Part shown: one piece after another, positions 1-64,000 of the stretch
Layout of the letters: every line of letters starts with the position of its first letter
How positions within the stretch are numbered: position 1 is the first letter of the stretch
Origin: Methylococcales bacterium
GTDB lineage: Bacteria > Pseudomonadota > Gammaproteobacteria > Methylococcales > Methylomonadaceae
DNA: 64,000 bases
Reading direction: 5' to 3'
Assembly: GCA_026398895.1 (NCBI GenBank)
Contig: JAPLRZ010000050.1
Location: 1-64,000, forward strand
Notes under the pieces: generated by a model
Told to the model about the DNA's origin: nothing
The model's database searches: none
Seen by the model: only the letters and a program-made list of their open reading frames with translations
Position numbers and translations under genes: made by a program

Positions 1-162
1 ACTCAATAAAAAACTAATATACATAGGCAACGTACAACGTGCCGTTGGTGGGCGACTTGGTTTCCTTATCACAATCTTGCTATTTTCTTGGTTAGGGGAT
101 GTTCGTATTTTATAGCATCTGTCAATGCGTAACTTCTATTAACTTAATGGAACTATAAAAGC

Positions 163-216
163 GGAGTAAAACAGCTTTAGCTGTTTTTATGCCAATAGCT
201 AAAGCTATTGGACTCC
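163..216. repeat. BIME-like double-hairpin repeat (GGAG...CTCC), copy 1
   Basis: GGAG at 163-166 is followed by a hairpin (AAAACAGC 168-175 / GCTGTTTT 180-187), a short linker, a second hairpin (CAATAGCT 193-200 / AGCTATTG 203-210) and CTCC at 213-216. The second hairpin recurs exactly at 9929-9946. The architecture resembles REP/BIME elements mobilised by TnpA-REP (RAYT) proteins, whose REPs carry a GTAG or GGAG tetranucleotide; that link is inference. Nothing else is recognised in positions 1-235. Confidence 0.65.
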
Positions 217-235
217 TGTTCTGCGATACTATTTT

Positions 236-652
236 TTATTCCAACGACAACACTAAACGCTTACCTAATGCTTTGGCGGCTTTGTTTAATTGATTTAAGC
301 TGGCTGAGTTTCTCGGATTTTCGAGTTTTTCCACATTGGATAGAGTTGTGTTCATTGCATTCGCTAATTCCACGATTGAACGATTACCTCTTGCCTTTTT
401 CATCAAAATAGCCATTTGAATTTTAGGCTCTGGGTAAGCTAAAAAACCACCATCAGGGCAAATTGATGCTTCGGGAATGGTTTGATTCATTTCTAAGCGA
501 CTTTCTAACATGGCGGATAATACTTCAACCGCATTAAAAGCAGCTTCTTCCAAATTATCACCTTGAGTAAAGGCTTCTTCAATATCAATAAACTGCACAA
601 ACAGAACGCCGTTTTCTTCGGCTTCAACGGTGTAAGGAAAACCAACATTCAT
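236..652 (-). CDS. hicB: HicB-family antitoxin with C-terminal HTH
   Basis: A 138-residue protein. Residues 1-60 look like the HicB partial RNase-H fold (start MNVGFPYTVEAEENG, with the usual '..EA..NA.E.L..ML' helix). The C-terminal half reads as an XRE-like helix-turn-helix (SIVELANAMNTTLSNVEKLE), which in this family binds the operator and represses the operon. In type II HicAB systems HicB neutralises the HicA mRNA interferase. Its ATG overlaps the hicA stop in an ATGA arrangement (649-652), the normal coupling for hicA-hicB. The hicB frame is intact while hicA is frameshifted, so the antitoxin may now be orphaned. It lies just downstream of hisD on the same strand and probably shares its transcript. 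Confidence 0.85.
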   Translation of the reverse strand: MNVGFPYTVEAEENGVLFVQFIDIEEAFTQGDNLEEAAFNAVEVLSAMLESRLEMNQTIPEASICPDGGFLAYPEPKIQMAILMKKARGNRSIVELANAMNTTLSNVEKLENPRNSASLNQLNKAAKALGKRLVLSLE

Positions 653-829
653 CTTAACTTTACTCCTGATTGTTTTTCGATAGATTTGATTACGCCAATA
701 CCTAAGTCTTTACTACCATGTACAGAATCGCAAAGCCCCTGCTTTTCTCATGATGTGATGACTACCGTTGACTCCAACCAGTACCCAGCCCTCTTTTTTC
801 AAACGTGCAACGATTTCTTTACCATTCAT
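649..829 (-). pseudogene. hicA: HicA mRNA interferase, frameshifted
   Basis: Translating from the ATG at 829 gives MNGKEIVARLKKEGWVLVGV then NGSHHIMRKAG, the HicA double-stranded-RNA-binding-like fold with its conserved catalytic His in the GSHH motif. The frame then stops at a TAG. The +1 frame continues as SVHGSKDLGIGVIKSIEKQS and ends in TGA at 651-649, overlapping the hicB ATG. The span is 181 nt, one more than the 60 codons of a normal HicA. Removing one G from the G4 run (plus-strand CCCC at 736-739) restores a full 59-residue HicA. Either a real inactivating insertion or a homopolymer sequencing error. The ATG sits 2 nt after the hisD stop. Confidence 0.85.
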
Positions 830-831
830 TA

Positions 832-2136
832 CTATTTAATGCGATATTCCGCAGAACGCGCATGAGCGGTTAAATATTCACCCCGCGCCAATACAGAAGC
901 GGTTTTACCCAATTCACTCGCGCCACTTTCTGAGCAATTAATTAAACTGCTACGTTTTTGAAAATCGTACACGCCTAAGGGTGAGGAAAACCGCGCTGTG
1001 CTGGAGGTTGGCAAGACGTGATTCGGCCCCGCGCAATAATCGCCCAAAGCTTCGGCGGTGTAGCGTCCCATAAAAATTGCGCCTGCGTGACGGATTTGCT
1101 CACACAGAGCTTCTGGATTTGCTACCGATAATTCCAAATGCTCAGGCGCGATAATATTCGCCACTTCAGCGGCTTGGTTTAGACACTCGACTTTAATCAA
1201 CGCGCCGCGTGTGGTCAGTGATGCAGTGATAATTTCAGCGCGTTCCATCGTTGGCAACAGTTTGTTAATACTGGCTTCAACGGCGGTTAAAAACTCGGCA
1301 TCATCACTAATCAAAATCGCTTGCGCATTTTCATCGTGTTCGGCTTGTGAGAATAAATCCATCGCAATCCAGTCTGGGTTGGTTTTGCCATCGCAAATTA
1401 CCAGAATTTCCGAAGGACCTGCAATCATGTCGATACCAACTTGCCCGAACACCAGTTTTTTCGCGGTTGCCACATAGATATTACCCGGCCCGACAATTTT
1501 TGCCACCGCTGGAATCGTTTGTGTGCCGTAAGCCAACGCCGCCACCGCTTGCGCTCCGCCAATGCTGAACACTCTATCGACACCCGCCAAATAAGCTGCC
1601 GCCAATACCAGTTCATTGCTATCACCGTTAGGCGTTGGCACGACCATAATCAATTCGCTCACTCCTGCGACTTTGGCAGGAATGGCATTCATCAACACCG
1701 ACGATGGATACGCCGCTTTGCCGCCTGGCACATACAAACCCACGCGATCTAACGGCGTGATTTTTTGCCCCAAGACCGTGCCGTCCACTTCGGTATATTG
1801 CCACGGCTGAATTTTTTGATGTTCTGCGTAAGCACGGACTCTATCAGCGGCTGTTTGCAAAGCTTGTGCTTGTGCTTCGGGTAAGTTTTCCCAAGCGGTT
1901 TGCAATATCTCTTTCGATATTTCCAACTCACTCGCGTTAATCACTTCACGATTATCAAACCGATTAGTGTATTCAATCACTGCCGCATCACCGCGCTTGC
2001 GGACATCAGCAATAATATCTAATACCCGTTTATGAATATCTAAATCATCAGTTTCATTCCATGCCAGCAAATTTTTTAATTGTTGGTCAAAATCGGCTGA
2101 GCTAGTGTTAAGTTTTTGAATGATTAAATTAGACAT
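832..2136 (-). CDS. hisD: Histidinol dehydrogenase
   Basis: 434 residues, the normal length for HisD (EC 1.1.1.23), which catalyses the last two NAD-dependent oxidations from L-histidinol to L-histidine in the cytoplasm. Visible signatures: [56 protein letters not shown], the zinc-site segment [23 protein letters not shown], and the C-terminal His in [10 protein letters not shown]. It follows hisG by 52 nt on the same strand. In related genomes hisC often follows; here the next gene is the broken hicA, 2 nt away. Confidence 0.97.
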
Positions 2137-2188
2137 AGGATTAGGCGAGTCAGTAAAAATTAAAAAGAGTGTCAGCTTGGGTTATTAC

Positions 2189-2815
2189 TCACCGCTTCGC
2201 CAACGTCCGCTCAAACTGTGCTAACAATTCAGCAATCGGGGCATTTTTCATTTTCATGGCGGCTTTGTTGACCACGAGGCGGGAGCTAATGTTCATGATT
2301 AAATCACGCGGTTCCATGTCGTTGGCTTTTAGGGTGTTGCCTGTATCGACTAAATCCACGATGCAATCAGCTAAGCCGACTAGCGGAGCAAGCTCCATTG
2401 AGCCGTACAGTTTGATGATTTCGGCTTGTATACCTAGGCTGGCAAAATAACGTTCAGCGATTTTGACAAACTTGGTCGCGACGCGCACCCGTCCTTTAAT
2501 GGGCGGTGCGTTTTTACGCGTGGCGGTCATTAACCGACAACGGGCAATGCCTAGGTCTAACGGTTCGTAGAGACTTTCTGCACCGTGTTCGATGAGTACG
2601 TCTTTACCTGCGATACCTAAATCAGCCGCGCCGTATTCGACAAAGGTGGGAACATCGGTGGCGCGGATGATGACCAGTTGCACATCTTCGCGGGTGGTGT
2701 TTAAAATTAATTTGCGGCAGGTTTTGGGATCATCTATTGGGACGATACCCGCTTCTGCCAGCAAAGGCAGGGCTTCTTCATAAATTCTGCCTTTTGATAC
2801 TGCAATGGTGAGCAT
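2189..2815 (-). CDS. hisG: ATP phosphoribosyltransferase, short form
   Basis: 208 residues. It catalyses the first committed step of histidine synthesis, ATP + PRPP to N1-(5-phosphoribosyl)-ATP. Motifs: [15 protein letters not shown] at the N-terminus, [12 protein letters not shown], and the PRPP-binding [14 protein letters not shown]. The length marks the short form (HisGS), which lacks the C-terminal ACT-like histidine-sensing domain. Characterised short forms need the HisRS-like partner HisZ for activity and feedback control; no hisZ is in this window. It starts 9 nt after the murA stop, so it is very probably in the same operon. Confidence 0.96.
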
Positions 2816-2824
2816 AGTAAAACC

Positions 2825-4138
<1,314 letters not shown>

Positions 4139-4147
4139 TTAAAAACC

Positions 4148-4459
4148 TTACAGCTCTGTTGTTGCAAAATAACTGGATTTATCAAAACCGCTGAGCTTGG
4201 CAAGATTGTGTAGTTGTTTTGGAATATTTTTAAATTGTAACTGGATTCGATTGTAACGGGCGTGTTTTATCCATTCAATCATCAGTGCGAGACCCGCGCT
4301 ATCGGTGCAAGTTACATTACCAAGATCAATAGTGGCAAATTTAGTCGTGTTTAGAAAATCAAAGGATTTGACGGTTTTCTTATCAATAGTCGCAAACGTC
4401 AAATCACCATCGACAATAAACTGTCCAGCACCTTGGTCGATAACCGCCAATTTACTCAT
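4148..4459 (-). CDS. mlaB: STAS-domain protein, MlaB type
   Basis: 103 residues forming one STAS domain. The conserved loop CTDSAGLALMIEW contains the Ser typical of STAS proteins. In E. coli, MlaB binds the ATPase MlaF and is needed for assembly and activity of the MlaFEDB phospholipid transporter that keeps the outer membrane asymmetric. Its ATG overlaps the mlaD stop (ATGA at 4456-4459), so the two are translationally coupled. No mlaC lies between mlaD and mlaB, unlike E. coli, and its usual partner mlaF is not in the window. Confidence 0.85.
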   Translation of the reverse strand: MSKLAVIDQGAGQFIVDGDLTFATIDKKTVKSFDFLNTTKFATIDLGNVTCTDSAGLALMIEWIKHARYNRIQLQFKNIPKQLHNLAKLSGFDKSSYFATTEL

Positions 4460-4938
4460 TTTTTATCCCCTTGGGCTTTTTCTTCGGCGGATTTGAATAA
4501 AAACTGACCGATGATTTTTTCAAGAATTATGGCTGATTGGGTAATATCAATCTTGCTGCCATTTTTCAAAACCGTGTCTGAACCACCTGCATCGAGATTA
4601 ACATATTGTTCACCGAGTAAACCTGCGGTAAAAATACTGGCAGTGGTGTCATCGGGCAAGGTATTGTATTTTGCATCAATTGCCATGCTCACAACCGCTT
4701 GATAGGTTTTAGTATCAAAACTAATATCGGTCACTTTGCCGATTTTAACGCCTGCGGCTGACACGGCTGATTTAATTTTTAAGCCGCCAGAACTTTCAAA
4801 ACGAGCGGTGACAGTGTAAGTATCTTGCTGACCAAATGAACTGAGATTGCTCACTTGTAAGGCAAGGAAAAATAGCCCAGCAAACCCTGCTGCGACAAAA
4901 AGACCCACCAGTGTGTCTTGAGTGGCTGTGTGCTGCAT
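4456..4938 (-). CDS. mlaD: MlaD, MCE-domain substrate-binding subunit
   Basis: 160 residues from the chosen ATG at 4938, which has a good ribosome site (GGAG about 9 nt upstream); a longer reading frame back to 4980 would run into mlaE. One N-terminal membrane anchor (LVGLFVAAGFAGLFFLAL) is followed by a single MCE/MlaD domain (FESSGGLKIKSAVSAAGVKI, then the LGEQYVNLDAGG segment). It holds phospholipid in the periplasm as part of the inner-membrane Mla complex. The start is 1 nt after the mlaE stop and the gene overlaps mlaB by 4 nt, so all three are co-translated. Confidence 0.93.
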   Translation of the reverse strand: MQHTATQDTLVGLFVAAGFAGLFFLALQVSNLSSFGQQDTYTVTARFESSGGLKIKSAVSAAGVKIGKVTDISFDTKTYQAVVSMAIDAKYNTLPDDTTASIFTAGLLGEQYVNLDAGGSDTVLKNGSKIDITQSAIILEKIIGQFLFKSAEEKAQGDKK

Positions 4939-4939
4939 A

Positions 4940-5722
4940 TTACTTATCTCCAAACATAAGTGCGGTAAGAATAAAATCAAGAATTAAAATACTAAATGCC
5001 GAATTGACCACCGTGCGAGTGGTGGCACGACTGACACCTTCGGAGGTAGGAATGGCATCATAGCCTTCAAACAAGGCAATCCACGAGGTAACAAAACCAA
5101 AAATAATGCTTTTAATCACGCCATTGAGTATGTCATCGTAAAAATCGATTTGGGTCTGCATTTGCGACCAATAAGAGCCGTCGTCCACGCCTAGTAAACC
5201 AGAACCGACCAATTGTCCGCCAATAATACCCACCGCACTGAATAAGGCGGCTAATAAAGGCATCGAGATGAAGCCTGCCAAAAAACGTGGGGTAATGATA
5301 CGCCGTATCGGATCAACTGCCATCATTTCCATGCCTGACAATTGTTCAGTGGCTTTCATTAAACCAATCTCTGCGGTTAAAGCCGACCCCGCTCTGCCTG
5401 CAAATAATAAGGCAGTGACCACAGGACCTAGTTCTCGAACCAATGAGGCGGACACCATAACGCCTAAACTTTCTTCCGCGCCAAAATCAGACAGAATATA
5501 AAAGCCTTGTAAACCCAGCACCATGCCGACAAATAAACCTGAAATGGTGATAATTAAAAATGACAATACCCCAACAGAGTAAAGTTGATTCATTAATAAG
5601 CGTGGCCTAGGTAACACGCTGGCAATACCTGCCAACGTGCTTAATAAAAAATAAGTACCGCGTCCGAGTTTGGTAAAACTGGTGCGAGTGTCTGCACCTA
5701 GATTTTGAAAAAATTGCATCAT
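4940..5722 (-). CDS. mlaE: MlaE-family ABC permease
   Basis: 260 residues with about five to six membrane segments, and the family signatures LGLQGFYILSDFGAEESLG, ELGPVVTALLFAGRAGSALTAEIG and VDPIRRIITPRFLAG. It is the transmembrane subunit of the Mla phospholipid transporter. Normally the ATPase gene mlaF lies immediately upstream; here the stop codon of a TOPRIM-protein gene is 3 nt before the ATG, and no convincing Shine-Dalgarno is visible in front of MMQFFQNLG. Translation may therefore depend on coupling to the upstream genes. The encoded protein looks intact. Confidence 0.93.
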   Translation of the reverse strand: MMQFFQNLGADTRTSFTKLGRGTYFLLSTLAGIASVLPRPRLLMNQLYSVGVLSFLIITISGLFVGMVLGLQGFYILSDFGAEESLGVMVSASLVRELGPVVTALLFAGRAGSALTAEIGLMKATEQLSGMEMMAVDPIRRIITPRFLAGFISMPLLAALFSAVGIIGGQLVGSGLLGVDDGSYWSQMQTQIDFYDDILNGVIKSIIFGFVTSWIALFEGYDAIPTSEGVSRATTRTVVNSAFSILILDFILTALMFGDK

Positions 5723-5725
5723 ATT

Positions 5726-6292
5726 TTATTCTGATTCAACAAAAAGTTGGGTTAATTTGGTTTTTAATTCATCAAAATGCGGATGTTTAAAATTATACTG
5801 TTCGTTAGGGTAAACGATATGATAAATCCGATTGAGAATAGCCTTATGATTTTCTTTTGATTCAAGTTGAGAGCAATCTAAAAAGCATTCGATACAACTT
5901 CTTAGTTGCTGATCAATTGTTGATAAGATGAGGGATTCTAAGTTACCGTTTTGTGTTATGGGGTCACGCATAACATAAACTTGGCTAATGTTTTTAATAC
6001 CTAAGTTAGTAATAACGTTATCTAATTTATCTTTAGTATTCAAATAGCCGCCATATACAGCATCTTTATTAATATCATCTGCATCCAATACAAATAATAT
6101 TTTTCTAATTGTGTCACTATCTGTTTCTAATTTAACATCTTTGTATTTTCGGTGATTTTCATCAAAGAAATAACTTTTACTACTCATTATGTACGATATA
6201 ACATCATTTTTTCTAAATCCCATGTGTTCAATTAGAGATTTTAAGAACTGTATATCCGTTTCTCCCTCACAAAAAATAGCGACCTTGCTCAT
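5726..6292 (-). CDS. Small TOPRIM-like protein (DUF3226/DUF4435-like)
   Basis: About 188 residues from the ATG at 6292, which has AGAGG about 12 nt upstream; a TTG start at 6301 is less likely. The N-terminal FCEGETDIQFLKSLIE has the catalytic Glu of a TOPRIM fold and FVLDADDI gives the DxD element. TOPRIM domains of this size are paired with AAA ATPases in OLD-like and PARIS-like anti-phage systems, where they act as nucleases. It starts 2 nt after the stop of the upstream ATPase gene, so the two form a unit. The exact family is not certain, and a defence role is inferred from domain pairing and from the nearby mobile-element relic. Confidence 0.65.
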   Translation of the reverse strand: MSKVAIFCEGETDIQFLKSLIEHMGFRKNDVISYIMSSKSYFFDENHRKYKDVKLETDSDTIRKILFVLDADDINKDAVYGGYLNTKDKLDNVITNLGIKNISQVYVMRDPITQNGNLESLILSTIDQQLRSCIECFLDCSQLESKENHKAILNRIYHIVYPNEQYNFKHPHFDELKTKLTQLFVESE

Positions 6293-6294
6293 TA

Positions 6295-7284
6295 TTACCA
6301 ACCTCTTAATTCGCGTTCATCGGCAATACTGTCTAAAATCATTTCATAATCGCGGGTTATAGATTTAATTTCCTGATTTTTATTTTTAACCAACAGAGTG
6401 TAAGAAATATCCTGTTCGTCTAATTTTTTAGCCACCCGTGCAAATGATTCCAGCATTTCTTTTGAATGGGTAGTGGCAAATATTTGGCAGTTGGTTTTTT
6501 TAGACAGCGTTAAAATTATTTCCCATAATCTATCAAGATGGTCGTAATAAATACCGTTGTCTATTTCATCAATAAATAAATAGCCGTTTTCACAGGCATA
6601 AAGAGCGCAGATAATGGAAATATAATGTTTTAAACCATCGCCAAATTCGGTTATATCACGGTATTCACCGTTGGTTTTGCACTGAGGTTTATCTATTACT
6701 TTAAAAATTTCAATACTATTATCAAACTCTCTTATAAAGCTATTTAATTCATTTTCCTTATCATTTTTCTGAATATTTTTAAATAACTCTATTAGCTTAA
6801 CATCTTGTAATTTAAATTGACCAAGAAAATTAATGTTGTCATTTTTTTCATTAATTATGAAATTTAATATGCTAATTTCATTTGAATTAATATTAATTGA
6901 TTCATTTCCTACACAAAATATGTACTCTTTTTTAAGTTCTTTTAATGATATAGAAAAGCTCTGAAAATTTAAATTAGATTTTGCCTTGTAATTTTTATAG
7001 TAATCCAAAAAAAACAACAAGTCTTTTTCTTGCAATGCACTTCCTGTTGCTAGATTTAAAAACTCTCTTTGTATTTTTACACTAATAATTGCATTAACCA
7101 TATGTGCAATATCTTTTGAACGAACATTAATATAACAAGCCTCCATAAACGCGGTTTTACCGACATTATTCTTACCGCCAATTAAATTAACCCGCTTAAA
7201 TCCAGACGCTTTAAAATCCGCAAAGCATTTAAACTGCTTAATTTCAATATCGGTTAAAAAATGCGTGCCTGTTTGTTCAGTCAT
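6295..7284 (-). CDS. AAA ATPase (AAA_15/AAA_21, OLD/RecF-like)
   Basis: 329 residues from the ATG at 7284; an in-frame TTG at 7347 would extend into DNA next to the IS relic and is not favoured. The N-terminus IEIKQFKCFADFK is followed by Walker A GGKNNVGKTAFMEA, an ABC-signature-like FGDGLKHYISI, Walker B YLFIDEIDNGI and the D-loop/switch region IFATTHSKEM. This is the compact ABC-type ATPase seen in OLD nucleases, RloC-like and PARIS AriA-like proteins. It lacks its own nuclease domain; the TOPRIM partner is encoded next. The middle part is AT-rich and Lys/Asn/Ile-rich, unlike the flanking genes, which suggests acquisition. Confidence 0.8.
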   Translation of the reverse strand: MTEQTGTHFLTDIEIKQFKCFADFKASGFKRVNLIGGKNNVGKTAFMEACYINVRSKDIAHMVNAIISVKIQREFLNLATGSALQEKDLLFFLDYYKNYKAKSNLNFQSFSISLKELKKEYIFCVGNESININSNEISILNFIINEKNDNINFLGQFKLQDVKLIELFKNIQKNDKENELNSFIREFDNSIEIFKVIDKPQCKTNGEYRDITEFGDGLKHYISIICALYACENGYLFIDEIDNGIYYDHLDRLWEIILTLSKKTNCQIFATTHSKEMLESFARVAKKLDEQDISYTLLVKNKNQEIKSITRDYEMILDSIADERELRGW

Positions 7285-7354
7285 AATATTATCGTGAATA
7301 GACGAAATGATTAATTCGTAGATACCATCTCTCCAAATCAATCGCAAGCGACAT

Positions 7355-7978
7355 TTAAGTCGTTTGTGGTTGATAGGGTTTCTGGCGTTTTAGAACACCA
7401 AAACAAATCTGTACCAGTTTTCGCATGGCTGCGCCGAGTGCGGGGTTACTTTCCAGCAACGCTTTGTTTTCTCTTAATTTATCGTGTTTGTTGATGTGGT
7501 CTTCAATCAGTTTGTCTAGCCGTTGTTGTTCGCTTTCCAGCTGTTCTATCATCAGCGTTAATGAGTTAATCACTTCGTCTGGTGCAAGGCTAATCACTGC
7601 TTTTTCTTGCCGATTTTTCTCGCGTTGCAGGTCTTTTTCAATGCCGTCAAAGCGAGCAAGCAGGACTTTTAGTGTGCGTATTTCGGGTGCTTCGGGTTGC
7701 CAGACCTTAGGATTTTCCTTGAAGCCATAACCCGCTGACACCACACTGTCTTTTTTGTCGTTTTTGCTTCTCACGCCTAAGCCTTGGGCGTAAAACTTCA
7801 CTTGCGCGGGATTGACCACGGATACCTTCGCCCCTGCGTCAGCCAGAAAGGTCGCCAGTTGTTGGTGATAAATGCCTGTCGCTTTCATGACGAAATGGTG
7901 TTCTACCATCGCTAACCCTGTGTTTTTCAACGACCCGTCCAGCTTCGCTTTGCTAACATCTATACCTATTGTGTTCAT
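7355..7978 (-). pseudogene. IS110-family transposase, internally deleted relic
   Basis: 207 residues from the ATG at 7978 (GGGGAG upstream) against roughly 320-340 for intact IS110 transposases. The N-terminus IGIDVSKAKLD carries the first acidic residue (D7), and VRSKNDKKD gives D74 and D77 of the DEDD RuvC-like site. The segment between them is short by about 45 residues and the catalytic Glu of the usual VMEATGIY is Lys here (VMKATGIY). After the coiled-coil-like middle, LLESNPALG jumps straight to the extreme C-terminus AAMRKLVQICFGVLK, so the serine-bearing Transposase_20 domain is missing. Both deletions keep the frame. It is almost certainly inactive as a recombinase. Confidence 0.88.
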
Positions 7979-8167
7979 CTCTTTCACTCCCCTTGTTCAT
8001 TCAGCCTCTTTCCTACAGGAAGGACTCGGATACCATTTAGATCCAGAAATCAGTGCATGGGTTTTATCTACCTCACAGACTTGCCTCTAAGGTTGGGGTG
8101 CCGCTTTTTGGCAACCTAACAAAACCCTGAACCGCTGTCAACACCACATCCTTTCATCACCGCATTT

Positions 8168-8194
8168 TTGTTGGGTTGGCTTATCGCCAATCCA
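8168..8194. repeat. Hairpin repeat (GTTGGGTTGGC/GCCAATCCAAC)
   Basis: Arms GTTGGGTTGGC and GCCAATCCAAC flank TTATC, with one mismatch. It is a typical dispersed intergenic palindrome; there is no T-tract, so it is not a clear terminator. Confidence 0.6.
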
Positions 8195-8280
8195 ACCTAC
8201 ACATCTAACGCGATAAGGTGCGCTAATCATAGGATGTGCTAAGAAACGAACACGCTCGTTTTCGAGAAATACAACGCGAG

Positions 8281-8324
8281 TGATGCGCCTCCTATCGTTG
8301 GCACATCTATCACCCTGATATTTA
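8281..8324. repeat. Dispersed intergenic repeat, copy A
   Basis: The core TGCGCCTCCTAT, then GGCA..TCTA/CCTA, then CTGATATTT, recurs at 10134-10176 with about three quarters identity. The function is unknown. Confidence 0.55.
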
Positions 8325-8373
8325 AACAATTCAGCTTTGAATTACAGGAATACAAACCTAGGTTTGAACTCCA

Positions 8374-8772
8374 TTAGCCTTGCTTAAAACTGTGTATCAA
8401 TCGCCGATCTTTTTTATTCGGCTTGTGTTCGGGTGGTGTAAAACCTGACAATGCTCGTTGTTCACGCAATACCAAAATTTGTTGCTCACGTTTAGCCAAG
8501 CTTTCAGTATCTTCCTGATACATTAACACCGCGTCTTTTGCAGCGCGGCGTTGTGCGCTCAGCGCGGTGATGGTCACTTGCCAGCGTAAACCCTCTTTAC
8601 TAATATCCAGCACCGCGCCTATTTTTACTTCTTTGCTGGATTTAACACGCTGCTCATTCACATGGACTTTACCACCGCCTATTGCATCGGAAGCCAGCGA
8701 GCGCGTTTTAAAAAACCGCGCTGCCCACAACCATTTATCTAAGCGGATAGATTCAAGTTCAGAGTGCGCCAT
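8374..8772 (-). CDS. hslR: Heat-shock ribosome-associated protein Hsp15
   Basis: 132 residues. An S4 RNA-binding domain occupies about residues 9-65 ([19 protein letters not shown], then [13 protein letters not shown]), followed by a basic tail, as in E. coli Hsp15. Hsp15 binds stalled 50S subunits that still carry peptidyl-tRNA and helps recycle them. The start overlaps the end of ispH by 14 nt, so it is probably cotranscribed and translationally coupled with it; that pairing is unusual compared with the hslR-hslO arrangement of enterics. Confidence 0.92.
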
Positions 8773-9721
8773 GTAGCTCTGCGTTTTTCTTCAAGCCTCT
8801 AGGTAGGGAAAAAACTACTTTTTCTTCAATACCTTGAATCTCAACAGTTGATGTGCCACCCCACAATTTTAATTGCTCTATTACTTCCTGCACTAATACT
8901 TCTGGAGCAGACGCGCCTGCGGTTACACCCACGATATTCACGCCATCAAACCAAGCTAACTGCATATCTTGTGCTGTGTCAATAAGATACGCCGTTCTAC
9001 CCAGTTGTTCAGCAATTTCACGCAAACGATTAGAATTTGAACTATTGGGTGAGCCGACTACCAGTATCGTGTCTGCTGATTTAGCCAATTCATAAACAGC
9101 ATCTTGACGATTTTGGGTGGCATAGCAAATATCGTCTTTTTTCTGTTCTTGAATCGAAGTAAATCTGGCTCTTAAGGCATCAACCATGATTTTTGTATCA
9201 GTCATCGATAAGGTAGTTTGGGTCACATACGCCAGATTATCAGGATTATGCACCACCAATTTTTCTACATCAGCTGGCGTTTCGACTAAATAAATGCCGC
9301 CATTGTCGGTACATTTTTCGTACTGCCCCATCGTGCCTTCGACTTCAGGATGCCCCGCATGACCGATAAGAATCACTTCACGGTCTGACTTAGCGTGTTT
9401 CGCTACCTGAATATGGACTTTAGTCACTAACGGGCAAGTGGCATCAAACACCGTCAACTTACGTTCTTTGGCTTCTTGTTGTACTTGTTTAGACACGCCA
9501 TGCGCACTAAAAATAAGATAAGAGCCGACAGGCACATCGGTTAAATCTTCAATAAAAATCGCGCCTTTTTCTTTCAGCCCATCCACCACCGTGCGGTTAT
9601 GAACCACTTCATGACGCACATAAATCGGTGCGCCAAAAGTTTCAATGGCTTGATCGACAATTTCAATAGCGCGATCAACACCAGCACAAAATCCACGAGG
9701 GTTAGCGAGTAAAATTTTCAT
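8759..9721 (-). CDS. ispH: 4-hydroxy-3-methylbut-2-enyl diphosphate reductase
   Basis: 320 residues, full length. It is the last MEP-pathway enzyme, reducing HMBPP to IPP and DMAPP with a [4Fe-4S] cluster. The three cluster cysteines are visible: C12 in [13 protein letters not shown]96 in [10 protein letters not shown] and C198 in [10 protein letters not shown]. The substrate-binding H41 (VRHEVVHNR), H74 (SAHGVS) and HPEVEGT around H123/E127 are also present. About 470 nt of repeat-rich non-coding DNA lies upstream, which should contain its promoter. Confidence 0.97.
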
Positions 9722-9892
9722 ATCTTGAGTCTATAGGTTGGTTATTTCACAATGGCGTTATTTTAACTCAACAAGGCAACTACGGCTATTAAGTTAAGTA
9801 ATTGTGTGCGCGAATTAATTTGTGCCTACTTTGCTTAAACGTTAAATGTTAAATAATTGGTAGTGGTGAAAATTAAAATTACTTTGTAATTA

Positions 9893-9952
9893 GGAGGAAT
9901 CAAAAAGCGTCAGCTTTTTACAAATCAGCAATAGCTAAAGCTATTGGACTCC
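9893..9952. repeat. BIME-like double-hairpin repeat, copy 2
   Basis: GGAG 9893-9896, hairpin AAAAAGC/GCTTTTT (9902-9919), linker, hairpin CAATAGCT/AGCTATTG (9929-9946), CTCC 9949-9952. The distal hairpin and the following GACTCC are identical to copy 1. Confidence 0.65.
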
Positions 9953-10055
9953 ATTAAAAACAATCGCTTACTATTTTAGCTGCTTAATTTAAACTAGCAC
10001 CAAAGGTTATTAAGTTCTTAGTAACATAACAAGTAAGGATGTATTGCTTAACGTT

Positions 10056-10098
10056 GGAGGTCAGGCTTTGCCTGACTTGCAAGCAAAGCTTGCACTCC
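10056..10098. repeat. BIME-like double-hairpin repeat, copy 3
   Basis: GGAG 10056-10059, hairpin GTCAGGC/GCCTGAC (10060-10076), TT linker, hairpin GCAAGC/GCTTGC (10079-10093), CTCC 10095-10098. Same architecture as copies 1 and 2 but different stem sequences. Confidence 0.6.
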
Positions 10099-10133
10099 TA
10101 AATACACGCAAACTTATTATCACGCACTTAGTA

Positions 10134-10176
10134 TAATGCGCCTCCTATTGAAGGCATACCTACCATGCTGATATTT
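10134..10176. repeat. Dispersed intergenic repeat, copy B
   Basis: Relative of 8281-8324: shares TGCGCCTCCTAT and the terminal CTGATATTT. It ends about 20 nt before the stop of the PLD-like gene. Confidence 0.55.
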
Positions 10177-10194
10177 TTAGTATTTATAACTAGG

Positions 10195-11796
10195 TTAATA
10201 AATCCTAAATACTTGCTGTATGCGTTCAAATTCATAGAGATAAGGTTTTGCAACTTCGCGGTTTGCGGCAATAACGATTAAATCATGTGAAAAAACAGAG
10301 GTGTTATACCAATTAAAACTGCCATCGATGACAATATAGTCATCAATAATGCAGTATTTAGAATGAATAGGCGAATACGGTACTAAATGATCATCTTGTC
10401 CATACACGAGTCCCACTTTTACACCTGATGATTTTAATCGCTCAATAACAGGTAAAAGGGGGCGGTTTAATTCTTCTTCCATTGTGCGTTCAATACCAAT
10501 TCTTCCTTGTCGGGCTAAATGTCCATTAAATAAAATATGTACAGTGACACCTCTATCTTTAGCATTAATTAAGGCACAAATCACACTTTCATTATATTTA
10601 CCTAATAAATCGCCAATCAAAAATAAACTAACTTTAATTGAATGTTTAGCGCGGTTAATTTCAGCCAGAATAGCATGGTGGGGAAGATAACTTTCACCAT
10701 TGCTCATGATATGTCTGCCAAAGGTATACAGTAAATTAAATTGACTAAAAGGATCTATGCCATACTTTTGAATAACTCCCCCGCGTTGGCTTTGAAAAAT
10801 ATTATTGAGTAATCGAGCGACCCCTTTTGAATGAAAGGTCATGCCTGATTCCCAATTTGATCCCCAGCGATCAAAAGTAATATTAAATGAGCCTAGAATG
10901 CAGTCCTCATCATTAAATATAATGAACTTAGTGTGCATATCTGGATCGACTTCAATCAAATGATGAACTGGCGTACAAACAACACCCAGTAATTCAACCC
11001 CTGCACGTTTTAAACGAGCATAATTGTCGCTATTAGTGAGGGTCATTTTTCGCCAATCAACAATACATTGTACCCATACCCCTTGTTTACTTGCATGAAT
11101 CAAATGGCTGGTAAAATCCGCATCATCAATACAATCTACACTGACTTTAATTGTGCATAATCTATCAGGATATTCTCGTTTACAGTGCATCACCTTATCT
11201 ATCATTTCGTGAATATAACTTTTAGGATGATAAGGATGATGCGGTTGTCCTTTGGTGAATTTAGGAAACAATTGTAAGGAGTCAAAATGATGGTTAATCC
11301 AATCCACATCACTTTGCAATTCATGTGCATTTAACTCATAGGTTCGATAATGGTTAGGGGTTGAATGCTGGCTATTTATTTCTCTGTATTGATGTGAGTC
11401 TGAATCGCTATGTAATTGTCCCCAATCCATAAAGATATATTCTTTTTGTGATGGAATAGAGTGGTCATCTTTATGGATAATAAAGGAAAACTTTACACAG
11501 GTTATTTGACCAAAGGAATTAGAAACAGGGTGTATATAAAAATCTCTAGTCTTGCGTTTATGATGATTCCATTTAACATCATACGCATCGGTATCGATAA
11601 TATAGGTTTCACAAATATTATGGTTACGATAAACTTTTAAAATAACTTTTAGATTAATCTGATTACCATGAAACAGTTCAAAGTCTATTTTTCCCCAGCG
11701 CAGAAAAAAATTATGATTAAAGTCATTCGTTCTTGCAAATGAACGTCCTAATTCGCCATGTACTGGTTTAGCATAATTTTCAGCTATTTGTTCCAT
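10195..11796 (-). CDS. Phospholipase-D-superfamily protein with two HKD motifs
   Basis: 533 residues, no signal peptide. Residues 1-165 are an unrecognised, aromatic-rich, probably beta-rich domain. Two PLD half-sites follow: HTKFIIFNDEDCILGSFN (H288, K290, S303, N305) and HSKYCIIDDYIVIDGSFN (H478, K480, D485, S493, N495). In the first, the Asp of HxKx4D is replaced by Asn while GSxN is kept. The superfamily includes nucleases, cardiolipin synthases and phospholipases; the substrate cannot be read from sequence. It starts 31 nt after the stop of the EEP-domain gene, so the two probably form an operon and work on related phosphodiester substrates. Confidence 0.82.
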   Translation of the reverse strand: MEQIAENYAKPVHGELGRSFARTNDFNHNFFLRWGKIDFELFHGNQINLKVILKVYRNHNICETYIIDTDAYDVKWNHHKRKTRDFYIHPVSNSFGQITCVKFSFIIHKDDHSIPSQKEYIFMDWGQLHSDSDSHQYREINSQHSTPNHYRTYELNAHELQSDVDWINHHFDSLQLFPKFTKGQPHHPYHPKSYIHEMIDKVMHCKREYPDRLCTIKVSVDCIDDADFTSHLIHASKQGVWVQCIVDWRKMTLTNSDNYARLKRAGVELLGVVCTPVHHLIEVDPDMHTKFIIFNDEDCILGSFNITFDRWGSNWESGMTFHSKGVARLLNNIFQSQRGGVIQKYGIDPFSQFNLLYTFGRHIMSNGESYLPHHAILAEINRAKHSIKVSLFLIGDLLGKYNESVICALINAKDRGVTVHILFNGHLARQGRIGIERTMEEELNRPLLPVIERLKSSGVKVGLVYGQDDHLVPYSPIHSKYCIIDDYIVIDGSFNWYNTSVFSHDLIVIAANREVAKPYLYEFERIQQVFRIY

Positions 11797-11826
11797 ATCT
11801 CCACCTTTTATTATTATTTTTCAAGC

Positions 11827-13335
11827 TCAAACAGATTCAAACGTCATTAAGTAACCAAAATGATCCGATACTCGCCCGTACTCTTGATCGGTAAAAATAA
11901 CTTTTGCGGAGACCGCCTTTAATTGGCTATTTTTTTTCATAAAAATATAGTCAATTCGGTAATCATCGGCTAATAAGTCTTGCCAGTGTGCATCATTAAC
12001 TCTGAAAATTTGATCAAATATACCGTGTTCATTAACCGCTAAATACTGATCTTCATATTCATTTGAATCAATCACAAATCCATAACCTTCTGTACCCGCT
12101 GTAATATTAAAATCGCCGCATAATAAGGTTGCTTTAATATCATCACTATTATTGCTGTCAGCCCACGTTCGTAATCGTTGAAATTGCTCCTTAAAACCAC
12201 CTTCCATCCAACTTAAGTGCGCAGAAAACACATTAATAAAACCAACACTCGGAACATCAACGCGTGCTTTTACCACTTTCCTAGAATCAATACAGTATTC
12301 GTCATGGCTATCTGATACATATTGGGCTTCTTGATGAGATAAAGGGTAACGACTTAAAATAGCCACCCCTTCTCTATATTTAGCAAAGCCTAAATGTGAC
12401 CAATCGTAATGGATATAAAATGGTTTTGTTAAGCGGTCATTGATAATTTTTGCGGCATTAGATTCCCAATCACCTTCCCCATCACGCCAATATTCAGCGG
12501 CTTCCTGCAAACAAATAATATCAATCTCTAATTCATTAATAGTTCTAGCAATTTTAGTGAATTTTTCGTCCTGATTTTCTTCTTGATAGCAATGTAAGTT
12601 TAATATTAAAACTTTTAGTTGTTGTTGTGGAAATGAATAATTATAACCTCCATTATTTTCCCATATTATTTTTTTCCGCTTATTTTCACAACTGATAACA
12701 TATTGTAATTTACCTAAATTACTGTCATCAATACTTGCTGTCCAGAGTTGAGTGCCATATTGATTTGGGTTTCTAGCATTACTTGATAACTCAGTATCCC
12801 AATAATTCTTTTTAAAATTACAATGTGTTTTTGTGATAGTTTTCCAATTATCCGTCGTCCAATGAATGATAACGCTGCTTGCATTAAAAGATCGGTGTAC
12901 TCCAGTTGAGATAGAAATTGTTTGCTGATTATCATGCAAACAACTAGGAAAACCAATATTTTGTATCAGTTGATTATTAGCTAATCTAATACCAGAATCT
13001 GCCGCGCTAAAATAATTATGTTTATGATTATTATCCAAATACTCTTTATTTAACACTCGATAACGCAAGCTAAACTTAATATTACCTGCAAGTAATTCTG
13101 TTTCCGTTAAAGTAAAGGTAATACTTGCAGACCAATATTCTTTATCATGCCCCAACATACTGTGATATTCAGCAGGTAGCACTTGCCAAATTCCCTCTTC
13201 ACCCGCCCAGATAACATCAATTTGTTTAGCATAGTCAATATTTTCTACCTGCATAAAAAATGTTAATTTCTGTTGAACGGGTGTTGTTTTTCGAGTGATT
13301 ACATTTTCTACATAGAGCAGTTTAATTTTATTCAT
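11827..13335 (-). CDS. Tandem CBM21-like modules fused to endonuclease/exonuclease/phosphatase domain
   Basis: 502 residues, no obvious signal peptide. Residues about 20-110 and 140-235 each end in a motif like that of starch/glycogen-binding CBM21/CBM53 modules (EYLDNNHKHNYF at 98-109; IIWENNGGYNYSF at 223-235). From about 240 there is a complete EEP-fold phosphodiesterase: ILNLHCYQ (N246), DIICLQEAAE (E278), SAHLSWMEGG (H373), CGDFNITAG (D408, N410), YRIDYIF (D462) and VSDHFGYL (D491, H492). EEP enzymes include exonuclease III, DNase I, sphingomyelinase and inositol phosphatases. The carbohydrate-binding fusion plus the adjacent PLD gene is unusual. The CBM assignment rests on motif reading only. 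Confidence 0.75.
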   Translation of the reverse strand: MNKIKLLYVENVITRKTTPVQQKLTFFMQVENIDYAKQIDVIWAGEEGIWQVLPAEYHSMLGHDKEYWSASITFTLTETELLAGNIKFSLRYRVLNKEYLDNNHKHNYFSAADSGIRLANNQLIQNIGFPSCLHDNQQTISISTGVHRSFNASSVIIHWTTDNWKTITKTHCNFKKNYWDTELSSNARNPNQYGTQLWTASIDDSNLGKLQYVISCENKRKKIIWENNGGYNYSFPQQQLKVLILNLHCYQEENQDEKFTKIARTINELEIDIICLQEAAEYWRDGEGDWESNAAKIINDRLTKPFYIHYDWSHLGFAKYREGVAILSRYPLSHQEAQYVSDSHDEYCIDSRKVVKARVDVPSVGFINVFSAHLSWMEGGFKEQFQRLRTWADSNNSDDIKATLLCGDFNITAGTEGYGFVIDSNEYEDQYLAVNEHGIFDQIFRVNDAHWQDLLADDYRIDYIFMKKNSQLKAVSAKVIFTDQEYGRVSDHFGYLMTFESV

Positions 13336-13434
13336 GTTTGTATAAGCCCCTAAGCAAAAGTTTTTATGTATCTTAACGCGTAAGGGGCATAAGTGATAGT
13401 GTCATGTAAGTTGTTGGCAAAAAGTCATCGGGTA

Positions 13435-13467
13435 CATAGATAATTGTTTCAAACGATGTTATCTATG
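13435..13467. repeat. 9-bp perfect inverted repeat in a 205-nt intergenic gap
   Basis: CATAGATAA (13435-13443) and TTATCTATG (13459-13467) are separated by 15 nt. It lies between slyX and the EEP gene, upstream of the latter; it could be an operator or a hairpin. No other element is recognised in 13336-13540. Confidence 0.4.
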
Positions 13468-13540
13468 ACGATTAACTTATGCGTAATTACTTATAATCAC
13501 AGAGTTGACCCACTACCCACAGTAGATTGAGTGCTAGGTG

Positions 13541-13750
13541 TTAATAATGTGGAGGCACTTCATCAATACTCGCACCATTGCCACTGCTTTCAGTTGATAG
13601 GCTATTAATGCGTTCATTGAGTAATTGGCAGGTTTTTTCTAACCGCTGTATTTGTTGCTGTTGCTCACTGACTATTTTATTGAGTGCTTGCAGCAGGTCT
13701 TCTTGATAGGCGGCTTTTATTTCCAATTCGATAAGGCGGTCATCATTCAT
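13541..13750 (-). CDS. slyX: SlyX family protein
   Basis: 69 residues, the usual SlyX size. It is a coiled coil over nearly the full length (LIELEIKAAYQEDLLQALN, then EQQQQIQRLEKTCQLLNERI) and ends in the family's characteristic PPHY. SlyX is widely conserved in Gammaproteobacteria and its biochemical role is unknown. It starts 4 nt after the hemN stop, so it is the last gene of the ccm-hemN run. Confidence 0.9.
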   Translation of the reverse strand: MNDDRLIELEIKAAYQEDLLQALNKIVSEQQQQIQRLEKTCQLLNERINSLSTESSGNGASIDEVPPHY

Positions 13751-13754
13751 TGTC

Positions 13755-15134
13755 TTAAATTACTCTGGAAAATTGTTGCTGTTTTTGTGCTAGATAACGG
13801 TCGAATACCATGCAGATATTGCGTATCAATAAACGCCCTGCGGGTAAGACTTGAATGCCGTCTGCATTGACTGTGAGCAAGCCATCGGTTTGCATAACCT
13901 TTAATGCGTTGAGTTCATCGGCAAAATAATCGCTAAAGTTAATCGATTGCGCCTGTTCAATGGCGGTAAACTGACATTCAAAATGACAAATTAACTGCAT
14001 AATTACTGCACGGCGTACTTTGTCATCTTCACACAATCCTACGCCTTTGAAGACTGGGAGTTTACCTTGGCTAATGAGTTGATCGTAGCTTTCTAAATCT
14101 TTAACATTTTGGCTATAAGCATCGCCGACCATGCCAATGGAAGTAATGCCCAAACCAATCAAATCACAATCAGAATGGGTGGAATAGCCTTGAAAATTGC
14201 GATGCAATAAACCTTGCCGTTGAGCAATCGCTAATTCATCATCGGGTTTGGCAAAGTGATCCATGCCGATATAGACATAACCTGCATCGGCTAGTTTCTG
14301 TCCTACGCTTTGTAAAATAGCGAGTTTGACTTCTGGGCTGGGTAAATCAGTGTCATTAATTTGCCGCTGGGTTTTAAAGCGAGCAGGAATATGGGCGTAG
14401 TTAAAAATCGAAAACCGATCTGGGCTAACGTGCAGAATTTTATCCAGTGTTTCGTTAAACGAATCGACGGTTTGCAATGGTAAACCGTAGATTAAATCAA
14501 TATTGGTGGAGCGAAAGCCTTGTTTTCTTGCTGCGTCTAATACCGCAAAAGTTTGGGCTTCGCTTTGGACGCGATTGACGGCTTTTTGCACATCTGGATC
14601 AAAATCTTGTACACCTAAGCTGATGCGATTAAAACCCAAGCTACGCAGTTGTTGAACGGTGTGTAGATTGGTTTCTCTGGGGTCAACTTCAATGGAATAT
14701 TCGCCGCTGTCATCGTCTTTCAAAGAAAAATGTTCACGAGTAGCCGTCATGACTTGCTGCATTTGCTCATAACTTAAGAAAGTTGGCGTACCACCGCCCC
14801 AATGCAGCTGATTGACGACACGGTTTTTAGCAAACAACGCGCCCTGCATGGCAATTTCTTTGCACAGATTATCGACATAAGGCTGAGCGTGTGAGCGATT
14901 TTTGGTGACGATTTTGTTGCACGCGCAATAAAAACATACGGTATCGCAAAATGGAATATGCACATACAATGACAACGGGCCACCTGCGGCATTGGATTTT
15001 TCAATATGTTGACGGTAATCAGTATCGGTAAAACCATCGTGTAGTTCCAACGCGGTGGGATATGAGGTATAGCGCGGTCCCGCTTTGTCGTAGCGATTAA
15101 TCAGGGGTAAATCGAAGTGTAGGGTTTGATCCAT
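13755..15134 (-). CDS. hemN: Oxygen-independent coproporphyrinogen III oxidase
   Basis: 459 residues. A radical-SAM enzyme that decarboxylates coproporphyrinogen III to protoporphyrinogen IX without oxygen. The [4Fe-4S]-binding CxxxCxxC is in PFCDTVCFYCACNK (C63, C67, C70), preceded by the family's RYTSYPT, and the HWGGGTPTFL segment follows. The length and the N-terminal Tyr-Pro segment mark true HemN rather than HemW. It directly follows ccmI, so haem synthesis and cytochrome c maturation genes are adjacent. Confidence 0.95.
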   Translation of the reverse strand: MDQTLHFDLPLINRYDKAGPRYTSYPTALELHDGFTDTDYRQHIEKSNAAGGPLSLYVHIPFCDTVCFYCACNKIVTKNRSHAQPYVDNLCKEIAMQGALFAKNRVVNQLHWGGGTPTFLSYEQMQQVMTATREHFSLKDDDSGEYSIEVDPRETNLHTVQQLRSLGFNRISLGVQDFDPDVQKAVNRVQSEAQTFAVLDAARKQGFRSTNIDLIYGLPLQTVDSFNETLDKILHVSPDRFSIFNYAHIPARFKTQRQINDTDLPSPEVKLAILQSVGQKLADAGYVYIGMDHFAKPDDELAIAQRQGLLHRNFQGYSTHSDCDLIGLGITSIGMVGDAYSQNVKDLESYDQLISQGKLPVFKGVGLCEDDKVRRAVIMQLICHFECQFTAIEQAQSINFSDYFADELNALKVMQTDGLLTVNADGIQVLPAGRLLIRNICMVFDRYLAQKQQQFSRVI

Positions 15135-15135
15135 G

Positions 15136-16422
15136 CTATTTCACCACGCTATTGATGATGAGGGTGTGAGGTGTTTTATCCGCTAAAGTTACGTCATCAA
15201 TCACGCCGATTAAATCGCCTGCTTGTTTCATCGCATTGCCCGATTTAGATACCCGTGCCAGTAATTTTACATTGGTAAAATTGGATAATTTCATTTCTGG
15301 AGTCATTGCTTGTGCGTCATTTAAACTGACGGCTAACGGTAAATCTTTGACTTGTTTACGGACGATAGCCAGCGGCATTTGCGGCCCTGAGGTGGCTTGT
15401 GCATAGACAAATAGCGTGTCATCAGGGCTAGTTTGTTTTTGTAATTCAGGCGCGACACTGACTTGGACATTGACAGAGGCTGTTGCAGTCGTGGGTGCTT
15501 GTGTGTCTTTAGGTGTTGTGTCTGGACTATTGGTAGTCTTACTAGCTGTTGGTACGCTTGCAACTTCACCATTGCTTTCTGCAATTTTAGCGTCTATTTT
15601 TGCCAATAAATCGCTGGTTTCTTGTTGTGCTTCAGAACCCTCAGGCAAGGAATCTTTTAACGTCGTCCATAATTTTTTGGCAGCCATAAATTCACCTGCC
15701 TGCGCTTTTGCCATACCCGATAACCACAAGGCATTCGGATTATTAGGTTCTAAGGCTAGGGCTTTAAAGGCTAATTCAGCCGCTTTGCCTGTGACTTGTT
15801 GATCGTTAGCAAAGGATAAGGCATCGGCATACTGCAACATCACATCGGGTTTATCGCCCAATAATTTATAGGCTTGTGCGTACGCATCGACAGCTTTGGC
15901 ATATTGCTGTAAGTGTTTATAAGATTTACCTAGCATTAACCAACCTTGGGCATTTTTTGGGTCAGCTTTCATTTTTTCGGCTAAGCCATTGACCATTTTG
16001 TTGATGGCTTCTTGGTTGGGCATATCGGGTTCGTTGCTTGCCAGCATTTCAGGTGTTGGGCTAATGGCTTTATAATTACCCAGAAAGGCATACAACGACC
16101 CGCCTAATACAGGCAACATAATCAAGAGTAAATAGGCTAACCAGCGACCTCGTAAAGTAGAGGCTTCGCCTTGCGTTTGTAATTCAAGATCATCACTTAA
16201 GGCTTGTTCTAACTCAGCACGTTGTTCATCATATTGTGTTTGGCTTAAGGCATTCGACTGTAATTGCTCAGTCAATTCAGCTAAACGATGTTGAGCAATA
16301 GCGATATTGCGTTCGTCAATCGCCGCTTTTGCTATCGGGCGTTGTCGCCATAGCGGCGGTAAAATAAATAACAATGCCAGTAATACTAAACAAGCAGCAA
16401 TCAGCAAAAATAATGCGTCCAA
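15136..16422 (-). CDS. ccmI: Cytochrome c maturation factor CcmI, TPR protein
   Basis: 428 residues. Two N-terminal membrane helices (about 3-25 and 95-115) flank a cytoplasmic leucine-rich stretch, followed by periplasmic TPRs (about 150-270, e.g. WLMLGKSYKHLQQYAKAVDAY). A Thr/Pro/Ser-rich linker leads to a C-terminal beta-rich domain of the CycH/CcmI-CTD type (about 330-428). CcmI presents apocytochrome c to the haem ligation complex. It begins 2 nt after the ccmH stop and ends 1 nt before hemN. Confidence 0.88.
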   Translation of the reverse strand: MDALFLLIAACLVLLALLFILPPLWRQRPIAKAAIDERNIAIAQHRLAELTEQLQSNALSQTQYDEQRAELEQALSDDLELQTQGEASTLRGRWLAYLLLIMLPVLGGSLYAFLGNYKAISPTPEMLASNEPDMPNQEAINKMVNGLAEKMKADPKNAQGWLMLGKSYKHLQQYAKAVDAYAQAYKLLGDKPDVMLQYADALSFANDQQVTGKAAELAFKALALEPNNPNALWLSGMAKAQAGEFMAAKKLWTTLKDSLPEGSEAQQETSDLLAKIDAKIAESNGEVASVPTASKTTNSPDTTPKDTQAPTTATASVNVQVSVAPELQKQTSPDDTLFVYAQATSGPQMPLAIVRKQVKDLPLAVSLNDAQAMTPEMKLSNFTNVKLLARVSKSGNAMKQAGDLIGVIDDVTLADKTPHTLIINSVVK

Positions 16423-16424
16423 AA

Positions 16425-16889
16425 TTAATTCTCCGAATTTTTATCAGTCAATAGACGACGAACAGCCGCCAATTTTTCGACATCGCCTTCCGTGTTGACA
16501 GGCACAATAGTTTTTTTACGGCGCACAAATAACAATACTGTCACTACACCGATAATTAAAAAAGTCACAGGTCCTAACCAGAGCAGACCTGTTTTTGCTT
16601 TAAAAGGGGGGTTATATAACACAAAATCACCGTAGCGTTCAGTCATGAACTGCAATATTTCATCCTTGCTTTTACCTTGTTGCAGCATTTCATGGACTTG
16701 GCGGCGCAAATCAGCAGCGAGCTCGGCATTAGAATCGCCGATAGTTTGGTTTTGACACACCAAGCAGCGTAGTTCTGAAACCAGCGTGTTATAAGTGGCT
16801 TCTTGTTCGGGATTGCTAAATTGGTAAGCATCTACTGCACTAGCTAAGGGTGATAACAGTAGTAAAAAAATAAGTATTAAAGATTTCAC
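16425..16889 (-). CDS. ccmH: Cytochrome c maturation factor CcmH
   Basis: About 154 residues from the GTG at 16889, which overlaps the ccmG stop as GTGA; a frame open further upstream lies wholly inside ccmG. It has a signal peptide (KSLILIFLLLLSPLASA), then the CcmH redox motif LRCLVCQNQTIGDSNAELA, the Met-Tyr loop YGDFVLYNPPF and a C-terminal membrane anchor. CcmH reduces apocytochrome c cysteines together with CcmG before haem attachment. The order ccmG-ccmH-ccmI is intact but ccmABCDEF are not in the window. Confidence 0.92.
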   Translation of the reverse strand: MKSLILIFLLLLSPLASAVDAYQFSNPEQEATYNTLVSELRCLVCQNQTIGDSNAELAADLRRQVHEMLQQGKSKDEILQFMTERYGDFVLYNPPFKAKTGLLWLGPVTFLIIGVVTVLLFVRRKKTIVPVNTEGDVEKLAAVRRLLTDKNSEN

Positions 16890-17419
16890 GCGCTTTCTGC
16901 CTGTAATTTTGTGATGAGCGGCAGTATGGTTTGCTGCCATAATTCAATGGTGACAGGTCCTGTGTACTTGTCACGAATCACGCCTTTTTTATCGATAACA
17001 AAAGTTTCTGGAACGCCATAAACGCCAAAATTGATACCAATACGTCCATCTGAATCCATGATGCTAACATTGTAGGGATTACCTAAGGTATCCAGCCATT
17101 TTTTCGCGTCCGCTGGGTCATCTTTATAATTTAAACCGACAATCACAACCGCTTTTTGTTTAGCCAATTGATTGAGTATGGGATGTTCTTCACGACACGA
17201 TACACACCATGATGCCCAGACATTAAACAGCCACACTTGTCCTTTTAAATCCTGAGTGGACAGTTTTTCAGTAGGCGCGGTTAGTTTGGGCGCGGAAAAT
17301 GTGGGTGCAGGTTTATCAATAAACGGTGAGGGTATATCACGCGGATTGAGTTTTAAGCCCATTGCGAGAAACACAGCTAGGACGATAAATAAAACTAAGG
17401 GTATGATGAATTTAAGCAT
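16886..17419 (-). CDS. ccmG: Thiol:disulfide interchange protein CcmG/DsbE
   Basis: About 177 residues from the ATG at 17419 (MLKFIIPLVLFIVLAVFLA gives the N-terminal anchor); the frame is open back to 17470 but without a signal-like start. It is a periplasmic thioredoxin fold with WASWCVSCREEHP as the active site and the cis-Pro loop YGVPETFVID. It keeps CcmH and apocytochrome c reduced. Usually ccmF is upstream; here yacG is, so the ccm locus is split. Confidence 0.93.
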   Translation of the reverse strand: MLKFIIPLVLFIVLAVFLAMGLKLNPRDIPSPFIDKPAPTFSAPKLTAPTEKLSTQDLKGQVWLFNVWASWCVSCREEHPILNQLAKQKAVVIVGLNYKDDPADAKKWLDTLGNPYNVSIMDSDGRIGINFGVYGVPETFVIDKKGVIRDKYTGPVTIELWQQTILPLITKLQAESA

Positions 17420-17501
17420 AGTTAACAGGAAAAAGTGAAGTTTATGGCGTTTTGTAGCTGAATAAAGCAAAAAAACGTCAAACGATGGTTAACAAACCAC
17501 C

Positions 17502-17699
17502 TTATTGAAAAAAGACATTATCGTCATTGTCGTCTTCTGATAACAGCGACTCGCCCGCAATACGCTTTTCTTCCATTACCCACTCGCCTAAATCAATCAA
17601 GCGACAACGTTCACTACAGAAAGGTTTAAACTGCTGTTCAGCCGTCCAAGGCACAGCACGCTTACAACTTGGGCATTTTACTATGAGTGAAGATGACAT
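17502..17699 (-). CDS. yacG: DNA gyrase inhibitor YacG, zinc protein
   Basis: 65 residues with the diagnostic zinc site CPSC...CSERC ([11 protein letters not shown], then [17 protein letters not shown]), followed by an acidic tail. E. coli YacG binds GyrB and inhibits gyrase. Its ATG overlaps the zapD stop by 1 nt (TGATG), matching the conserved coaE-zapD-yacG order next to the pil genes. Confidence 0.95.
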
Positions 17700-18457
17700 C
17701 AGAATAAACAGCAGCTTAGGGTAAAAGGAATATTGTTGGCTGTTTGAGTAGGACGAATATTATCGACAGACGGATTCATAAATCTAACCGAGCAACGGTG
17801 TTTACCGCCACTGATTTCGGCAAAACAAAGAATAGATTTGTCTACGCTCACTTTGAGCATTTGATAAGACATATCTTTATCCAAGGAAATTTGAAAAAAG
17901 CCAGCAGAGGCGACCTCTCGACTAGGTGATCCACTGTTACGAATAAAATTAAGGATTAGACTAATGGCTATACGAATATCATCAAATGGCTGACTCCATT
18001 GCTGAAGATTTTTTAAGCGTATGTGTTCATCCTGTTCAAGCCAATAATGATATTCGGGTAAGTCAAAAGAACACGAGCCACCAGGAATAGTGCTACGTTG
18101 GGCAATGCTCTGAAATAACTCGCTTTGCATGACATTAATGCCAATTTTACCTTTGACCGCATGAAGTTTTTTGCTCATAAGGGAAATTTCAAGCAAAACA
18201 CTCACATTAGCTTCTTGTTGCTCTGCCATGTTGCGTAAGGTTTTTGCATCACGCTCCAGTTCTTTTAGCACTTCTGATTTCAAATCATTGCGTTGAAAAA
18301 TCATGATAATATCCAACAAGGCACTCAGCGCGGCACGTTTATCAGACGCGGTAGCACCCGCAGAAAAATGCAAAAATTGCTGAAATAGCTGTTCTAGTCT
18401 TATGAAAACACGAATTCGTTCATTGAGTGGAAATTCATAAGTAATGGTGGTATTCAC
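17699..18457 (-). CDS. zapD: Cell division protein ZapD
   Basis: 252 residues, the typical length. The opening [19 protein letters not shown] and the later [13 protein letters not shown]-type helix and FFQISLD strand are ZapD family features. ZapD cross-links FtsZ filaments at the Z-ring. It sits between coaE (13 nt upstream) and yacG (1-nt overlap). Confidence 0.94.
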
Positions 18458-18470
18458 AGAAGGCTTTATC

Positions 18471-19067
18471 CTAGTAAGTGCTTAATGAAAGGTACAAATT
18501 GTGCAGTTTTTCAATCTGCATCGCAAGTTCAGTATCGGTTTTAGTGTTATCAATAATATCATCTGCCTGTGCTGTTCTAACAGCACGCGATACTTGACTA
18601 TCTATAATAGATTGTACGCGCTCAACAGTGAGATGATCTCGTTCAACGACTCGTTTGATTTGGAGTTCTACAGGGCAATCAATTACCAGTATTCTATCGA
18701 CAAAATCAGTCTTGTGAGTCTCGAATAATAATGGAATACTGATGAGGCAATAAGGCGCGTTAAGTAATGCCACTTGTTCCCTTATCATTTGATATACCAA
18801 GGGATGAATAATAGCTTCAAGCTTTTGCTTTTGTGACGAATCACTGAAAATCAACTCACGAAGTGACTCTCTATTTAGCGAACCATCGGCACACAAACTA
18901 GCCGCGCCAAACTGTTGTTCAATTAACGTAAGTGCTGGCTGTCCAATTGCAACCACTTGACGCGCTAGTTCGTCCGCATCGATGACAGGCACATTGAGTT
19001 GAATGAAAAACCGCGCCACTGTACTTTTTCCACAACCAATACCACCTGTAAGCCCTACTTTTAACAT
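18471..19067 (-). CDS. coaE: Dephospho-CoA kinase
   Basis: 198 residues. P-loop GLTGGIGCGKSTVARFF at the N-terminus, the DADELARQV substrate segment, and SIPLLFET. It phosphorylates the 3'-OH of dephospho-CoA, the last step of CoA synthesis. It starts 1 nt after pilD, in the classical pilB-pilC-pilD-coaE cluster. Confidence 0.96.
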   Translation of the reverse strand: MLKVGLTGGIGCGKSTVARFFIQLNVPVIDADELARQVVAIGQPALTLIEQQFGAASLCADGSLNRESLRELIFSDSSQKQKLEAIIHPLVYQMIREQVALLNAPYCLISIPLLFETHKTDFVDRILVIDCPVELQIKRVVERDHLTVERVQSIIDSQVSRAVRTAQADDIIDNTKTDTELAMQIEKLHNLYLSLSTY

Positions 19068-19068
19068 T

Positions 19069-19932
19069 CTACAAACCTGCCGATGTTAAATACAGACGAT
19101 TAATATCATTACCCCACAGTAATGCTATCCAGCCTGCCGCCGCTAAATAAGGCCCAAAAGGAATGGGAATATTATGATCACGCTTAGCAAAAATTATCAT
19201 GGTAATGCCAATGACTGCACCAACTAATGACGATAATAAAATAATCAGCGGCAAGGTTTGCCAGCCTAGCCACGCACCGAATAATGCCAGCAATTTAAAA
19301 TCGCCATAGCCCATGCCTTCTTTTCCAGTGACCAATTTGAAACCTTGATAAATTGTCCAAAGCACCATGTAACCTGCAATAGCACCAATAATACTGGCTT
19401 GCGTATCAGTGTAAACATCAAATAAACTCAATGCGAGTCCCAGCCAAAGTACGGGCAGGGTAATCGAGTCGGGCAACAACTGGTGGTCTATATCAATAAA
19501 ACTCAGCGCAACTAACACCCAAGTCAGCACCAAAGCAAATGCAGCTTGTGCTGTATAACCAAAATGCCACGCGACTATTATTGAGGTAATTGCTGTAAAA
19601 GCTTCTATCAATGGATAGCGCAGGCTAATAGGATTTTTACAGTTTGCACATTGCCCTTTTAAAAAAATATAACTAATCACAGGTATATTTTGATAAGCCT
19701 TAATCGGTGACTGGCAACGTGGGCAACGGGACAAGGGTAAAGAAAGATTGAAAGGCTCACCCTCTTCCTCGGCTTCCATCTGCAAATATTCTATACAGTC
19801 TTTACGCCATTCGCGTTGCATTATAATCGGCAAGCGATAAATAACGACGTTAAGAAAACTACCGATTAATAAGCCAATAATTCCCGCTAAACCAGCAAAT
19901 AAGTACGGTGAAGCTAACAATAATGCTGTCAT
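19069..19932 (-). CDS. pilD: Type IV prepilin peptidase/N-methyltransferase
   Basis: 287 residues and about eight membrane helices. The cytoplasmic zinc loop has the two CxxC pairs (C70/C73 in RCPRCQSP; C95/C98 in CANCKNP). The two catalytic aspartates are in FIDIDHQLLPD and in the GxGD motif MGYGDFKLLALFGAW. It cleaves the leader of type IV pilins and pseudopilins and methylates the new N-terminus. It directly follows pilC; no pilin gene is in the window, so its substrates are encoded elsewhere. Confidence 0.96.
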   Translation of the reverse strand: MTALLLASPYLFAGLAGIIGLLIGSFLNVVIYRLPIIMQREWRKDCIEYLQMEAEEEGEPFNLSLPLSRCPRCQSPIKAYQNIPVISYIFLKGQCANCKNPISLRYPLIEAFTAITSIIVAWHFGYTAQAAFALVLTWVLVALSFIDIDHQLLPDSITLPVLWLGLALSLFDVYTDTQASIIGAIAGYMVLWTIYQGFKLVTGKEGMGYGDFKLLALFGAWLGWQTLPLIILLSSLVGAVIGITMIIFAKRDHNIPIPFGPYLAAAGWIALLWGNDINRLYLTSAGL

Positions 19933-21159
19933 TTAGCCAACTGCCGCGCCCAATTTGAAGATAGGTAAATACATAGCGACAATCAAACCACCCACTAATA
20001 TACCTAATATGACCATGATGATAGGCTCCATTAAACTGCTGAGGTTATCGACCAGATTATCTACTTCTTCCTCATAAAAATCAGCCACTTTACTTAACAT
20101 GGCATCCATAGAACCAGCCTCTTCACCGATGGCAACCATTTGCTGTACCATAAATGGAAAAATATCAGTCATTGCCATTGCTGCCTGTAATCGATTACCC
20201 ATAGATACTTCTTCACGAATTTTCATCACCGCTTCGTAATAAACAATATTACCACAAGCACCCGCTACCGATTCTAAAGCTTCGACCAATGGTACACCCG
20301 CCGCTGACATGGTGGATAAGGTTCTAGCAAAGCGTGCAATCGCTGATTTATTTAAAATCAAGCCAACGATGGGCAATTTGAGCATTAATCTGTCCAAAAA
20401 ATGGTTAAATTTGAGCGATCGTTTTTTGAAATAGCCAAAAGTATATTTAACACCAAGAATGATACCCAGAACAATCCACCAATTTTTTTGCATCCACTCC
20501 GACATACTAACAACCATTTTTGTGAACGCGGGTAGGTCTGCACCAAAACTTTCAAACAAGGCGGCAAAAACAGGAACAACAAAAACCAGCAAAATAGTGG
20601 TAACAATAAAAGCAACAACTAACACCGCAACAGGGTAAGTCAGAGCCTTTTTGATTTTTTTCTTCATTGACTCGGTTTTTTCTTTATAAGTGGCTATCTT
20701 TTCGAGTAACCCCTCCAATATCCCCGCTTTTTCACCCGCTTCAACCAAATTACAAAACAACTCATCAAAGTAGATAGGGCGTTTTCTCAGCGATTCAGCT
20801 AAGGTATCTCCACCCTCAATATCAATTTTTATACCTAGTATTAAATCACGCATACTCAAGTTGTCGTGACCTCTACCGACAATATCAAATGATTGTACCA
20901 ACGCTACCCCTGCCTGTAACATAGTTGCTAGCTGTCTGGCAAAAATAGCAATATCACTTGGCAGGATTGCTTGTGATCTAGGGCCGAATAACTGTATTTG
21001 CTTGGGTTTTTTCTTGATTTTGGTAACCCGATAGCCCATTTTTCGCAATTCACTTTTTGCCGCCATATCATTTTTTGCGGCGATTTCTCCCTTGATAGGT
21101 TTCTTGTTTTTATCAAGACCTTGCCAGAGAAAATCTATTTGTTCAAGTTGTTCTGCCAT
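19933..21159 (-). CDS. pilC: Type IV pilus inner-membrane platform protein PilC
   Basis: 408 residues. Two T2SSF domains (about 75-200 and 275-400), each with the pattern FARQLATMLQAGVALVQSF / FARTLSTMSAAGVPLVEAL, three membrane helices and conserved GxxP turns. It is the inner-membrane core that couples the PilB motor to pilin polymerisation. It starts 2 nt after the pilB stop and abuts pilD without a gap. Confidence 0.96.
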   Translation of the reverse strand: MAEQLEQIDFLWQGLDKNKKPIKGEIAAKNDMAAKSELRKMGYRVTKIKKKPKQIQLFGPRSQAILPSDIAIFARQLATMLQAGVALVQSFDIVGRGHDNLSMRDLILGIKIDIEGGDTLAESLRKRPIYFDELFCNLVEAGEKAGILEGLLEKIATYKEKTESMKKKIKKALTYPVAVLVVAFIVTTILLVFVVPVFAALFESFGADLPAFTKMVVSMSEWMQKNWWIVLGIILGVKYTFGYFKKRSLKFNHFLDRLMLKLPIVGLILNKSAIARFARTLSTMSAAGVPLVEALESVAGACGNIVYYEAVMKIREEVSMGNRLQAAMAMTDIFPFMVQQMVAIGEEAGSMDAMLSKVADFYEEEVDNLVDNLSSLMEPIIMVILGILVGGLIVAMYLPIFKLGAAVG

Positions 21160-21161
21160 TG

Positions 21162-22907
21162 TTACTCCTTCGTTATACGGTCAATTTCTTCTAAGCTGGT
21201 CATACCCATGCGTACTTTGTTCAGTCCAGACCTTCGTAAATCGTTAAAACCTTCGGCTAAAGAGCAATTAGCTATTTCCATTGCATTCGCGCCATTTAAG
21301 ATGAGTTCACGCAATTTTTCTGTCATCTTCATTACTTGATAAATACCGACTCGACCTTTATAACCATTGGTACACAGATCACAGCCAACAGGACCGAATA
21401 TGTGTAATTCACTTAGCTCTTCTTCTTTAAAGCCCGCGTCCATAAGTAGTTTAGGGGGAAAGTGAACTTCTTTTTTACAGTGGACACAAAGCCTTCGACC
21501 TAAACGCTGCGCCATAATTAGATTGACCGAAGACACCACGTTAAAGGCTGGAATACCCATTTGTAGCAGGCGGTTTAACGTTTGTGGTGCGTCATTGGTA
21601 TGTAACGTTGATAGCACCATGTGTCCTGTTTGTGCGGCTTTAACGGCAATCTCAGCGGTTTCTAAATCTCGAATCTCACCCACCATGATAATATCAGGAT
21701 CTTGTCGTAAAAAAGCGCGTAACGCATTGGCAAAAGTTAATCCTGCCTTAGGATTCACGTTGACTTGATTAATACCTTCTACGGTAATTTCGACGGGGTC
21801 TTCGGCAGTGGAAATATTAACATCGGTGGTGTTAAGAATGTTTAGCCCTGTGTACAGAGTCACAGTTTTACCACTACCCGTAGGCCCTGTAACTAACACT
21901 AAGCCGTAAGGTCGATTAATTGCTTCAAGAAAAAGTTCTTGTTGAATGGGTTCAAAACCCAGCTTTTCAACACCCAATTGCGCGTTAGTGGGATCCAAAA
22001 TACGCATAACGACTTTTTCACCAAATAACGTAGGACAGGTATTTACGCGAAAATCGATGGCACGGTTTTTAGATAAAATCAGCTTGATACGACCATCCTG
22101 TGGAATGCGACGTTCAGCAATATCCATTTTCGACATAACCTTGATTCGAGAGACAATTCTATTGGCTATGCCAGGAGGTGGACTCACAATAGTATGCAGC
22201 ATTCCATCTGTTCTAAAACGAATCCGAAAGGTTTTTTCATAAGGCTCAAAATGTATATCTGATACGCCTTTTTTAATAGAATCCAATAATACTTTGTTGA
22301 CGAAACGCACAATCGGGGCTTCGTCAATATCGGCATTAATATCGACTGTGGGTCCTTCTTCACTAATAGTGACAATATTGTCAAAATCCTCATCAACCAT
22401 ATCGCCAATAGAATCGCCTGTTTCTATAGCAAGTTCAATAGCTTTAGCCAGTTTGTTTTCTTCAACCAAAACTACTTTTGGATTCAACAAACTATGGAAT
22501 TTAATATCATCTATTACCTGAGAATTGCTTGGATCAGATAAGGCAATAAACAAAGATTTGCCTCTGACAAGCAGAGGCAAGGTGTTATGTTGGCGAATGA
22601 GTTTTTCGCTGATGATGAGTTTTTCGCTGCCTTTAACAGCAGGAGTGTCAGCACTTTTTATCGGGGGAGGTAGACTACGACAATCAATAGCATCCAAATC
22701 AAGAAAAGGCAGACCAAACTGAATAGCAATTTTTTCCGCAACCGCTTTACTGTCAATTAATTTATGAGAGACAAGATAACTCAGCGGCGAAATTTTATAT
22801 TTTTTCGCATCTTGGTCATGAATCTTGGCATCACTTTCAGTCAGCAAATCGCTCTGAACAAGAAAGCTCATAATACCGCTAAGTTGGACATTTGGTGCAG
22901 TAGCCAT
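21162..22907 (-). CDS. pilB: Type IV pilus assembly ATPase PilB
   Basis: 581 residues. N-terminal MshEN/GspE-N domain (about 1-150), then a secretion ATPase: Walker A VTGPTGSGKTVTLYTGL, Walker B DPDIIMVGEIRDLETAEIA and the His box LSTLHTNDAPQTLNRL. A tetracysteine zinc site follows (CVHCKK, then CDLCTNGYKGRVGIYQVM). It powers pilus extension. It is the first gene of pilB-pilC-pilD-coaE-zapD-yacG; a perfect hairpin (22946-22968) lies just upstream. Confidence 0.97.
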   Translation of the reverse strand: MATAPNVQLSGIMSFLVQSDLLTESDAKIHDQDAKKYKISPLSYLVSHKLIDSKAVAEKIAIQFGLPFLDLDAIDCRSLPPPIKSADTPAVKGSEKLIISEKLIRQHNTLPLLVRGKSLFIALSDPSNSQVIDDIKFHSLLNPKVVLVEENKLAKAIELAIETGDSIGDMVDEDFDNIVTISEEGPTVDINADIDEAPIVRFVNKVLLDSIKKGVSDIHFEPYEKTFRIRFRTDGMLHTIVSPPPGIANRIVSRIKVMSKMDIAERRIPQDGRIKLILSKNRAIDFRVNTCPTLFGEKVVMRILDPTNAQLGVEKLGFEPIQQELFLEAINRPYGLVLVTGPTGSGKTVTLYTGLNILNTTDVNISTAEDPVEITVEGINQVNVNPKAGLTFANALRAFLRQDPDIIMVGEIRDLETAEIAVKAAQTGHMVLSTLHTNDAPQTLNRLLQMGIPAFNVVSSVNLIMAQRLGRRLCVHCKKEVHFPPKLLMDAGFKEEELSELHIFGPVGCDLCTNGYKGRVGIYQVMKMTEKLRELILNGANAMEIANCSLAEGFNDLRRSGLNKVRMGMTSLEEIDRITKE

Positions 22908-22945
22908 TTAATCTTATGTTGTCAGTGGTGAAGAATATGAGCGTA

Positions 22946-22968
22946 TAGGGTACGCATTGCGTACCCTA
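22946..22968. repeat. Perfect hairpin repeat between valS and pilB
   Basis: TAGGGTACGC and GCGTACCCTA flank ATT. It lies in the 70-nt gap between the valS stop and the pilB start and has no T-tract, so it is more likely a dispersed palindrome or mRNA-stabilising structure than an intrinsic terminator. TAGGGTACGC also occurs near 29631. Confidence 0.6.
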
Positions 22969-22977
22969 AGTGCTAAC

Positions 22978-25788
22978 TTACAAAGATTGAATTTTACTTC
23001 TTTGTTGCTCAAGATTGTTAAGTATAGAATGTAAATCAGCCAATTTTGCTTTTTCTTTATCGATAACATCAAGTGGGGCTTTATCAATGAAGTTAGAACT
23101 ACTTAATTTACCTTCAATTCTGGGCAATTCCTTGCTGATTTTTTGAATTTCTTTGTCCAGTCTGATTAATTCAGCTTCTTTATCAATCAGCCCCGCCATT
23201 GGAATCAAAATTTTCAGATCACCAACTAAAGCCATCGCTGATTCTGGACTTGCCTCATCAGGATTTAACCAAGTGATAGACTCTAGGCGAGCCAGCCTTT
23301 CTAAATAACTGCGATTGTTAGCTAAACACTGTTGGTCAATCGTTGATCCATTCTGCAATAATACAGGCAATGGCTTACTAGGGGCAATATTCATTTCCCC
23401 ACGAATACGGCGCACACCTAGAATAAACTGCATTAACCATTGGGTTTCAGCAATCGCACCGACATCACAAGCTGTCTCATCATAGACAGGATAAGGCTGC
23501 AACATAATAGTATCGCCCGCAATACCTGCTAATGGCGCGACTCGTTGCCAAATTTCTTCGGTAATAAAAGGCATAATCGGATGCGCTAAACGCAAGATAC
23601 TTTCCAGTACGTTTAACAGCGTTTTGCGCGTGCCACGTTGCAAGGCTTCATCGTCTGATTGCAACGATACTTTTGCCAACTCCAAATACCAATCGCAGTA
23701 TTCATTCCACACAAATTCATAAATCGCTTGCGCGGCTAAATCAAAACGGTAATTGTCAATCGCGTGGCTGGTGGTTTTCGTGACTTCATGTAAACGAGAC
23801 ACTATCCAGCGATCCACTTGCGTATATGTACACTGTGCATCGGATAATCCACAATCCTGTTCTTCGGTGTTCATCAACACATACCGTGCCGCATTCCATA
23901 ATTTATTACAGAAATTGCGATAGCCTTCAGTCCGCGCCAAATCAAACCGAATATCACGCCCTGTTGAAGCTAACGATGCAAAGGTGAAGCGCAACGCGTC
24001 TGTGCCGTAAGATGAAATACCATCTGGAAAATCTTTGCGCGTGGCTTGCTCAATTTTCTTTTGCAGGTGCGGCTGCATCATACCTGCTACGCGTTTAGTC
24101 ACTAAAGTTTCCAAATCGATACCATCAATAATGTCGATAGGATCAATAATATTACCTTTAGACTTGGACATTTTCTGCCCTTCGGCATCACGCACTAAGC
24201 CGTGAATATAGACTTCTTTAAACGGCACTTGTCCTTGAAATTTCAAGCCCATCATAATCATCCGCGCCACCCAGAAGAAAATAATATCAAAACCTGTCAC
24301 TAACACGCTGGTTGGATAATGCTTGACTAATTCTTCGGTATTTTCAGGCCATCCCAAGGTCGAAAACGGCCATAACGCAGAGGAAAACCAAGTATCCAGC
24401 ACATCTTCATCTTGTGTTAGTGGATAATCAGCGGGCAATTTATGTTGTTCACGAACCGCTTGTTCACACCGTCCAACGTAAATATTACCCAGCTCGTCAT
24501 ACCACGCAGGAATTCGATGCCCCCACCAAATTTGCCGTGAAATACACCAATCTTGAATATTACGCATCCAATCAAAATAAGTATTTTTCCAGTTGTCGGG
24601 GACAAATTTAATATCGCCGTTTTCGACAGCGGCAATCGCAGGTTCAGCTAACGGCGCAACTTTCACATACCACTGATCGGTTAATAACGGCTCAATGACT
24701 GCGCCTGTTCTATCGCCACGCGGCACCATCAACTTATGGTCGGCAATTTTTTCTAACAAACCGAGTGCCTCTAAATCAGCCACCATTTGTTTACGCGCTG
24801 CAAATCTATCCATGCCTTGATACGCCGCAGGAATCAAATTGCCTTCGTCTTCTTCATTGCCACGAATCGCTGCATCGACAGTGAATAAATTAATTAAACC
24901 ACCATGTGGTAAAGCTTGCATCGCCGAGGTATGCCTATGACGAGTCCACACCCCATAATCATTAAAATCATGCGCAGGGGTTATTTTCACGCACCCCGTA
25001 CCAAACTCAGGATCAACATAGTCATCAGCAATAATTGGAATGCGTCTGCCTGTCAAAGGTAATTCCACAAATTCACCCAACAAATGTTTATAACGCTCAT
25101 CATTCGGATGAATCGCCACTGCCGCATCACCGAGCATGGTTTCAGGGCGCGTAGTTGCAACAATCATAAACCCTTGTCCATTGGATAACGGATAACGCAA
25201 ATGCCACATAAAACCGTTTTCTTCTTCGGATAATACTTCCAAATCAGACACAGCGGTATGTAACACAGGATCCCAATTCACCAAGCGTTTACCGCGATAA
25301 ATCAGCCCTTCTTCATACAGCCGAATAAACACTTCCTGCACGGCATCCGACATTCCCTCATCCATCGTAAAGCGTTCGCGTGACCAATCCAGCGAAGAAC
25401 CCATACGACGCAATTGACGGGTAATCGTACCGCCTGATTCCTCTTTCCATTGCCAGACTTTTTTAACAAACTCCTCGCGTCCGTAATCGTGGCGCGTTTT
25501 ACCTTCGGCATTGCACAAGCGTTCAACCACCATTTGCGTGGCAATCCCCGCGTGGTCAGTTCCCGCTTGCCACAGTGTGCTATAGCCTTTCATTCGATGA
25601 TAACGGGTAAGCGCGTCCATAATCGTATCTTGAAACGCATGACCCATGTGCAGACTGCCCGTCACATTCGGCGGCGGAATCATAATGCAATAAGATTCTG
25701 CACCCTCTTTCGGTGAGAAGTAATCGTTAGCTTCCCAAGTGTCGTACCAACGTTGTTCAATCGCGTGAGGTGAATATGTTTTTTCCAT
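22978..25788 (-). CDS. valS: Valyl-tRNA synthetase
   Basis: 936 residues. Class I synthetase with the HIGH box [16 protein letters not shown] near residue 45, the CP1 editing domain ([16 protein letters not shown]-like), the KMSKS box [13 protein letters not shown], an anticodon-binding domain, and a C-terminal coiled-coil tRNA-binding arm (about 870-936, [19 protein letters not shown]). It charges tRNA-Val and edits Thr. About 290 nt of non-coding DNA lies upstream. Confidence 0.98.
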
Positions 25789-25853
25789 GTGTGACTCGTT
25801 TTAGTTATAAATAAATTTTTATTAAATTGAAGAAATTACCGCGATTATTATCT

Positions 25854-25878
25854 AATTCCCACGCTCTGCGTGAGAATT
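25854..25878. repeat. Dispersed palindrome (AATTCCCACGC/GCGTGAGAATT)
   Basis: Two 11-nt arms with one mismatch around TCT, in the 292-nt gap between valS and lnt. The CCCACGC...GCGTGGG core is a familiar intergenic palindrome in many AT-rich proteobacteria (recalled, not searched). No other element is recognised in 25789-26080. Confidence 0.6.
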
Positions 25879-26080
25879 AATACTGACCGCGCTGAGGTCT
25901 GTTAATGGTTCAATATGGTATGTAGGAACGAGAAAAATTCCGCTACGATTCATCTAGGCTTATGCGTGAAATGTTTTACATTACAGGTTATTAATTTTCT
26001 TTTGTGTAACAATGCTGTTGCTCCGATTAATGCGTTAGCGTGTCTATTGAGTGGCTATAAAAAGAACTCGTTTGCGCCCC

Positions 26081-27655
26081 TCATTGGCCGCTTGGGTAAA
26101 TGGGTTCAGGACGGTATTTACTGGCGAACAGCAATAACACAAGCAAACTGCTCCACAATAAACTAGGTATCAGCCAAAACCAGCGTTGATAAAACGTGCT
26201 AGGCGGATTTTTAAGATAGGGGACTTCATAAAAACCAGCCCATTGTTGATGTATCGGCGATTGTTGCAGAATTTCACCTGATGCTAACGATACCGCAGAA
26301 ATACCTGTATTGGTGACACGCAATACAGGACGACGAAATTCCACGCCTCGCGCCAGTGTCATGTAAAAGTGTTGATAGGGTTCTTGCCACGCACCATACC
26401 AAGAATCATTGGTGACATTGACAATAAACTGCGCTCCCAAATTGGCTAAATCGCGGGAAAACTTGGGAAATAGACTTTCGTAGCAGATTTGTGCGCCAAT
26501 TTTGTAATCATTCAAGGTTAATAATTCAGTCGCTCCATTGCCCCGCGCAAAATGTCCTGTAGCGGGTAGCCAGTTGCGAATTTTTGGGAAAAATTGTTCC
26601 AGTGGGATGTATTCACCAAACGCCAGTAAAATCGATTTACTGTAATGTGGCGGGATAATTTCGCCGTCTTTATTTAACACAAACAATGAATTAGTAATTA
26701 AGCGTTGTTTTTCATCGGCACTGTACGCGCCCGTAATGAGCGGCAGTTGTCGCTGATGAATAAAGTCAGCTAACTCAATGGGTGCGGGATCATTTTTGAA
26801 TTGTTCTCCTAATAAGGCAGGAAACGCAGTTTCTGGCCACAGCACGAAATCAATATGACGGTCTTTGTAGCGATTAAACGCTTCATCGGTTTGGTTGAGA
26901 TAACGGTGCAGTATTTCATTACCAAAACCCTTGCCCAATTCTGCCGCCAATTTTTCAGAATTTTCGATACTGGCTTGAATCATCAAGACATTAAGCGTGG
27001 CATCGGGTTTGGGTAAGCGAGCTTGAAGCCATAAACCTCCGCCATTAAGCAAGGCGAAAATTAATAACACTGAACTCGCTAGGATTTTACCTTTTGCTTG
27101 GGTACGATGTTGCCATGCAATCAGTAACGGTAAATTAGCCAACAAGGTCAACGCACTTAAGCCGCTAAAACCAATAAATTCAGCCCAATGATACACAGGC
27201 ACAGTAGAGCCATACCACGAATAGCCAAAATTCCAATCGAACAGAGTGAACGAATACGCTTCACATAACACGGTAATCATTGCCATCAAATAAAGCGATA
27301 ACCGCGCTGAACATTGGCTTTTATGTTGTACCCAAAACCACAGCAAACCTGCTAATGGCACAAACAAATGCGCAATGAATCCGTAAACCAACAAGCCAAA
27401 TACCGCGACTGCCCAAGGTAAATGGGCGAATTCGTGCAGTAAATGCGCCATCCAGTTAAAGCCAATCAGGGTAAAAATAAACGCGGTGATGAAACCGCCG
27501 ATTAGCACAGGTTTTAAGCGGCTTTGTTGTGACCAAAATAGCCACAGCGGCACAAAACAAAACAATGAAGCCCACGGTGGAAACGGAATATAACTGGTGC
27601 CAATAAAGACCCCAGACAACACGGGTAATAGCCACGGTTTAAGGTAATTTTTCAT
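26081..27655 (-). CDS. lnt: Apolipoprotein N-acyltransferase
   Basis: 524 residues. N-terminal half of six or more membrane helices, then a periplasmic nitrilase-fold domain with the catalytic triad in context: Glu in LWPETAFPALL, a Lys after SILLAFGEYIPLE, and Cys in GAQICYESLFPKF; NVTNDSWYGAW follows. It adds the third acyl chain to the N-terminal Cys of lipoproteins. It begins 2 nt after the stop of a small unknown gene. Confidence 0.95.
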   Translation of the reverse strand: MKNYLKPWLLPVLSGVFIGTSYIPFPPWASLFCFVPLWLFWSQQSRLKPVLIGGFITAFIFTLIGFNWMAHLLHEFAHLPWAVAVFGLLVYGFIAHLFVPLAGLLWFWVQHKSQCSARLSLYLMAMITVLCEAYSFTLFDWNFGYSWYGSTVPVYHWAEFIGFSGLSALTLLANLPLLIAWQHRTQAKGKILASSVLLIFALLNGGGLWLQARLPKPDATLNVLMIQASIENSEKLAAELGKGFGNEILHRYLNQTDEAFNRYKDRHIDFVLWPETAFPALLGEQFKNDPAPIELADFIHQRQLPLITGAYSADEKQRLITNSLFVLNKDGEIIPPHYSKSILLAFGEYIPLEQFFPKIRNWLPATGHFARGNGATELLTLNDYKIGAQICYESLFPKFSRDLANLGAQFIVNVTNDSWYGAWQEPYQHFYMTLARGVEFRRPVLRVTNTGISAVSLASGEILQQSPIHQQWAGFYEVPYLKNPPSTFYQRWFWLIPSLLWSSLLVLLLFASKYRPEPIYPSGQ

Positions 27656-27657
27656 AG

Positions 27658-28062
27658 TTAAACGCTATCGCCGTGGTAATTGAGGGTTGCCAACAAACGC
27701 ATATTGAGCTGCTGATAGGGTATGTCTAATAGCTTAAACGCGGCTTTTATTTCCAAGCTTTGTATCTTTGCCACTGAGCCGAAACGAATCGTAAATAATT
27801 TAGTTCGCCTGCCTTCGGGAAAGCGGCGCATGATGTCATGAATACGAGCATCTATCAGTTGTCGCGCTTGTTGCAGTGCGCTGTCAGGCTCAGATTTTAC
27901 ACTCGAAAACACGGCGGTTTTTGCTGTGGGTGGTGAAATAATTGCTGACTTATTAGCGATAGCCGCTAATTTTTTGCTTTTACCATGAGCAACCAATGGA
28001 CTGAGTTCATTAACACTGACTTTAGCACGAGCAGATTTTTGTGAATCGGGTGTGTTTTCCAT
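27658..28062 (-). CDS. Hypothetical protein upstream of lnt
   Basis: 134 residues, not recognised. The N-terminal 55 residues are low-complexity (Ala, Ser, Lys) and probably disordered. The C-terminal part (about 60-134) looks folded and basic, with RQLIDARIHDIMRRFPEGRR, then KLFTIRFGSVAKIQSLEIKA and a final LLATLNYHGDS. No signal peptide or membrane segment. It starts about 106 nt after the ssb stop and ends 2 nt before lnt, so it is likely cotranscribed with lnt. Confidence 0.6.
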   Translation of the reverse strand: MENTPDSQKSARAKVSVNELSPLVAHGKSKKLAAIANKSAIISPPTAKTAVFSSVKSEPDSALQQARQLIDARIHDIMRRFPEGRRTKLFTIRFGSVAKIQSLEIKAAFKLLDIPYQQLNMRLLATLNYHGDSV

Positions 28063-28109
28063 AATTTTATTGGAAGGTACAGAAATAAAAACGCGGCAAT
28101 GATGCGGGG

Positions 28110-28127
28110 TATAAACCTAGGTTTATA
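28110..28127. repeat. 18-bp perfect palindrome after ssb
   Basis: TATAAACCTAGGTTTATA, with further near-symmetric flanks. Its core AAACCTAGGTTT also occurs at 8354-8365 after hslR, suggesting a shared 3'-end element or a binding site. Confidence 0.5.
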
Positions 28128-28168
28128 CGCCACATGATTTCAGTCATTAGCCTAGTGGGTTGCAATAG

Positions 28169-28621
28169 TTAAAAGGGAATATCATCATCGTAAGGTGCGT
28201 CATTAAAATTATCAGGACGACCACTAGGCTGAGCAGGTGTAGATGACGGCACACGACTTGCTGGTGCAGAATAACCGTCTTGTCCTGTTTGACCGACATC
28301 AGGTTTTCTACCACTACCAACTAAATCAAGAATATTGGCAATTAAATCTAGGCTAGTTCGTGTTGTACCATCGTTTGCTTGATACTCGCGAGTCGTTAAT
28401 TCACCGCTGATAAAAACCTGCTGTCCCTTCTTTAAATAGGGCACTATGCCCGATTCTGCACGTTTACCAAACAGGCTAACTTGTATCCATAGCGTTTGTT
28501 GCTTATCTCCAAATCCAACATTATTTGCAACCCGCACACTCAAAATTGCGGTACCCGATGCGGCATAACGTACCACTGCATCAGCGACAATCGCGCCAGT
28601 GAAACTAAAGACGTTTGACAT
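28169..28621 (-). CDS. ssb: Single-stranded DNA-binding protein
   Basis: 150 residues. An OB fold in residues 1-105 (start FSFTGAIVADAVVRYAASG, with VSLFGKRAESGIVPYLKKGQ and VFISGELTTREY), a Pro/Gly/Ser/Gln-rich linker, and the acidic protein-docking tip DDDIPF at the C-terminus. It coats ssDNA in replication and repair. A free-standing GIY-YIG endonuclease gene ends 13 nt upstream of its start. Confidence 0.96.
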   Translation of the reverse strand: MSNVFSFTGAIVADAVVRYAASGTAILSVRVANNVGFGDKQQTLWIQVSLFGKRAESGIVPYLKKGQQVFISGELTTREYQANDGTTRTSLDLIANILDLVGSGRKPDVGQTGQDGYSAPASRVPSSTPAQPSGRPDNFNDAPYDDDIPF

Positions 28622-28634
28622 AAATTTTAATCTC

Positions 28635-29534
28635 CTAAATAGTTAGTGTGTTGGCGGATTTGCCGTGAAACTGTTGTGCTGCCTTACGATACGCAAGACA
28701 GGCATCTTCTTTATTTTTGAAATACCCCAAGTTTTTATTACTTCCATCTACCCTTATTATTACACGCCACGTCTCTCTATCTGCACGCCAATAAACACCT
28801 TTATGTCCAGACGTATTTGTTTTTTTATTTATTGCATAGACTCTTCCCCGTGAGCTATCAGACAGTTTTTTTCTTGTTTCCTCTGAGATAGGCTTTCGAT
28901 TTTCTTTCCGTTTATTTTTTTGTGCTTCAGATAATGGAATTCCTTTAAGTGCTGTTGATATTTTTAATCTCACTTCCTCAGTAACAATTTTTCCTTTATT
29001 AGATTCAGATATTTTCAATCGTGATTTTTCAGATACAAGGTGTCCTTTTCGACTGCCAGACATTTTCTTTTTGGTTTCTTCCAACATAGGTGGTCTTGAT
29101 TTTTGAGATTCAGACATTTTCTTTTTTTCTTCGACTGTCCTTGTTTTTCCTTTGTTAGCATTTGATATTTTTAATCTGGTCTCTTCATCAACAATATGAC
29201 CTTTCCGAGATTCTGACATTCTAATTCTCGTTTCAGCAGACGCAATGTGATTTTTACCTCCAGTCCTTAAGTTATAACCATTTGGCGACAATGTATTAAA
29301 TTCTTTGATATAAAACACTTCCCAATCGTTAGCTTCTTCAACAGAGAGATTTTCTATCAAAATTTCTTGTGTGAAGCTTGCGAATCCATATTTTTTAATT
29401 GCGTGGAAGAATATGGTGCAGCCATTGTCATTCTGATGTTTTCTAATCCGCCTTTCTAAATTCTTAGTTTGCCCAATATAGCGTCGTCCATTAGGGGCTG
29501 TAAAACAGTAAACTAAATAATTATTTTCTATCAT
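28635..29534 (-). CDS. Free-standing GIY-YIG homing-type endonuclease with NUMOD3 repeats and AP2 domain
   Basis: 299 residues. The N-terminal GIY-YIG nuclease has LVYCFTAPNGRRYIGQT, the conserved Arg region NLERRIRKH and the catalytic Glu in ANDWEVFYIKEF (E72). Residues about 95-235 hold a run of NUMOD3-type DNA-binding repeats ('sxe.rxkiSesnKGk'). Residues about 240-295 resemble an AP2 DNA-binding domain (SGHKGVYWRADRETWRVII, then LGYFKNKEDACLAYRKAA). This is a mobile-endonuclease architecture from phages and organelles. No intron or intein is visible in ssb or the SNF2 gene, so it appears as a stand-alone insertion between them. Confidence 0.88.
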   Translation of the reverse strand: MIENNYLVYCFTAPNGRRYIGQTKNLERRIRKHQNDNGCTIFFHAIKKYGFASFTQEILIENLSVEEANDWEVFYIKEFNTLSPNGYNLRTGGKNHIASAETRIRMSESRKGHIVDEETRLKISNANKGKTRTVEEKKKMSESQKSRPPMLEETKKKMSGSRKGHLVSEKSRLKISESNKGKIVTEEVRLKISTALKGIPLSEAQKNKRKENRKPISEETRKKLSDSSRGRVYAINKKTNTSGHKGVYWRADRETWRVIIRVDGSNKNLGYFKNKEDACLAYRKAAQQFHGKSANTLTI

Positions 29535-29640
29535 GGATTATCATTCAGGGTTAGTTATTTATCGATTACTTTGAGCGACTAGCAAGAATTTAAGTAATTT
29601 CGTAACAGTTCCATTGTTAGTATGAATAATAGGGTACGCT

Positions 29641-29669
29641 AAAAACAGCCGCATCTTCGTACTGTTTTT
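29641..29669 (-). terminator. Intrinsic terminator after the SNF2 gene
   Basis: AAAAACAG (29641-29648) and CTGTTTTT (29662-29669) form a stem with the U-tract on either strand. It overlaps the stop codon of the SNF2 helicase gene by 1 nt and separates it from the GIY-YIG gene. Confidence 0.55.
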
Positions 29670-32600
29670 TACAGCGGTTCAAACAATGCAGTCAATTCAT
29701 CAGCCGTCAATGTCAGGCTTTCTTCTTTTGCACCGTCGGTATAAATGCTGTTTGCCAAAGCGCGTTTTCGCTCCTGCATGGCGAGAATTTTTTCTTCCAC
29801 AGTGTTTTCTGTGACCAGCTTATAAACAAACACGGGTTTATCTTGCCCGATACGGTGAGCGCGGTCTGCGGCTTGGCTTTCAGTAGCAGGATTCCACCAC
29901 GGATCATAAATAATGACGGTATCAGCTTCGGTGAGGTTTAAACCGACACCGCCCGCTTTTAGGCTGATTAAAAATACATTGACCGCGCCGCTTTTAAAGT
30001 GTTCGATGGCTTCATCACGTTTTTTTGTTTGCCCTGTCAGTTTGCTATAGCCGATGTTGAGACTATTCAATTCGTCTTCAATCAGGGCAATCATACGAGT
30101 GAATTGGGAAAAAACTAAAATACGCCGCCCTTCTTCTAGTTGTTCTGGCAGCATTTCCATGAGCAAATCCAGTTTGGCGGACTCTTTAATTTTCTGCGCT
30201 TCTTTGAGCGGCAAAGTGCGTGGATCACAGCAAGTTTGGCGCAGTTTTAATAATGCGTCGAGAATAGTGATATGACTACGCGCTAAACCTTTTTCAGCAA
30301 TGGCATCGCGCACTTTTTGTTCCATAGTTAAGCGTATGCTTTCATATAACACGGCTTGTTTGGGGTATAGCGGGACGCTACGAATAATTTCGGTTTTAGC
30401 AGGTAATTCGGTGGCAACTGCTTGTTTGGTACGGCGTAGCATAAAAGGCGCGATACGCCGTGATAATTGAGCTTTGCGTTCGCTATCACCTAGGTTTTCA
30501 ATCGGTGTGCGATAGTGTTTTTTGAAGCGGGTGCTGTCACCTAAGAACTGTGGCATTAAAAAATCAAATTGCGCCCACAATTCGCCTAAATGATTTTCCA
30601 TCGGTGTTCCTGTCAGGCATAAACGATGATTGGTTTTGATTTTACGCACTAATTGGGCAGCAATCGCAGTGGGATTTTTAACGGTTTGTGCTTCGTCCAG
30701 TATCAAGTAATGATAGTGATGCTTGAGTAATACTTCTTCGTCTCGGGGCAATAAGGGATAAGTGGTCAGCACTAAATCGTGGTCGTTGATTTTGTCGAAC
30801 GATTGTTTGCGTTCTGCACCTTGTAATATCAACACGGTTAAGTCTGGGGTAAACCGCTCTGCTTCACGCCGCCAATTACTCATTAAGCTGGTTGGGGCAA
30901 CGATTAAACACGGTGATGTCATGCGTCCAGATTGTTTTTCTACTAGCAAATGCACGAGTGTTTGAATGGTTTTACCCAAGCCCATGTCATCAGCCAGTAT
31001 GCCTGCAAATTGATATTCGCGTAAAAATTGTAGCCAGTTTAAGCCTTGTTGTTGGTAAGGGCGTAATTCGGCTTGAAAATTAGTGGGTAGGGCAACCGAT
31101 TCGATGCCTGCAAAATTGGTTAATTTTTGCGCAAGTTCCCGCAGTTTTTGCCCGCCTGTTAGAGAAAATAGCCCATAACTGTGTTTTTCTAGGTCGGTAA
31201 GACTGGCGACATTAAAACGTGATAATTTCAGCGACCCGTCTTTACCGAACAGACTGGCGTTAAATAGTTCCATTAATATTGCCAGTATCGGCTTGAGCTT
31301 TTCGCTAGGTACGCTGAGATATTGATAGTCACCTAACGGCAGGTTGAGACTATCGGGTAGCGTGTCTAGCGAATAGTTTTCCAGCACGGGCATAATCAAC
31401 GGCAGTAATGGATATGACTGCCCGTTAATATCAACATTAAAGCGCATTTCAAACCAGTCATTATGACTTTCACTAATTTCTGCATCCCAATGTTGCGCAC
31501 TTTGAAAAGCCAGTTTGAAGCTATCTTCAGTGTTGATAATCCAGCCATCTTGCTCTAAGACGGGGAGTGCGTTTTGCAAAAAATTATTCCAATGTGCCGC
31601 GCTTTCCATAGCGGTTGTCGCTTGGCTAATTAGCAGTAATGAGGGATCATCAGAGACATCAAAGCTGGGCTGATTAAAGCCCCAGTCGTTTAAGTGATCG
31701 ATAGCGTTTTTTTCACTGTTACTGTCGCGTTGAATGCGTAATAAGCCTTGCTTAGTTTGTATGACACGGTAGGTTTCAGGTGTTTTTGCCGACAATTCCC
31801 ATTGATCGTAATAAAAACTCACTGCCATGAAGTGATGATAATGGGCATTTATTTGTTTACCGAGTAATCGTAATCTAGGTGTTGGTATCAGGTCACGCAC
31901 ATTCGTTAGTTCGATTTTTTTCGGTGCAGGTAACGGACAATCGGCATGATTAATAAGTAGCTGCTTACTAAATTCATCGGCATAAGCCGCTGGAATACGG
32001 GGAACTGAAAGGTATTTTTTTAACTGCTCTGTGGTCAGATTGGGTGGATTAATCGCACCTATCGTCCCTGTGTTGGAATCCAAATACTGTGGCGGTTCGG
32101 TGAACATCAATAGAGCGTTAGGCTCAACAGTAACCGATAACTGGTAATCACCCGTGTTGGATTGTTGCCAGTTAAAGCGCAAATCTCGACACTCGCCTGC
32201 CGTTAATGCGGGACGAATACAGTCTTGCCAAAATAAACGACCTGTTGGCAATAGCTTTGATAACGCCAAAAAACCGACAGTACCTGTCAGAATAGGGGTG
32301 TTCCAATAATAACTTGCATCTAATGCAGGTAGTAGTTTGATAATGTCTCGGTCTTCATGTTGCAGGTAACTGGCTTCTGAATAACCAAAACGAAAGGTAT
32401 CTAATGACAGTTTTCGTCCCTTGTTTACCCCCCCCGTTTTTTTTGTTTTGGTTACTATTAGATCAACAGTGAATTCGTGCGGGATTTTACCGTGATTAAG
32501 TAGATAGGCAATAAAATCTTGGTTGCTATCGCGGTGTGGTGTTGGTTCGTCCAGACTATTTAGCCACGTTAAACAGCTAGCATCGGGTGTGGAACTTTGT

Positions 32601-32908
32601 TGGGAATATTGATACATGAAGCAGGCGGCAACAATGTGTTTACAGTTGTAACCAACTGGGCAGGAGCAGTTACCCTCAATCGTAGCAGAACTATAATCAG
32701 CTCGCCAAGTAATACGAATGTTTTGTTTATAAGGGATAACATTATTACCCTTAACCGTTGCACTCAATTGAACAAAAAGCACCCCTTTATTAACAATATT
32801 GAGATTAAGCACCCGTCCTTTTGCATAATATTCTTTACCGTGTTCATAAGAGCTGGCAGTAAAGCTGCGTCGTATATCAGAGGGTAGTAGTTCTTTAGGT
32901 GTATTCAT
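29669..32908 (-). CDS. SWIM-finger SNF2-family helicase
   Basis: 1079 residues from the ATG at 32908. An N-terminal SWIM zinc finger CSCPVGYNCKHIVAA is followed by a long central region. The C-terminal SNF2/Swi2 ATPase has motif I ADDMGLGKTIQTL, DEAQTVKNP, LTGTPMENHLGELW, then the helicase C half with LKAGGVGLNLTEADTVI and DRAHRIGQDKPVFVYKL. SNF2 proteins are DNA-translocating ATPases; bacterial HepA/RapA-like members act on RNA polymerase, while others occur in defence systems. The role is not clear here; no nuclease or methylase gene sits with it. Confidence 0.92.
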   Translation of the reverse strand: MNTPKELLPSDIRRSFTASSYEHGKEYYAKGRVLNLNIVNKGVLFVQLSATVKGNNVIPYKQNIRITWRADYSSATIEGNCSCPVGYNCKHIVAACFMYQYSQQSSTPDASCLTWLNSLDEPTPHRDSNQDFIAYLLNHGKIPHEFTVDLIVTKTKKTGGVNKGRKLSLDTFRFGYSEASYLQHEDRDIIKLLPALDASYYWNTPILTGTVGFLALSKLLPTGRLFWQDCIRPALTAGECRDLRFNWQQSNTGDYQLSVTVEPNALLMFTEPPQYLDSNTGTIGAINPPNLTTEQLKKYLSVPRIPAAYADEFSKQLLINHADCPLPAPKKIELTNVRDLIPTPRLRLLGKQINAHYHHFMAVSFYYDQWELSAKTPETYRVIQTKQGLLRIQRDSNSEKNAIDHLNDWGFNQPSFDVSDDPSLLLISQATTAMESAAHWNNFLQNALPVLEQDGWIINTEDSFKLAFQSAQHWDAEISESHNDWFEMRFNVDINGQSYPLLPLIMPVLENYSLDTLPDSLNLPLGDYQYLSVPSEKLKPILAILMELFNASLFGKDGSLKLSRFNVASLTDLEKHSYGLFSLTGGQKLRELAQKLTNFAGIESVALPTNFQAELRPYQQQGLNWLQFLREYQFAGILADDMGLGKTIQTLVHLLVEKQSGRMTSPCLIVAPTSLMSNWRREAERFTPDLTVLILQGAERKQSFDKINDHDLVLTTYPLLPRDEEVLLKHHYHYLILDEAQTVKNPTAIAAQLVRKIKTNHRLCLTGTPMENHLGELWAQFDFLMPQFLGDSTRFKKHYRTPIENLGDSERKAQLSRRIAPFMLRRTKQAVATELPAKTEIIRSVPLYPKQAVLYESIRLTMEQKVRDAIAEKGLARSHITILDALLKLRQTCCDPRTLPLKEAQKIKESAKLDLLMEMLPEQLEEGRRILVFSQFTRMIALIEDELNSLNIGYSKLTGQTKKRDEAIEHFKSGAVNVFLISLKAGGVGLNLTEADTVIIYDPWWNPATESQAADRAHRIGQDKPVFVYKLVTENTVEEKILAMQERKRALANSIYTDGAKEESLTLTADELTALFEPL

Positions 32909-33459
32909 TAGCACAGTCTATTGAGTGGCAAAGCAGAGTAGGGCGAGTATTATAAAGCGGCTAGTAGTTGGTGGAAGCATTTTCCGTTCAATGCTCAGAC
33001 ATTACTATGATTAAAAATGCAGTAAGAAAGTGAGTCAACTCGAATTATGTCGTCCACAATCCGCTAATTATCTGGGTTTATACGATGAGATCATGCCCCC
33101 TACTATGATTTTAATGAGGGTATAATTTTGCGCTTAACTAGCTGGCAGGGTTTGCCATTGCCTTCAATGTGATACATTGTTCCTCATATCTAGCTAACAA
33201 AAAAAAATATTATTAATATTCATTAAGTTAACAATGATTGCCGTATGTTGGCAACAAAAAGAATAAGCTATCAAAAACAGACTTTAAAATTATTTAGCTA
33301 TTTTTTAATTATAGTTTTGACACGAAAGCACATCTCATGATAAAAATTACCCCGTTGTTTAGAAAATAATTCGGCAACCTGCTCATCATACGATGTTGAG
33401 TTGCTCTCTTGAGGAGAGGGAAAAACATACACATAACTATAAGTTTAGAGGATTTTAAA
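32909..33459. other. About 550-nt non-coding region upstream of a small membrane-protein gene
   Basis: No convincing ORF. It should contain the promoter of the SNF2 gene (left end, minus strand) and that of the small membrane-protein gene (right end, plus strand, candidate at 33317-33344). A short hairpin CTCTC/GAGAG lies near 33407-33421 in the presumed 5' UTR. No known RNA family is recognised. Confidence 0.45.
33317..33344 (+). promoter_or_regulatory. Candidate sigma70 promoter for the small membrane protein
   Basis: TTGACA (33317-33322), a 16-nt spacer and GATAAA (33339-33344) lie about 115 nt upstream of the ATG. The -35 box is perfect and the -10 box is fair. Confidence 0.4.
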
Positions 33460-33669
33460 ATGGCTGAAGTAGAAGAAAAAGATAATATGTGGTTGATTGT
33501 TGGTGTTTGTATCGCTGCGATTATCGTTTTAGTTGTTATGTTAAAAGCTGACGAAACTAAGCATTTGGCTAGTGGCGCAGTTGCTGAATCACAAAAAGAA
33601 GTGTTTTCAAAAGTTGAAAAAAGACACACTAGCAATAACAGTACTGCTACGCAAATCTCAGGTAAATAA
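33460..33669 (+). CDS. Small single-pass membrane protein, unknown
   Basis: 69 residues from the ATG at 33460 (GAGG 9 nt upstream). Acidic N-terminus (MAEVEEKDN), one membrane helix (MWLIVGVCIAAIIVLVVML), and a hydrophilic, Lys/Ser/Thr-rich C-terminus. No family is recognised. It stands alone, with a candidate promoter and a strong terminator, which suggests a well-expressed monocistronic gene. A second protein of similar design (acidic N-terminus, one TM, short tail) is at 40630-40887, but the sequences are not clearly homologous. Confidence 0.7.
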   Translation: MAEVEEKDNMWLIVGVCIAAIIVLVVMLKADETKHLASGAVAESQKEVFSKVEKRHTSNNSTATQISGK

Positions 33670-33780
33670 GATACTAACTGTTGTTGCGTAGGTGTTCAAA
33701 AATAATAATAAGCTGTAACGAATTAAAAGTTTTATTATAATTAATTTATTTTTCGTTATAGATGCGTAGCATCAGATATT

Positions 33781-33814
33781 AAACCCCCATACTTTTGTAA
33801 GGGGGTTTTTTTTT
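33781..33814 (+). terminator. Strong intrinsic terminator
   Basis: AAACCCCC/GGGGGTTT stem with a 12-nt loop followed by nine T residues (33806-33814). It ends the small membrane-protein gene and, with a shorter T-run on the other strand, may also serve convergent lpxD. Confidence 0.9.
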
Positions 33815-33817
33815 GCT

Positions 33818-34870
33818 CTACATTTTATTTTCTGCTGACCGTTCTAAGGCGTGTATTTTTTCTTCCAGTAATTTTACTTTTTTCAATAAATCGGGCAGTT
33901 TGCTAATTGCCACTTGTTCCTTATAGGCGGTGCGCTTATCTTTTGCAGGGCTACCAAATACTTGTGTACCTGCCGCTACATCACCCGCTACACCAGAACG
34001 CGCCATTACCACAGCCGCTTGCCCAATCGTCACATGATCAGCTATCCCTGAACTGCCTGCCAAAATAGCGTAATCTTCGATAGTACACGAACCCGACACG
34101 CCTGTTAATCCACACATAATGACGTGCTTACCGACTTTATTATTGTGACCTACTTGTACCAAATTATCTATTTTGCTCCCCATGCCTATGGTGGTACTGC
34201 CTAACGCGCCTCTATCAATGCAGGTGTTCGCGCCAATTTCGACATTATCAGCAATCACCACATTACCCACTTGCGGTACTTTAACATGGGCGTGATTTCT
34301 AAATTTATAGCCAAAACCGTCGGCACCGATAATTGCACCTGAGTGAATAATAACGTTATCGCCGATAACCGTATCATCATAAATAACGGCATAAGGATAA
34401 ATGCGGCAGTTTTTACCTATTTTTACATTATTGCCGATATAAGCTCCTGATAGTATCACGCTATTTTTATCAATATTGACATTTTCACCAATCACGGCAA
34501 ACGCACCAATATAGACGCTATCATCTAACTGAGCATTGGTTTCAACTACTGCGTGAGCTGAAATGCCTGCGTCATAAACTTTAGCAGGATGCAATAAACT
34601 AACCGCAGTAATAAACGCCATTTCAGGATCGCTACAGCGTAACAAAGCTACGGTTTCTGGGCTTTCATCAACGACAAAATCATTAGCAATAAAACAAGCA
34701 CAGGCTTTTGAGTCTTTGAGATAGCGGCTATATTTGCTATTTGTTAATTGTGTGACTTGAGCTACTTGAGCCGAGGTTATATCAGCAGCGGAATAAATCA
34801 GTGAGGACGGATTGCCTCCATCAATATGAGCATTACAAAAATCAGCAAGTTCTTTCAATGTAATTGGCAT
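33818..34870 (-). CDS. lpxD: UDP-3-O-acylglucosamine N-acyltransferase
   Basis: 350 residues. An N-terminal uridine-binding domain (about 1-100), then a left-handed beta-helix of hexapeptide repeats (for example VYIGAFAVIGENVNIDKNSV) with the catalytic His in LVQVGHNNKVG, and a C-terminal helical extension (KLLEEKIHALERS). It adds the second 3-hydroxyacyl chain in lipid A synthesis. It stands alone rather than in the usual bamA-skp-lpxD-fabZ cluster, so it may be a second or relocated lpxD. Confidence 0.94.
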   Translation of the reverse strand: MPITLKELADFCNAHIDGGNPSSLIYSAADITSAQVAQVTQLTNSKYSRYLKDSKACACFIANDFVVDESPETVALLRCSDPEMAFITAVSLLHPAKVYDAGISAHAVVETNAQLDDSVYIGAFAVIGENVNIDKNSVILSGAYIGNNVKIGKNCRIYPYAVIYDDTVIGDNVIIHSGAIIGADGFGYKFRNHAHVKVPQVGNVVIADNVEIGANTCIDRGALGSTTIGMGSKIDNLVQVGHNNKVGKHVIMCGLTGVSGSCTIEDYAILAGSSGIADHVTIGQAAVVMARSGVAGDVAAGTQVFGSPAKDKRTAYKEQVAISKLPDLLKKVKLLEEKIHALERSAENKM

Positions 34871-34975
34871 AATTATCTCTGCGGTTATTTTGTATGAGGT
34901 GATAGTGTATCAAACCTATAAGGATTGCTTAACTATCTGTTAAGTATTGGCTGGCAAACTAATAAACAAGGTTCA

Positions 34976-35005
34976 TTGCGCTAAATTCCTTTAATCGTCT
35001 ACAAT
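34976..35005 (+). promoter_or_regulatory. Candidate relA promoter, -10 immediately before the ATG
   Basis: TTGCGC (34976-34981), an 18-nt spacer and TACAAT (35000-35005). The relA ATG begins at 35012, where transcription from this -10 would be expected to start, so the mRNA would be leaderless or nearly so. Confidence 0.4.
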
Positions 35006-35011
35006 CGTGTC

Positions 35012-37117
35012 ATGCAAAAAAATAACGAACCAAAAGCATTTTTTAGTGAATTTTCAGAATCTGATCGCCAGCCGATAGAGCGAGCCTTGGCGATTGTCGC
35101 ACTTATTCCTAATGACCCACATTATCATCGCCCTAAAAGCATTGATGTGGCGATGATTTTAATGGATTTTAATGTCGATTTAACGACCATACTGGCAGCG
35201 ATTTTAAGTGATCCACGCCTAGAACAGTTAACACCGCCACTCGATGTAAAAAAGCAGTTCGGTGAGACGGTTGCAACACTGGTTAAAGATGTAGTGTGGT
35301 TGAATAAACTGGCAATTTATTCACCCGATATGACCGATAAACCTAATCAGGTAGAAACCCTACGCCGTATGTTGCTCTCCATGACGCAAGATGTGCGCTC
35401 CGTGTTAATCAAATTAGCCTATCGAATTCAATTTTTGCGCACCTTAGCTAAAGCTTCCTATGAATTACGCCATTTTATTGCCCAAGAAACCCTCGATATT
35501 TACGCTCCCATTGCCAATCGTTTAGGCATACATCAGTTTAAATGGGAACTGGAAGACATGGCGTTTCGCTACTTACAGCCAGCGACTTACCGCCAAATTG
35601 CCAAATCCCTCGCCGCTAATCGGGTACACAGAGAAAATTGTGTTACTGAATTTATTGATTTATTGCAAAAAACGCTGGCAGAAGAAGGCGTTCGTTGCGA
35701 ATGTTATGGTCGCCCCAAGCATATTTACAGTATCTGGAAAAAAATGCAGCGTAAACAACTGCCGATAGACGAGTTGTACGATTTATTAGCGGTACGCGTT
35801 ATCGTGGATAATTTAAGCCATTGCTATACCGCGTTAGGTATCGTTCATAATCTATGGCAAACCATTCCTAAAGAATTTGACGACTACATTGCCAATCCCA
35901 AAGAAAACGGCTATCAATCGCTACACACCGTTATTTTAGATCAGCAAGGCAATCGTATAGAAGTACAGATACGCACTCAAGAAATGCACGATTATGCTGA
36001 ATTGGGGGTTGCTGCACATTGGTCTTATAAAGAAGGTGGCAAACAAACCGCTACGATGGAAAAAAGCATTGCGACCTTACGCAAACTTCTCGAAGAAAAA
36101 CACAGCGATGATAATTTAAGTGATGGTTTTCGCAGTGAATTATTTAGCGATAGAGTGTATGTACTAACACCCGCTGGTAAATTAATTGATTTAGTCAAAG
36201 GCTCGACACCGCTAGATTTTGCTTACGCGATTCATACCGAAGTAGGGCATCGTTGCCGTGGTGCAAAAATTAACGGACGTATTGTACCGCTCACTTATAT
36301 GCTCAAATCGGGTGAACAAGTTGAAATTTTAACGGCTAAAGACGGCGCACCCAATCGCAATTGGATAGACCCAAACTTGGGCTATTTAAAATCGCACCGC
36401 GCCATTAATCGGGTAAAAAGCTGGTTTTGTAATAAAGAACAGGCAGAAAAAATAGCGTTAGGAAAAACCATACTGGACAAAGAAGCACAACGATTAGGGA
36501 TAAAAAATCCCAATCTAACCGAGGCACTGAGTCATTTTAAACAGCCAGATACCAATACTTTATTGGAAGAAATTGGTCGGGGTCATATTAATAACCGCCA
36601 ACTAGCGGCGTTTTTAAAAGTTCCTGACTTAGACGCTCCTCTTACCAACACAAAACTGAAAAAGAAGCCGCCTAAATCGGTTATTTCTGTCGAAGGAATT
36701 GATAATGTGCAGACTTCTTTAGCACATTGTTGTTCGCCTGTTGCAGGTGATACCATTATTGGCTATATCTCGCATCATCATGGCATTACCGTTCATCGTA
36801 CAGATTGTAAAAATATCACTCAGCTCAGCGCGGAAAAACACGCACAACTGATTTCGGTGACCTGGGGGTCGGGGCAATCCAGTCATGCCGTGGCAATTGT
36901 TGTGACTGCCTACAACGCCCAAAATCTATTGAATAATGTGTCGCAGATATTAGCGCAAGCTAAGATTCATATTTTTAGTGCCGATATGCGCAGCAATCCT
37001 GATTTATCAGGCGAACTTAATATGAGTATTCAAATTGAAAGCACTCATCAGTTAAGTCTTATACTCAATAAAATTAGCCAATTACCTAATATTATTGAAG
37101 CGAGACGACAAATTTAA
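35012..37117 (+). CDS. relA: (p)ppGpp synthetase RelA
   Basis: 701 residues. The pseudo-HD domain lacks hydrolase residues (AAILSDPRLEQ in place of a functional HD motif). The synthetase domain has YGRPKHIYSIWKKMQ and the RelA-type EFDD signature (KEFDDYIANPKENGYQS), which in this family distinguishes synthesis-only RelA from bifunctional SpoT. TGS (YVLTPAGKLIDL), a zinc-finger segment (AHCCSPVAGDTIIG) and a C-terminal ACT domain follow. It makes (p)ppGpp on starved ribosomes. An in-frame stop at 34982 makes 35012 the only plausible ATG. No Shine-Dalgarno is visible. It ends convergently with the Rieske gene within a shared TTAA. Confidence 0.95.
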   Translation: MQKNNEPKAFFSEFSESDRQPIERALAIVALIPNDPHYHRPKSIDVAMILMDFNVDLTTILAAILSDPRLEQLTPPLDVKKQFGETVATLVKDVVWLNKLAIYSPDMTDKPNQVETLRRMLLSMTQDVRSVLIKLAYRIQFLRTLAKASYELRHFIAQETLDIYAPIANRLGIHQFKWELEDMAFRYLQPATYRQIAKSLAANRVHRENCVTEFIDLLQKTLAEEGVRCECYGRPKHIYSIWKKMQRKQLPIDELYDLLAVRVIVDNLSHCYTALGIVHNLWQTIPKEFDDYIANPKENGYQSLHTVILDQQGNRIEVQIRTQEMHDYAELGVAAHWSYKEGGKQTATMEKSIATLRKLLEEKHSDDNLSDGFRSELFSDRVYVLTPAGKLIDLVKGSTPLDFAYAIHTEVGHRCRGAKINGRIVPLTYMLKSGEQVEILTAKDGAPNRNWIDPNLGYLKSHRAINRVKSWFCNKEQAEKIALGKTILDKEAQRLGIKNPNLTEALSHFKQPDTNTLLEEIGRGHINNRQLAAFLKVPDLDAPLTNTKLKKKPPKSVISVEGIDNVQTSLAHCCSPVAGDTIIGYISHHHGITVHRTDCKNITQLSAEKHAQLISVTWGSGQSSHAVAIVVTAYNAQNLLNNVSQILAQAKIHIFSADMRSNPDLSGELNMSIQIESTHQLSLILNKISQLPNIIEARRQI

Positions 37118-37434
37118 TCCCAACGATTATCGCGCACTTGTATTCTGCCTTGCTCGATACGCACAGGAAAACAATCGATAGCTTCATAAGCAGGCGGGGC
37201 AGTGACCGCGCCTGTTTTGATACAAAAACGTGCGCCGTGGCGTGGGCAAATAATTTCATCGCCTTCTATCGTGCCGCTGGCAATTTCTCCGCCATCATGG
37301 CTGCACAAATCGGCAATCGCATAACATTGACCATCAATTTTAAAAATGGCAACATCGGTGTCATCAACATTCACCACGGTATTTTCACCCTCAGCGAGAG
37401 CGGTTTCATTCATTACATCTATCCAATCAGACAT
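37114..37434 (-). CDS. Rieske [2Fe-2S] ferredoxin
   Basis: 106 residues forming one Rieske domain. Cluster ligands C44/H46 in LCSHDGGEIA and C63/H66 in ICPRHGARFC. It is soluble, with no signal peptide, like biphenyl-dioxygenase-type or NirD-type ferredoxins; the electron acceptor is unknown. It starts 2 nt after the rsmJ stop, so it is read on the rsmJ transcript. Its stop codon overlaps the relA stop on the other strand (TTAA, 37114-37117). Confidence 0.92.
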   Translation of the reverse strand: MSDWIDVMNETALAEGENTVVNVDDTDVAIFKIDGQCYAIADLCSHDGGEIASGTIEGDEIICPRHGARFCIKTGAVTAPPAYEAIDCFPVRIEQGRIQVRDNRWD

Positions 37435-37436
37435 TG

Positions 37437-38201
37437 TTACCCCTTTAAATAAACATCATAACGTAATAATTTTCCTGAAAAACTTTCGCTAGGCTTGCCG
37501 CCTAACGGTTCAGCATCATCAGGGCTTTTCACCACCACGCGTTTACCCGCCGCTTGTAACGCGACGCTAAACAACTGGTCTTTGTCGGTATCATCACCGA
37601 GTAAATCACGCAGAATAACCATCGCTTTTTTCGCTAACGCTGATTTTTTGCGTTTAGGCGGAAACATGGGATCAAGATAAATGCAATCAGGCGGCGTTGT
37701 CAATGAGGTTAACAAGTCGATTGCATTGCCTGTGTGCAGTGGTGGCATTGATAGCTGCAATCTTTGCACCCAGTCTTGTTGTGCTAAGCGATTAAAACCA
37801 TCGGTTAATAATTCTGCCATGATGGGTGAGCGTTCGATACAGCTCACTTGGTAGCCCATGCGAAACATGAACAAACTATCTTGTCCCCAGCCCGTGGTTG
37901 CATCAATAACGGTTTTAGTTTTGCGCCCAACCGCTTGGGCTAACGCGCCTTGTTTGGGCGCTGGATATGAGTGCTGTTCACCGTTGCGCGGTGCTATGTC
38001 AACGCTTAAGCCGCCTTTTTTGAGTAGTTCTCTATCCAATAATTTTAAACAACCATCTCGCCAGCATAAAAAAAATAGTTCTGATAGCGTATCGGCTTGC
38101 GTGGTGTTTCGTAGCGGCACGGCTAAACGTTCAGCGAGTTGTTGAAATATAGCATTATCGCCTTGCCCTTCATACAGTACCGCGAGTTTACCTGTGAACA
38201 T
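37437..38201 (-). CDS. rsmJ: 16S rRNA (guanine-1516-N2) methyltransferase
   Basis: 254 residues. SAM-binding motif VIDATTGWGQDSLFMF, then CIERSPIMAELL, the catalytic-type YLDPMFPPKRKKSALAKKAM, and the RsmJ tail KSPDDAEPLGGKPSESFSGK. It methylates G1516 of 16S rRNA. It sits 1 nt from the TPR gene upstream and 2 nt from the Rieske gene downstream in a run CDGSH-CYTH-TPR-rsmJ-Rieske. Confidence 0.95.
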   Translation of the reverse strand: MFTGKLAVLYEGQGDNAIFQQLAERLAVPLRNTTQADTLSELFFLCWRDGCLKLLDRELLKKGGLSVDIAPRNGEQHSYPAPKQGALAQAVGRKTKTVIDATTGWGQDSLFMFRMGYQVSCIERSPIMAELLTDGFNRLAQQDWVQRLQLSMPPLHTGNAIDLLTSLTTPPDCIYLDPMFPPKRKKSALAKKAMVILRDLLGDDTDKDQLFSVALQAAGKRVVVKSPDDAEPLGGKPSESFSGKLLRYDVYLKG

Positions 38202-38202
38202 A

Positions 38203-38826
38203 TTAATTAAGCTGCTTGAGTGCCAGTTGGATTTTATGCTTCATCTGCTGATCGGCATAAGGCTGTTCAGGACGAATCGGCGCGGCAAGAGCTTTGTTAA
38301 AATAACTTTTTGCCGCCTGTTCCTCGTCATGAGCTAACAAAAATTCACCGTAAAAATAATTGCTAACCATGCCATTAGGATTAATTTTAAGCGCGGTTTC
38401 TAGCATGGTTTTGGCAGTGTCATCATTGCCAAACGCAATTGGCCAACTAGGTACTTTGTCATACAATGTGCCTAACACGATGTACGCCGCGCCATTCATC
38501 ACTTGTGGATTAATGGCAATGGCTTTGGTCAATAAATTCCGCACCTCATTAATCGTTTGCAACGCAGTCAATGGATTTTGATGCTTGGCATAAGAGGCTT
38601 TAACCAACGCTTGCCAGTAAATAACGCTTGCATCATTGGGATAGCGTTCAGTGAGTGGCTGTATTTTTGTCAGCAACTCAGAGTATGCAATGGCTTGTTT
38701 TGCTTTCGGGAGTCCGTAATAAACCGTTGCCCATTCTGATTCAATACCTTTAAGGCTATCCTGTAGATTCTCTGCAAAACACTGAGTTGATAGCAGTAGG
38801 AGTAACAAAAATACTCTAATTTTCAT
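38203..38826 (-). CDS. Periplasmic TPR-repeat protein
   Basis: 207 residues from the ATG at 38826. Signal peptide MKIRVFLLLLLLSTQCFA with a likely cleavage before ENLQD. The remainder is TPR-like helical hairpins (TKAIAINPQVMNGAAYIVLG; LETALKINPNGMVSNYFYGE). The function is unknown; such proteins scaffold periplasmic complexes. It overlaps the CYTH gene by 11 nt and is followed 1 nt later by rsmJ. A conserved stretch LGTLYDKVPSWPIAFGND may be a family signature. Confidence 0.78.
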   Translation of the reverse strand: MKIRVFLLLLLLSTQCFAENLQDSLKGIESEWATVYYGLPKAKQAIAYSELLTKIQPLTERYPNDASVIYWQALVKASYAKHQNPLTALQTINEVRNLLTKAIAINPQVMNGAAYIVLGTLYDKVPSWPIAFGNDDTAKTMLETALKINPNGMVSNYFYGEFLLAHDEEQAAKSYFNKALAAPIRPEQPYADQQMKHKIQLALKQLN

Positions 38827-39292
38827 GCCAGCTTGTATAAGGATGAAGCGATAAATTATTATTGTAATAACGCAAATCATCAGTAACTTCCGCGCCTAAC
38901 CAAGACGGTTTTACAAAACTTGCGCCAATTTCTGACAGTTCAATCTCTGCGACAATCAAACCTTGATTATCACCGTCAAATTCATCAATTTCCCAAGTAT
39001 GTCCATTATCAGTGACAAAATAGCGGGTTTTTTCAATTAACGGTTTTCTGCACAACGTGCTAAGAATTTCATCGGCATCTGCCAATGGAATTTCGTATTC
39101 ATATTCGTGGCGGTGTGTGCCTATGGTAGCCGATTTAATATTCAACCACGCGTGTTCATTACTGGTACGCACGCGAATAGAGCTAGTGGGTTGTGAGCTT
39201 AAATAACCTTGTCTATAGCGAATCGAATGGGTCACACAGTCGCGCCAGCTATCATTCGCTAATAAAAACTTGTGTTCTATTTCTATTGCCAT
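38816..39292 (-). CDS. CYTH-domain protein, probable inorganic triphosphatase
   Basis: 158 residues from the ATG at 39292; a long upstream extension of the frame lies across the CDGSH gene and is not real. Starts MAIEIEHKFLL with the ExExK signature of CYTH enzymes, followed by IRYRQGYLS, IRVRTSNEHAWLNIK and EIDEFDGDNQGLIVAEIEL. Most short bacterial CYTH proteins hydrolyse tripolyphosphate or thiamine triphosphate rather than making cAMP. It starts 7 nt after the CDGSH gene and overlaps the TPR gene. Confidence 0.9.
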   Translation of the reverse strand: MAIEIEHKFLLANDSWRDCVTHSIRYRQGYLSSQPTSSIRVRTSNEHAWLNIKSATIGTHRHEYEYEIPLADADEILSTLCRKPLIEKTRYFVTDNGHTWEIDEFDGDNQGLIVAEIELSEIGASFVKPSWLGAEVTDDLRYYNNNLSLHPYTSWHEN

Positions 39293-39299
39293 GAGTGTA

Positions 39300-39536
39300 T
39301 CAAAGGTCGCAGTGACTTGCGTCACAAAAAGGTGGGTTTTGTGTTTCAGAGCAGCCACATAAATAGATACGCTTAGTTTCTTCAGCGACAAATTTAACCG
39401 ACTTTTTATCGGGAGAAAACTCTCGATGTGAACGATCACACAAGGGCATGGTTTGACTAAAACCACAGCTGCACCACCCATAGGTTTCGCCTGCTTCTAC
39501 ATCAACAGGCATGGGAGAATTTGTTTTGCTGGTCAT
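39300..39536 (-). CDS. Tandem CDGSH iron-sulfur domain protein
   Basis: 78 residues with two CDGSH-type sites: C22, C24, C33, H37 (WCSCGFSQTMPLCDRSH) and C60, C62, C71, H75 (LCGCSETQNPPFCDASH). Each should bind a [2Fe-2S] cluster with 3Cys:1His ligation, as in mitoNEET relatives. It is probably a soluble redox or cluster-transfer protein. It is the first gene of the CDGSH-CYTH-TPR-rsmJ-Rieske run. Confidence 0.92.
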   Translation of the reverse strand: MTSKTNSPMPVDVEAGETYGWCSCGFSQTMPLCDRSHREFSPDKKSVKFVAEETKRIYLCGCSETQNPPFCDASHCDL

Positions 39537-39608
39537 AATAATGTGTTAATTAATAAAAATGGCTAATTTTATAACATCTTATAGCAATCAGCTCAAATCA
39601 TTGAACAC

Positions 39609-39636
39609 TTGACGAACAGCAAAGATGCTATAAAAT
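39609..39636 (+). promoter_or_regulatory. Promoter of tRNA-Asp
   Basis: TTGACG (39609-39614), a 16-nt spacer and TAAAAT (39631-39636), followed by a GC-rich discriminator (CGCGC). This is the stringent-control type expected for a stable-RNA promoter. The tRNA begins 15 nt downstream of the -10 box. Confidence 0.6.
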
Positions 39637-39650
39637 ACGCGCTCTCAAAT

Positions 39651-39727
39651 GGAGCGGTAGTTCAGTTGGTTAGAATACTGGCCTGTCACGCCAGTGGTCG
39701 CGGGTTCGAGTCCCGTCCGCTCCGCCA
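39651..39727 (+). tRNA. tRNA-Asp (GUC)
   Basis: 77-nt cloverleaf: acceptor GGAGCGG (39651-39657) with CCGCTCC (39717-39723), discriminator G and encoded CCA (39725-39727). The anticodon arm CTGGC-CTGTCAC-GCCAG gives anticodon GTC, and the T-arm contains GTTCGAGTC. No second tRNA follows. Confidence 0.98.
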
Positions 39728-39792
39728 TATTTCAGCGTAATTTTCAGCTTACGCAAGCCTAGCAAGCCTTTAACGGCATAACTTTACATTAC

Positions 39793-40341
39793 ATGGCAAG
39801 ACGAAACGAGCATAGCTTGGAAGAAATAAAAGCAATGGTGTTAACTGCTGCTGAGAGCATTATTCTCGAAGAGGGTTGTGCTGCATTAACCATACGCAAA
39901 ATTGCGATGGAAATAGGCTATACCGTCGGCAGTGTCTATATGGTATTTGCCAGTCGAGCGGATTTAATTTTACATATCAATGCCCGAACACTGGAGGACA
40001 TCGCCACGCATTTACAGCCTATCAGCAGGTCAGGCGATATTGAAGCATGGCTTAATGGGTATTTGCAGTACGTTCGTGCCAACACGCACCGCTGGCGACT
40101 GCTTTTTACTCAGTCCGCATCCGAAAATCAAACCCTGCCTGATTGGTACCAAGTTCAATTAAACGCAATTTTTCAGCAATTTTCTGCTTATTTCACTTGC
40201 ACATCATCCGAGAAAAATCCGCAAGCCATACAGGCACTGTGGCAGGGTATTCATGGTATTTGTTTATTATCAGCAGAAGCAGAGATAGAAACTTCGGGAT
40301 TGTTATTACTCAAAACCTTTTTGCGCGGTTGGTCGGTTTAG
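39793..40341 (+). CDS. TetR/AcrR-family transcriptional regulator
   Basis: 182 residues. The N-terminal TetR helix-turn-helix (about 8-55) has AESIILEEGCAALTIRKIAM and YTVGSVYMVFASRADLI, the recognition-helix pattern. The C-terminal domain is a helical, WHG-type ligand-binding region (ALWQGIHGICLLSAEAE). The ligand and targets are unknown. It stands alone 66 nt after tRNA-Asp; no divergent operon that it would obviously control lies beside it. Confidence 0.9.
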   Translation: MARRNEHSLEEIKAMVLTAAESIILEEGCAALTIRKIAMEIGYTVGSVYMVFASRADLILHINARTLEDIATHLQPISRSGDIEAWLNGYLQYVRANTHRWRLLFTQSASENQTLPDWYQVQLNAIFQQFSAYFTCTSSEKNPQAIQALWQGIHGICLLSAEAEIETSGLLLLKTFLRGWSV

Positions 40342-40629
40342 TCTTGATTGTCGGGCGAGAATAACTCAATCAACCGATAGCTGGTCACCGTCACTCATTG
40401 CCAAATAAATACTAGATTTTTCCGATGAATAAAGCCTGTCGCTAACACTATCGCAGAAATGTGTGTGGAGTATTAGTTTTTACTCTGTACAGGATTGTCT
40501 AATTATCATACAGTTAACCAGCAATCAAAATTATTTTTTAACTATGATTGTTCGCGGGGTGTAAATTTAGCTTCGCGTTTTTATTCCGAGGTTGTTTTTT
40601 ATTATAAAAATAATATAAAGGTCATAACT

Positions 40630-40887
40630 ATGAAAACTGAAGAACAAACTGAATTGACAGATAAAGAATCATCAAGCGAAATATTGGACGGTGAGGAAAC
40701 CCCTGCTTCGACTTTTAAACCGTTTTTGCTCGGTATTGCAGGTCTTGCTGTCGTCATGGCTATTTTAATTTTGCTACCGATGCTTCTTACCTTCTTATCA
40801 TCGGGTGATGCTCGCGCTCCCTCTCAAATTCATCATGCAGACCCTTTAGGTAAACGTGATCCGAACACAGCTTATAAAGGCTTATAA
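40630..40887 (+). CDS. Small single-pass membrane protein, unknown
   Basis: 85 residues from the ATG at 40630 (AAAGG 8 nt upstream); the frame is open back to about 40495 but without a better start. Very acidic N-terminal 35 residues (EEQTELTDKESSSEILDGEE), one membrane helix (LLGIAGLAVVMAILILLPMLLTFL), and a short C-terminus. No family is recognised. It has the same layout as the small protein at 33460. About 290 nt of non-coding DNA lies upstream, in which no specific element is recognised. Confidence 0.65.
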   Translation: MKTEEQTELTDKESSSEILDGEETPASTFKPFLLGIAGLAVVMAILILLPMLLTFLSSGDARAPSQIHHADPLGKRDPNTAYKGL

Positions 40888-40939
40888 GCTCAGAAAGGGT
40901 AAATTCAGACGGTGTTTGCCATTGCTTTTACTTTTGGGC

Positions 40940-40973
40940 ATGACTGCCAGTCCTTTAAAGGACTGGCGGTCAT
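40940..40973. repeat. 34-bp palindrome, intergenic copy
   Basis: Arms ATGACTGCCAGTCCTTT / AAAGGACTGGCGGTCAT with one mismatch. A nearly identical palindrome lies inside the giant gene at 43377-43410. It is located between the convergent ends of the small membrane-protein gene and the giant gene. No T-tract. Confidence 0.75.
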
Positions 40974-41046
40974 TAATATCGCTATAACAGGTTTCACTCA
41001 CTACCGTTTTTTGATTCCCTCTGTTACTAACACTTTGACTTTACCA

Positions 41047-44000
41047 TCACCCAGTTTCTGAGTTGATAACTAACGCATTTATCACACTCTGTTCAAATGC
41101 GCGTACTACACTGACATCGTTATCTACCTTTGGAGCTGCGGTTTTAAGTGCATGACGACGCGTTGCATGGTGCTTGGGATTGCGGCATTCTTCAGCCAGT
41201 TTTGCTGCGATTTGCACATAGTCCTCACGCGAACTGGCAATTGTGTCAGTAAGTCCAATTTTACGCAACAATCCTGCTGCCAATCGCTGGCGCATAAACT
41301 CACCTTCTAGGGTTACGATGGGTAAGCCTCGATGCACCGCCTGCCACGCAGTGGTATAGCCAGAAAATGAGGGGCAATCGAGATAGACATCACATAAATC
41401 AAGCAAGGTCTGAAATTTTTCCATCGATTGCCAAGGAATCACTAGCAGATGTTGTTTTGGATTTAAGCCACGATCAACAAAACATTGCTCAAGTCTGGCA
41501 ACTATCTGATCGGTTGCCCAAGTATCCTGACGGTCGCCTAGCAAAATAAATACACTGTCATGCACCACACTGGCAATAGTGGCGTAAAGCGCGTCATCGA
41601 CAGGATCAAACTTGTAGATGGTTTGTGCGATTATAAAGCGCACGCTACTGCTTGCAGTCAATTGGGCTACAAGTTCAGGCGATAATGGTTCAGGTAAAAT
41701 ATTGATCGGGGTTGTGCAACAGCCAGTGTTAGGCAAGCGTATCAAGCGTTCACGATAATGACTATCCGCATTCGGTGACTCAAGTAATTCCCCTGAAAAA
41801 TACAGGTCGATAGTCGATAATCCTGTGGTGATGGGATGTCCCCAGCTTGCAATTTGTAAAGTTGCAAAACGATGTGAGGCTAATCTGGCTGATAGAGGAT
41901 CCATGCCAATTTCTGGGTAAAAAATAACATCAGCTGCGTCCGTTTCCAATGCGGTTAACCAGCCTGCTAACTCAGTAATCGTGTGCGTATCGCGCCATTC
42001 ATTCGCTAATGACTTGGCAAAAGCGGTTTCTTGGTCTTCGATTTTACCTAAATGATAGAGTATTAGCTCAAAACGGCTACGATCTAAGTTGACTAACAAG
42101 CCTCGAGTAATAACATCCCAAACCGAATGACGGCGAAAATGATGTGAAATGACCACCATGCGTATTTTTTTTGCTAGTGGTTTAACAGACACAGAGCGAC
42201 TAGGGCTTGTGACTAAATCGCCATAACGCGACAATCGCTGGACATGATTGCCAGCTCGATAAGCCAACAGAAAAGGCAAAGGCAGAAGCTCCGCCTTGTG
42301 TAGGGATTCTTGGTGACTTGCTGAGGAATTTATCCAATTTGATAAATTGCTCAGGGCATCGTCGAATTGACTGGGGACTAAAATCGAAGCGGCCGCACTT
42401 TTAGGGATGACGGGTAACGACATAATGAGTTGTATAAAGTGCAGCTCTGTATTATCGGGAATCGCCGTTAATGCAGTCTGTAAACTGATTTCTGCTTGTG
42501 AAAGCTGTCCTTGATCTTTTAACAGGGTAATAAGGTTGCAATGCGCTTCACTATAATCGGGTTTAATCGCTATTGCGCGTTGATAGCTGGCTTCGGCTTC
42601 GGAATAGCAATGTTGTTTTTTGAGTAACAACCCTAAGTTATTATGTACTTCAACATAATCTGGTTTAACCACTAAAGCACGTTGGTAGTTGACAATGGCT
42701 TCATCAACACGGTTAAGGTCTGCAAGAACAACACCTCGGTTATAAAGGGCATCAAAACTATTCGGATTAATCGCTAAAGAACGGTCATAACTGCTAAGCG
42801 ATTCTTCTAAACGTTTAAGATTGTATAGCGTATTAGCCTGACCAAAAAGTGCTTCGGCATGATGGGTGTCGATAGATAATAGCAGGTCGTAATTGATGAG
42901 TGCTGCATCAAAACGATTGAGAACTTGTAAAGTGATTCCGCGCCCTATCAATGCATCGATAAAATCTGGCTTAATAGTCAATGCCATGTTATAGCCGATC
43001 AAGGCTTCATCAGGACGATTAAGCGTTTGTAATAAATTAGCCTGATTTAAAAGAGCATCAACACTGTCAGGACTCAGCTCTAATACCTTGTCATAGCAAA
43101 TCAATGCGTCATCAAAGCGATTCAATGCTTGAAACACCGCGCCTAAATTTGAATATGCCGCAGAATTATTGGTATTTATAGTGAGTGACTGCTGGATTAA
43201 CTCTACCGCACGTTGTGGCTGTCCCTTTTGATTTTTTAATACGCCCAAAAAATGCAGCACATCAACGTGTTGAGGCTCGGTGTGCAATATCTCTTGATAC
43301 AGCACTTCAGCTTGCTCCAACTGCCCTTGTTGATGCAAGCTAAGTGCTTGTTGAAATTTATCGGCATTGGCTGGTAATGACTGCCAGTCCTTTAAAGGAC
43401 TGGCAGTCTTATGTGCCGACACATAAATATGATCGGGAGCGAGTCCCGCTTGATAGCGGTCAAACATCATTTGAAAAGCAGATTCAATGTGTTTGGCAAA
43501 CAAAGCGGTGTTAAATAATGGCGTAGTCAGGTGGTTATCGGCTAACTTTTGTTTCAGCGCGGCGAGTTGTTCTGGATGAGTGGCTAGTTGAATTGCCAGT
43601 GCCTCATAATCTTCATAATTACTGGTAATTAATTCGGGTAAGCCAATAGCATTGAGTAAACTCGCCGCCACGCGGCTGGCAAATGCTTCACCCATACAAG
43701 TCAACACAGGCAAGCCTACCCATAGCGCGTCATTGGTGGTGGTGTGTGCGTTGTAAGGTAAGGTATCTAAAAACAAATCAGCTAAGCGATAGCGTGCTAA
43801 ATATTCTGGCATCGCCATGCGTTGGGCAAAACATATCCGCTCAGGGTTTATGCCACGCGCTGCTGCTTCAAGACGACAGTTTTTGGCAACATAAGCATTA
43901 TCTTCCAGCAGCCATAACACGCTACCTTCAACTTGATGTAATAGCCGCATCCAACTATCAAATACGGCGGACGTAATTTTATGATTATTATTAAAACAAC

Positions 44001-47000
44001 AAAACACAAAACCCTGAGCAGGTAAGCCAAGTTCTGCTCGTGTAAACGACCTATTTGCAATGAATCGCTTGCTATCACTGCTCATATAGCTATTGGGCAG
44101 ATAGGCTATTTTTTCCGTGTAGTAGGGCTGATATTCGCTGGGGATTAAGGTGGGATCAGCCAATAAATAGTCGATGTATTCTGACCCCATCGTACTGGCA
44201 TAGCCCAAGTAACTCACTTGAATAGGGGCTACTCGCATTGCGAAAATATTGGTTCTGCCACCTTCGGTAAAGCCATTTAAATCCACTGCAATATCACAAC
44301 CAAGCTGTCTAGCCAAGCGCACAACTTGTTCATCTGATTGCTGGCTAACATCAATAAATTGATCAAATGACGGTTCTAATCTTAGGCGCATTTCATCTTT
44401 ATGATCTGCGGCATACAAAGAAAATGCAATCACTTCAAACCGAGAATGATCATGGTATTCAAACAATTCCGCCATTAAGTAGGCAATAGGATGATTACGA
44501 AAATCTGCGGAAAAATAAGCGATTTTAATTTTTGAATGGGTGTGTTTTGACAAGGGTGGTAACAGTAACTGACTGGGGTATTTTGTTTGGCTATAGATTT
44601 CGGCAGCTTTTTTCTGTAAGGCGGCAGAGGATGTCATTGCCAATACAGAAAAAGGTGTGACTATTTTTTTGCCCTGTTCTATCTCGCTAACAAGTTTGTT
44701 AGTGTGATGAACTAGGTCTTTCCAGTCACACATTTTCATTTTTGAAGACAACCAAGTGCCAAACAAAAAAGCATGGTCTGGCTGAATGGCAAGAGCGCGT
44801 TCGTAGTAAATAATCGCATCGCTAAAACGTTTAAGTTCTTGCAACACCACACCACAGCCTAGCAATGCTTCGGTATAGTTTGGATTGACGACTAAAGCGC
44901 GTTCATAGCTAGCGAGTGCTTCATCATAACGCTTAAGAGTACATAGCACCGTTGCACGATTGGAAAGAGCTTCAGGGTAGTTTGGATTGACTTCTAAAGC
45001 GCGGTCATAGCTGTTAAGTGCCTCGTTCAAACGTCTGAGTTCTTGTAATATGTTGCCACGATTGCTGAGTGTTTCCACATCATCAGGCACGATAACTAAA
45101 GCCCTATCATAACTGTCGAGTGCGTCATTGAAGCGTTTAAGCTCCTTTAATGTGTTGCCACGATTAGTGATTACTTCCGCATAGTTAGGTTTGAGAGCTA
45201 ACGCACGGTTGTAACTGGCAAGTGCGTCGTCAAAACGCTGAAGACCTTGTAATACAACACCTCGATTGCACAGCACTTCAACATAGTTTGGATTGATAGC
45301 TAATACTTGATCGTAGTTAGCGAGGGCTTGATCAAAATAATTGTGGCTTAGTAGTAAATTGGCACGATTAAATAATGCTTCATCATAATCGGGCTTGAGT
45401 GTTAACGCACGGTCATAGCTGGCGAGTGCCTCGTCAAAACGATTAATAGTTTGTAGTGCGAGAGCTAGGTTTAAGTGTGCTTCTGCATTATTAGGGTTTA
45501 TGTTGAGTGATTGCTGAATTAAATCAATCGCGAGCGGTGCTTGTCCATGTTGATTTTTCAGAATACCTAAAAAATGTAGAGCATCAACGTGTTGCGGATT
45601 CGTTTTTAATAGCTGTTCATACAATACTTCGGCTTCTGCAAATTGCCCTTGTTGATGCAAACTTAGCACTTGTTGAAATTTATCATCACTAGCGAGCAGT
45701 GGTTTTAACTCAATAACTGCTTGTTGCTGGGTGGTATGGATTTGCTCTTGAATGGGTACATAAATATGATCGGGAGCTAAGTCTGCTTGATAGCGGTCAA
45801 ACATCATTTGAAAAGCAGATTCGATATGTTGGGTAAATAATGCGGTATTAAATAATGGCGTAGTCAGGTGGTTATCGGCTAACTTTTGTTTCAGCGCGGC
45901 GAGCTGTTCAGAATGAGTGGCGAGTTGAATTGCCAGTGCCTCATAATCTTCATGATTGCTGGTAATCAATTCGGGTAAGCCAATAGCACTAAGCAAACTC
46001 GCCGCCACACGACTGGCAAATGCTTCACCCATACACGTCAATACAGGTAATCCTGCCCATAGCGCATCACTGGTGGTGGTGTGGGCATTACAGGGTAGGG
46101 TATCTAAAAATAAATCCGCCAAACGATGACGCGCTAAATGTTCTGGCAACGCTACGCGTTGGGCAAATACTATTCGTTCAGGATTTATGCCCCGCGCTAC
46201 TGCTTCAAGGCGACAATTTTTGGCAGCAATGGCATTGTCTTCCAATAGCCATAACACACTGTCTTCAACGTGATGCAATATCCGCATCCAACTATCAAAC
46301 ACCGCTGGGGTAATTTTATAATTATTATTAAAACAACAAAATACAAAACCCTGCTCAGGTAAGTCCAGTTCTGCACGGGTGAATTGTCTATTGGCAATGA
46401 CTCGGCTGGTATCATTGACCTGATAGCTATTCGGTAAATAGACACAGAATTCTGAGTAATAGGGCTGATATTCTTTTGGAATTAATACCGAATCTGCCAA
46501 TAAATAGTCGATGTAATCGGCACCCATTGTGCTGGGATAACCTAAATAACTCACTTGAATGGGTGCGGCACGCATGGCAAAAATGTTAGGTCGGGCATCT
46601 TCGGTAAAGCCTTTTAAATCAACCGCAATATCAATCTCTAGTTGTCTAGCCAGTCGCACCACCTGTTCATCTGATTGCTGACTGACATCAATAAATTGAT
46701 CAAATGCCGCTTCCAATCGTAAGCGCATCGCATCTTTATGGCTTGCTGAATGAAAAGAAAAAGCGATAATTTCAAACCGTGATCTATCGTGACGATCAAA
46801 TAATTCAGCGATTAATTGGGCAGTAACATGAATACGAAAATCTGCGGAAAAATAAGCGATTTTAATTTTTGAATGTGCGTGTTTTACTAGCGGTGGCAAC
46901 AGAAAATGACTAGGATATTTTTCCTGCACATAATAACGGGCAACTGTTTGCTGGATTGCCGCTGATGAAGTCAATGCCAAGACAGGAAAGGGGGTAGAGG

Positions 47001-50000
47001 CTTTTATCCCTAGGGTTATTTTTTTTATCAGCTGTTCACGATTAGTCTCAAAACCACTCCAATCACATAGCCGCATTTTATTATGTAACCAAGTACCCAG
47101 CAAAAATGGATGGTCAGGCTTGAGGGTAAGAGCGCGTTCATAGCTACTGAGTGCTTCATCAAAACGATTAAGAATTTGTAAAACATTACCCCGATTAATC
47201 AGGGTTTCTACAGAATCTGGTTGAATCGCTAACAGTTGGTCACACACGCTCAGCATCTCTTGATAACGATTGAGGTTTTGTAATACCGTGCCACGACCAA
47301 TAAGTGCTAGCCATAAATTAGGTTTAATGGCTAATGCCTTATCATAATTACTTAGGGCTTCGTCAAAACGACTGAGTGCTTGTAACGCATTACCCCGATT
47401 GCAGAATGCTTCTGCATAATCTGGCTTAATGACTAGCGCGTGATTATAGCTAGCAATAGCGTCATCAAAGCGTTTCAGGCTTTGTAATACGTTGCCACGA
47501 TTAGAATGCGCTCTGGCATAGTTGGGATTAATAGATAAGGCGCGATCATAACAGGCAAGGGCTTCGTCTAACTGATTCAGGTCTTCTAGGTCATTGCCCT
47601 GATTAATGAGTGCTTCAATCGTATCTACTTCGATGATTTGTTCGGAGGTAGTTGGTAAAGTAACCGTATCAATATCCTCTGATTGCGTTTCCACGCTGAT
47701 ATGATCAGGTGCTAATCCTGCTTGATAGCGATCAAACATCATTTGAAAAGCAGATTCAATATGTTGGGTAAATAACTCAGTATCAAACAATGGCGTAGTC
47801 AGGCGGTTATCGACTAACTTTTGTTTCAGCGCGGCGAGTTCATCTGGATGGGTAGCAAGTTGGATTGCCAGTGCTTGGTAATCGTCAAGATTGGTAGTAA
47901 TTAATTCGGGTAAGCCAACAGCACTAAGCAAACTAGCTGCCACACGACTGGCAAACGCTACCCCCTCACATGTCAATATAGGTAAATTCACGCAAGTCAA
48001 CACAGGTAAACCCACCCAGAGTGCATCACTGGCAGTGGTGTGTGCATTATAAGGCAGTGTATCTAAAAACAAATCAGCTAAGCGATGCCGCGCTAAATGG
48101 TCTGGTAACGAAGCGAGTCGTTTGGCAAAAATTAATCGGGTAGGCTCTATATTGCGTGCTTTTGCTTCTCGCTGTAAGTTGTTGACTGCATCCGCATTAC
48201 TTTCACTCAGCCACAATACACTGCCTTCAATGCTATGCAATAAACGCATCCAAATATCAAACACCGTTGGCGTTATTTTATAAGCGTGATTAAAACAGCA
48301 AAAGACAAAACCGTGTTCAGGTAAGCCGAATTCTGCCCGCGTAAATTGTCTATTGGCAATGGGACGATGAGTATCATTGACCAGATAGCTGTTGGGAAGA
48401 TAGGCTATTTTTTCCGTGTAATAAGACTGACATTCAGTAGGAATGACGACTGAATCAGCCAGTATATAATCCATATAATCCACGCCCATCGTGCCAGAAT
48501 AGCCCAAATAGTTGACTTGAATAGGAGCGACTCGCATAGCAAATAAGTTAGGTCGGCAACCCTCGGTAAAGCCATTTAAATCAACAGCAATATCGATTTC
48601 GAGTTTTCTAGCCAGTCGCACAACTTGCTCATCCGATTGCTGGCTGACATCAATGAATTGGTCAAATACAGTTTCCAGCCTTAAACGCATATCATCTTTA
48701 TGGTTTGTGGCATGAAGAGAAAAAGCGATAATTTCAAACCGCGCTCTATCATGACGTTCAAATAATTCAGCGGATAAGTAAGCAACGGCGTGATTACGAA
48801 AATCCGCTGAAAAATAAGCCAGTTTAATTTTTGAATGCGTGTGTTTTTCTAGTGGAGGCAATAGAAAATGACTGGGATATTCTGCTTGTGCATAAATGGA
48901 CGCTGCTTTTCGCTGCAAAGCAGGAGATGAAGACATTGATTGGACAAAAAATGGTGTAAACGCTTTTTCTCCGCGTGTTATTTTTTGCTGGAGCGTATCA
49001 AGATTGGTATCAAATTCACGCCAATCACATAGCTTCATTTTTAAAGACAGCCAAATACAGAACATAAATTCTGAGTTTGGCTTGATAGTAAGCACACGTT
49101 CATAACTATTAATTGCGTCATTAAAGCGTTTGAGGTCTTGTGACACATTGCCCTGACCGATCAGTGCGTCTATATAGTCTGGTTTGATAATCAAAGCGCG
49201 TTGATAACTAGCCAGTGCTTCATCAAAGCGTTCAAGATTGTGTAGAACTTTGCCACAGTTGTAACACGCTTCGGCGTAGTTTGGCGTGATGCTCAAAACA
49301 CGTTCATAGCTTATCAGCGCGTCAGAAAATTGTTTACAGTCGAATAGTGCGTTGCCACGTCCTATGAGAGCGTCGATAAAATCAGGCTTAATGCGTAATG
49401 CACGGTCATAACTGGCGATAGCTTCCTGAAAACGTTTGCCTGCTAGCAAGGCGTTACCTCGATTATAGAAGGCTTCGGGATAATCGGATCTAATCGTCAA
49501 GGCTTGATCATAACTCGCAAGTGCTTCATCAATACGTTTCATGCTTTGCAGGACATTACCCCGATTAGAATGCGCTCTGGCGTAGTTAGTATTAATAAAT
49601 AAGGCGCGGTCATAACTGGCAAGTGCTGCATCAAAATACCCAAGGTCTTCTAGCTCATTGCCACGATTTATCAGCTCTTCAACCGTATTTTCTTCGATGA
49701 CTAAGGTGCTTTCAACGCTGGCAGCAGTTTCATCCAAACGATCAATATTTTGTAATGTAAGCCCTTCATTAAAGTGTATTTGTACGCTATCAGAATGGGC
49801 GGGCAGTGTTTGCTTGCTTGAATCAACAATGTCTCGCGTTTGACGCTGTTTTTTTATCATCGCTACACAGCGTAATGCTTCAGGGTGTTTAGGTTGTGTT
49901 TTTAACAGCTCTTGGTATAACAATTCAGCCGCCGCTAATTGCCCCTGATGATGTAATTGTTGCGCTTGCTCCAATGTATTAGCTTCGGCGGGCGTTAATG

Positions 50001-53000
50001 TGAGTGTTTGCTGTTTGGCTAATGGTGAGTTTTTTCGTTTGCCAAAAACTTTTATTGCCGCAAACAGTTGTGCGGGTTTTTGGGCAATTTTAGCCAATAA
50101 GCTGGGTGGATTGGATTTTTCTGTCGGATTTTCAATAACTACCGTTTTTGTAACGTGGATTGTTGGCAATGGTTGTTGCTGAATTTTAATAGCGGGTATC
50201 TGTGTGGGTACATAAAGATGATCTGGAGCTAAGCCTGCTTGATAACGGTCAAACATCATTTGAAAAGCGGATTCGATATGTTGGGTAAATAATGCGGTAT
50301 TAAATAATGGCGTAGTCAGACGGTTATCGGCTAATTTTTGTTTAATGGCAGCAAGTTGTTCAGGATGGGTAGCCAGTTGAATTGCCAGCACTTCATATTC
50401 CATAGGGGTTTGAGTCACTAATTCTGGTAAACCGATGGCATAAAGTAAGCTTGCCGCCATTCTGCTTGAAAATGTTTCTCCTAAATAGGTCAATATGGGT
50501 AATCCAGCCAATAAAGCGGCACTGGCGGTTGCACCTGCATTATAGGGCGAGGTATCGAAAAATAAATCAGCTAACTTTTGCCGTGCTAAATGCTCTGACA
50601 TTGTCAACTTTTTGGCAAAGACTATTCTCTCAGCATCAATGCCACAACTTGCTGCTTCAGCGCGTAAATTTTCTGTAGCATCATCGTTATCTTCCAATAG
50701 CCACAGCACACTGCCTTCAACCTGACCTAATATTCGCATCCAACTCTCAAATACCGCAGGGGTGATTTTATAATTGCTATTAAAGCAGCAAAACACAAAG
50801 TCTTGTTCTGGTAAATTGAGTTCTGTACGCGTAAAAATTTTATCGCTAATAGACAATTTGCTATCGTTGACCTGAAAGCTATGGGGCAAATAAGCAATTT
50901 TTTCACTGTAATAGCGTTGATGTTCTGTAGGTATTAATGTGCTATCAGCCAGTAAATAGTGCATATAATCGGTTCCCATCGTCCCTAAAAAACCTAGATA
51001 ACTAACTTGAATAGGAGCTACTCGCATGGCAAAAATACCTGTGCGAGAATTGGCAGTAAAACCATTGAGATCAACAGCAATATCGCAACCAATCTGTCTA
51101 GCCAGTTGTACAATTTGTTTGTCCATTAGCTGGCTGACATCAATAAACTGATCAAATGAGACCTCTAACCTTACACGCATAGCGTCTTTATTGCTGACTG
51201 GGGAAAAAGAGAAAGCGATAATTTCAAACCGCGTTCTATCGTGACGTTCCAACAACTCTGCTATCAAGTGCGCAACGGGGTGGTTACGAAAATCCGATGA
51301 AAAATAAGCTAGTTTAATTTTTGAGTGCGTGTTTTTTACCAAGGGAGGTAATAAAAAATTGCTGGGATACTTTTGTTTTGCATAGGTTTCCGACGCTTTT
51401 TTCAGTAGTTCGGCCGATGAATAAATGGAATGTAAAGTAAACGGTGCAGCTACTTTTTCGCCGCCTTCTATCGCATTTGCCAATTTATTAAGATGCGTGT
51501 CAAATTCAGTCCAATCACAAATATTCATCTTGATATGCAGGTAATCACCGAACATAAACGCCATGTCTGACTTGATGGTAAAGGCGCGTTCATAGAAGGT
51601 AATCGCCTCTTTAAAGCGTTTCATGTCTTGCAATATTACCGCACAAGCAAACAATGCTTCAGCATACTCTGGCTTGATAGCTAAGGCGTGTTCACAACTT
51701 GCTAAGGCTTCGTCATAACGCTTAAGCTCTTGTAATACATTTGCTTTGTTAATCAATGCTTCTATATAGTCTGGCTTGATGCTTAAAGCACACTCATAGC
51801 TAGCCAGTGCTTGATCAAGACGATTAAGATTTTTTAATACAATGCCACGACTAAATAGTGTTTCAGTATGATTAGGATTGATAGCAAGAGTCTTATCATA
51901 GCTGCTCAGAGCCTCATCAAATTCTTTATGGGCTAACAGTAAATTACCGCGATTAAAATAAGCATCGGCATAATGTGGTTCAAGGCTTAAGGCGCGGTTA
52001 TAACTAGCAAGTGCTAATTCAAAGCGATTAAGCTCTTGGTAAGCAAGCCCAATATTTGAATACGCTGCGGCATTGTTGGGGTTTATGTTCAGAGATTGGT
52101 TGATTAAATCAACAGCAAGCTGTGCTTGTCCACGCTGTTTTGCAATCACACCTAGCAAATGCAGGCTATCCGCGTGTTGAGGCTGACTTTGTAATATTTC
52201 TTTATACACCTGCTCTGCTTCTGCCAATAATCCTTGTTGATGATAATCAACCGCGCGTTGAAATTTATCACTACTGTCAGGCGTTAGCTGACTTTGTTGA
52301 ATAGACTCCAAATTAGTTGCCACATCATCTGGTACATACAGATGATCGGGAGCGAGTCCAGCTCGATAACGATCAAACATCATCTGAAAAGCGGATTCGA
52401 TATATTGGGTAAATAACGCGGTATTAAATAATGGTGTAGTCAGGCGGTTATCGGCTAACTTTTGTTTAACTGCGGCAAGTTGTTCAGGATGGGTAGCCAA
52501 TTGGATTGCTAGTGTTTCATAATCGTCCATAGATTGGGTCACTAACTCAGGCAAGCCAATAGCATTCAGTAAACTGGCAGCCATTCTGCTCGAATAGCTT
52601 GTGCCTAAAAAAGTGATTAGCGGCAGCCCCGCCCATAATGCCGCGCTGGCAGTCGCCCCTGCATTGTAAGGGCTGGTATCTAAAAATAAATCAGCAAGAC
52701 GATGACAGGCTAAATACTCAGGCATGGGTACACGTTGGGCAAATACTAATCGCTGGGCAGCAATGCCGTGAGCGGTCGCGCTTAGCCGTAAGTTTGATTC
52801 AGCATCAACATTGCCGCCTACTAACCACAAAACACTGTTCTCAACGTCACGCAGTATTCGCATCCAACTGGTAAAAATCGTAGGCGTGATTTTGTAATGG
52901 CTATTAAAACAACAAAACACCACGCCCTGTTCAGGCAAACCGAGTTCTGCACGCGTAAAAACTTTATCGCTAATAGACAACTTGCTATCATTGACTTGAA

Positions 53001-54348
53001 AGCTATGCGGTAAATAAGCACAGAATTCGTTGTAATAGGCTTGGTGTTCAGTTGGAATTAACACCCGATCAGCCAGCAAATAATCGATGTAATCCGCGCC
53101 CATTGTGCCGAGATAACCGATGTAGTTCACTTGAATCGGCGCAGCACGCAGCGCAAAAATATCGGTTCTACAGCCTTCGGTATAGCCATTCAAATCCACA
53201 GCAATATCGATTTCAAGCTGTCTGGCCAGTCTCACAACCTGTTCATCGGATTGTCCGCTGACATCAACAAACTGGTCAAATGCTGCTTCTAATCTTAAGC
53301 GCATATCATCTTTATCACGCGCTGCATGAAAAGAGAAAGCGATAATTTCAAACCGTGAACGGTCATGGCGTTCAAATAATTCAGCCGTTTGATAAGCAAC
53401 TGCGTGTGAATAAAAATCAGAGGAGAAATAGCCGATTTTAATTTTTGAATGTGAGTGTTTTACCAATGGTGGTAACAGAAAATGACTAGGGTGTTTTGTT
53501 TGAGTATAAATCTCGGCAACTTTTTTCTGCAAGGCGGCGGATGAAGAAACCGCTTGTAGGGTAAAGGGTATCGACACTTTTTCGCCACGTTCTATGGCAT
53601 TGGTCAATTCACCGAGATCATGATTAAATTCATGCCACTGACAGCTACTCATTTTCGTGTATAGACGCGTGCCGAGAATAAACTCTAAATCTGGCTTGAT
53701 GGCAAGAGCGTGTTCATAGCTGCTGAGTGCTTCGGTGAAGCGTTTGAGACCATTCAATACAGCACCTCTGCCAGCAAGTGCTTCGGCGAAATCTGGCTTG
53801 ATAGTCAACGCACTTTCATAGCTGGCAAGTGCTTGATCATAACGTTTAACAGCTAATAACACATTGCCCAGATTAGAGAATGCTTGCGCATAGTCTGGCT
53901 TGATCGCTAAAGCTCGTTCATAGTCAAGAATAGCTTCATCAAAACGCGTGAGTGCCAGTAGTGCGTTACCACGATTGTAATGTGCTTCGGCATTATTAGG
54001 TTTTAAAGCTAAGCTACGATCATAACTGGCAATGGCTTCATCGAAACGCTTGAGTTCTTGAAGCGCGAGACCGAGATTTGAATGAGCGGCTGCATTATTA
54101 GGTGCGATTTCAAGTGCTTGACTGATTAATTCCACTGCCCGTTGCGATTGTCCGCGCTGGTTAACTAACACGCCTAAAAAATGTAAGGCATCAATATGTT
54201 GAGGTTGATTTTTTAGTTGTTGTTCATACAACACTTCAGCTTGTTCCACACGTCCTTGTTGATGCAAGCTAAGTGCTTGTTGAAATATATCTGTATTGGA
54301 GGGAGGTATCGTTTCTTGGGTTGGAGCGGTGGTTTTGTGTGTGTGCAT
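41047..54348 (-). CDS. Giant protein with six TPR + GT41 (SPINDLY/OGT-like) units
   Basis: 4433 residues in one open frame, with no signal peptide or TM. Six successive units, each an array of TPRs (about 5-10) followed by a GT41 domain: about 1-672, 673-1382, 1383-2219, 2220-2862, 2863-3639 and 3640-4433. The OGT catalytic-type His (in SSDFxxH) is at 315, 1023, 1853, 2507, 3286 and 4074, and the UDP-contacting Lys (in YKITP) is at 486, 1194, 2024, 2678, 3457 and 4246: spacing 171 in units 1-5 and 172 in unit 6. Units 3-5 keep the UDP-binding HTTxxD. Units 1 and 2 read GATASA instead, and unit 6 is divergent (GYTTAWQ). Known GT41 enzymes O-GlcNAcylate or O-fucosylate proteins and have one catalytic domain. 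The substrate is unknown. A terminator separates it from the upstream methyltransferase gene; the only ribosome-site candidate is a weak GGGA. Confidence 0.9.
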   Translation of the reverse strand: MHTHKTTAPTQETIPPSNTDIFQQALSLHQQGRVEQAEVLYEQQLKNQPQHIDALHFLGVLVNQRGQSQRAVELISQALEIAPNNAAAHSNLGLALQELKRFDEAIASYDRSLALKPNNAEAHYNRGNALLALTRFDEAILDYERALAIKPDYAQAFSNLGNVLLAVKRYDQALASYESALTIKPDFAEALAGRGAVLNGLKRFTEALSSYEHALAIKPDLEFILGTRLYTKMSSCQWHEFNHDLGELTNAIERGEKVSIPFTLQAVSSSAALQKKVAEIYTQTKHPSHFLLPPLVKHSHSKIKIGYFSSDFYSHAVAYQTAELFERHDRSRFEIIAFSFHAARDKDDMRLRLEAAFDQFVDVSGQSDEQVVRLARQLEIDIAVDLNGYTEGCRTDIFALRAAPIQVNYIGYLGTMGADYIDYLLADRVLIPTEHQAYYNEFCAYLPHSFQVNDSKLSISDKVFTRAELGLPEQGVVFCCFNSHYKITPTIFTSWMRILRDVENSVLWLVGGNVDAESNLRLSATAHGIAAQRLVFAQRVPMPEYLACHRLADLFLDTSPYNAGATASAALWAGLPLITFLGTSYSSRMAASLLNAIGLPELVTQSMDDYETLAIQLATHPEQLAAVKQKLADNRLTTPLFNTALFTQYIESAFQMMFDRYRAGLAPDHLYVPDDVATNLESIQQSQLTPDSSDKFQRAVDYHQQGLLAEAEQVYKEILQSQPQHADSLHLLGVIAKQRGQAQLAVDLINQSLNINPNNAAAYSNIGLAYQELNRFELALASYNRALSLEPHYADAYFNRGNLLLAHKEFDEALSSYDKTLAINPNHTETLFSRGIVLKNLNRLDQALASYECALSIKPDYIEALINKANVLQELKRYDEALASCEHALAIKPEYAEALFACAVILQDMKRFKEAITFYERAFTIKSDMAFMFGDYLHIKMNICDWTEFDTHLNKLANAIEGGEKVAAPFTLHSIYSSAELLKKASETYAKQKYPSNFLLPPLVKNTHSKIKLAYFSSDFRNHPVAHLIAELLERHDRTRFEIIAFSFSPVSNKDAMRVRLEVSFDQFIDVSQLMDKQIVQLARQIGCDIAVDLNGFTANSRTGIFAMRVAPIQVSYLGFLGTMGTDYMHYLLADSTLIPTEHQRYYSEKIAYLPHSFQVNDSKLSISDKIFTRTELNLPEQDFVFCCFNSNYKITPAVFESWMRILGQVEGSVLWLLEDNDDATENLRAEAASCGIDAERIVFAKKLTMSEHLARQKLADLFFDTSPYNAGATASAALLAGLPILTYLGETFSSRMAASLLYAIGLPELVTQTPMEYEVLAIQLATHPEQLAAIKQKLADNRLTTPLFNTALFTQHIESAFQMMFDRYQAGLAPDHLYVPTQIPAIKIQQQPLPTIHVTKTVVIENPTEKSNPPSLLAKIAQKPAQLFAAIKVFGKRKNSPLAKQQTLTLTPAEANTLEQAQQLHHQGQLAAAELLYQELLKTQPKHPEALRCVAMIKKQRQTRDIVDSSKQTLPAHSDSVQIHFNEGLTLQNIDRLDETAASVESTLVIEENTVEELINRGNELEDLGYFDAALASYDRALFINTNYARAHSNRGNVLQSMKRIDEALASYDQALTIRSDYPEAFYNRGNALLAGKRFQEAIASYDRALRIKPDFIDALIGRGNALFDCKQFSDALISYERVLSITPNYAEACYNCGKVLHNLERFDEALASYQRALIIKPDYIDALIGQGNVSQDLKRFNDAINSYERVLTIKPNSEFMFCIWLSLKMKLCDWREFDTNLDTLQQKITRGEKAFTPFFVQSMSSSPALQRKAASIYAQAEYPSHFLLPPLEKHTHSKIKLAYFSADFRNHAVAYLSAELFERHDRARFEIIAFSLHATNHKDDMRLRLETVFDQFIDVSQQSDEQVVRLARKLEIDIAVDLNGFTEGCRPNLFAMRVAPIQVNYLGYSGTMGVDYMDYILADSVVIPTECQSYYTEKIAYLPNSYLVNDTHRPIANRQFTRAEFGLPEHGFVFCCFNHAYKITPTVFDIWMRLLHSIEGSVLWLSESNADAVNNLQREAKARNIEPTRLIFAKRLASLPDHLARHRLADLFLDTLPYNAHTTASDALWVGLPVLTCVNLPILTCEGVAFASRVAASLLSAVGLPELITTNLDDYQALAIQLATHPDELAALKQKLVDNRLTTPLFDTELFTQHIESAFQMMFDRYQAGLAPDHISVETQSEDIDTVTLPTTSEQIIEVDTIEALINQGNDLEDLNQLDEALACYDRALSINPNYARAHSNRGNVLQSLKRFDDAIASYNHALVIKPDYAEAFCNRGNALQALSRFDEALSNYDKALAIKPNLWLALIGRGTVLQNLNRYQEMLSVCDQLLAIQPDSVETLINRGNVLQILNRFDEALSSYERALTLKPDHPFLLGTWLHNKMRLCDWSGFETNREQLIKKITLGIKASTPFPVLALTSSAAIQQTVARYYVQEKYPSHFLLPPLVKHAHSKIKIAYFSADFRIHVTAQLIAELFDRHDRSRFEIIAFSFHSASHKDAMRLRLEAAFDQFIDVSQQSDEQVVRLARQLEIDIAVDLKGFTEDARPNIFAMRAAPIQVSYLGYPSTMGADYIDYLLADSVLIPKEYQPYYSEFCVYLPNSYQVNDTSRVIANRQFTRAELDLPEQGFVFCCFNNNYKITPAVFDSWMRILHHVEDSVLWLLEDNAIAAKNCRLEAVARGINPERIVFAQRVALPEHLARHRLADLFLDTLPCNAHTTTSDALWAGLPVLTCMGEAFASRVAASLLSAIGLPELITSNHEDYEALAIQLATHSEQLAALKQKLADNHLTTPLFNTALFTQHIESAFQMMFDRYQADLAPDHIYVPIQEQIHTTQQQAVIELKPLLASDDKFQQVLSLHQQGQFAEAEVLYEQLLKTNPQHVDALHFLGILKNQHGQAPLAIDLIQQSLNINPNNAEAHLNLALALQTINRFDEALASYDRALTLKPDYDEALFNRANLLLSHNYFDQALANYDQVLAINPNYVEVLCNRGVVLQGLQRFDDALASYNRALALKPNYAEVITNRGNTLKELKRFNDALDSYDRALVIVPDDVETLSNRGNILQELRRLNEALNSYDRALEVNPNYPEALSNRATVLCTLKRYDEALASYERALVVNPNYTEALLGCGVVLQELKRFSDAIIYYERALAIQPDHAFLFGTWLSSKMKMCDWKDLVHHTNKLVSEIEQGKKIVTPFSVLAMTSSAALQKKAAEIYSQTKYPSQLLLPPLSKHTHSKIKIAYFSADFRNHPIAYLMAELFEYHDHSRFEVIAFSLYAADHKDEMRLRLEPSFDQFIDVSQQSDEQVVRLARQLGCDIAVDLNGFTEGGRTNIFAMRVAPIQVSYLGYASTMGSEYIDYLLADPTLIPSEYQPYYTEKIAYLPNSYMSSDSKRFIANRSFTRAELGLPAQGFVFCCFNNNHKITSAVFDSWMRLLHQVEGSVLWLLEDNAYVAKNCRLEAAARGINPERICFAQRMAMPEYLARYRLADLFLDTLPYNAHTTTNDALWVGLPVLTCMGEAFASRVAASLLNAIGLPELITSNYEDYEALAIQLATHPEQLAALKQKLADNHLTTPLFNTALFAKHIESAFQMMFDRYQAGLAPDHIYVSAHKTASPLKDWQSLPANADKFQQALSLHQQGQLEQAEVLYQEILHTEPQHVDVLHFLGVLKNQKGQPQRAVELIQQSLTINTNNSAAYSNLGAVFQALNRFDDALICYDKVLELSPDSVDALLNQANLLQTLNRPDEALIGYNMALTIKPDFIDALIGRGITLQVLNRFDAALINYDLLLSIDTHHAEALFGQANTLYNLKRLEESLSSYDRSLAINPNSFDALYNRGVVLADLNRVDEAIVNYQRALVVKPDYVEVHNNLGLLLKKQHCYSEAEASYQRAIAIKPDYSEAHCNLITLLKDQGQLSQAEISLQTALTAIPDNTELHFIQLIMSLPVIPKSAAASILVPSQFDDALSNLSNWINSSASHQESLHKAELLPLPFLLAYRAGNHVQRLSRYGDLVTSPSRSVSVKPLAKKIRMVVISHHFRRHSVWDVITRGLLVNLDRSRFELILYHLGKIEDQETAFAKSLANEWRDTHTITELAGWLTALETDAADVIFYPEIGMDPLSARLASHRFATLQIASWGHPITTGLSTIDLYFSGELLESPNADSHYRERLIRLPNTGCCTTPINILPEPLSPELVAQLTASSSVRFIIAQTIYKFDPVDDALYATIASVVHDSVFILLGDRQDTWATDQIVARLEQCFVDRGLNPKQHLLVIPWQSMEKFQTLLDLCDVYLDCPSFSGYTTAWQAVHRGLPIVTLEGEFMRQRLAAGLLRKIGLTDTIASSREDYVQIAAKLAEECRNPKHHATRRHALKTAAPKVDNDVSVVRAFEQSVINALVINSETG
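43377..43410. repeat. 34-bp palindrome inside the giant gene
   Basis: ATGACTGCCAGTCCTTT / AAAGGACTGGCAGTCTT, nearly identical to the intergenic copy at 40940-40973. It lies in the linker between units 5 and 6 and is translated in frame as part of TASPLKDWQSLPA. The other unit linkers lack it. Confidence 0.8.
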
Positions 54349-54371
54349 TATTTAGTATTTCCCGTCTTTTA

Positions 54372-54404
54372 TAAAAGCCGCCACTCATAGATAATGTAGG
54401 CGGC
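54372..54404 (-). terminator. Intrinsic terminator of the methyltransferase gene
   Basis: Read on the minus strand: GCCGCC, a 16-nt loop, GGCGGC, then TTTTAT. It lies between the methyltransferase stop and the giant-gene start, so the giant gene probably has its own start signal or depends on read-through. Confidence 0.65.
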
Positions 54405-54422
54405 AAACCATAATCTTTGCTG

Positions 54423-55040
54423 CTATTTTTTTGCCACAATTAACTTAATAATATCGCCACTACTTTCATCCACATGAACCGAGCTAAACGCGCAGGATTG
54501 TACATTTTTAACGGTATTGCGATTAATATTAGCACCCACTAGGGCAACGACGGCAGGATTAACAAAATTCATCACACTGGCAAGCGCGGGTTTTGAACTT
54601 AAGATATGCTCTAGTAAAATTACCTGCCCATCGGGTCTACACACGCGGTACAGCTCTTTTAAACCTTTTAATGGCAACGGCACAGAGCAGAACACAAAGG
54701 TAGCAATCACGGTATCAAAACTGTTATCGGCAAAATACAAAGACTGCACATCCATTAAATCCAATTCAACCGTGACATTTTTTCGAGTGCGTTTTTGTTC
54801 AGCTCGTTTGAGCATTTCTTTACTGAAATCAATCGCGGTGATTCTGGCATCGGCGGGATAATAATCAAAGTTTTTACCTGTGCCTACTCCCACTTCGAGG
54901 ATGTGATGACCCTGCACTTTTTCCCAACATTTTTTACGCCAGCCTTTAAAAATTAGACCTTCGATAACGGCTTCCATGCCCTCAAAATACGGAGCAATTC
55001 GATTATAACGTTGTTGTATGTCGGTACTGTCTGGCTTCAT
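54423..55040 (-). CDS. Class I SAM-dependent methyltransferase (UbiE/PmtA-like)
   Basis: 205 residues. Motif I HILEVGVGTGKNFDYY, motif II region ITAIDFSKEML, DLMDVQSLYFADNSFDTVIA, and RPDGQVILLEHILSS. The sequence resembles phospholipid N-methyltransferases and UbiE-type enzymes; the substrate cannot be fixed. It is divergent from ribA (155 nt apart) and upstream of the giant gene, from which a terminator separates it. Confidence 0.85.
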   Translation of the reverse strand: MKPDSTDIQQRYNRIAPYFEGMEAVIEGLIFKGWRKKCWEKVQGHHILEVGVGTGKNFDYYPADARITAIDFSKEMLKRAEQKRTRKNVTVELDLMDVQSLYFADNSFDTVIATFVFCSVPLPLKGLKELYRVCRPDGQVILLEHILSSKPALASVMNFVNPAVVALVGANINRNTVKNVQSCAFSSVHVDESSGDIIKLIVAKK

Positions 55041-55195
55041 AATAGTCGTTGCTCATGGGTTGAGATTGCTGAATATTACAGTGCTAACTTACGCTTCATC
55101 AACACTATTTTAATCTGTCATGTAAAATACTCGTTATCAGGCTCAAATGCCAACAACTCATTAAAACTATCAAGCACTTTGGATTAGTCATAGAC

Positions 55196-55810
55196 GTGAA
55201 GCAACCATTAGAAGATTTAGTACAAACGCCTCTTCCCACTCAGCATGGCGAGTTTATTCTGCATTATTACAGCAACACTCTTGATGACAAAGAGCATATT
55301 GCCTTAGTGAAAGGTGAGGTGGCAAATCAAGAAAACGTGCCTGTGCGCATTCATTCCGAATGCTTTACGGGAGATGTATTAGGCTCAAGACGCTGTGATT
55401 GTGGTGAGCAATTAGCAATGGCGATGCAATACATTAATGACGCAGGTTTTGGTGTGGTGATTTATCTACGCCAAGAAGGTCGGGGAATTGGCTTATTGAA
55501 AAAGCTCCAAGCCTATAACCTGCAAGATCAAGGTATGGATACTGTTGATGCCAATATTCACTTAGGCTATCTTGCCGATGAGCGCGAATATGACGTTGCC
55601 GCATTAATACTGGAAAGTCTACGAATAAAATCAGTCAAACTGATGACCAATAATCCTAAGAAAATAGAAGCATTGACCAAACTGGGTATCAAGGTAGCGG
55701 ATCGTATTCCTATTGAAGTAGTCGCACACGATGACAATAGGGGTTATTTAAAAACCAAAGCTAAAAAAATGGCGCATTTTTTATTTGATTCAAAAAAAGA
55801 ATCTGAATAG
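55196..55810 (+). CDS. ribA: GTP cyclohydrolase II
   Basis: 204 residues from a GTG start at 55196. Zinc ligands C56, C67 and C69 in ECFTGDVLGSRRCDCGEQ, and catalytic segment YLRQEGRGIGLLKKLQAYN. It converts GTP to 2,5-diamino-6-ribosylamino-pyrimidinone phosphate, the first step of riboflavin synthesis. It is single-domain, without the RibB DHBP synthase. It is monocistronic, followed by a cluster of palindromes that may end the transcript. Confidence 0.96.
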   Translation: MKQPLEDLVQTPLPTQHGEFILHYYSNTLDDKEHIALVKGEVANQENVPVRIHSECFTGDVLGSRRCDCGEQLAMAMQYINDAGFGVVIYLRQEGRGIGLLKKLQAYNLQDQGMDTVDANIHLGYLADEREYDVAALILESLRIKSVKLMTNNPKKIEALTKLGIKVADRIPIEVVAHDDNRGYLKTKAKKMAHFLFDSKKESE

Positions 55811-55836
55811 ACAGAGCTTGATTTGAGTGGTTTACT

Positions 55837-55968
55837 GGGTAGTGGGTGTGTCTGTTGTTTAGGAGTCCAAAACACGTTTTGGACTCCTAACTATAGACAA
55901 CGGAACCTAAATGTAGGAAAAACATAGGTTTGACCCACTGCCCCTATACGCCACCTCAGGCGGGGCAG
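55837..55968. repeat. Nested palindrome cluster after ribA
   Basis: An outer inverted repeat GGGTAGTGGGT (55837-55847) / ACCCACTGCCC (55933-55943) encloses a perfect 28-nt hairpin 55861-55888 (AGGAGTCC...GGACTCCT, again GGAG...CTCC). A further hairpin CTGCCCC (55938-55944) / GGGGCAG (55962-55968) overlaps its right arm. It may be a miniature mobile element or stacked REP-like sequences. Confidence 0.55.
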
Positions 55969-56021
55969 TAAATACTAGAGTTTTGATGAATATAAATGAG
56001 AGTCCTAAGCGTCTTAATAAA

Positions 56022-56966
56022 TCACAGATCAGCACGTTTACCGCTGATGCCTTTCAATCCGTCAAGCACACCAAAGTACATCATTTGCAGACGTTGCCAC
56101 CTATCTTCTGCTACCCACCCAAAAAAAATGGCGGTTTTTAAACATCTAGTCATCTCAGCGATTTTCCAACCCCAAGGTATATAACTCCGCCGAGACAACA
56201 ATACACTGTTGCGAAACATATAGTAATAGCGAAAGTGTTTGTGAAACGGCACAATCCGTTTGCGAAAAAGCCAACAAACCTCTCTTCGTTGTTCTCCAAG
56301 CGAGTGAGCCATCACTGCTCCACGCACTCCAAATACTTGTAGCCCTTTGGCTTTGGCACGCAAGCACCATTCTGTATCAACGAGGTCTATAAACAACCCC
56401 TCATCCATTAGCCCAACTAAGTCTAGTGCAGTAATAGGCAACAACGATCCAGAAGACACTAAGAAATCGGTATCTACAATGTCGGAGTTATTCACATACT
56501 CGGAAAAAATAAACCGTCCGCGCTCAATTTTTACAAACTGAGATAAGCTACCATTATCCGCATCGTGGTATTGTGGACCAATCGCCGCTACCTGTAGCCC
56601 TTTTTCAATCAACGCCGCGTATGCAGTATGCAGTTTAACCACCATCTCCGCACCGACTTGACTATCTTGATCCAGCAACAATATAAATTTTGCGCCTTGT
56701 GCAATAGCGATCTTGATGCCAATGTTATGCGCAGCTCCGATGCCTAAATTTTTTTCCTGCGGGAGTAAATGCAGTTTTGTATTAGCCTGATTTTCAAATG
56801 TGTCGAGCCAGTTAGGTGAAAAATTTGATGAACCATTATCGACAATAAAAACATCAGCTACTTGGTCTAACACAGCTTGAATAGTCGTTCGCAGTGCTTC
56901 CGTATTGGGATTGTAGGTAACCAACACAGCGGATACATCGGGACAATAATCTTTATTTTCCATCAT
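56022..56966 (-). CDS. GT2-family glycosyltransferase, rhamnosyltransferase-like
   Basis: 314 residues. GT-A fold with VSAVLVTYNPNTEALRTTI, VFIVDNGSSN, the DxD region FILLLDQDSQV, and GLFIDLVDTEWCLRAKAKG typical of RfbF/WbbL-like rhamnosyltransferases. It is a cytoplasmic, membrane-associated enzyme of O-antigen or capsule assembly. It is the most distal minus-strand gene of the glycan locus; an IS200 remnant separates it from the rest. Confidence 0.88.
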   Translation of the reverse strand: MMENKDYCPDVSAVLVTYNPNTEALRTTIQAVLDQVADVFIVDNGSSNFSPNWLDTFENQANTKLHLLPQEKNLGIGAAHNIGIKIAIAQGAKFILLLDQDSQVGAEMVVKLHTAYAALIEKGLQVAAIGPQYHDADNGSLSQFVKIERGRFIFSEYVNNSDIVDTDFLVSSGSLLPITALDLVGLMDEGLFIDLVDTEWCLRAKAKGLQVFGVRGAVMAHSLGEQRREVCWLFRKRIVPFHKHFRYYYMFRNSVLLSRRSYIPWGWKIAEMTRCLKTAIFFGWVAEDRWQRLQMMYFGVLDGLKGISGKRADL

Positions 56967-56978
56967 AAGGTTAAAACC

Positions 56979-57235
56979 ATCAGCTTCCAGCTGGTTAGCT
57001 CCAGCTGATAAACTGTCTCATTTTGAGGTGTGTGGTGGACTACAGGTATGGCGGTAATACGGTTTTTCAAATTGAATATCACTTTGATTGGCTGACAAAA
57101 TACCACTACAAGATTTTGACAGGTGATGTTGCTAAACGAGTTAGATATGTCGTATGTCAGGTGTGTGAAACGTTCGAGATACGGAGAATGGGCGAGGTAA
57201 TTAGCAAGGATCATTATTTTTTCGGATTCACCTGA
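56979..57235 (+). mobile_element. IS200/IS605-type element remnant (left hairpin + 5' part of tnpA)
   Basis: The left-end hairpin ATCAGCT (56979-56985) / AGCTGAT (57003-57009) is followed on the plus strand by a degraded TnpA: YRYGGNTVFQIEYHFDWLTK, then YKILTGDVAKRVRY and VISKDHYFFGF, ending at a TGA at 57233-57235. Intact IS200 transposases read VSKDHVHxLVS here; the HUH histidine pair is lost and the second half with the catalytic Tyr is absent. The opposite-strand open frame over the same DNA is not a gene. Confidence 0.85.
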
Positions 57236-57252
57236 AATTAAAAAATGCTCAT

Positions 57253-59652
57253 CTATAATAATGAAGATTCTGAACCTGAGTCGATAGGTATGGTCTTGCC
57301 CTTATAATTTGTAGCAAATAAAAGTAGCATTGCAGCAAAAAGAGAAAATATATAAATTACAGTATTATTATGATAATTTTTAGGTTTTGGACACCCTGGA
57401 GTCGACAGATTAGTTCCATTAGCATACTCTACAGACAGGCACGAAGCGAAAGGTAATCCATCTTTATCTGATTTCCACAGGCTCACACCTTCTCCAGTTT
57501 TAGAAAAAAATTCACCAGAATTATAAAGCGCAGGAGTCACATTAAAAAATTTATATTCATTATCTTTTAACGTAGATAAATCAAACCCTATTTCTTCACC
57601 ACCACCTTCTTTACTATGCAATCTTATTGTTCCTTCACCTTCATTCGTTCGTGCATACGTTCCAAACATAATACCAATTTTTTTAATTGGTACGTTATAG
57701 GTAATAATTTTTTTTGTAAAAACAAGTTCGATTTTTTCTCCATCAAGAAGAATAGAGGGAGATGGAACGAGTGTGTAAGTCGAGGTATCCACATCTTCTT
57801 TGATGCGAATAGAATTAGCAAAAGATAATCCTAATTTCTTTGCAAAAGCAACTGCCTCGGTAACATCACCATCTAATATGTCAGGACAAACAACTCTTTC
57901 TCCATGTATTTCCTTTTCGTAAACACATGCTAGAGCATTACTTTTTCTCTCAGCAGCCCATGTATAAAAGCTAGTAAAGTCAAACGCACCTTTAACATGA
58001 ATTACATGGGTTACTGATATAACAATAAAAAAAGCGATAGTTAACCTCGAAATAATATAATTAAAACGAAATGTTAAATAATTTCCTAAGATAATGGCAA
58101 CCCATGGTAATAGTATAGTTAACCAAAAAAAATGGAATCTCAATTGCGCATGGGAAAATATATCTCGGAAAGAAGAAACTGTATCAGGTCGAAGATTAGC
58201 TCTACCTGCGGATACAATAATTGCATACGAAAACACGGCAAAAAATAGAACACCATACAGATACAGAAGATTAAACTTCCTTTCTCTTATGTTATCTTCA
58301 TTACTTACCCAGAAGTCATAGAAAAGAAATATAAAACTGCTTAGAATAGCAATAAAAACTAAACTGGCAAGCAGCAATGATGAAATACTGGAGTTATTAA
58401 AAAAACCGATAGCGCGTGCAAACATTCCTAAAAAAAAAGCCCAGAAATCAATATCAATAGGTAATGCCCAAGGGTTAGAGGAAGAAATTAAACCCTTTTG
58501 TGCAAAAAGAATAACCCATAGTTGTACTGGCAAAGTAACTAAGGTAGCCATCCCTATTCCGATTGCAGAACTTTTATAATACGGGATCATTTTCTTGGGC
58601 GCGACACTCAAGACAAACATTGTCCACACAGTGATGGATAGCAATGCAATAGCACCAGAAATATAAGACAACCCACCCAATGTTCCTATAAAAAAAATAC
58701 AGAAAGCATGTAATCCAAGATGAGAAACAATTCTGCCAACTATAATCAAAAGGATTATTAATATACTCAAGATAGGTAGTGCTTGATGGTAAGCGCAGCT
58801 TTGTATTCCCCAGTAAGTGCCAGACTGAAGCATAAAAATTATAGGAAAAATACCAATGGCTAGAACCAGTTTATTGACTGCGAATTTACGAAGAAGAGAA
58901 AATTGGAGATAAGTTAATCCACCCAATACAAACAAGAAAGAAGTACTTTGATAAAGTATATTATTCCCTGAGAATAAGTAAATGCTTAAAGAGTCAAAAA
59001 ATCGTCCCGTCACATACATCGTATCATTTGATGGGGTAAATAAATAGGGTAACGAAAAAGACCCAGCATTCTGGTGACTAATATCCCTCCAGTCGTCATC
59101 TATTGGGATATCAACACTGTGTGATGTAAGTGAAAATAAATTGAAAAAAAACATCGATATTATGACTAAGGAAGTTATCAAAAATATAATATGCTCTATA
59201 AATATTTTATTTTTAATGAAAACTATCCATAGTTTTAGTGTATCAATTTTGCTAGGATAGGTCGTATCGATTATTGTAGTTTTATTATTATGCGGTCTTT
59301 CCATTACGAATTTACTCAATAAAAATGTCACAGGAGTGGTAATTAAAATAACAAAAACCATGCTTAATTTTGGATCTATACTAACAGTCTCTATTAGTAT
59401 TTTTAATATTGCTATTCCAAGAGTATATTGAACGACATAAACAATCGGAAACTGTATAAAACGCCTTAGATTCAAAGGCTGTACAAATACATAACGCGCA
59501 TTCAAAATATATGAAATAACAATGCCGATGCAGTAGGAAATAGAATAAGCTATCGTATATGAAAAAAGCTCTAGTAATAGAAGATAGACGAGATAACTCA
59601 GTATGGTATTAACCAAACCCGCAATCAAAAACCTGATAAATGGTTTACGCAT
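57253..59652 (-). CDS. GtrA-domain/polytopic membrane protein fusion
   Basis: 799 residues. Residues 1-120 are a GtrA-type four-helix module (FIRFLIAGLVNTILSYLVYL, ILNARYVFVQPLNLRRFIQF) of the kind that flips or helps transfer undecaprenyl-linked sugars. A second part with about 10 or more membrane helices has a GT-C-like first loop (DIPIDDDWRDISHQ). The region from about 555 to 760 is hydrophilic and probably periplasmic, with a last membrane anchor near 765-785. GtrA normally occurs alone or next to a GT, so this fused form is unusual. It overlaps the WxcM-like gene by 8 nt. Confidence 0.75.
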   Translation of the reverse strand: MRKPFIRFLIAGLVNTILSYLVYLLLLELFSYTIAYSISYCIGIVISYILNARYVFVQPLNLRRFIQFPIVYVVQYTLGIAILKILIETVSIDPKLSMVFVILITTPVTFLLSKFVMERPHNNKTTIIDTTYPSKIDTLKLWIVFIKNKIFIEHIIFLITSLVIISMFFFNLFSLTSHSVDIPIDDDWRDISHQNAGSFSLPYLFTPSNDTMYVTGRFFDSLSIYLFSGNNILYQSTSFLFVLGGLTYLQFSLLRKFAVNKLVLAIGIFPIIFMLQSGTYWGIQSCAYHQALPILSILIILLIIVGRIVSHLGLHAFCIFFIGTLGGLSYISGAIALLSITVWTMFVLSVAPKKMIPYYKSSAIGIGMATLVTLPVQLWVILFAQKGLISSSNPWALPIDIDFWAFFLGMFARAIGFFNNSSISSLLLASLVFIAILSSFIFLFYDFWVSNEDNIRERKFNLLYLYGVLFFAVFSYAIIVSAGRANLRPDTVSSFRDIFSHAQLRFHFFWLTILLPWVAIILGNYLTFRFNYIISRLTIAFFIVISVTHVIHVKGAFDFTSFYTWAAERKSNALACVYEKEIHGERVVCPDILDGDVTEAVAFAKKLGLSFANSIRIKEDVDTSTYTLVPSPSILLDGEKIELVFTKKIITYNVPIKKIGIMFGTYARTNEGEGTIRLHSKEGGGEEIGFDLSTLKDNEYKFFNVTPALYNSGEFFSKTGEGVSLWKSDKDGLPFASCLSVEYANGTNLSTPGCPKPKNYHNNTVIYIFSLFAAMLLLFATNYKGKTIPIDSGSESSLL

Positions 59653-60580
59653 TTCGCTTTACCAGTGTTTCAAACTCACTGTAATCTCTAATATAATCAC
59701 TTGAATCATAATACTCAGAGGCGAATACTAACAACACAGCATCAGAGGAGTAATGATATTGAATACCCCATGTCATTGCTGGCAGATAGAGTCCAATGTT
59801 ATTGCGATCTAACAAAAATTCCTCACGCTTCCTGCCATCATCCGCAACTACGCGCACTGAACCCTTGACCGCGATTAAAAACTGCTGACATTTTATATGG
59901 GCATGTTCACCGCGTGTCTCAGTTGTAGGTACATCAAAGACTAGAAAATAACGCAGTGGTTTAAAAGGAATTTCTCGCTCAAACTCGCCAACAGAAAGAC
60001 TACCACGCATATCTGGTACTGCACGGAAGGTATGAAGCGTAACACCAGCAACTGTTGTTGATACCTTACTTTGATCTTGATGATGTGATTTTTCAGTACT
60101 TGTACCCTTGCCATTTTTTGCATCAACATAGCCAATAATTTTAGCGGGATTCCCCGTTACAATGGCATTATGTGGAACAGATCGAGTAACTACTGAACCC
60201 GCTTCAATGATAGCATTACCGCCAACGGTGATGTTTGCTGATATTGTTGCGTTAGCACCAATAAATGCTCCTTTAGCTATTAACGTACAGGCAACATTCT
60301 CAGAACATATCCCATCTCTTTGAGACCGATCATTTGTAAAAGTCACATTAGAATCAATAAAAACATCATCTTCAATGCGCAAACCATCCCATAATTGAAC
60401 TCCACATTTTATCGTTACTCGATTACCTATTTGTACGTTATTTTCTATGAAAACATAATCACAAATATCACAGTCGCTACCAATATAGGCTTTTGATAAA
60501 ATATGAGCAAATGCAGCCACTCTCGTATTTTTTCCTATACTAGCACCTTCCTCTACTAAGGCTTTTTCATGAATAACCAT
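59645..60580 (-). CDS. WxcM/FdtD-like bifunctional acyltransferase and dTDP-ketosugar isomerase
   Basis: 311 residues. Residues 1-155 are a left-handed beta-helix acyltransferase (hexapeptide repeats; AGSVVTRSVPHNAIVTGNPAK at its end). After a Lys/Ser/Gln-rich linker, residues about 178-311 are a WxcM-C/FdtA cupin with the active-site TRGEHAHIKCQQFL. In Xanthomonas WxcM and Shewanella FdtD this pair isomerises dTDP-4-keto-6-deoxyglucose to the 3-keto sugar and acylates the later 3-amino sugar (Fuc3N or Qui3N). The aminotransferase is expected outside the window. Confidence 0.85.
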   Translation of the reverse strand: MVIHEKALVEEGASIGKNTRVAAFAHILSKAYIGSDCDICDYVFIENNVQIGNRVTIKCGVQLWDGLRIEDDVFIDSNVTFTNDRSQRDGICSENVACTLIAKGAFIGANATISANITVGGNAIIEAGSVVTRSVPHNAIVTGNPAKIIGYVDAKNGKGTSTEKSHHQDQSKVSTTVAGVTLHTFRAVPDMRGSLSVGEFEREIPFKPLRYFLVFDVPTTETRGEHAHIKCQQFLIAVKGSVRVVADDGRKREEFLLDRNNIGLYLPAMTWGIQYHYSSDAVLLVFASEYYDSSDYIRDYSEFETLVKRNA

Positions 60581-60677
60581 TAAATTTCCTTTTTTGCATT
60601 AAATTCATAAATTATTAAAGAAGCTAGTGACAGTATTTTTACACATAAAAGTAAACCTTATCGTTAAATTCATATAT

Positions 60678-61133
60678 TTAGCTATCCTTTGATGGAATAT
60701 ATATTTCAGCTGTGCCATCAATTACTTTTTTATTGTTTACTGTACAATATGTATTAAAAAACACTCTCTTTTTTTCTGTATCTACAGCGGTTACCACTAT
60801 AGTCGCTGTAACAGTATCATCAATATAAACAGGCTTCTTAAAGCTTAAGTTTTGAGAAACATACACACAACCTTTTCCTGGTAGTTTTGTTCCAAATAAA
60901 GCAGAAAAAAAACTCGAGCTTAGCAACCCATGAGCGATTCTTTTTTTAAATCGAGAGGCTTTCGCATACTCATCATCTACATGTACTGGATTTTTATCTC
61001 CAGATATAGCTGCAAAACCTTTTACATCTGCATCTGTGATTGTCTGTGAATAAGAAGCACTCATACCAACCTTTATCTCATTTATGCTATATGTTTCCTT
61101 TACTAATTGCATTTCAATATCGTTTATAATCAT
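60678..61133 (-). CDS. MaoC-like (R)-specific enoyl-CoA hydratase
   Basis: 151 residues from the ATG at 61133, which overlaps the acyltransferase stop as ATGA. Hot-dog fold with the hydratase-2 signature ISGDKNPVHVDDEYA (catalytic Asp and His) and HGLLSSSFFSALFG, as in PhaJ. It hydrates trans-2-enoyl-CoA to (R)-3-hydroxyacyl-CoA. In a glycan cluster, coupled to an acyltransferase gene, it most plausibly supplies a 3-hydroxyacyl donor for sugar modification; that is inference. Confidence 0.85.
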   Translation of the reverse strand: MIINDIEMQLVKETYSINEIKVGMSASYSQTITDADVKGFAAISGDKNPVHVDDEYAKASRFKKRIAHGLLSSSFFSALFGTKLPGKGCVYVSQNLSFKKPVYIDDTVTATIVVTAVDTEKKRVFFNTYCTVNNKKVIDGTAEIYIPSKDS

Positions 61134-61870
61134 GTCAAAGACTCCCAAAACTTAACAATTTCTTCTGGGTAACCCCTTTGAAAATGTTTTATCCACGGAT
61201 AAGCAGGTCTTCGTGTGCCGTCTTTTAATCTTATTTTTGATGCCAAACAAATTTTTCTCGCTGGAGAGCCGCTATATAACATGTTATCCTCAGTATTTGA
61301 TGTAACTAATGAATGAGCGGATATTAAACAACCCTTTGCAATTTTAACATTAGGAAGTACAACAGACTGTGTAGCAATTACAGCATAGTCTTCAACTGTT
61401 ACACCTTGTAGTGTATTACTTGGAGGGTGAGGGTCGTTGGTTAAAACTACATACGGAAAAATCCATACATAATGACCAATTTTTGATTTTTGTCCTATAT
61501 GTACATTGCTATGAAATCTAACGTAATCACCAATTTCACAGTGTCCTTGTATATCACTTAGCGTGCCAATTTGTAAATTTTTTCCAGCAAACGTTTTTTC
61601 TCTAACAGTTACTCGATGCCCTGTTATTAATCCGTCCCCAAATATAGAACCCTCATAAAATATACTATGTGACCGAATATATGAATTATTACCTATAACT
61701 ATATTTTTCCCTTCTGACAAGTTATTAGAAACACCTATCTCACAATATCCCTCTATTTTTACATTGTCCTCAATAATTACATTGTCATATATAGTTGTAA
61801 ATTGCCCTATTTCAACATTTTTTCCAATTTCAGCTTTCTCTGAAATAATTGCAGAAGGATGTATTTTCAT
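61130..61870 (-). CDS. Left-handed beta-helix acyltransferase
   Basis: 246 residues, hexapeptide repeats nearly throughout (IHPSAIISEKAEIGKNVEIG, then IGTLSDIQGHCEIGDYVRFH and IGHYVWIFPYVVLTNDPHPP), ending in YSGSPARKI and a short helical tail. It resembles sugar N- or O-acyltransferases of the NeuD/WbpD/LpxA group. The ATGA overlap with maoC suggests the hydratase makes its acyl-CoA. The first gene in the pair is 1 nt from the OafA-like gene. Confidence 0.85.
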   Translation of the reverse strand: MKIHPSAIISEKAEIGKNVEIGQFTTIYDNVIIEDNVKIEGYCEIGVSNNLSEGKNIVIGNNSYIRSHSIFYEGSIFGDGLITGHRVTVREKTFAGKNLQIGTLSDIQGHCEIGDYVRFHSNVHIGQKSKIGHYVWIFPYVVLTNDPHPPSNTLQGVTVEDYAVIATQSVVLPNVKIAKGCLISAHSLVTSNTEDNMLYSGSPARKICLASKIRLKDGTRRPAYPWIKHFQRGYPEEIVKFWESLT

Positions 61871-61871
61871 T

Positions 61872-62984
61872 TTATTTTCCCAACTTAAATTCAGTGACTT
61901 TTAGCGATATGATACGACCCAATTTATTTGCGGGGCGTTCGATGATTCGATGTAACAAAAAACAAAAGGCAAACAATGACACTAATGTTAAAAAATTGGC
62001 GCATTGTTGTAATGACAGTAATTCCAATGTTAAAAACTTTTGACCTAGTTTTAATGACAATAATTCTAGCGCATTTTCTTTAAAAATATCAAACATTAAG
62101 TTATGAAAAAGATAAACACCGTAAGTTAAATCAGACAATAAAAGAATTGTCGTGCTTACTTTAAACCTAGAGCGAAAAAACCAAGCAACCGTGAATAACA
62201 AAAATCCAAGTGCTGCAAAATGATGAGGTAACCAACCCGATTGGTAACGACTGATTAGATTAAAATAATTCACAAACACCATTATTATTAATGCAAAAAA
62301 CCAGCTAAAGCTTATCCAAGCTTGCTCATATAACCAAAAACCAGCTCCAAGAAATAAAAAAGGACCATAAATCAAAAAGTAGCCTTTAAATACTCCTATA
62401 GCTAAACCATCGGGGAATATTGGCAATTGGTTCATCAAGCCTGTTGTTATCAGTAACACAAAAATCAACAAATGTTTTCGCACACCCCAAAAACCAGTAG
62501 CCTTAAGCATAGCCATGAAAACATAGAAGACCATTTCAATACGCAGAGTCCATTCAACCCCAGTTAGTGTATAAGATGTGCCAAAAAAATCACCAATCAA
62601 TAGTAATTGTGGCACTAATAAAGAAAATGAGAACCCCCAGTCTTCGTAGTGAACAATAGTTTTTTGAATTAATACAGCGGTTACATAAAGCGGATAAATA
62701 CGAAAAACGCGACGAATCAAAAAGCTGCTGGTTTGTTCAAGCGATAATACTTGCGAAATAATATATCCAGAGATTAGAAAGAAAACGATAATTCCCGATC
62801 CGCCTGCATAAACAAAAGGCATTAAAAGTCCAAGTAATAATTTCGGTGTTGCATGTAACTGACTATCAGCAGCAGCGGTGACAATATCATCATAAAACTG
62901 ATGTCCAATTAATACACTTATAAAAGCGAAAATACGAAGATGGTCTAAAAATGCAATCCTTGTTACTTGTTTAGTATTTGACAT
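61872..62984 (-). CDS. Acyltransferase family 3 (OafA-like) membrane protein
   Basis: 370 residues, about ten membrane helices. The N-terminal motif RIAFLDHLRIFAFISVLIGH carries the conserved His-rich first helix, and FFLISGYIISQVLSL and IRRVFRIYPLYV follow. These enzymes O-acylate surface polysaccharides. There is no SGNH domain. It overlaps the upstream membrane-protein gene by 22 nt. Confidence 0.9.
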   Translation of the reverse strand: MSNTKQVTRIAFLDHLRIFAFISVLIGHQFYDDIVTAAADSQLHATPKLLLGLLMPFVYAGGSGIIVFFLISGYIISQVLSLEQTSSFLIRRVFRIYPLYVTAVLIQKTIVHYEDWGFSFSLLVPQLLLIGDFFGTSYTLTGVEWTLRIEMVFYVFMAMLKATGFWGVRKHLLIFVLLITTGLMNQLPIFPDGLAIGVFKGYFLIYGPFLFLGAGFWLYEQAWISFSWFFALIIMVFVNYFNLISRYQSGWLPHHFAALGFLLFTVAWFFRSRFKVSTTILLLSDLTYGVYLFHNLMFDIFKENALELLSLKLGQKFLTLELLSLQQCANFLTLVSLFAFCFLLHRIIERPANKLGRIISLKVTEFKLGK

Positions 62985-64000
62985 TTTAAATTCTCTGTAT
63001 TTTCATAGCTATCCCATAATTTAAGATAAGTAAATATTATTAAAAATAACTGTATTACAAAAATAAATCGTTGTTCAGGAACAATCAGTAAGCTTTGTGC
63101 AAGTATTAAAGATAACGGAAACCATACTCGCCACAATATATCTTTTTGCTTTAAATATATGCTTGATATAACAAATACAGTAATATTTAATACCATCACT
63201 AAAGGTGAAAATATTCTTTCACTCGGCGAATTAAGATATGCTTTGCTCCACGGAACAAAACTAGAAAAATAAAACTCTATTCTTCCAGCAAGAAGATGAA
63301 CAATATCACTCCACTGTTTTTGCTTGTAGGCAGTAGGCAAGTCAAGTAGTGATGATTGCCAAGGCATTGAAGTGGCTTTCTCAAAGGGTAGGTTAATACT
63401 GGGTGGAAGAAAGATGGTATCATAGCCATAGTAATTACTTGAAAGGTGGATATCTCTCCAATACGCCACAGTTGTTGGATCAAGGAAAGCAAACACACCT
63501 GTATGTTGGTATGTTAACAAAAATTGCGGGGTAATACAGACAAAAAATAGACTCGTCAGCAAAAAATTCCGATGCGATTTTACATATAAACTTTCAATTA
63601 GAAACCAGATGACCAATATCAGCATTGGGTACAAATAGGCGGCTCTGATTAATACACTTATTCCACCTGCAAAAACAAACAACAATACATTCTTCCTGCA
63701 AAAGCCAAGTATAGCAAGTCCTGCAAAAATACCAGATGACGCATCGGTAAGATTGACTGATACCAGACCAGCAAACATTAATTCAAGTAAAATAAACACA
63801 CCACTAACTTTAATCATCAAAACCATAGAGCAGTTGCGATTGAGTATACTCCCTGATTCAGAAGCAATGAAGAGCAGCGAAAAAAACAGTAACAAAGTGT
63901 GATTAAAAGAAGCAAGACCATGAGGCATAAGTGCATTAAGAATAATCGCACCCACAGGTCTAAGGTTATCATAACAAGAAGCTATGTTATTTAAACATCT
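62963..64000 (-). CDS. Polytopic membrane protein, partial (right window edge)
   Basis: At least 345 residues; the frame is open to the last base of the window, so the true start lies beyond it. An in-frame GTG at 63955 is not preceded by a stop. It has about nine membrane helices and one large loop (YYGYDTIFLPPSINLPFEKA to about RIEFYF), a layout like polysaccharide polymerases or GT-C glycosyltransferases such as the PMT_2 group. No decisive motif is seen. It overlaps the OafA-like gene by 22 nt. Confidence 0.65.
   Translation of the reverse strand, partial: RCLNNIASCYDNLRPVGAIILNALMPHGLASFNHTLLLFFSLLFIASESGSILNRNCSMVLMIKVSGVFILLELMFAGLVSVNLTDASSGIFAGLAILGFCRKNVLLFVFAGGISVLIRAAYLYPMLILVIWFLIESLYVKSHRNFLLTSLFFVCITPQFLLTYQHTGVFAFLDPTTVAYWRDIHLSSNYYGYDTIFLPPSINLPFEKATSMPWQSSLLDLPTAYKQKQWSDIVHLLAGRIEFYFSSFVPWSKAYLNSPSERIFSPLVMVLNITVFVISSIYLKQKDILWRVWFPLSLILAQSLLIVPEQRFIFVIQLFLIIFTYLKLWDSYENTENLKCQILNK

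Follow-up and report, generated by a model that had tools for sequence, protein, structure and literature searches.

The 4433-aa protein encoded at positions 41047-54348 of the window (the whole 64,000-nucleotide stretch of Methylococcales DNA analysed here) is a real single-gene modular TPR-GT41 chain with six heads. ORF reading revealed one uninterrupted frame of 4433 codons on the minus strand, with an ATG start and no internal stops, and the plus strand across the same positions is stop-rich. The initial annotation, in which no strand was given, had described six TPR + GT41 units in one 4433-aa frame, and this description was borne out by the ORF reading, Pfam and a head profile. The Pfam search that it had proposed as a check matched Glyco_transf_41 (PF13844) in 11 stretches, with 1421 bits summed and many TPR matches alongside, and the curated cut-off of this domain was exceeded by all six heads. 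The head-profile scan detected five full-length core heads, each scoring 912-942 bits, and a divergent sixth at 66 bits. The catalytic-type His is located at residues 315, 1023, 1853, 2507, 3286 and 4074, and the catalytic-type Lys at residues 486, 1194, 2024, 2678, 3457 and 4246, which confirmed the reported His-Lys spacing of 171 residues in heads 1-5 and 172 in head 6.

The catalytic regions of the core heads (heads 1-5) share 64-77% amino-acid identity among themselves, so that the near-identity of five units originally proposed was not found; identity between head 6 and the core heads is about 24%. Heads 1 and 5 show homology to solved GT-B enzymes, and a GT-B fold is predicted for the heads. 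Two AlphaFold2 models, with pLDDT values of 38 and 45, were too low in confidence for use.

Organisation of the chain and its locus

The units are arranged along the minus strand as follows. Unit 1 comprises the N-terminus and a TPR array (residues 1-216; 53701..54348) followed by head 1 (residues 217-673; 52330..53700). Each later unit opens with a linker and TPR array: residues 674-924 (51577..52329) before head 2 (residues 925-1381; 50206..51576), residues 1382-1754 (49087..50205) before head 3 (residues 1755-2220; 47689..49086), residues 2221-2408 (47125..47688) before head 4 (residues 2409-2865; 45754..47124), residues 2866-3187 (44788..45753) before head 5 (residues 3188-3644; 43417..44787), and residues 3645-3964 (42457..43416) before head 6 (residues 3965-4433; 41050..42456). 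Heads 1-5 are GT41 cores and head 6 is a divergent GT41 domain of a different lineage. A TPR array thus precedes every head, and the 4-7 repeats recognised per unit are lower bounds from a simple home-made TPR profile. Head 3 carries an insertion of about 9 residues resembling a short local duplication (VLTC/ILTC).

A sequence scan located a palindrome of 28 bp, ACTGCCAGTCCTTTAAAGGACTGGCAGT, that is read in frame as part of the linker between head 5 and unit 6 (43380..43407), and a second site at about 40943-40972 of the window. Allowing up to two mismatches, 67 copies are present in the window's genome and 68 in the congeneric genome G007, and there were no copies in five sampled genomes outside the genus. 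Within this sample, the palindrome is a genus-specific, dispersed and putatively REP/MITE-like element. Some two-partner-secretion (TPS) exoprotein genes also carry it in their signal region, and the peptide TASPLKDWQS is found both there and in the linker.

A gene encoding a class I SAM methyltransferase of 205 aa (54423..55040) lies on the same minus strand 74 bp upstream of the fused gene, and recurs in the other congeneric loci that were read, except that of G001. The closeness of the two genes would allow an operon, but the gap contains an inverted repeat, GCCGCC...GGCGGC, together with a T tract; the repeat was not called by the inverted-repeat scan (loop limit 8) and was seen by direct reading. 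Positions 56022-63955, a short way upstream of the fused gene, carry a surface-polysaccharide gene group with GT2, GtrA-type and FdtA/WxcM-like genes, the last with a hexapeptide acyltransferase, as well as further acyltransferase-like genes. Two congeners (L022 and L024) have a type IV pilin gene on the upstream side of the fused gene, at a distance of a few genes. In L024, the pilin gene precedes one for an accessory-like membrane protein and one for a protein of 547 aa that has a TPR match. Translations of other parts of the window revealed apparent pilB/C/D genes (19069-22907), a GIY-YIG-like ORF of homing-endonuclease type adjoining an ssb-like gene (28635-29534), and overlapping AAA ATPase-like and TOPRIM-like genes beside mla-type transport genes (5726-7347), an OLD-like pair that is a possible defence element.

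Congeneric fused genes and the origin of the heads

GT41 was found in seven of the eight genomes of the genus, and six of them, the window's included, encode a frame with at least two GT41 heads. The fused frames of the five other congeneric assemblies, all Methylococcales, range from 2281 to 4450 aa. According to the profile scan, the chains are arranged as core-core-core-GT9L-GT9L-GT9L-head6type in G005 (4450 aa), GT9L-core-core-core-head6type in G007 (3442 aa; locus L033 of an uncultured Methylococcales MAG), core-core-GT9L-core-head6type in G006 (3370 aa) and core-GT9L-core in G001 (2281 aa), where GT9L denotes a GT9-like head; in G003 (at least 2549 aa) three core heads are followed by a fourth head cut by the contig end. 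The window protein has five core heads and then head 6, with no GT9-like head, and the number of GT9-like heads per congeneric chain varies from 0 to 3. The congeners thus exchange, lose or add modules, GT9-like heads included. Since relatives carry differing head numbers and mixtures, the protein represents a genuine, evolving multi-enzyme chain.

All head pairs tested are under purifying selection (omega 0.10-0.24). Pairs of corresponding heads took in window heads 1, 2, 4 and 6, and for heads 3 and 5 the comparison was confined to the remaining heads of the window protein (0.16-0.21). The dS between heads is about 0.85-1.4. These data bear on the objection, raised in the initial annotation, that the frame might be an assembly or annotation artefact, either a repeat expansion or several genes taken as one. 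Repeats are indeed present, and the assembly is a draft of 75 contigs. However, fused frames with differing head counts exist in five other genomes, the heads differ by 23-36% in protein, and a 13.3-kb frame stays open without stops under the selection described above. We therefore rejected the artefact, which is very improbable.

Phylogenetic analysis of 42 core heads placed all the fused-gene heads of the genus in one clade (support 97/91), in agreement with the internal duplication of core heads that had been suggested. Three window heads have a partner in G007, each with 98-100% support: heads 1 and 2 group with heads 1 and 2 of G007, and head 4 groups with G007 head 3, the third core head of that chain. 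Heads 3 and 5 have no G007 partner and therefore were either gained in the window lineage or lost in G007. The sister group and nearest outgroup is G126, a single-contig genome with four tandem, unfused, single-head TPR-GT41 genes (714, 695, 934 and 782 aa) and, after these, a TPR-GT9-like gene (669 aa). This array is the unfused natural counterpart of the fused chain, and we infer that fusion of a G126-like tandem array gave the chain. The array (L028) stops before an ApbE-like gene.

The G126 array also lends itself to a reading in which fusion merely set dosage, the six heads being largely redundant and doing the same job as the separate genes of G126. A head number ranging from 2 to 6 and linkers that tolerate insertions such as the palindrome would suit such a chain, but the heads diverged long ago and are distinct from one another (64-77% identity at the dS values given), each is under purifying selection, the split into two donor-site types described below is kept across species, and head 6 comes from another lineage. 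We regard redundancy of this kind as quite unlikely.

Head 6 had been proposed as the older template of the other units, and the tree did not support this, since it clusters (100/99) with genes that stand alone in other genera and to which it is 31-32% identical. Head 6 thus joined the chain from a separate GT41 lineage. As the program warned, long branches meet where head 6 attaches to the tree, so that the point of attachment is less certain than the split between head 6 and the core heads.

Donor sites, proposed function and candidate acceptors

Equivalents of hOGT H558 and K842 are present in all six heads, and that of D554 is kept in heads 1-5 and is a His in head 6. At the positions of H920-T-T...D925 in hOGT, heads 1 and 2 have G-A-T...A (type A; NAGATASAAL in head 1, with the changes H920->G, T921->A and D925->A), heads 3, 4 and 5 have H-T-T...D (type B, with the OGT motif; NAHTTASDAL in head 3), and head 6 has Y-T-T...Q. 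In the alignment, heads 2-4 share the His of hOGT H901, and heads 1 and 5 have Tyr in its place. As heads 1 and 2 lack the D925 and H920 equivalents whereas heads 3-5 have both, two donor-site types coexist in one chain. In the four complete chains possessing the head-6 type (G005, G006, G007 and the window), the first member of the GT41 series is a type A core head, and the last is of the head-6 type. The pattern of head types and their kept order argue for specialised heads and are silent on which sugar each would use; from two donor-site signatures and a third head lineage, different donors per head, an option raised in the initial annotation, seem plausible.

In hOGT, Asp925 binds the donor ribose, and the D925A substitution abolishes activity, mainly through lost UDP-GlcNAc binding (PMC4703063). 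Heads of type A might have lost catalysis or might use another nucleotide sugar. The first alternative would make heads 1 and 2 acceptor-binding scaffolds, with sugar transferred only by heads 3-6, as might be expected from the lost Asp925 and His920 equivalents and the inactivity of hOGT D925A (PMC4703063). Such scaffolds are rather unlikely, because both heads retain the catalytic Lys and His, omega for type A heads is 0.18-0.24, and a single-head protein, L031, has the type A signature as well and would be left without any active head.

From the domain identity and selection observed, we infer how catalysis, donors, acceptors and cooperation between heads may be arranged, and on balance we lean towards a modular cytosolic protein glycosyltransferase whose specialised heads would modify many sites on long repetitive acceptors, perhaps TPS exoproteins. 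The TPR arrays would serve as acceptor-binding arms, holding an unfolded, to-be-exported protein in the cytosol. With a nucleotide sugar as donor, each GT41 head would glycosylate Ser/Thr (or Asn) residues of this protein before export, and the spacing of heads along the chain would allow many sites of a long repetitive acceptor to be glycosylated. Processive or multi-site action, as the initial annotation had proposed, may be a property of such a chain. The head classes would then differ in donor or site and would not be six copies of one activity.

The mixing of three GT41 head classes with GT9-like heads in one chain family, the kept order of head types and a type A donor site unlike that of OGT are also what an assembly line would display, in which type A, type B, head 6 and the GT9-like heads of congeners use different donors to add successive sugars and build an oligosaccharide on one acceptor. 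Close relatives, however, vary strongly in head number and GT9-like content, which is ill-suited to an obligate sugar sequence, and we give this arrangement a small chance. A multi-catalyst chain with the logic of a modular synthase, in which the GT41 classes (and the GT9-like heads of sister species) might use different nucleotide sugars to decorate or extend glycans on a TPR-threaded acceptor, is likewise only a minor possibility.

For the favoured modular glycosyltransferase, acceptors were sought in the genus. Flagellin was excluded, since PF00669 had no match in any of the seven genus genomes searched. TPS exoprotein matches number eight in the window's genome, nine in G007 and six in G005, where one TPS exoprotein lies on the contig of the fused gene and a stand-alone TPR-GT41 gene follows two ESPR-TPS genes, with 20 bp in between. 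This layout resembles hmw1A-B-C, whose product HMW1C acts in the cytoplasm to glycosylate the TPS adhesin HMW1 (PMC3983070). The stand-alone protein of G005 has a relative in the window's genome (71% identity). Based on their abundance in the genus, the G005 layout and the HMW1C precedent, surface exoproteins such as TPS proteins appear to be the best acceptor candidates, and this is the least certain part of our proposal: the link concerns a stand-alone GT41 of another lineage, and no TPS gene adjoins the fused gene of the window. N-glycosylation of TPS proteins via sequons was rejected, because N-X-S/T sequons are not enriched in them; therefore, either Ser/Thr or non-sequon sites are needed or the TPS idea is wrong. 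TPR-GT41 proteins could instead modify cytosolic regulators.

Comparison with other many-headed proteins and known enzymes

A search for other multi-GT41 proteins, as had been recommended, found them in the congeners and in other lineages. Family f215 of the same phylum has frames with 2-4 GT41 heads, reaching 3767 aa with four heads, genus g16 of the window's own family has a 2624-aa frame with four, and frames with 2-4 heads occur in lineages beyond these. Like the window protein, the f215 and g16 frames combine several GT41 heads with TPRs, but they have fewer than six, and those of f215 differ in their Pro-rich linkers and other C-terminal domains. Their heads sit in other GT41 subclades, so many-headedness arose more than once, by convergence. 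Six was the highest head count among the frames read, with about 1,100 genomes searched and part of the long frames opened. The earlier statement that known GT41 enzymes have one catalytic domain thus holds for the characterised enzymes encountered but not for several other lineages, which encode GT41 proteins with 2-4 heads. No description of many-headed GT41 proteins was found in the literature searched, whose coverage largely leaves out subscription journals and preprints. On a first look, G615, G622 and G669 (families f228 and f236) showed an extreme expansion, with about 70-98 GT41 candidates each, and L030 (G083) encodes a 1401-aa protein with an FkbM methyltransferase domain and TPR-GT41, followed by a second TPR-GT41 gene.

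This wider set of many-headed TPR-GT proteins is of more interest than the six heads themselves, which are not unique in principle. A genus-wide family with 2-6 GT41 heads of specialised types, exchangeable GT9-like heads and independent parallels suggests the existence of bacterial multi-enzyme protein glycosyltransferases, provides natural head sets for probing how the GT41 donor site controls sugar choice, and might yield a tool for multi-site protein glycosylation.

Cytosolic GT9 heptosyltransferases include autotransporter heptosyltransferases. The congeneric chains include TPR and GT9-like heads, unlike the window protein, and the match of these GT9-like heads to the Pfam domain is confined to a stretch at its C-terminal end (24-67 bits per scanned segment). 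The HMW1C-like NGTs, also of GT41 and cytosolic, match head 6 at 68 bits, and hmw1C is found near TPS exoproteins, as is one stand-alone GT41 of the window's genus. In NGTs, an AAD domain replaces the TPRs (PMC3983070), whereas head 6 is preceded by TPRs. Head 6 was rejected as an HMW1C-type NGT, as it scored 60.8 bits against the 1000-bit cut-off of NCBIfam NF049992, and it is at a similar distance from SPY, TtOGT and NGT. SPINDLY, a GT41 O-fucosyltransferase, is likewise a TPR-GT41 protein; it matches head 6 at 72 bits and shares with the type A heads a Gly at the His920 position, but has a single head, uses GDP-fucose and, in the alignment, has Glu at the D925 position where type A heads have Ala.

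All five core heads match solved enzymes of the OGT type, with scores for head 1 of 256 bits against XcOGT and 255 bits against hOGT. Human OGT, Xanthomonas XcOGT and Thermobaculum TtOGT likewise have a TPR array followed by a GT41 domain with His558/Lys842 equivalents, and the HTT...D donor motif of OGT is shared by heads 3-5, whereas heads 1-2 lack D925 and H920. The heads of the chain have no intervening domain, and OGT has one head per protein where the chain described here has six.
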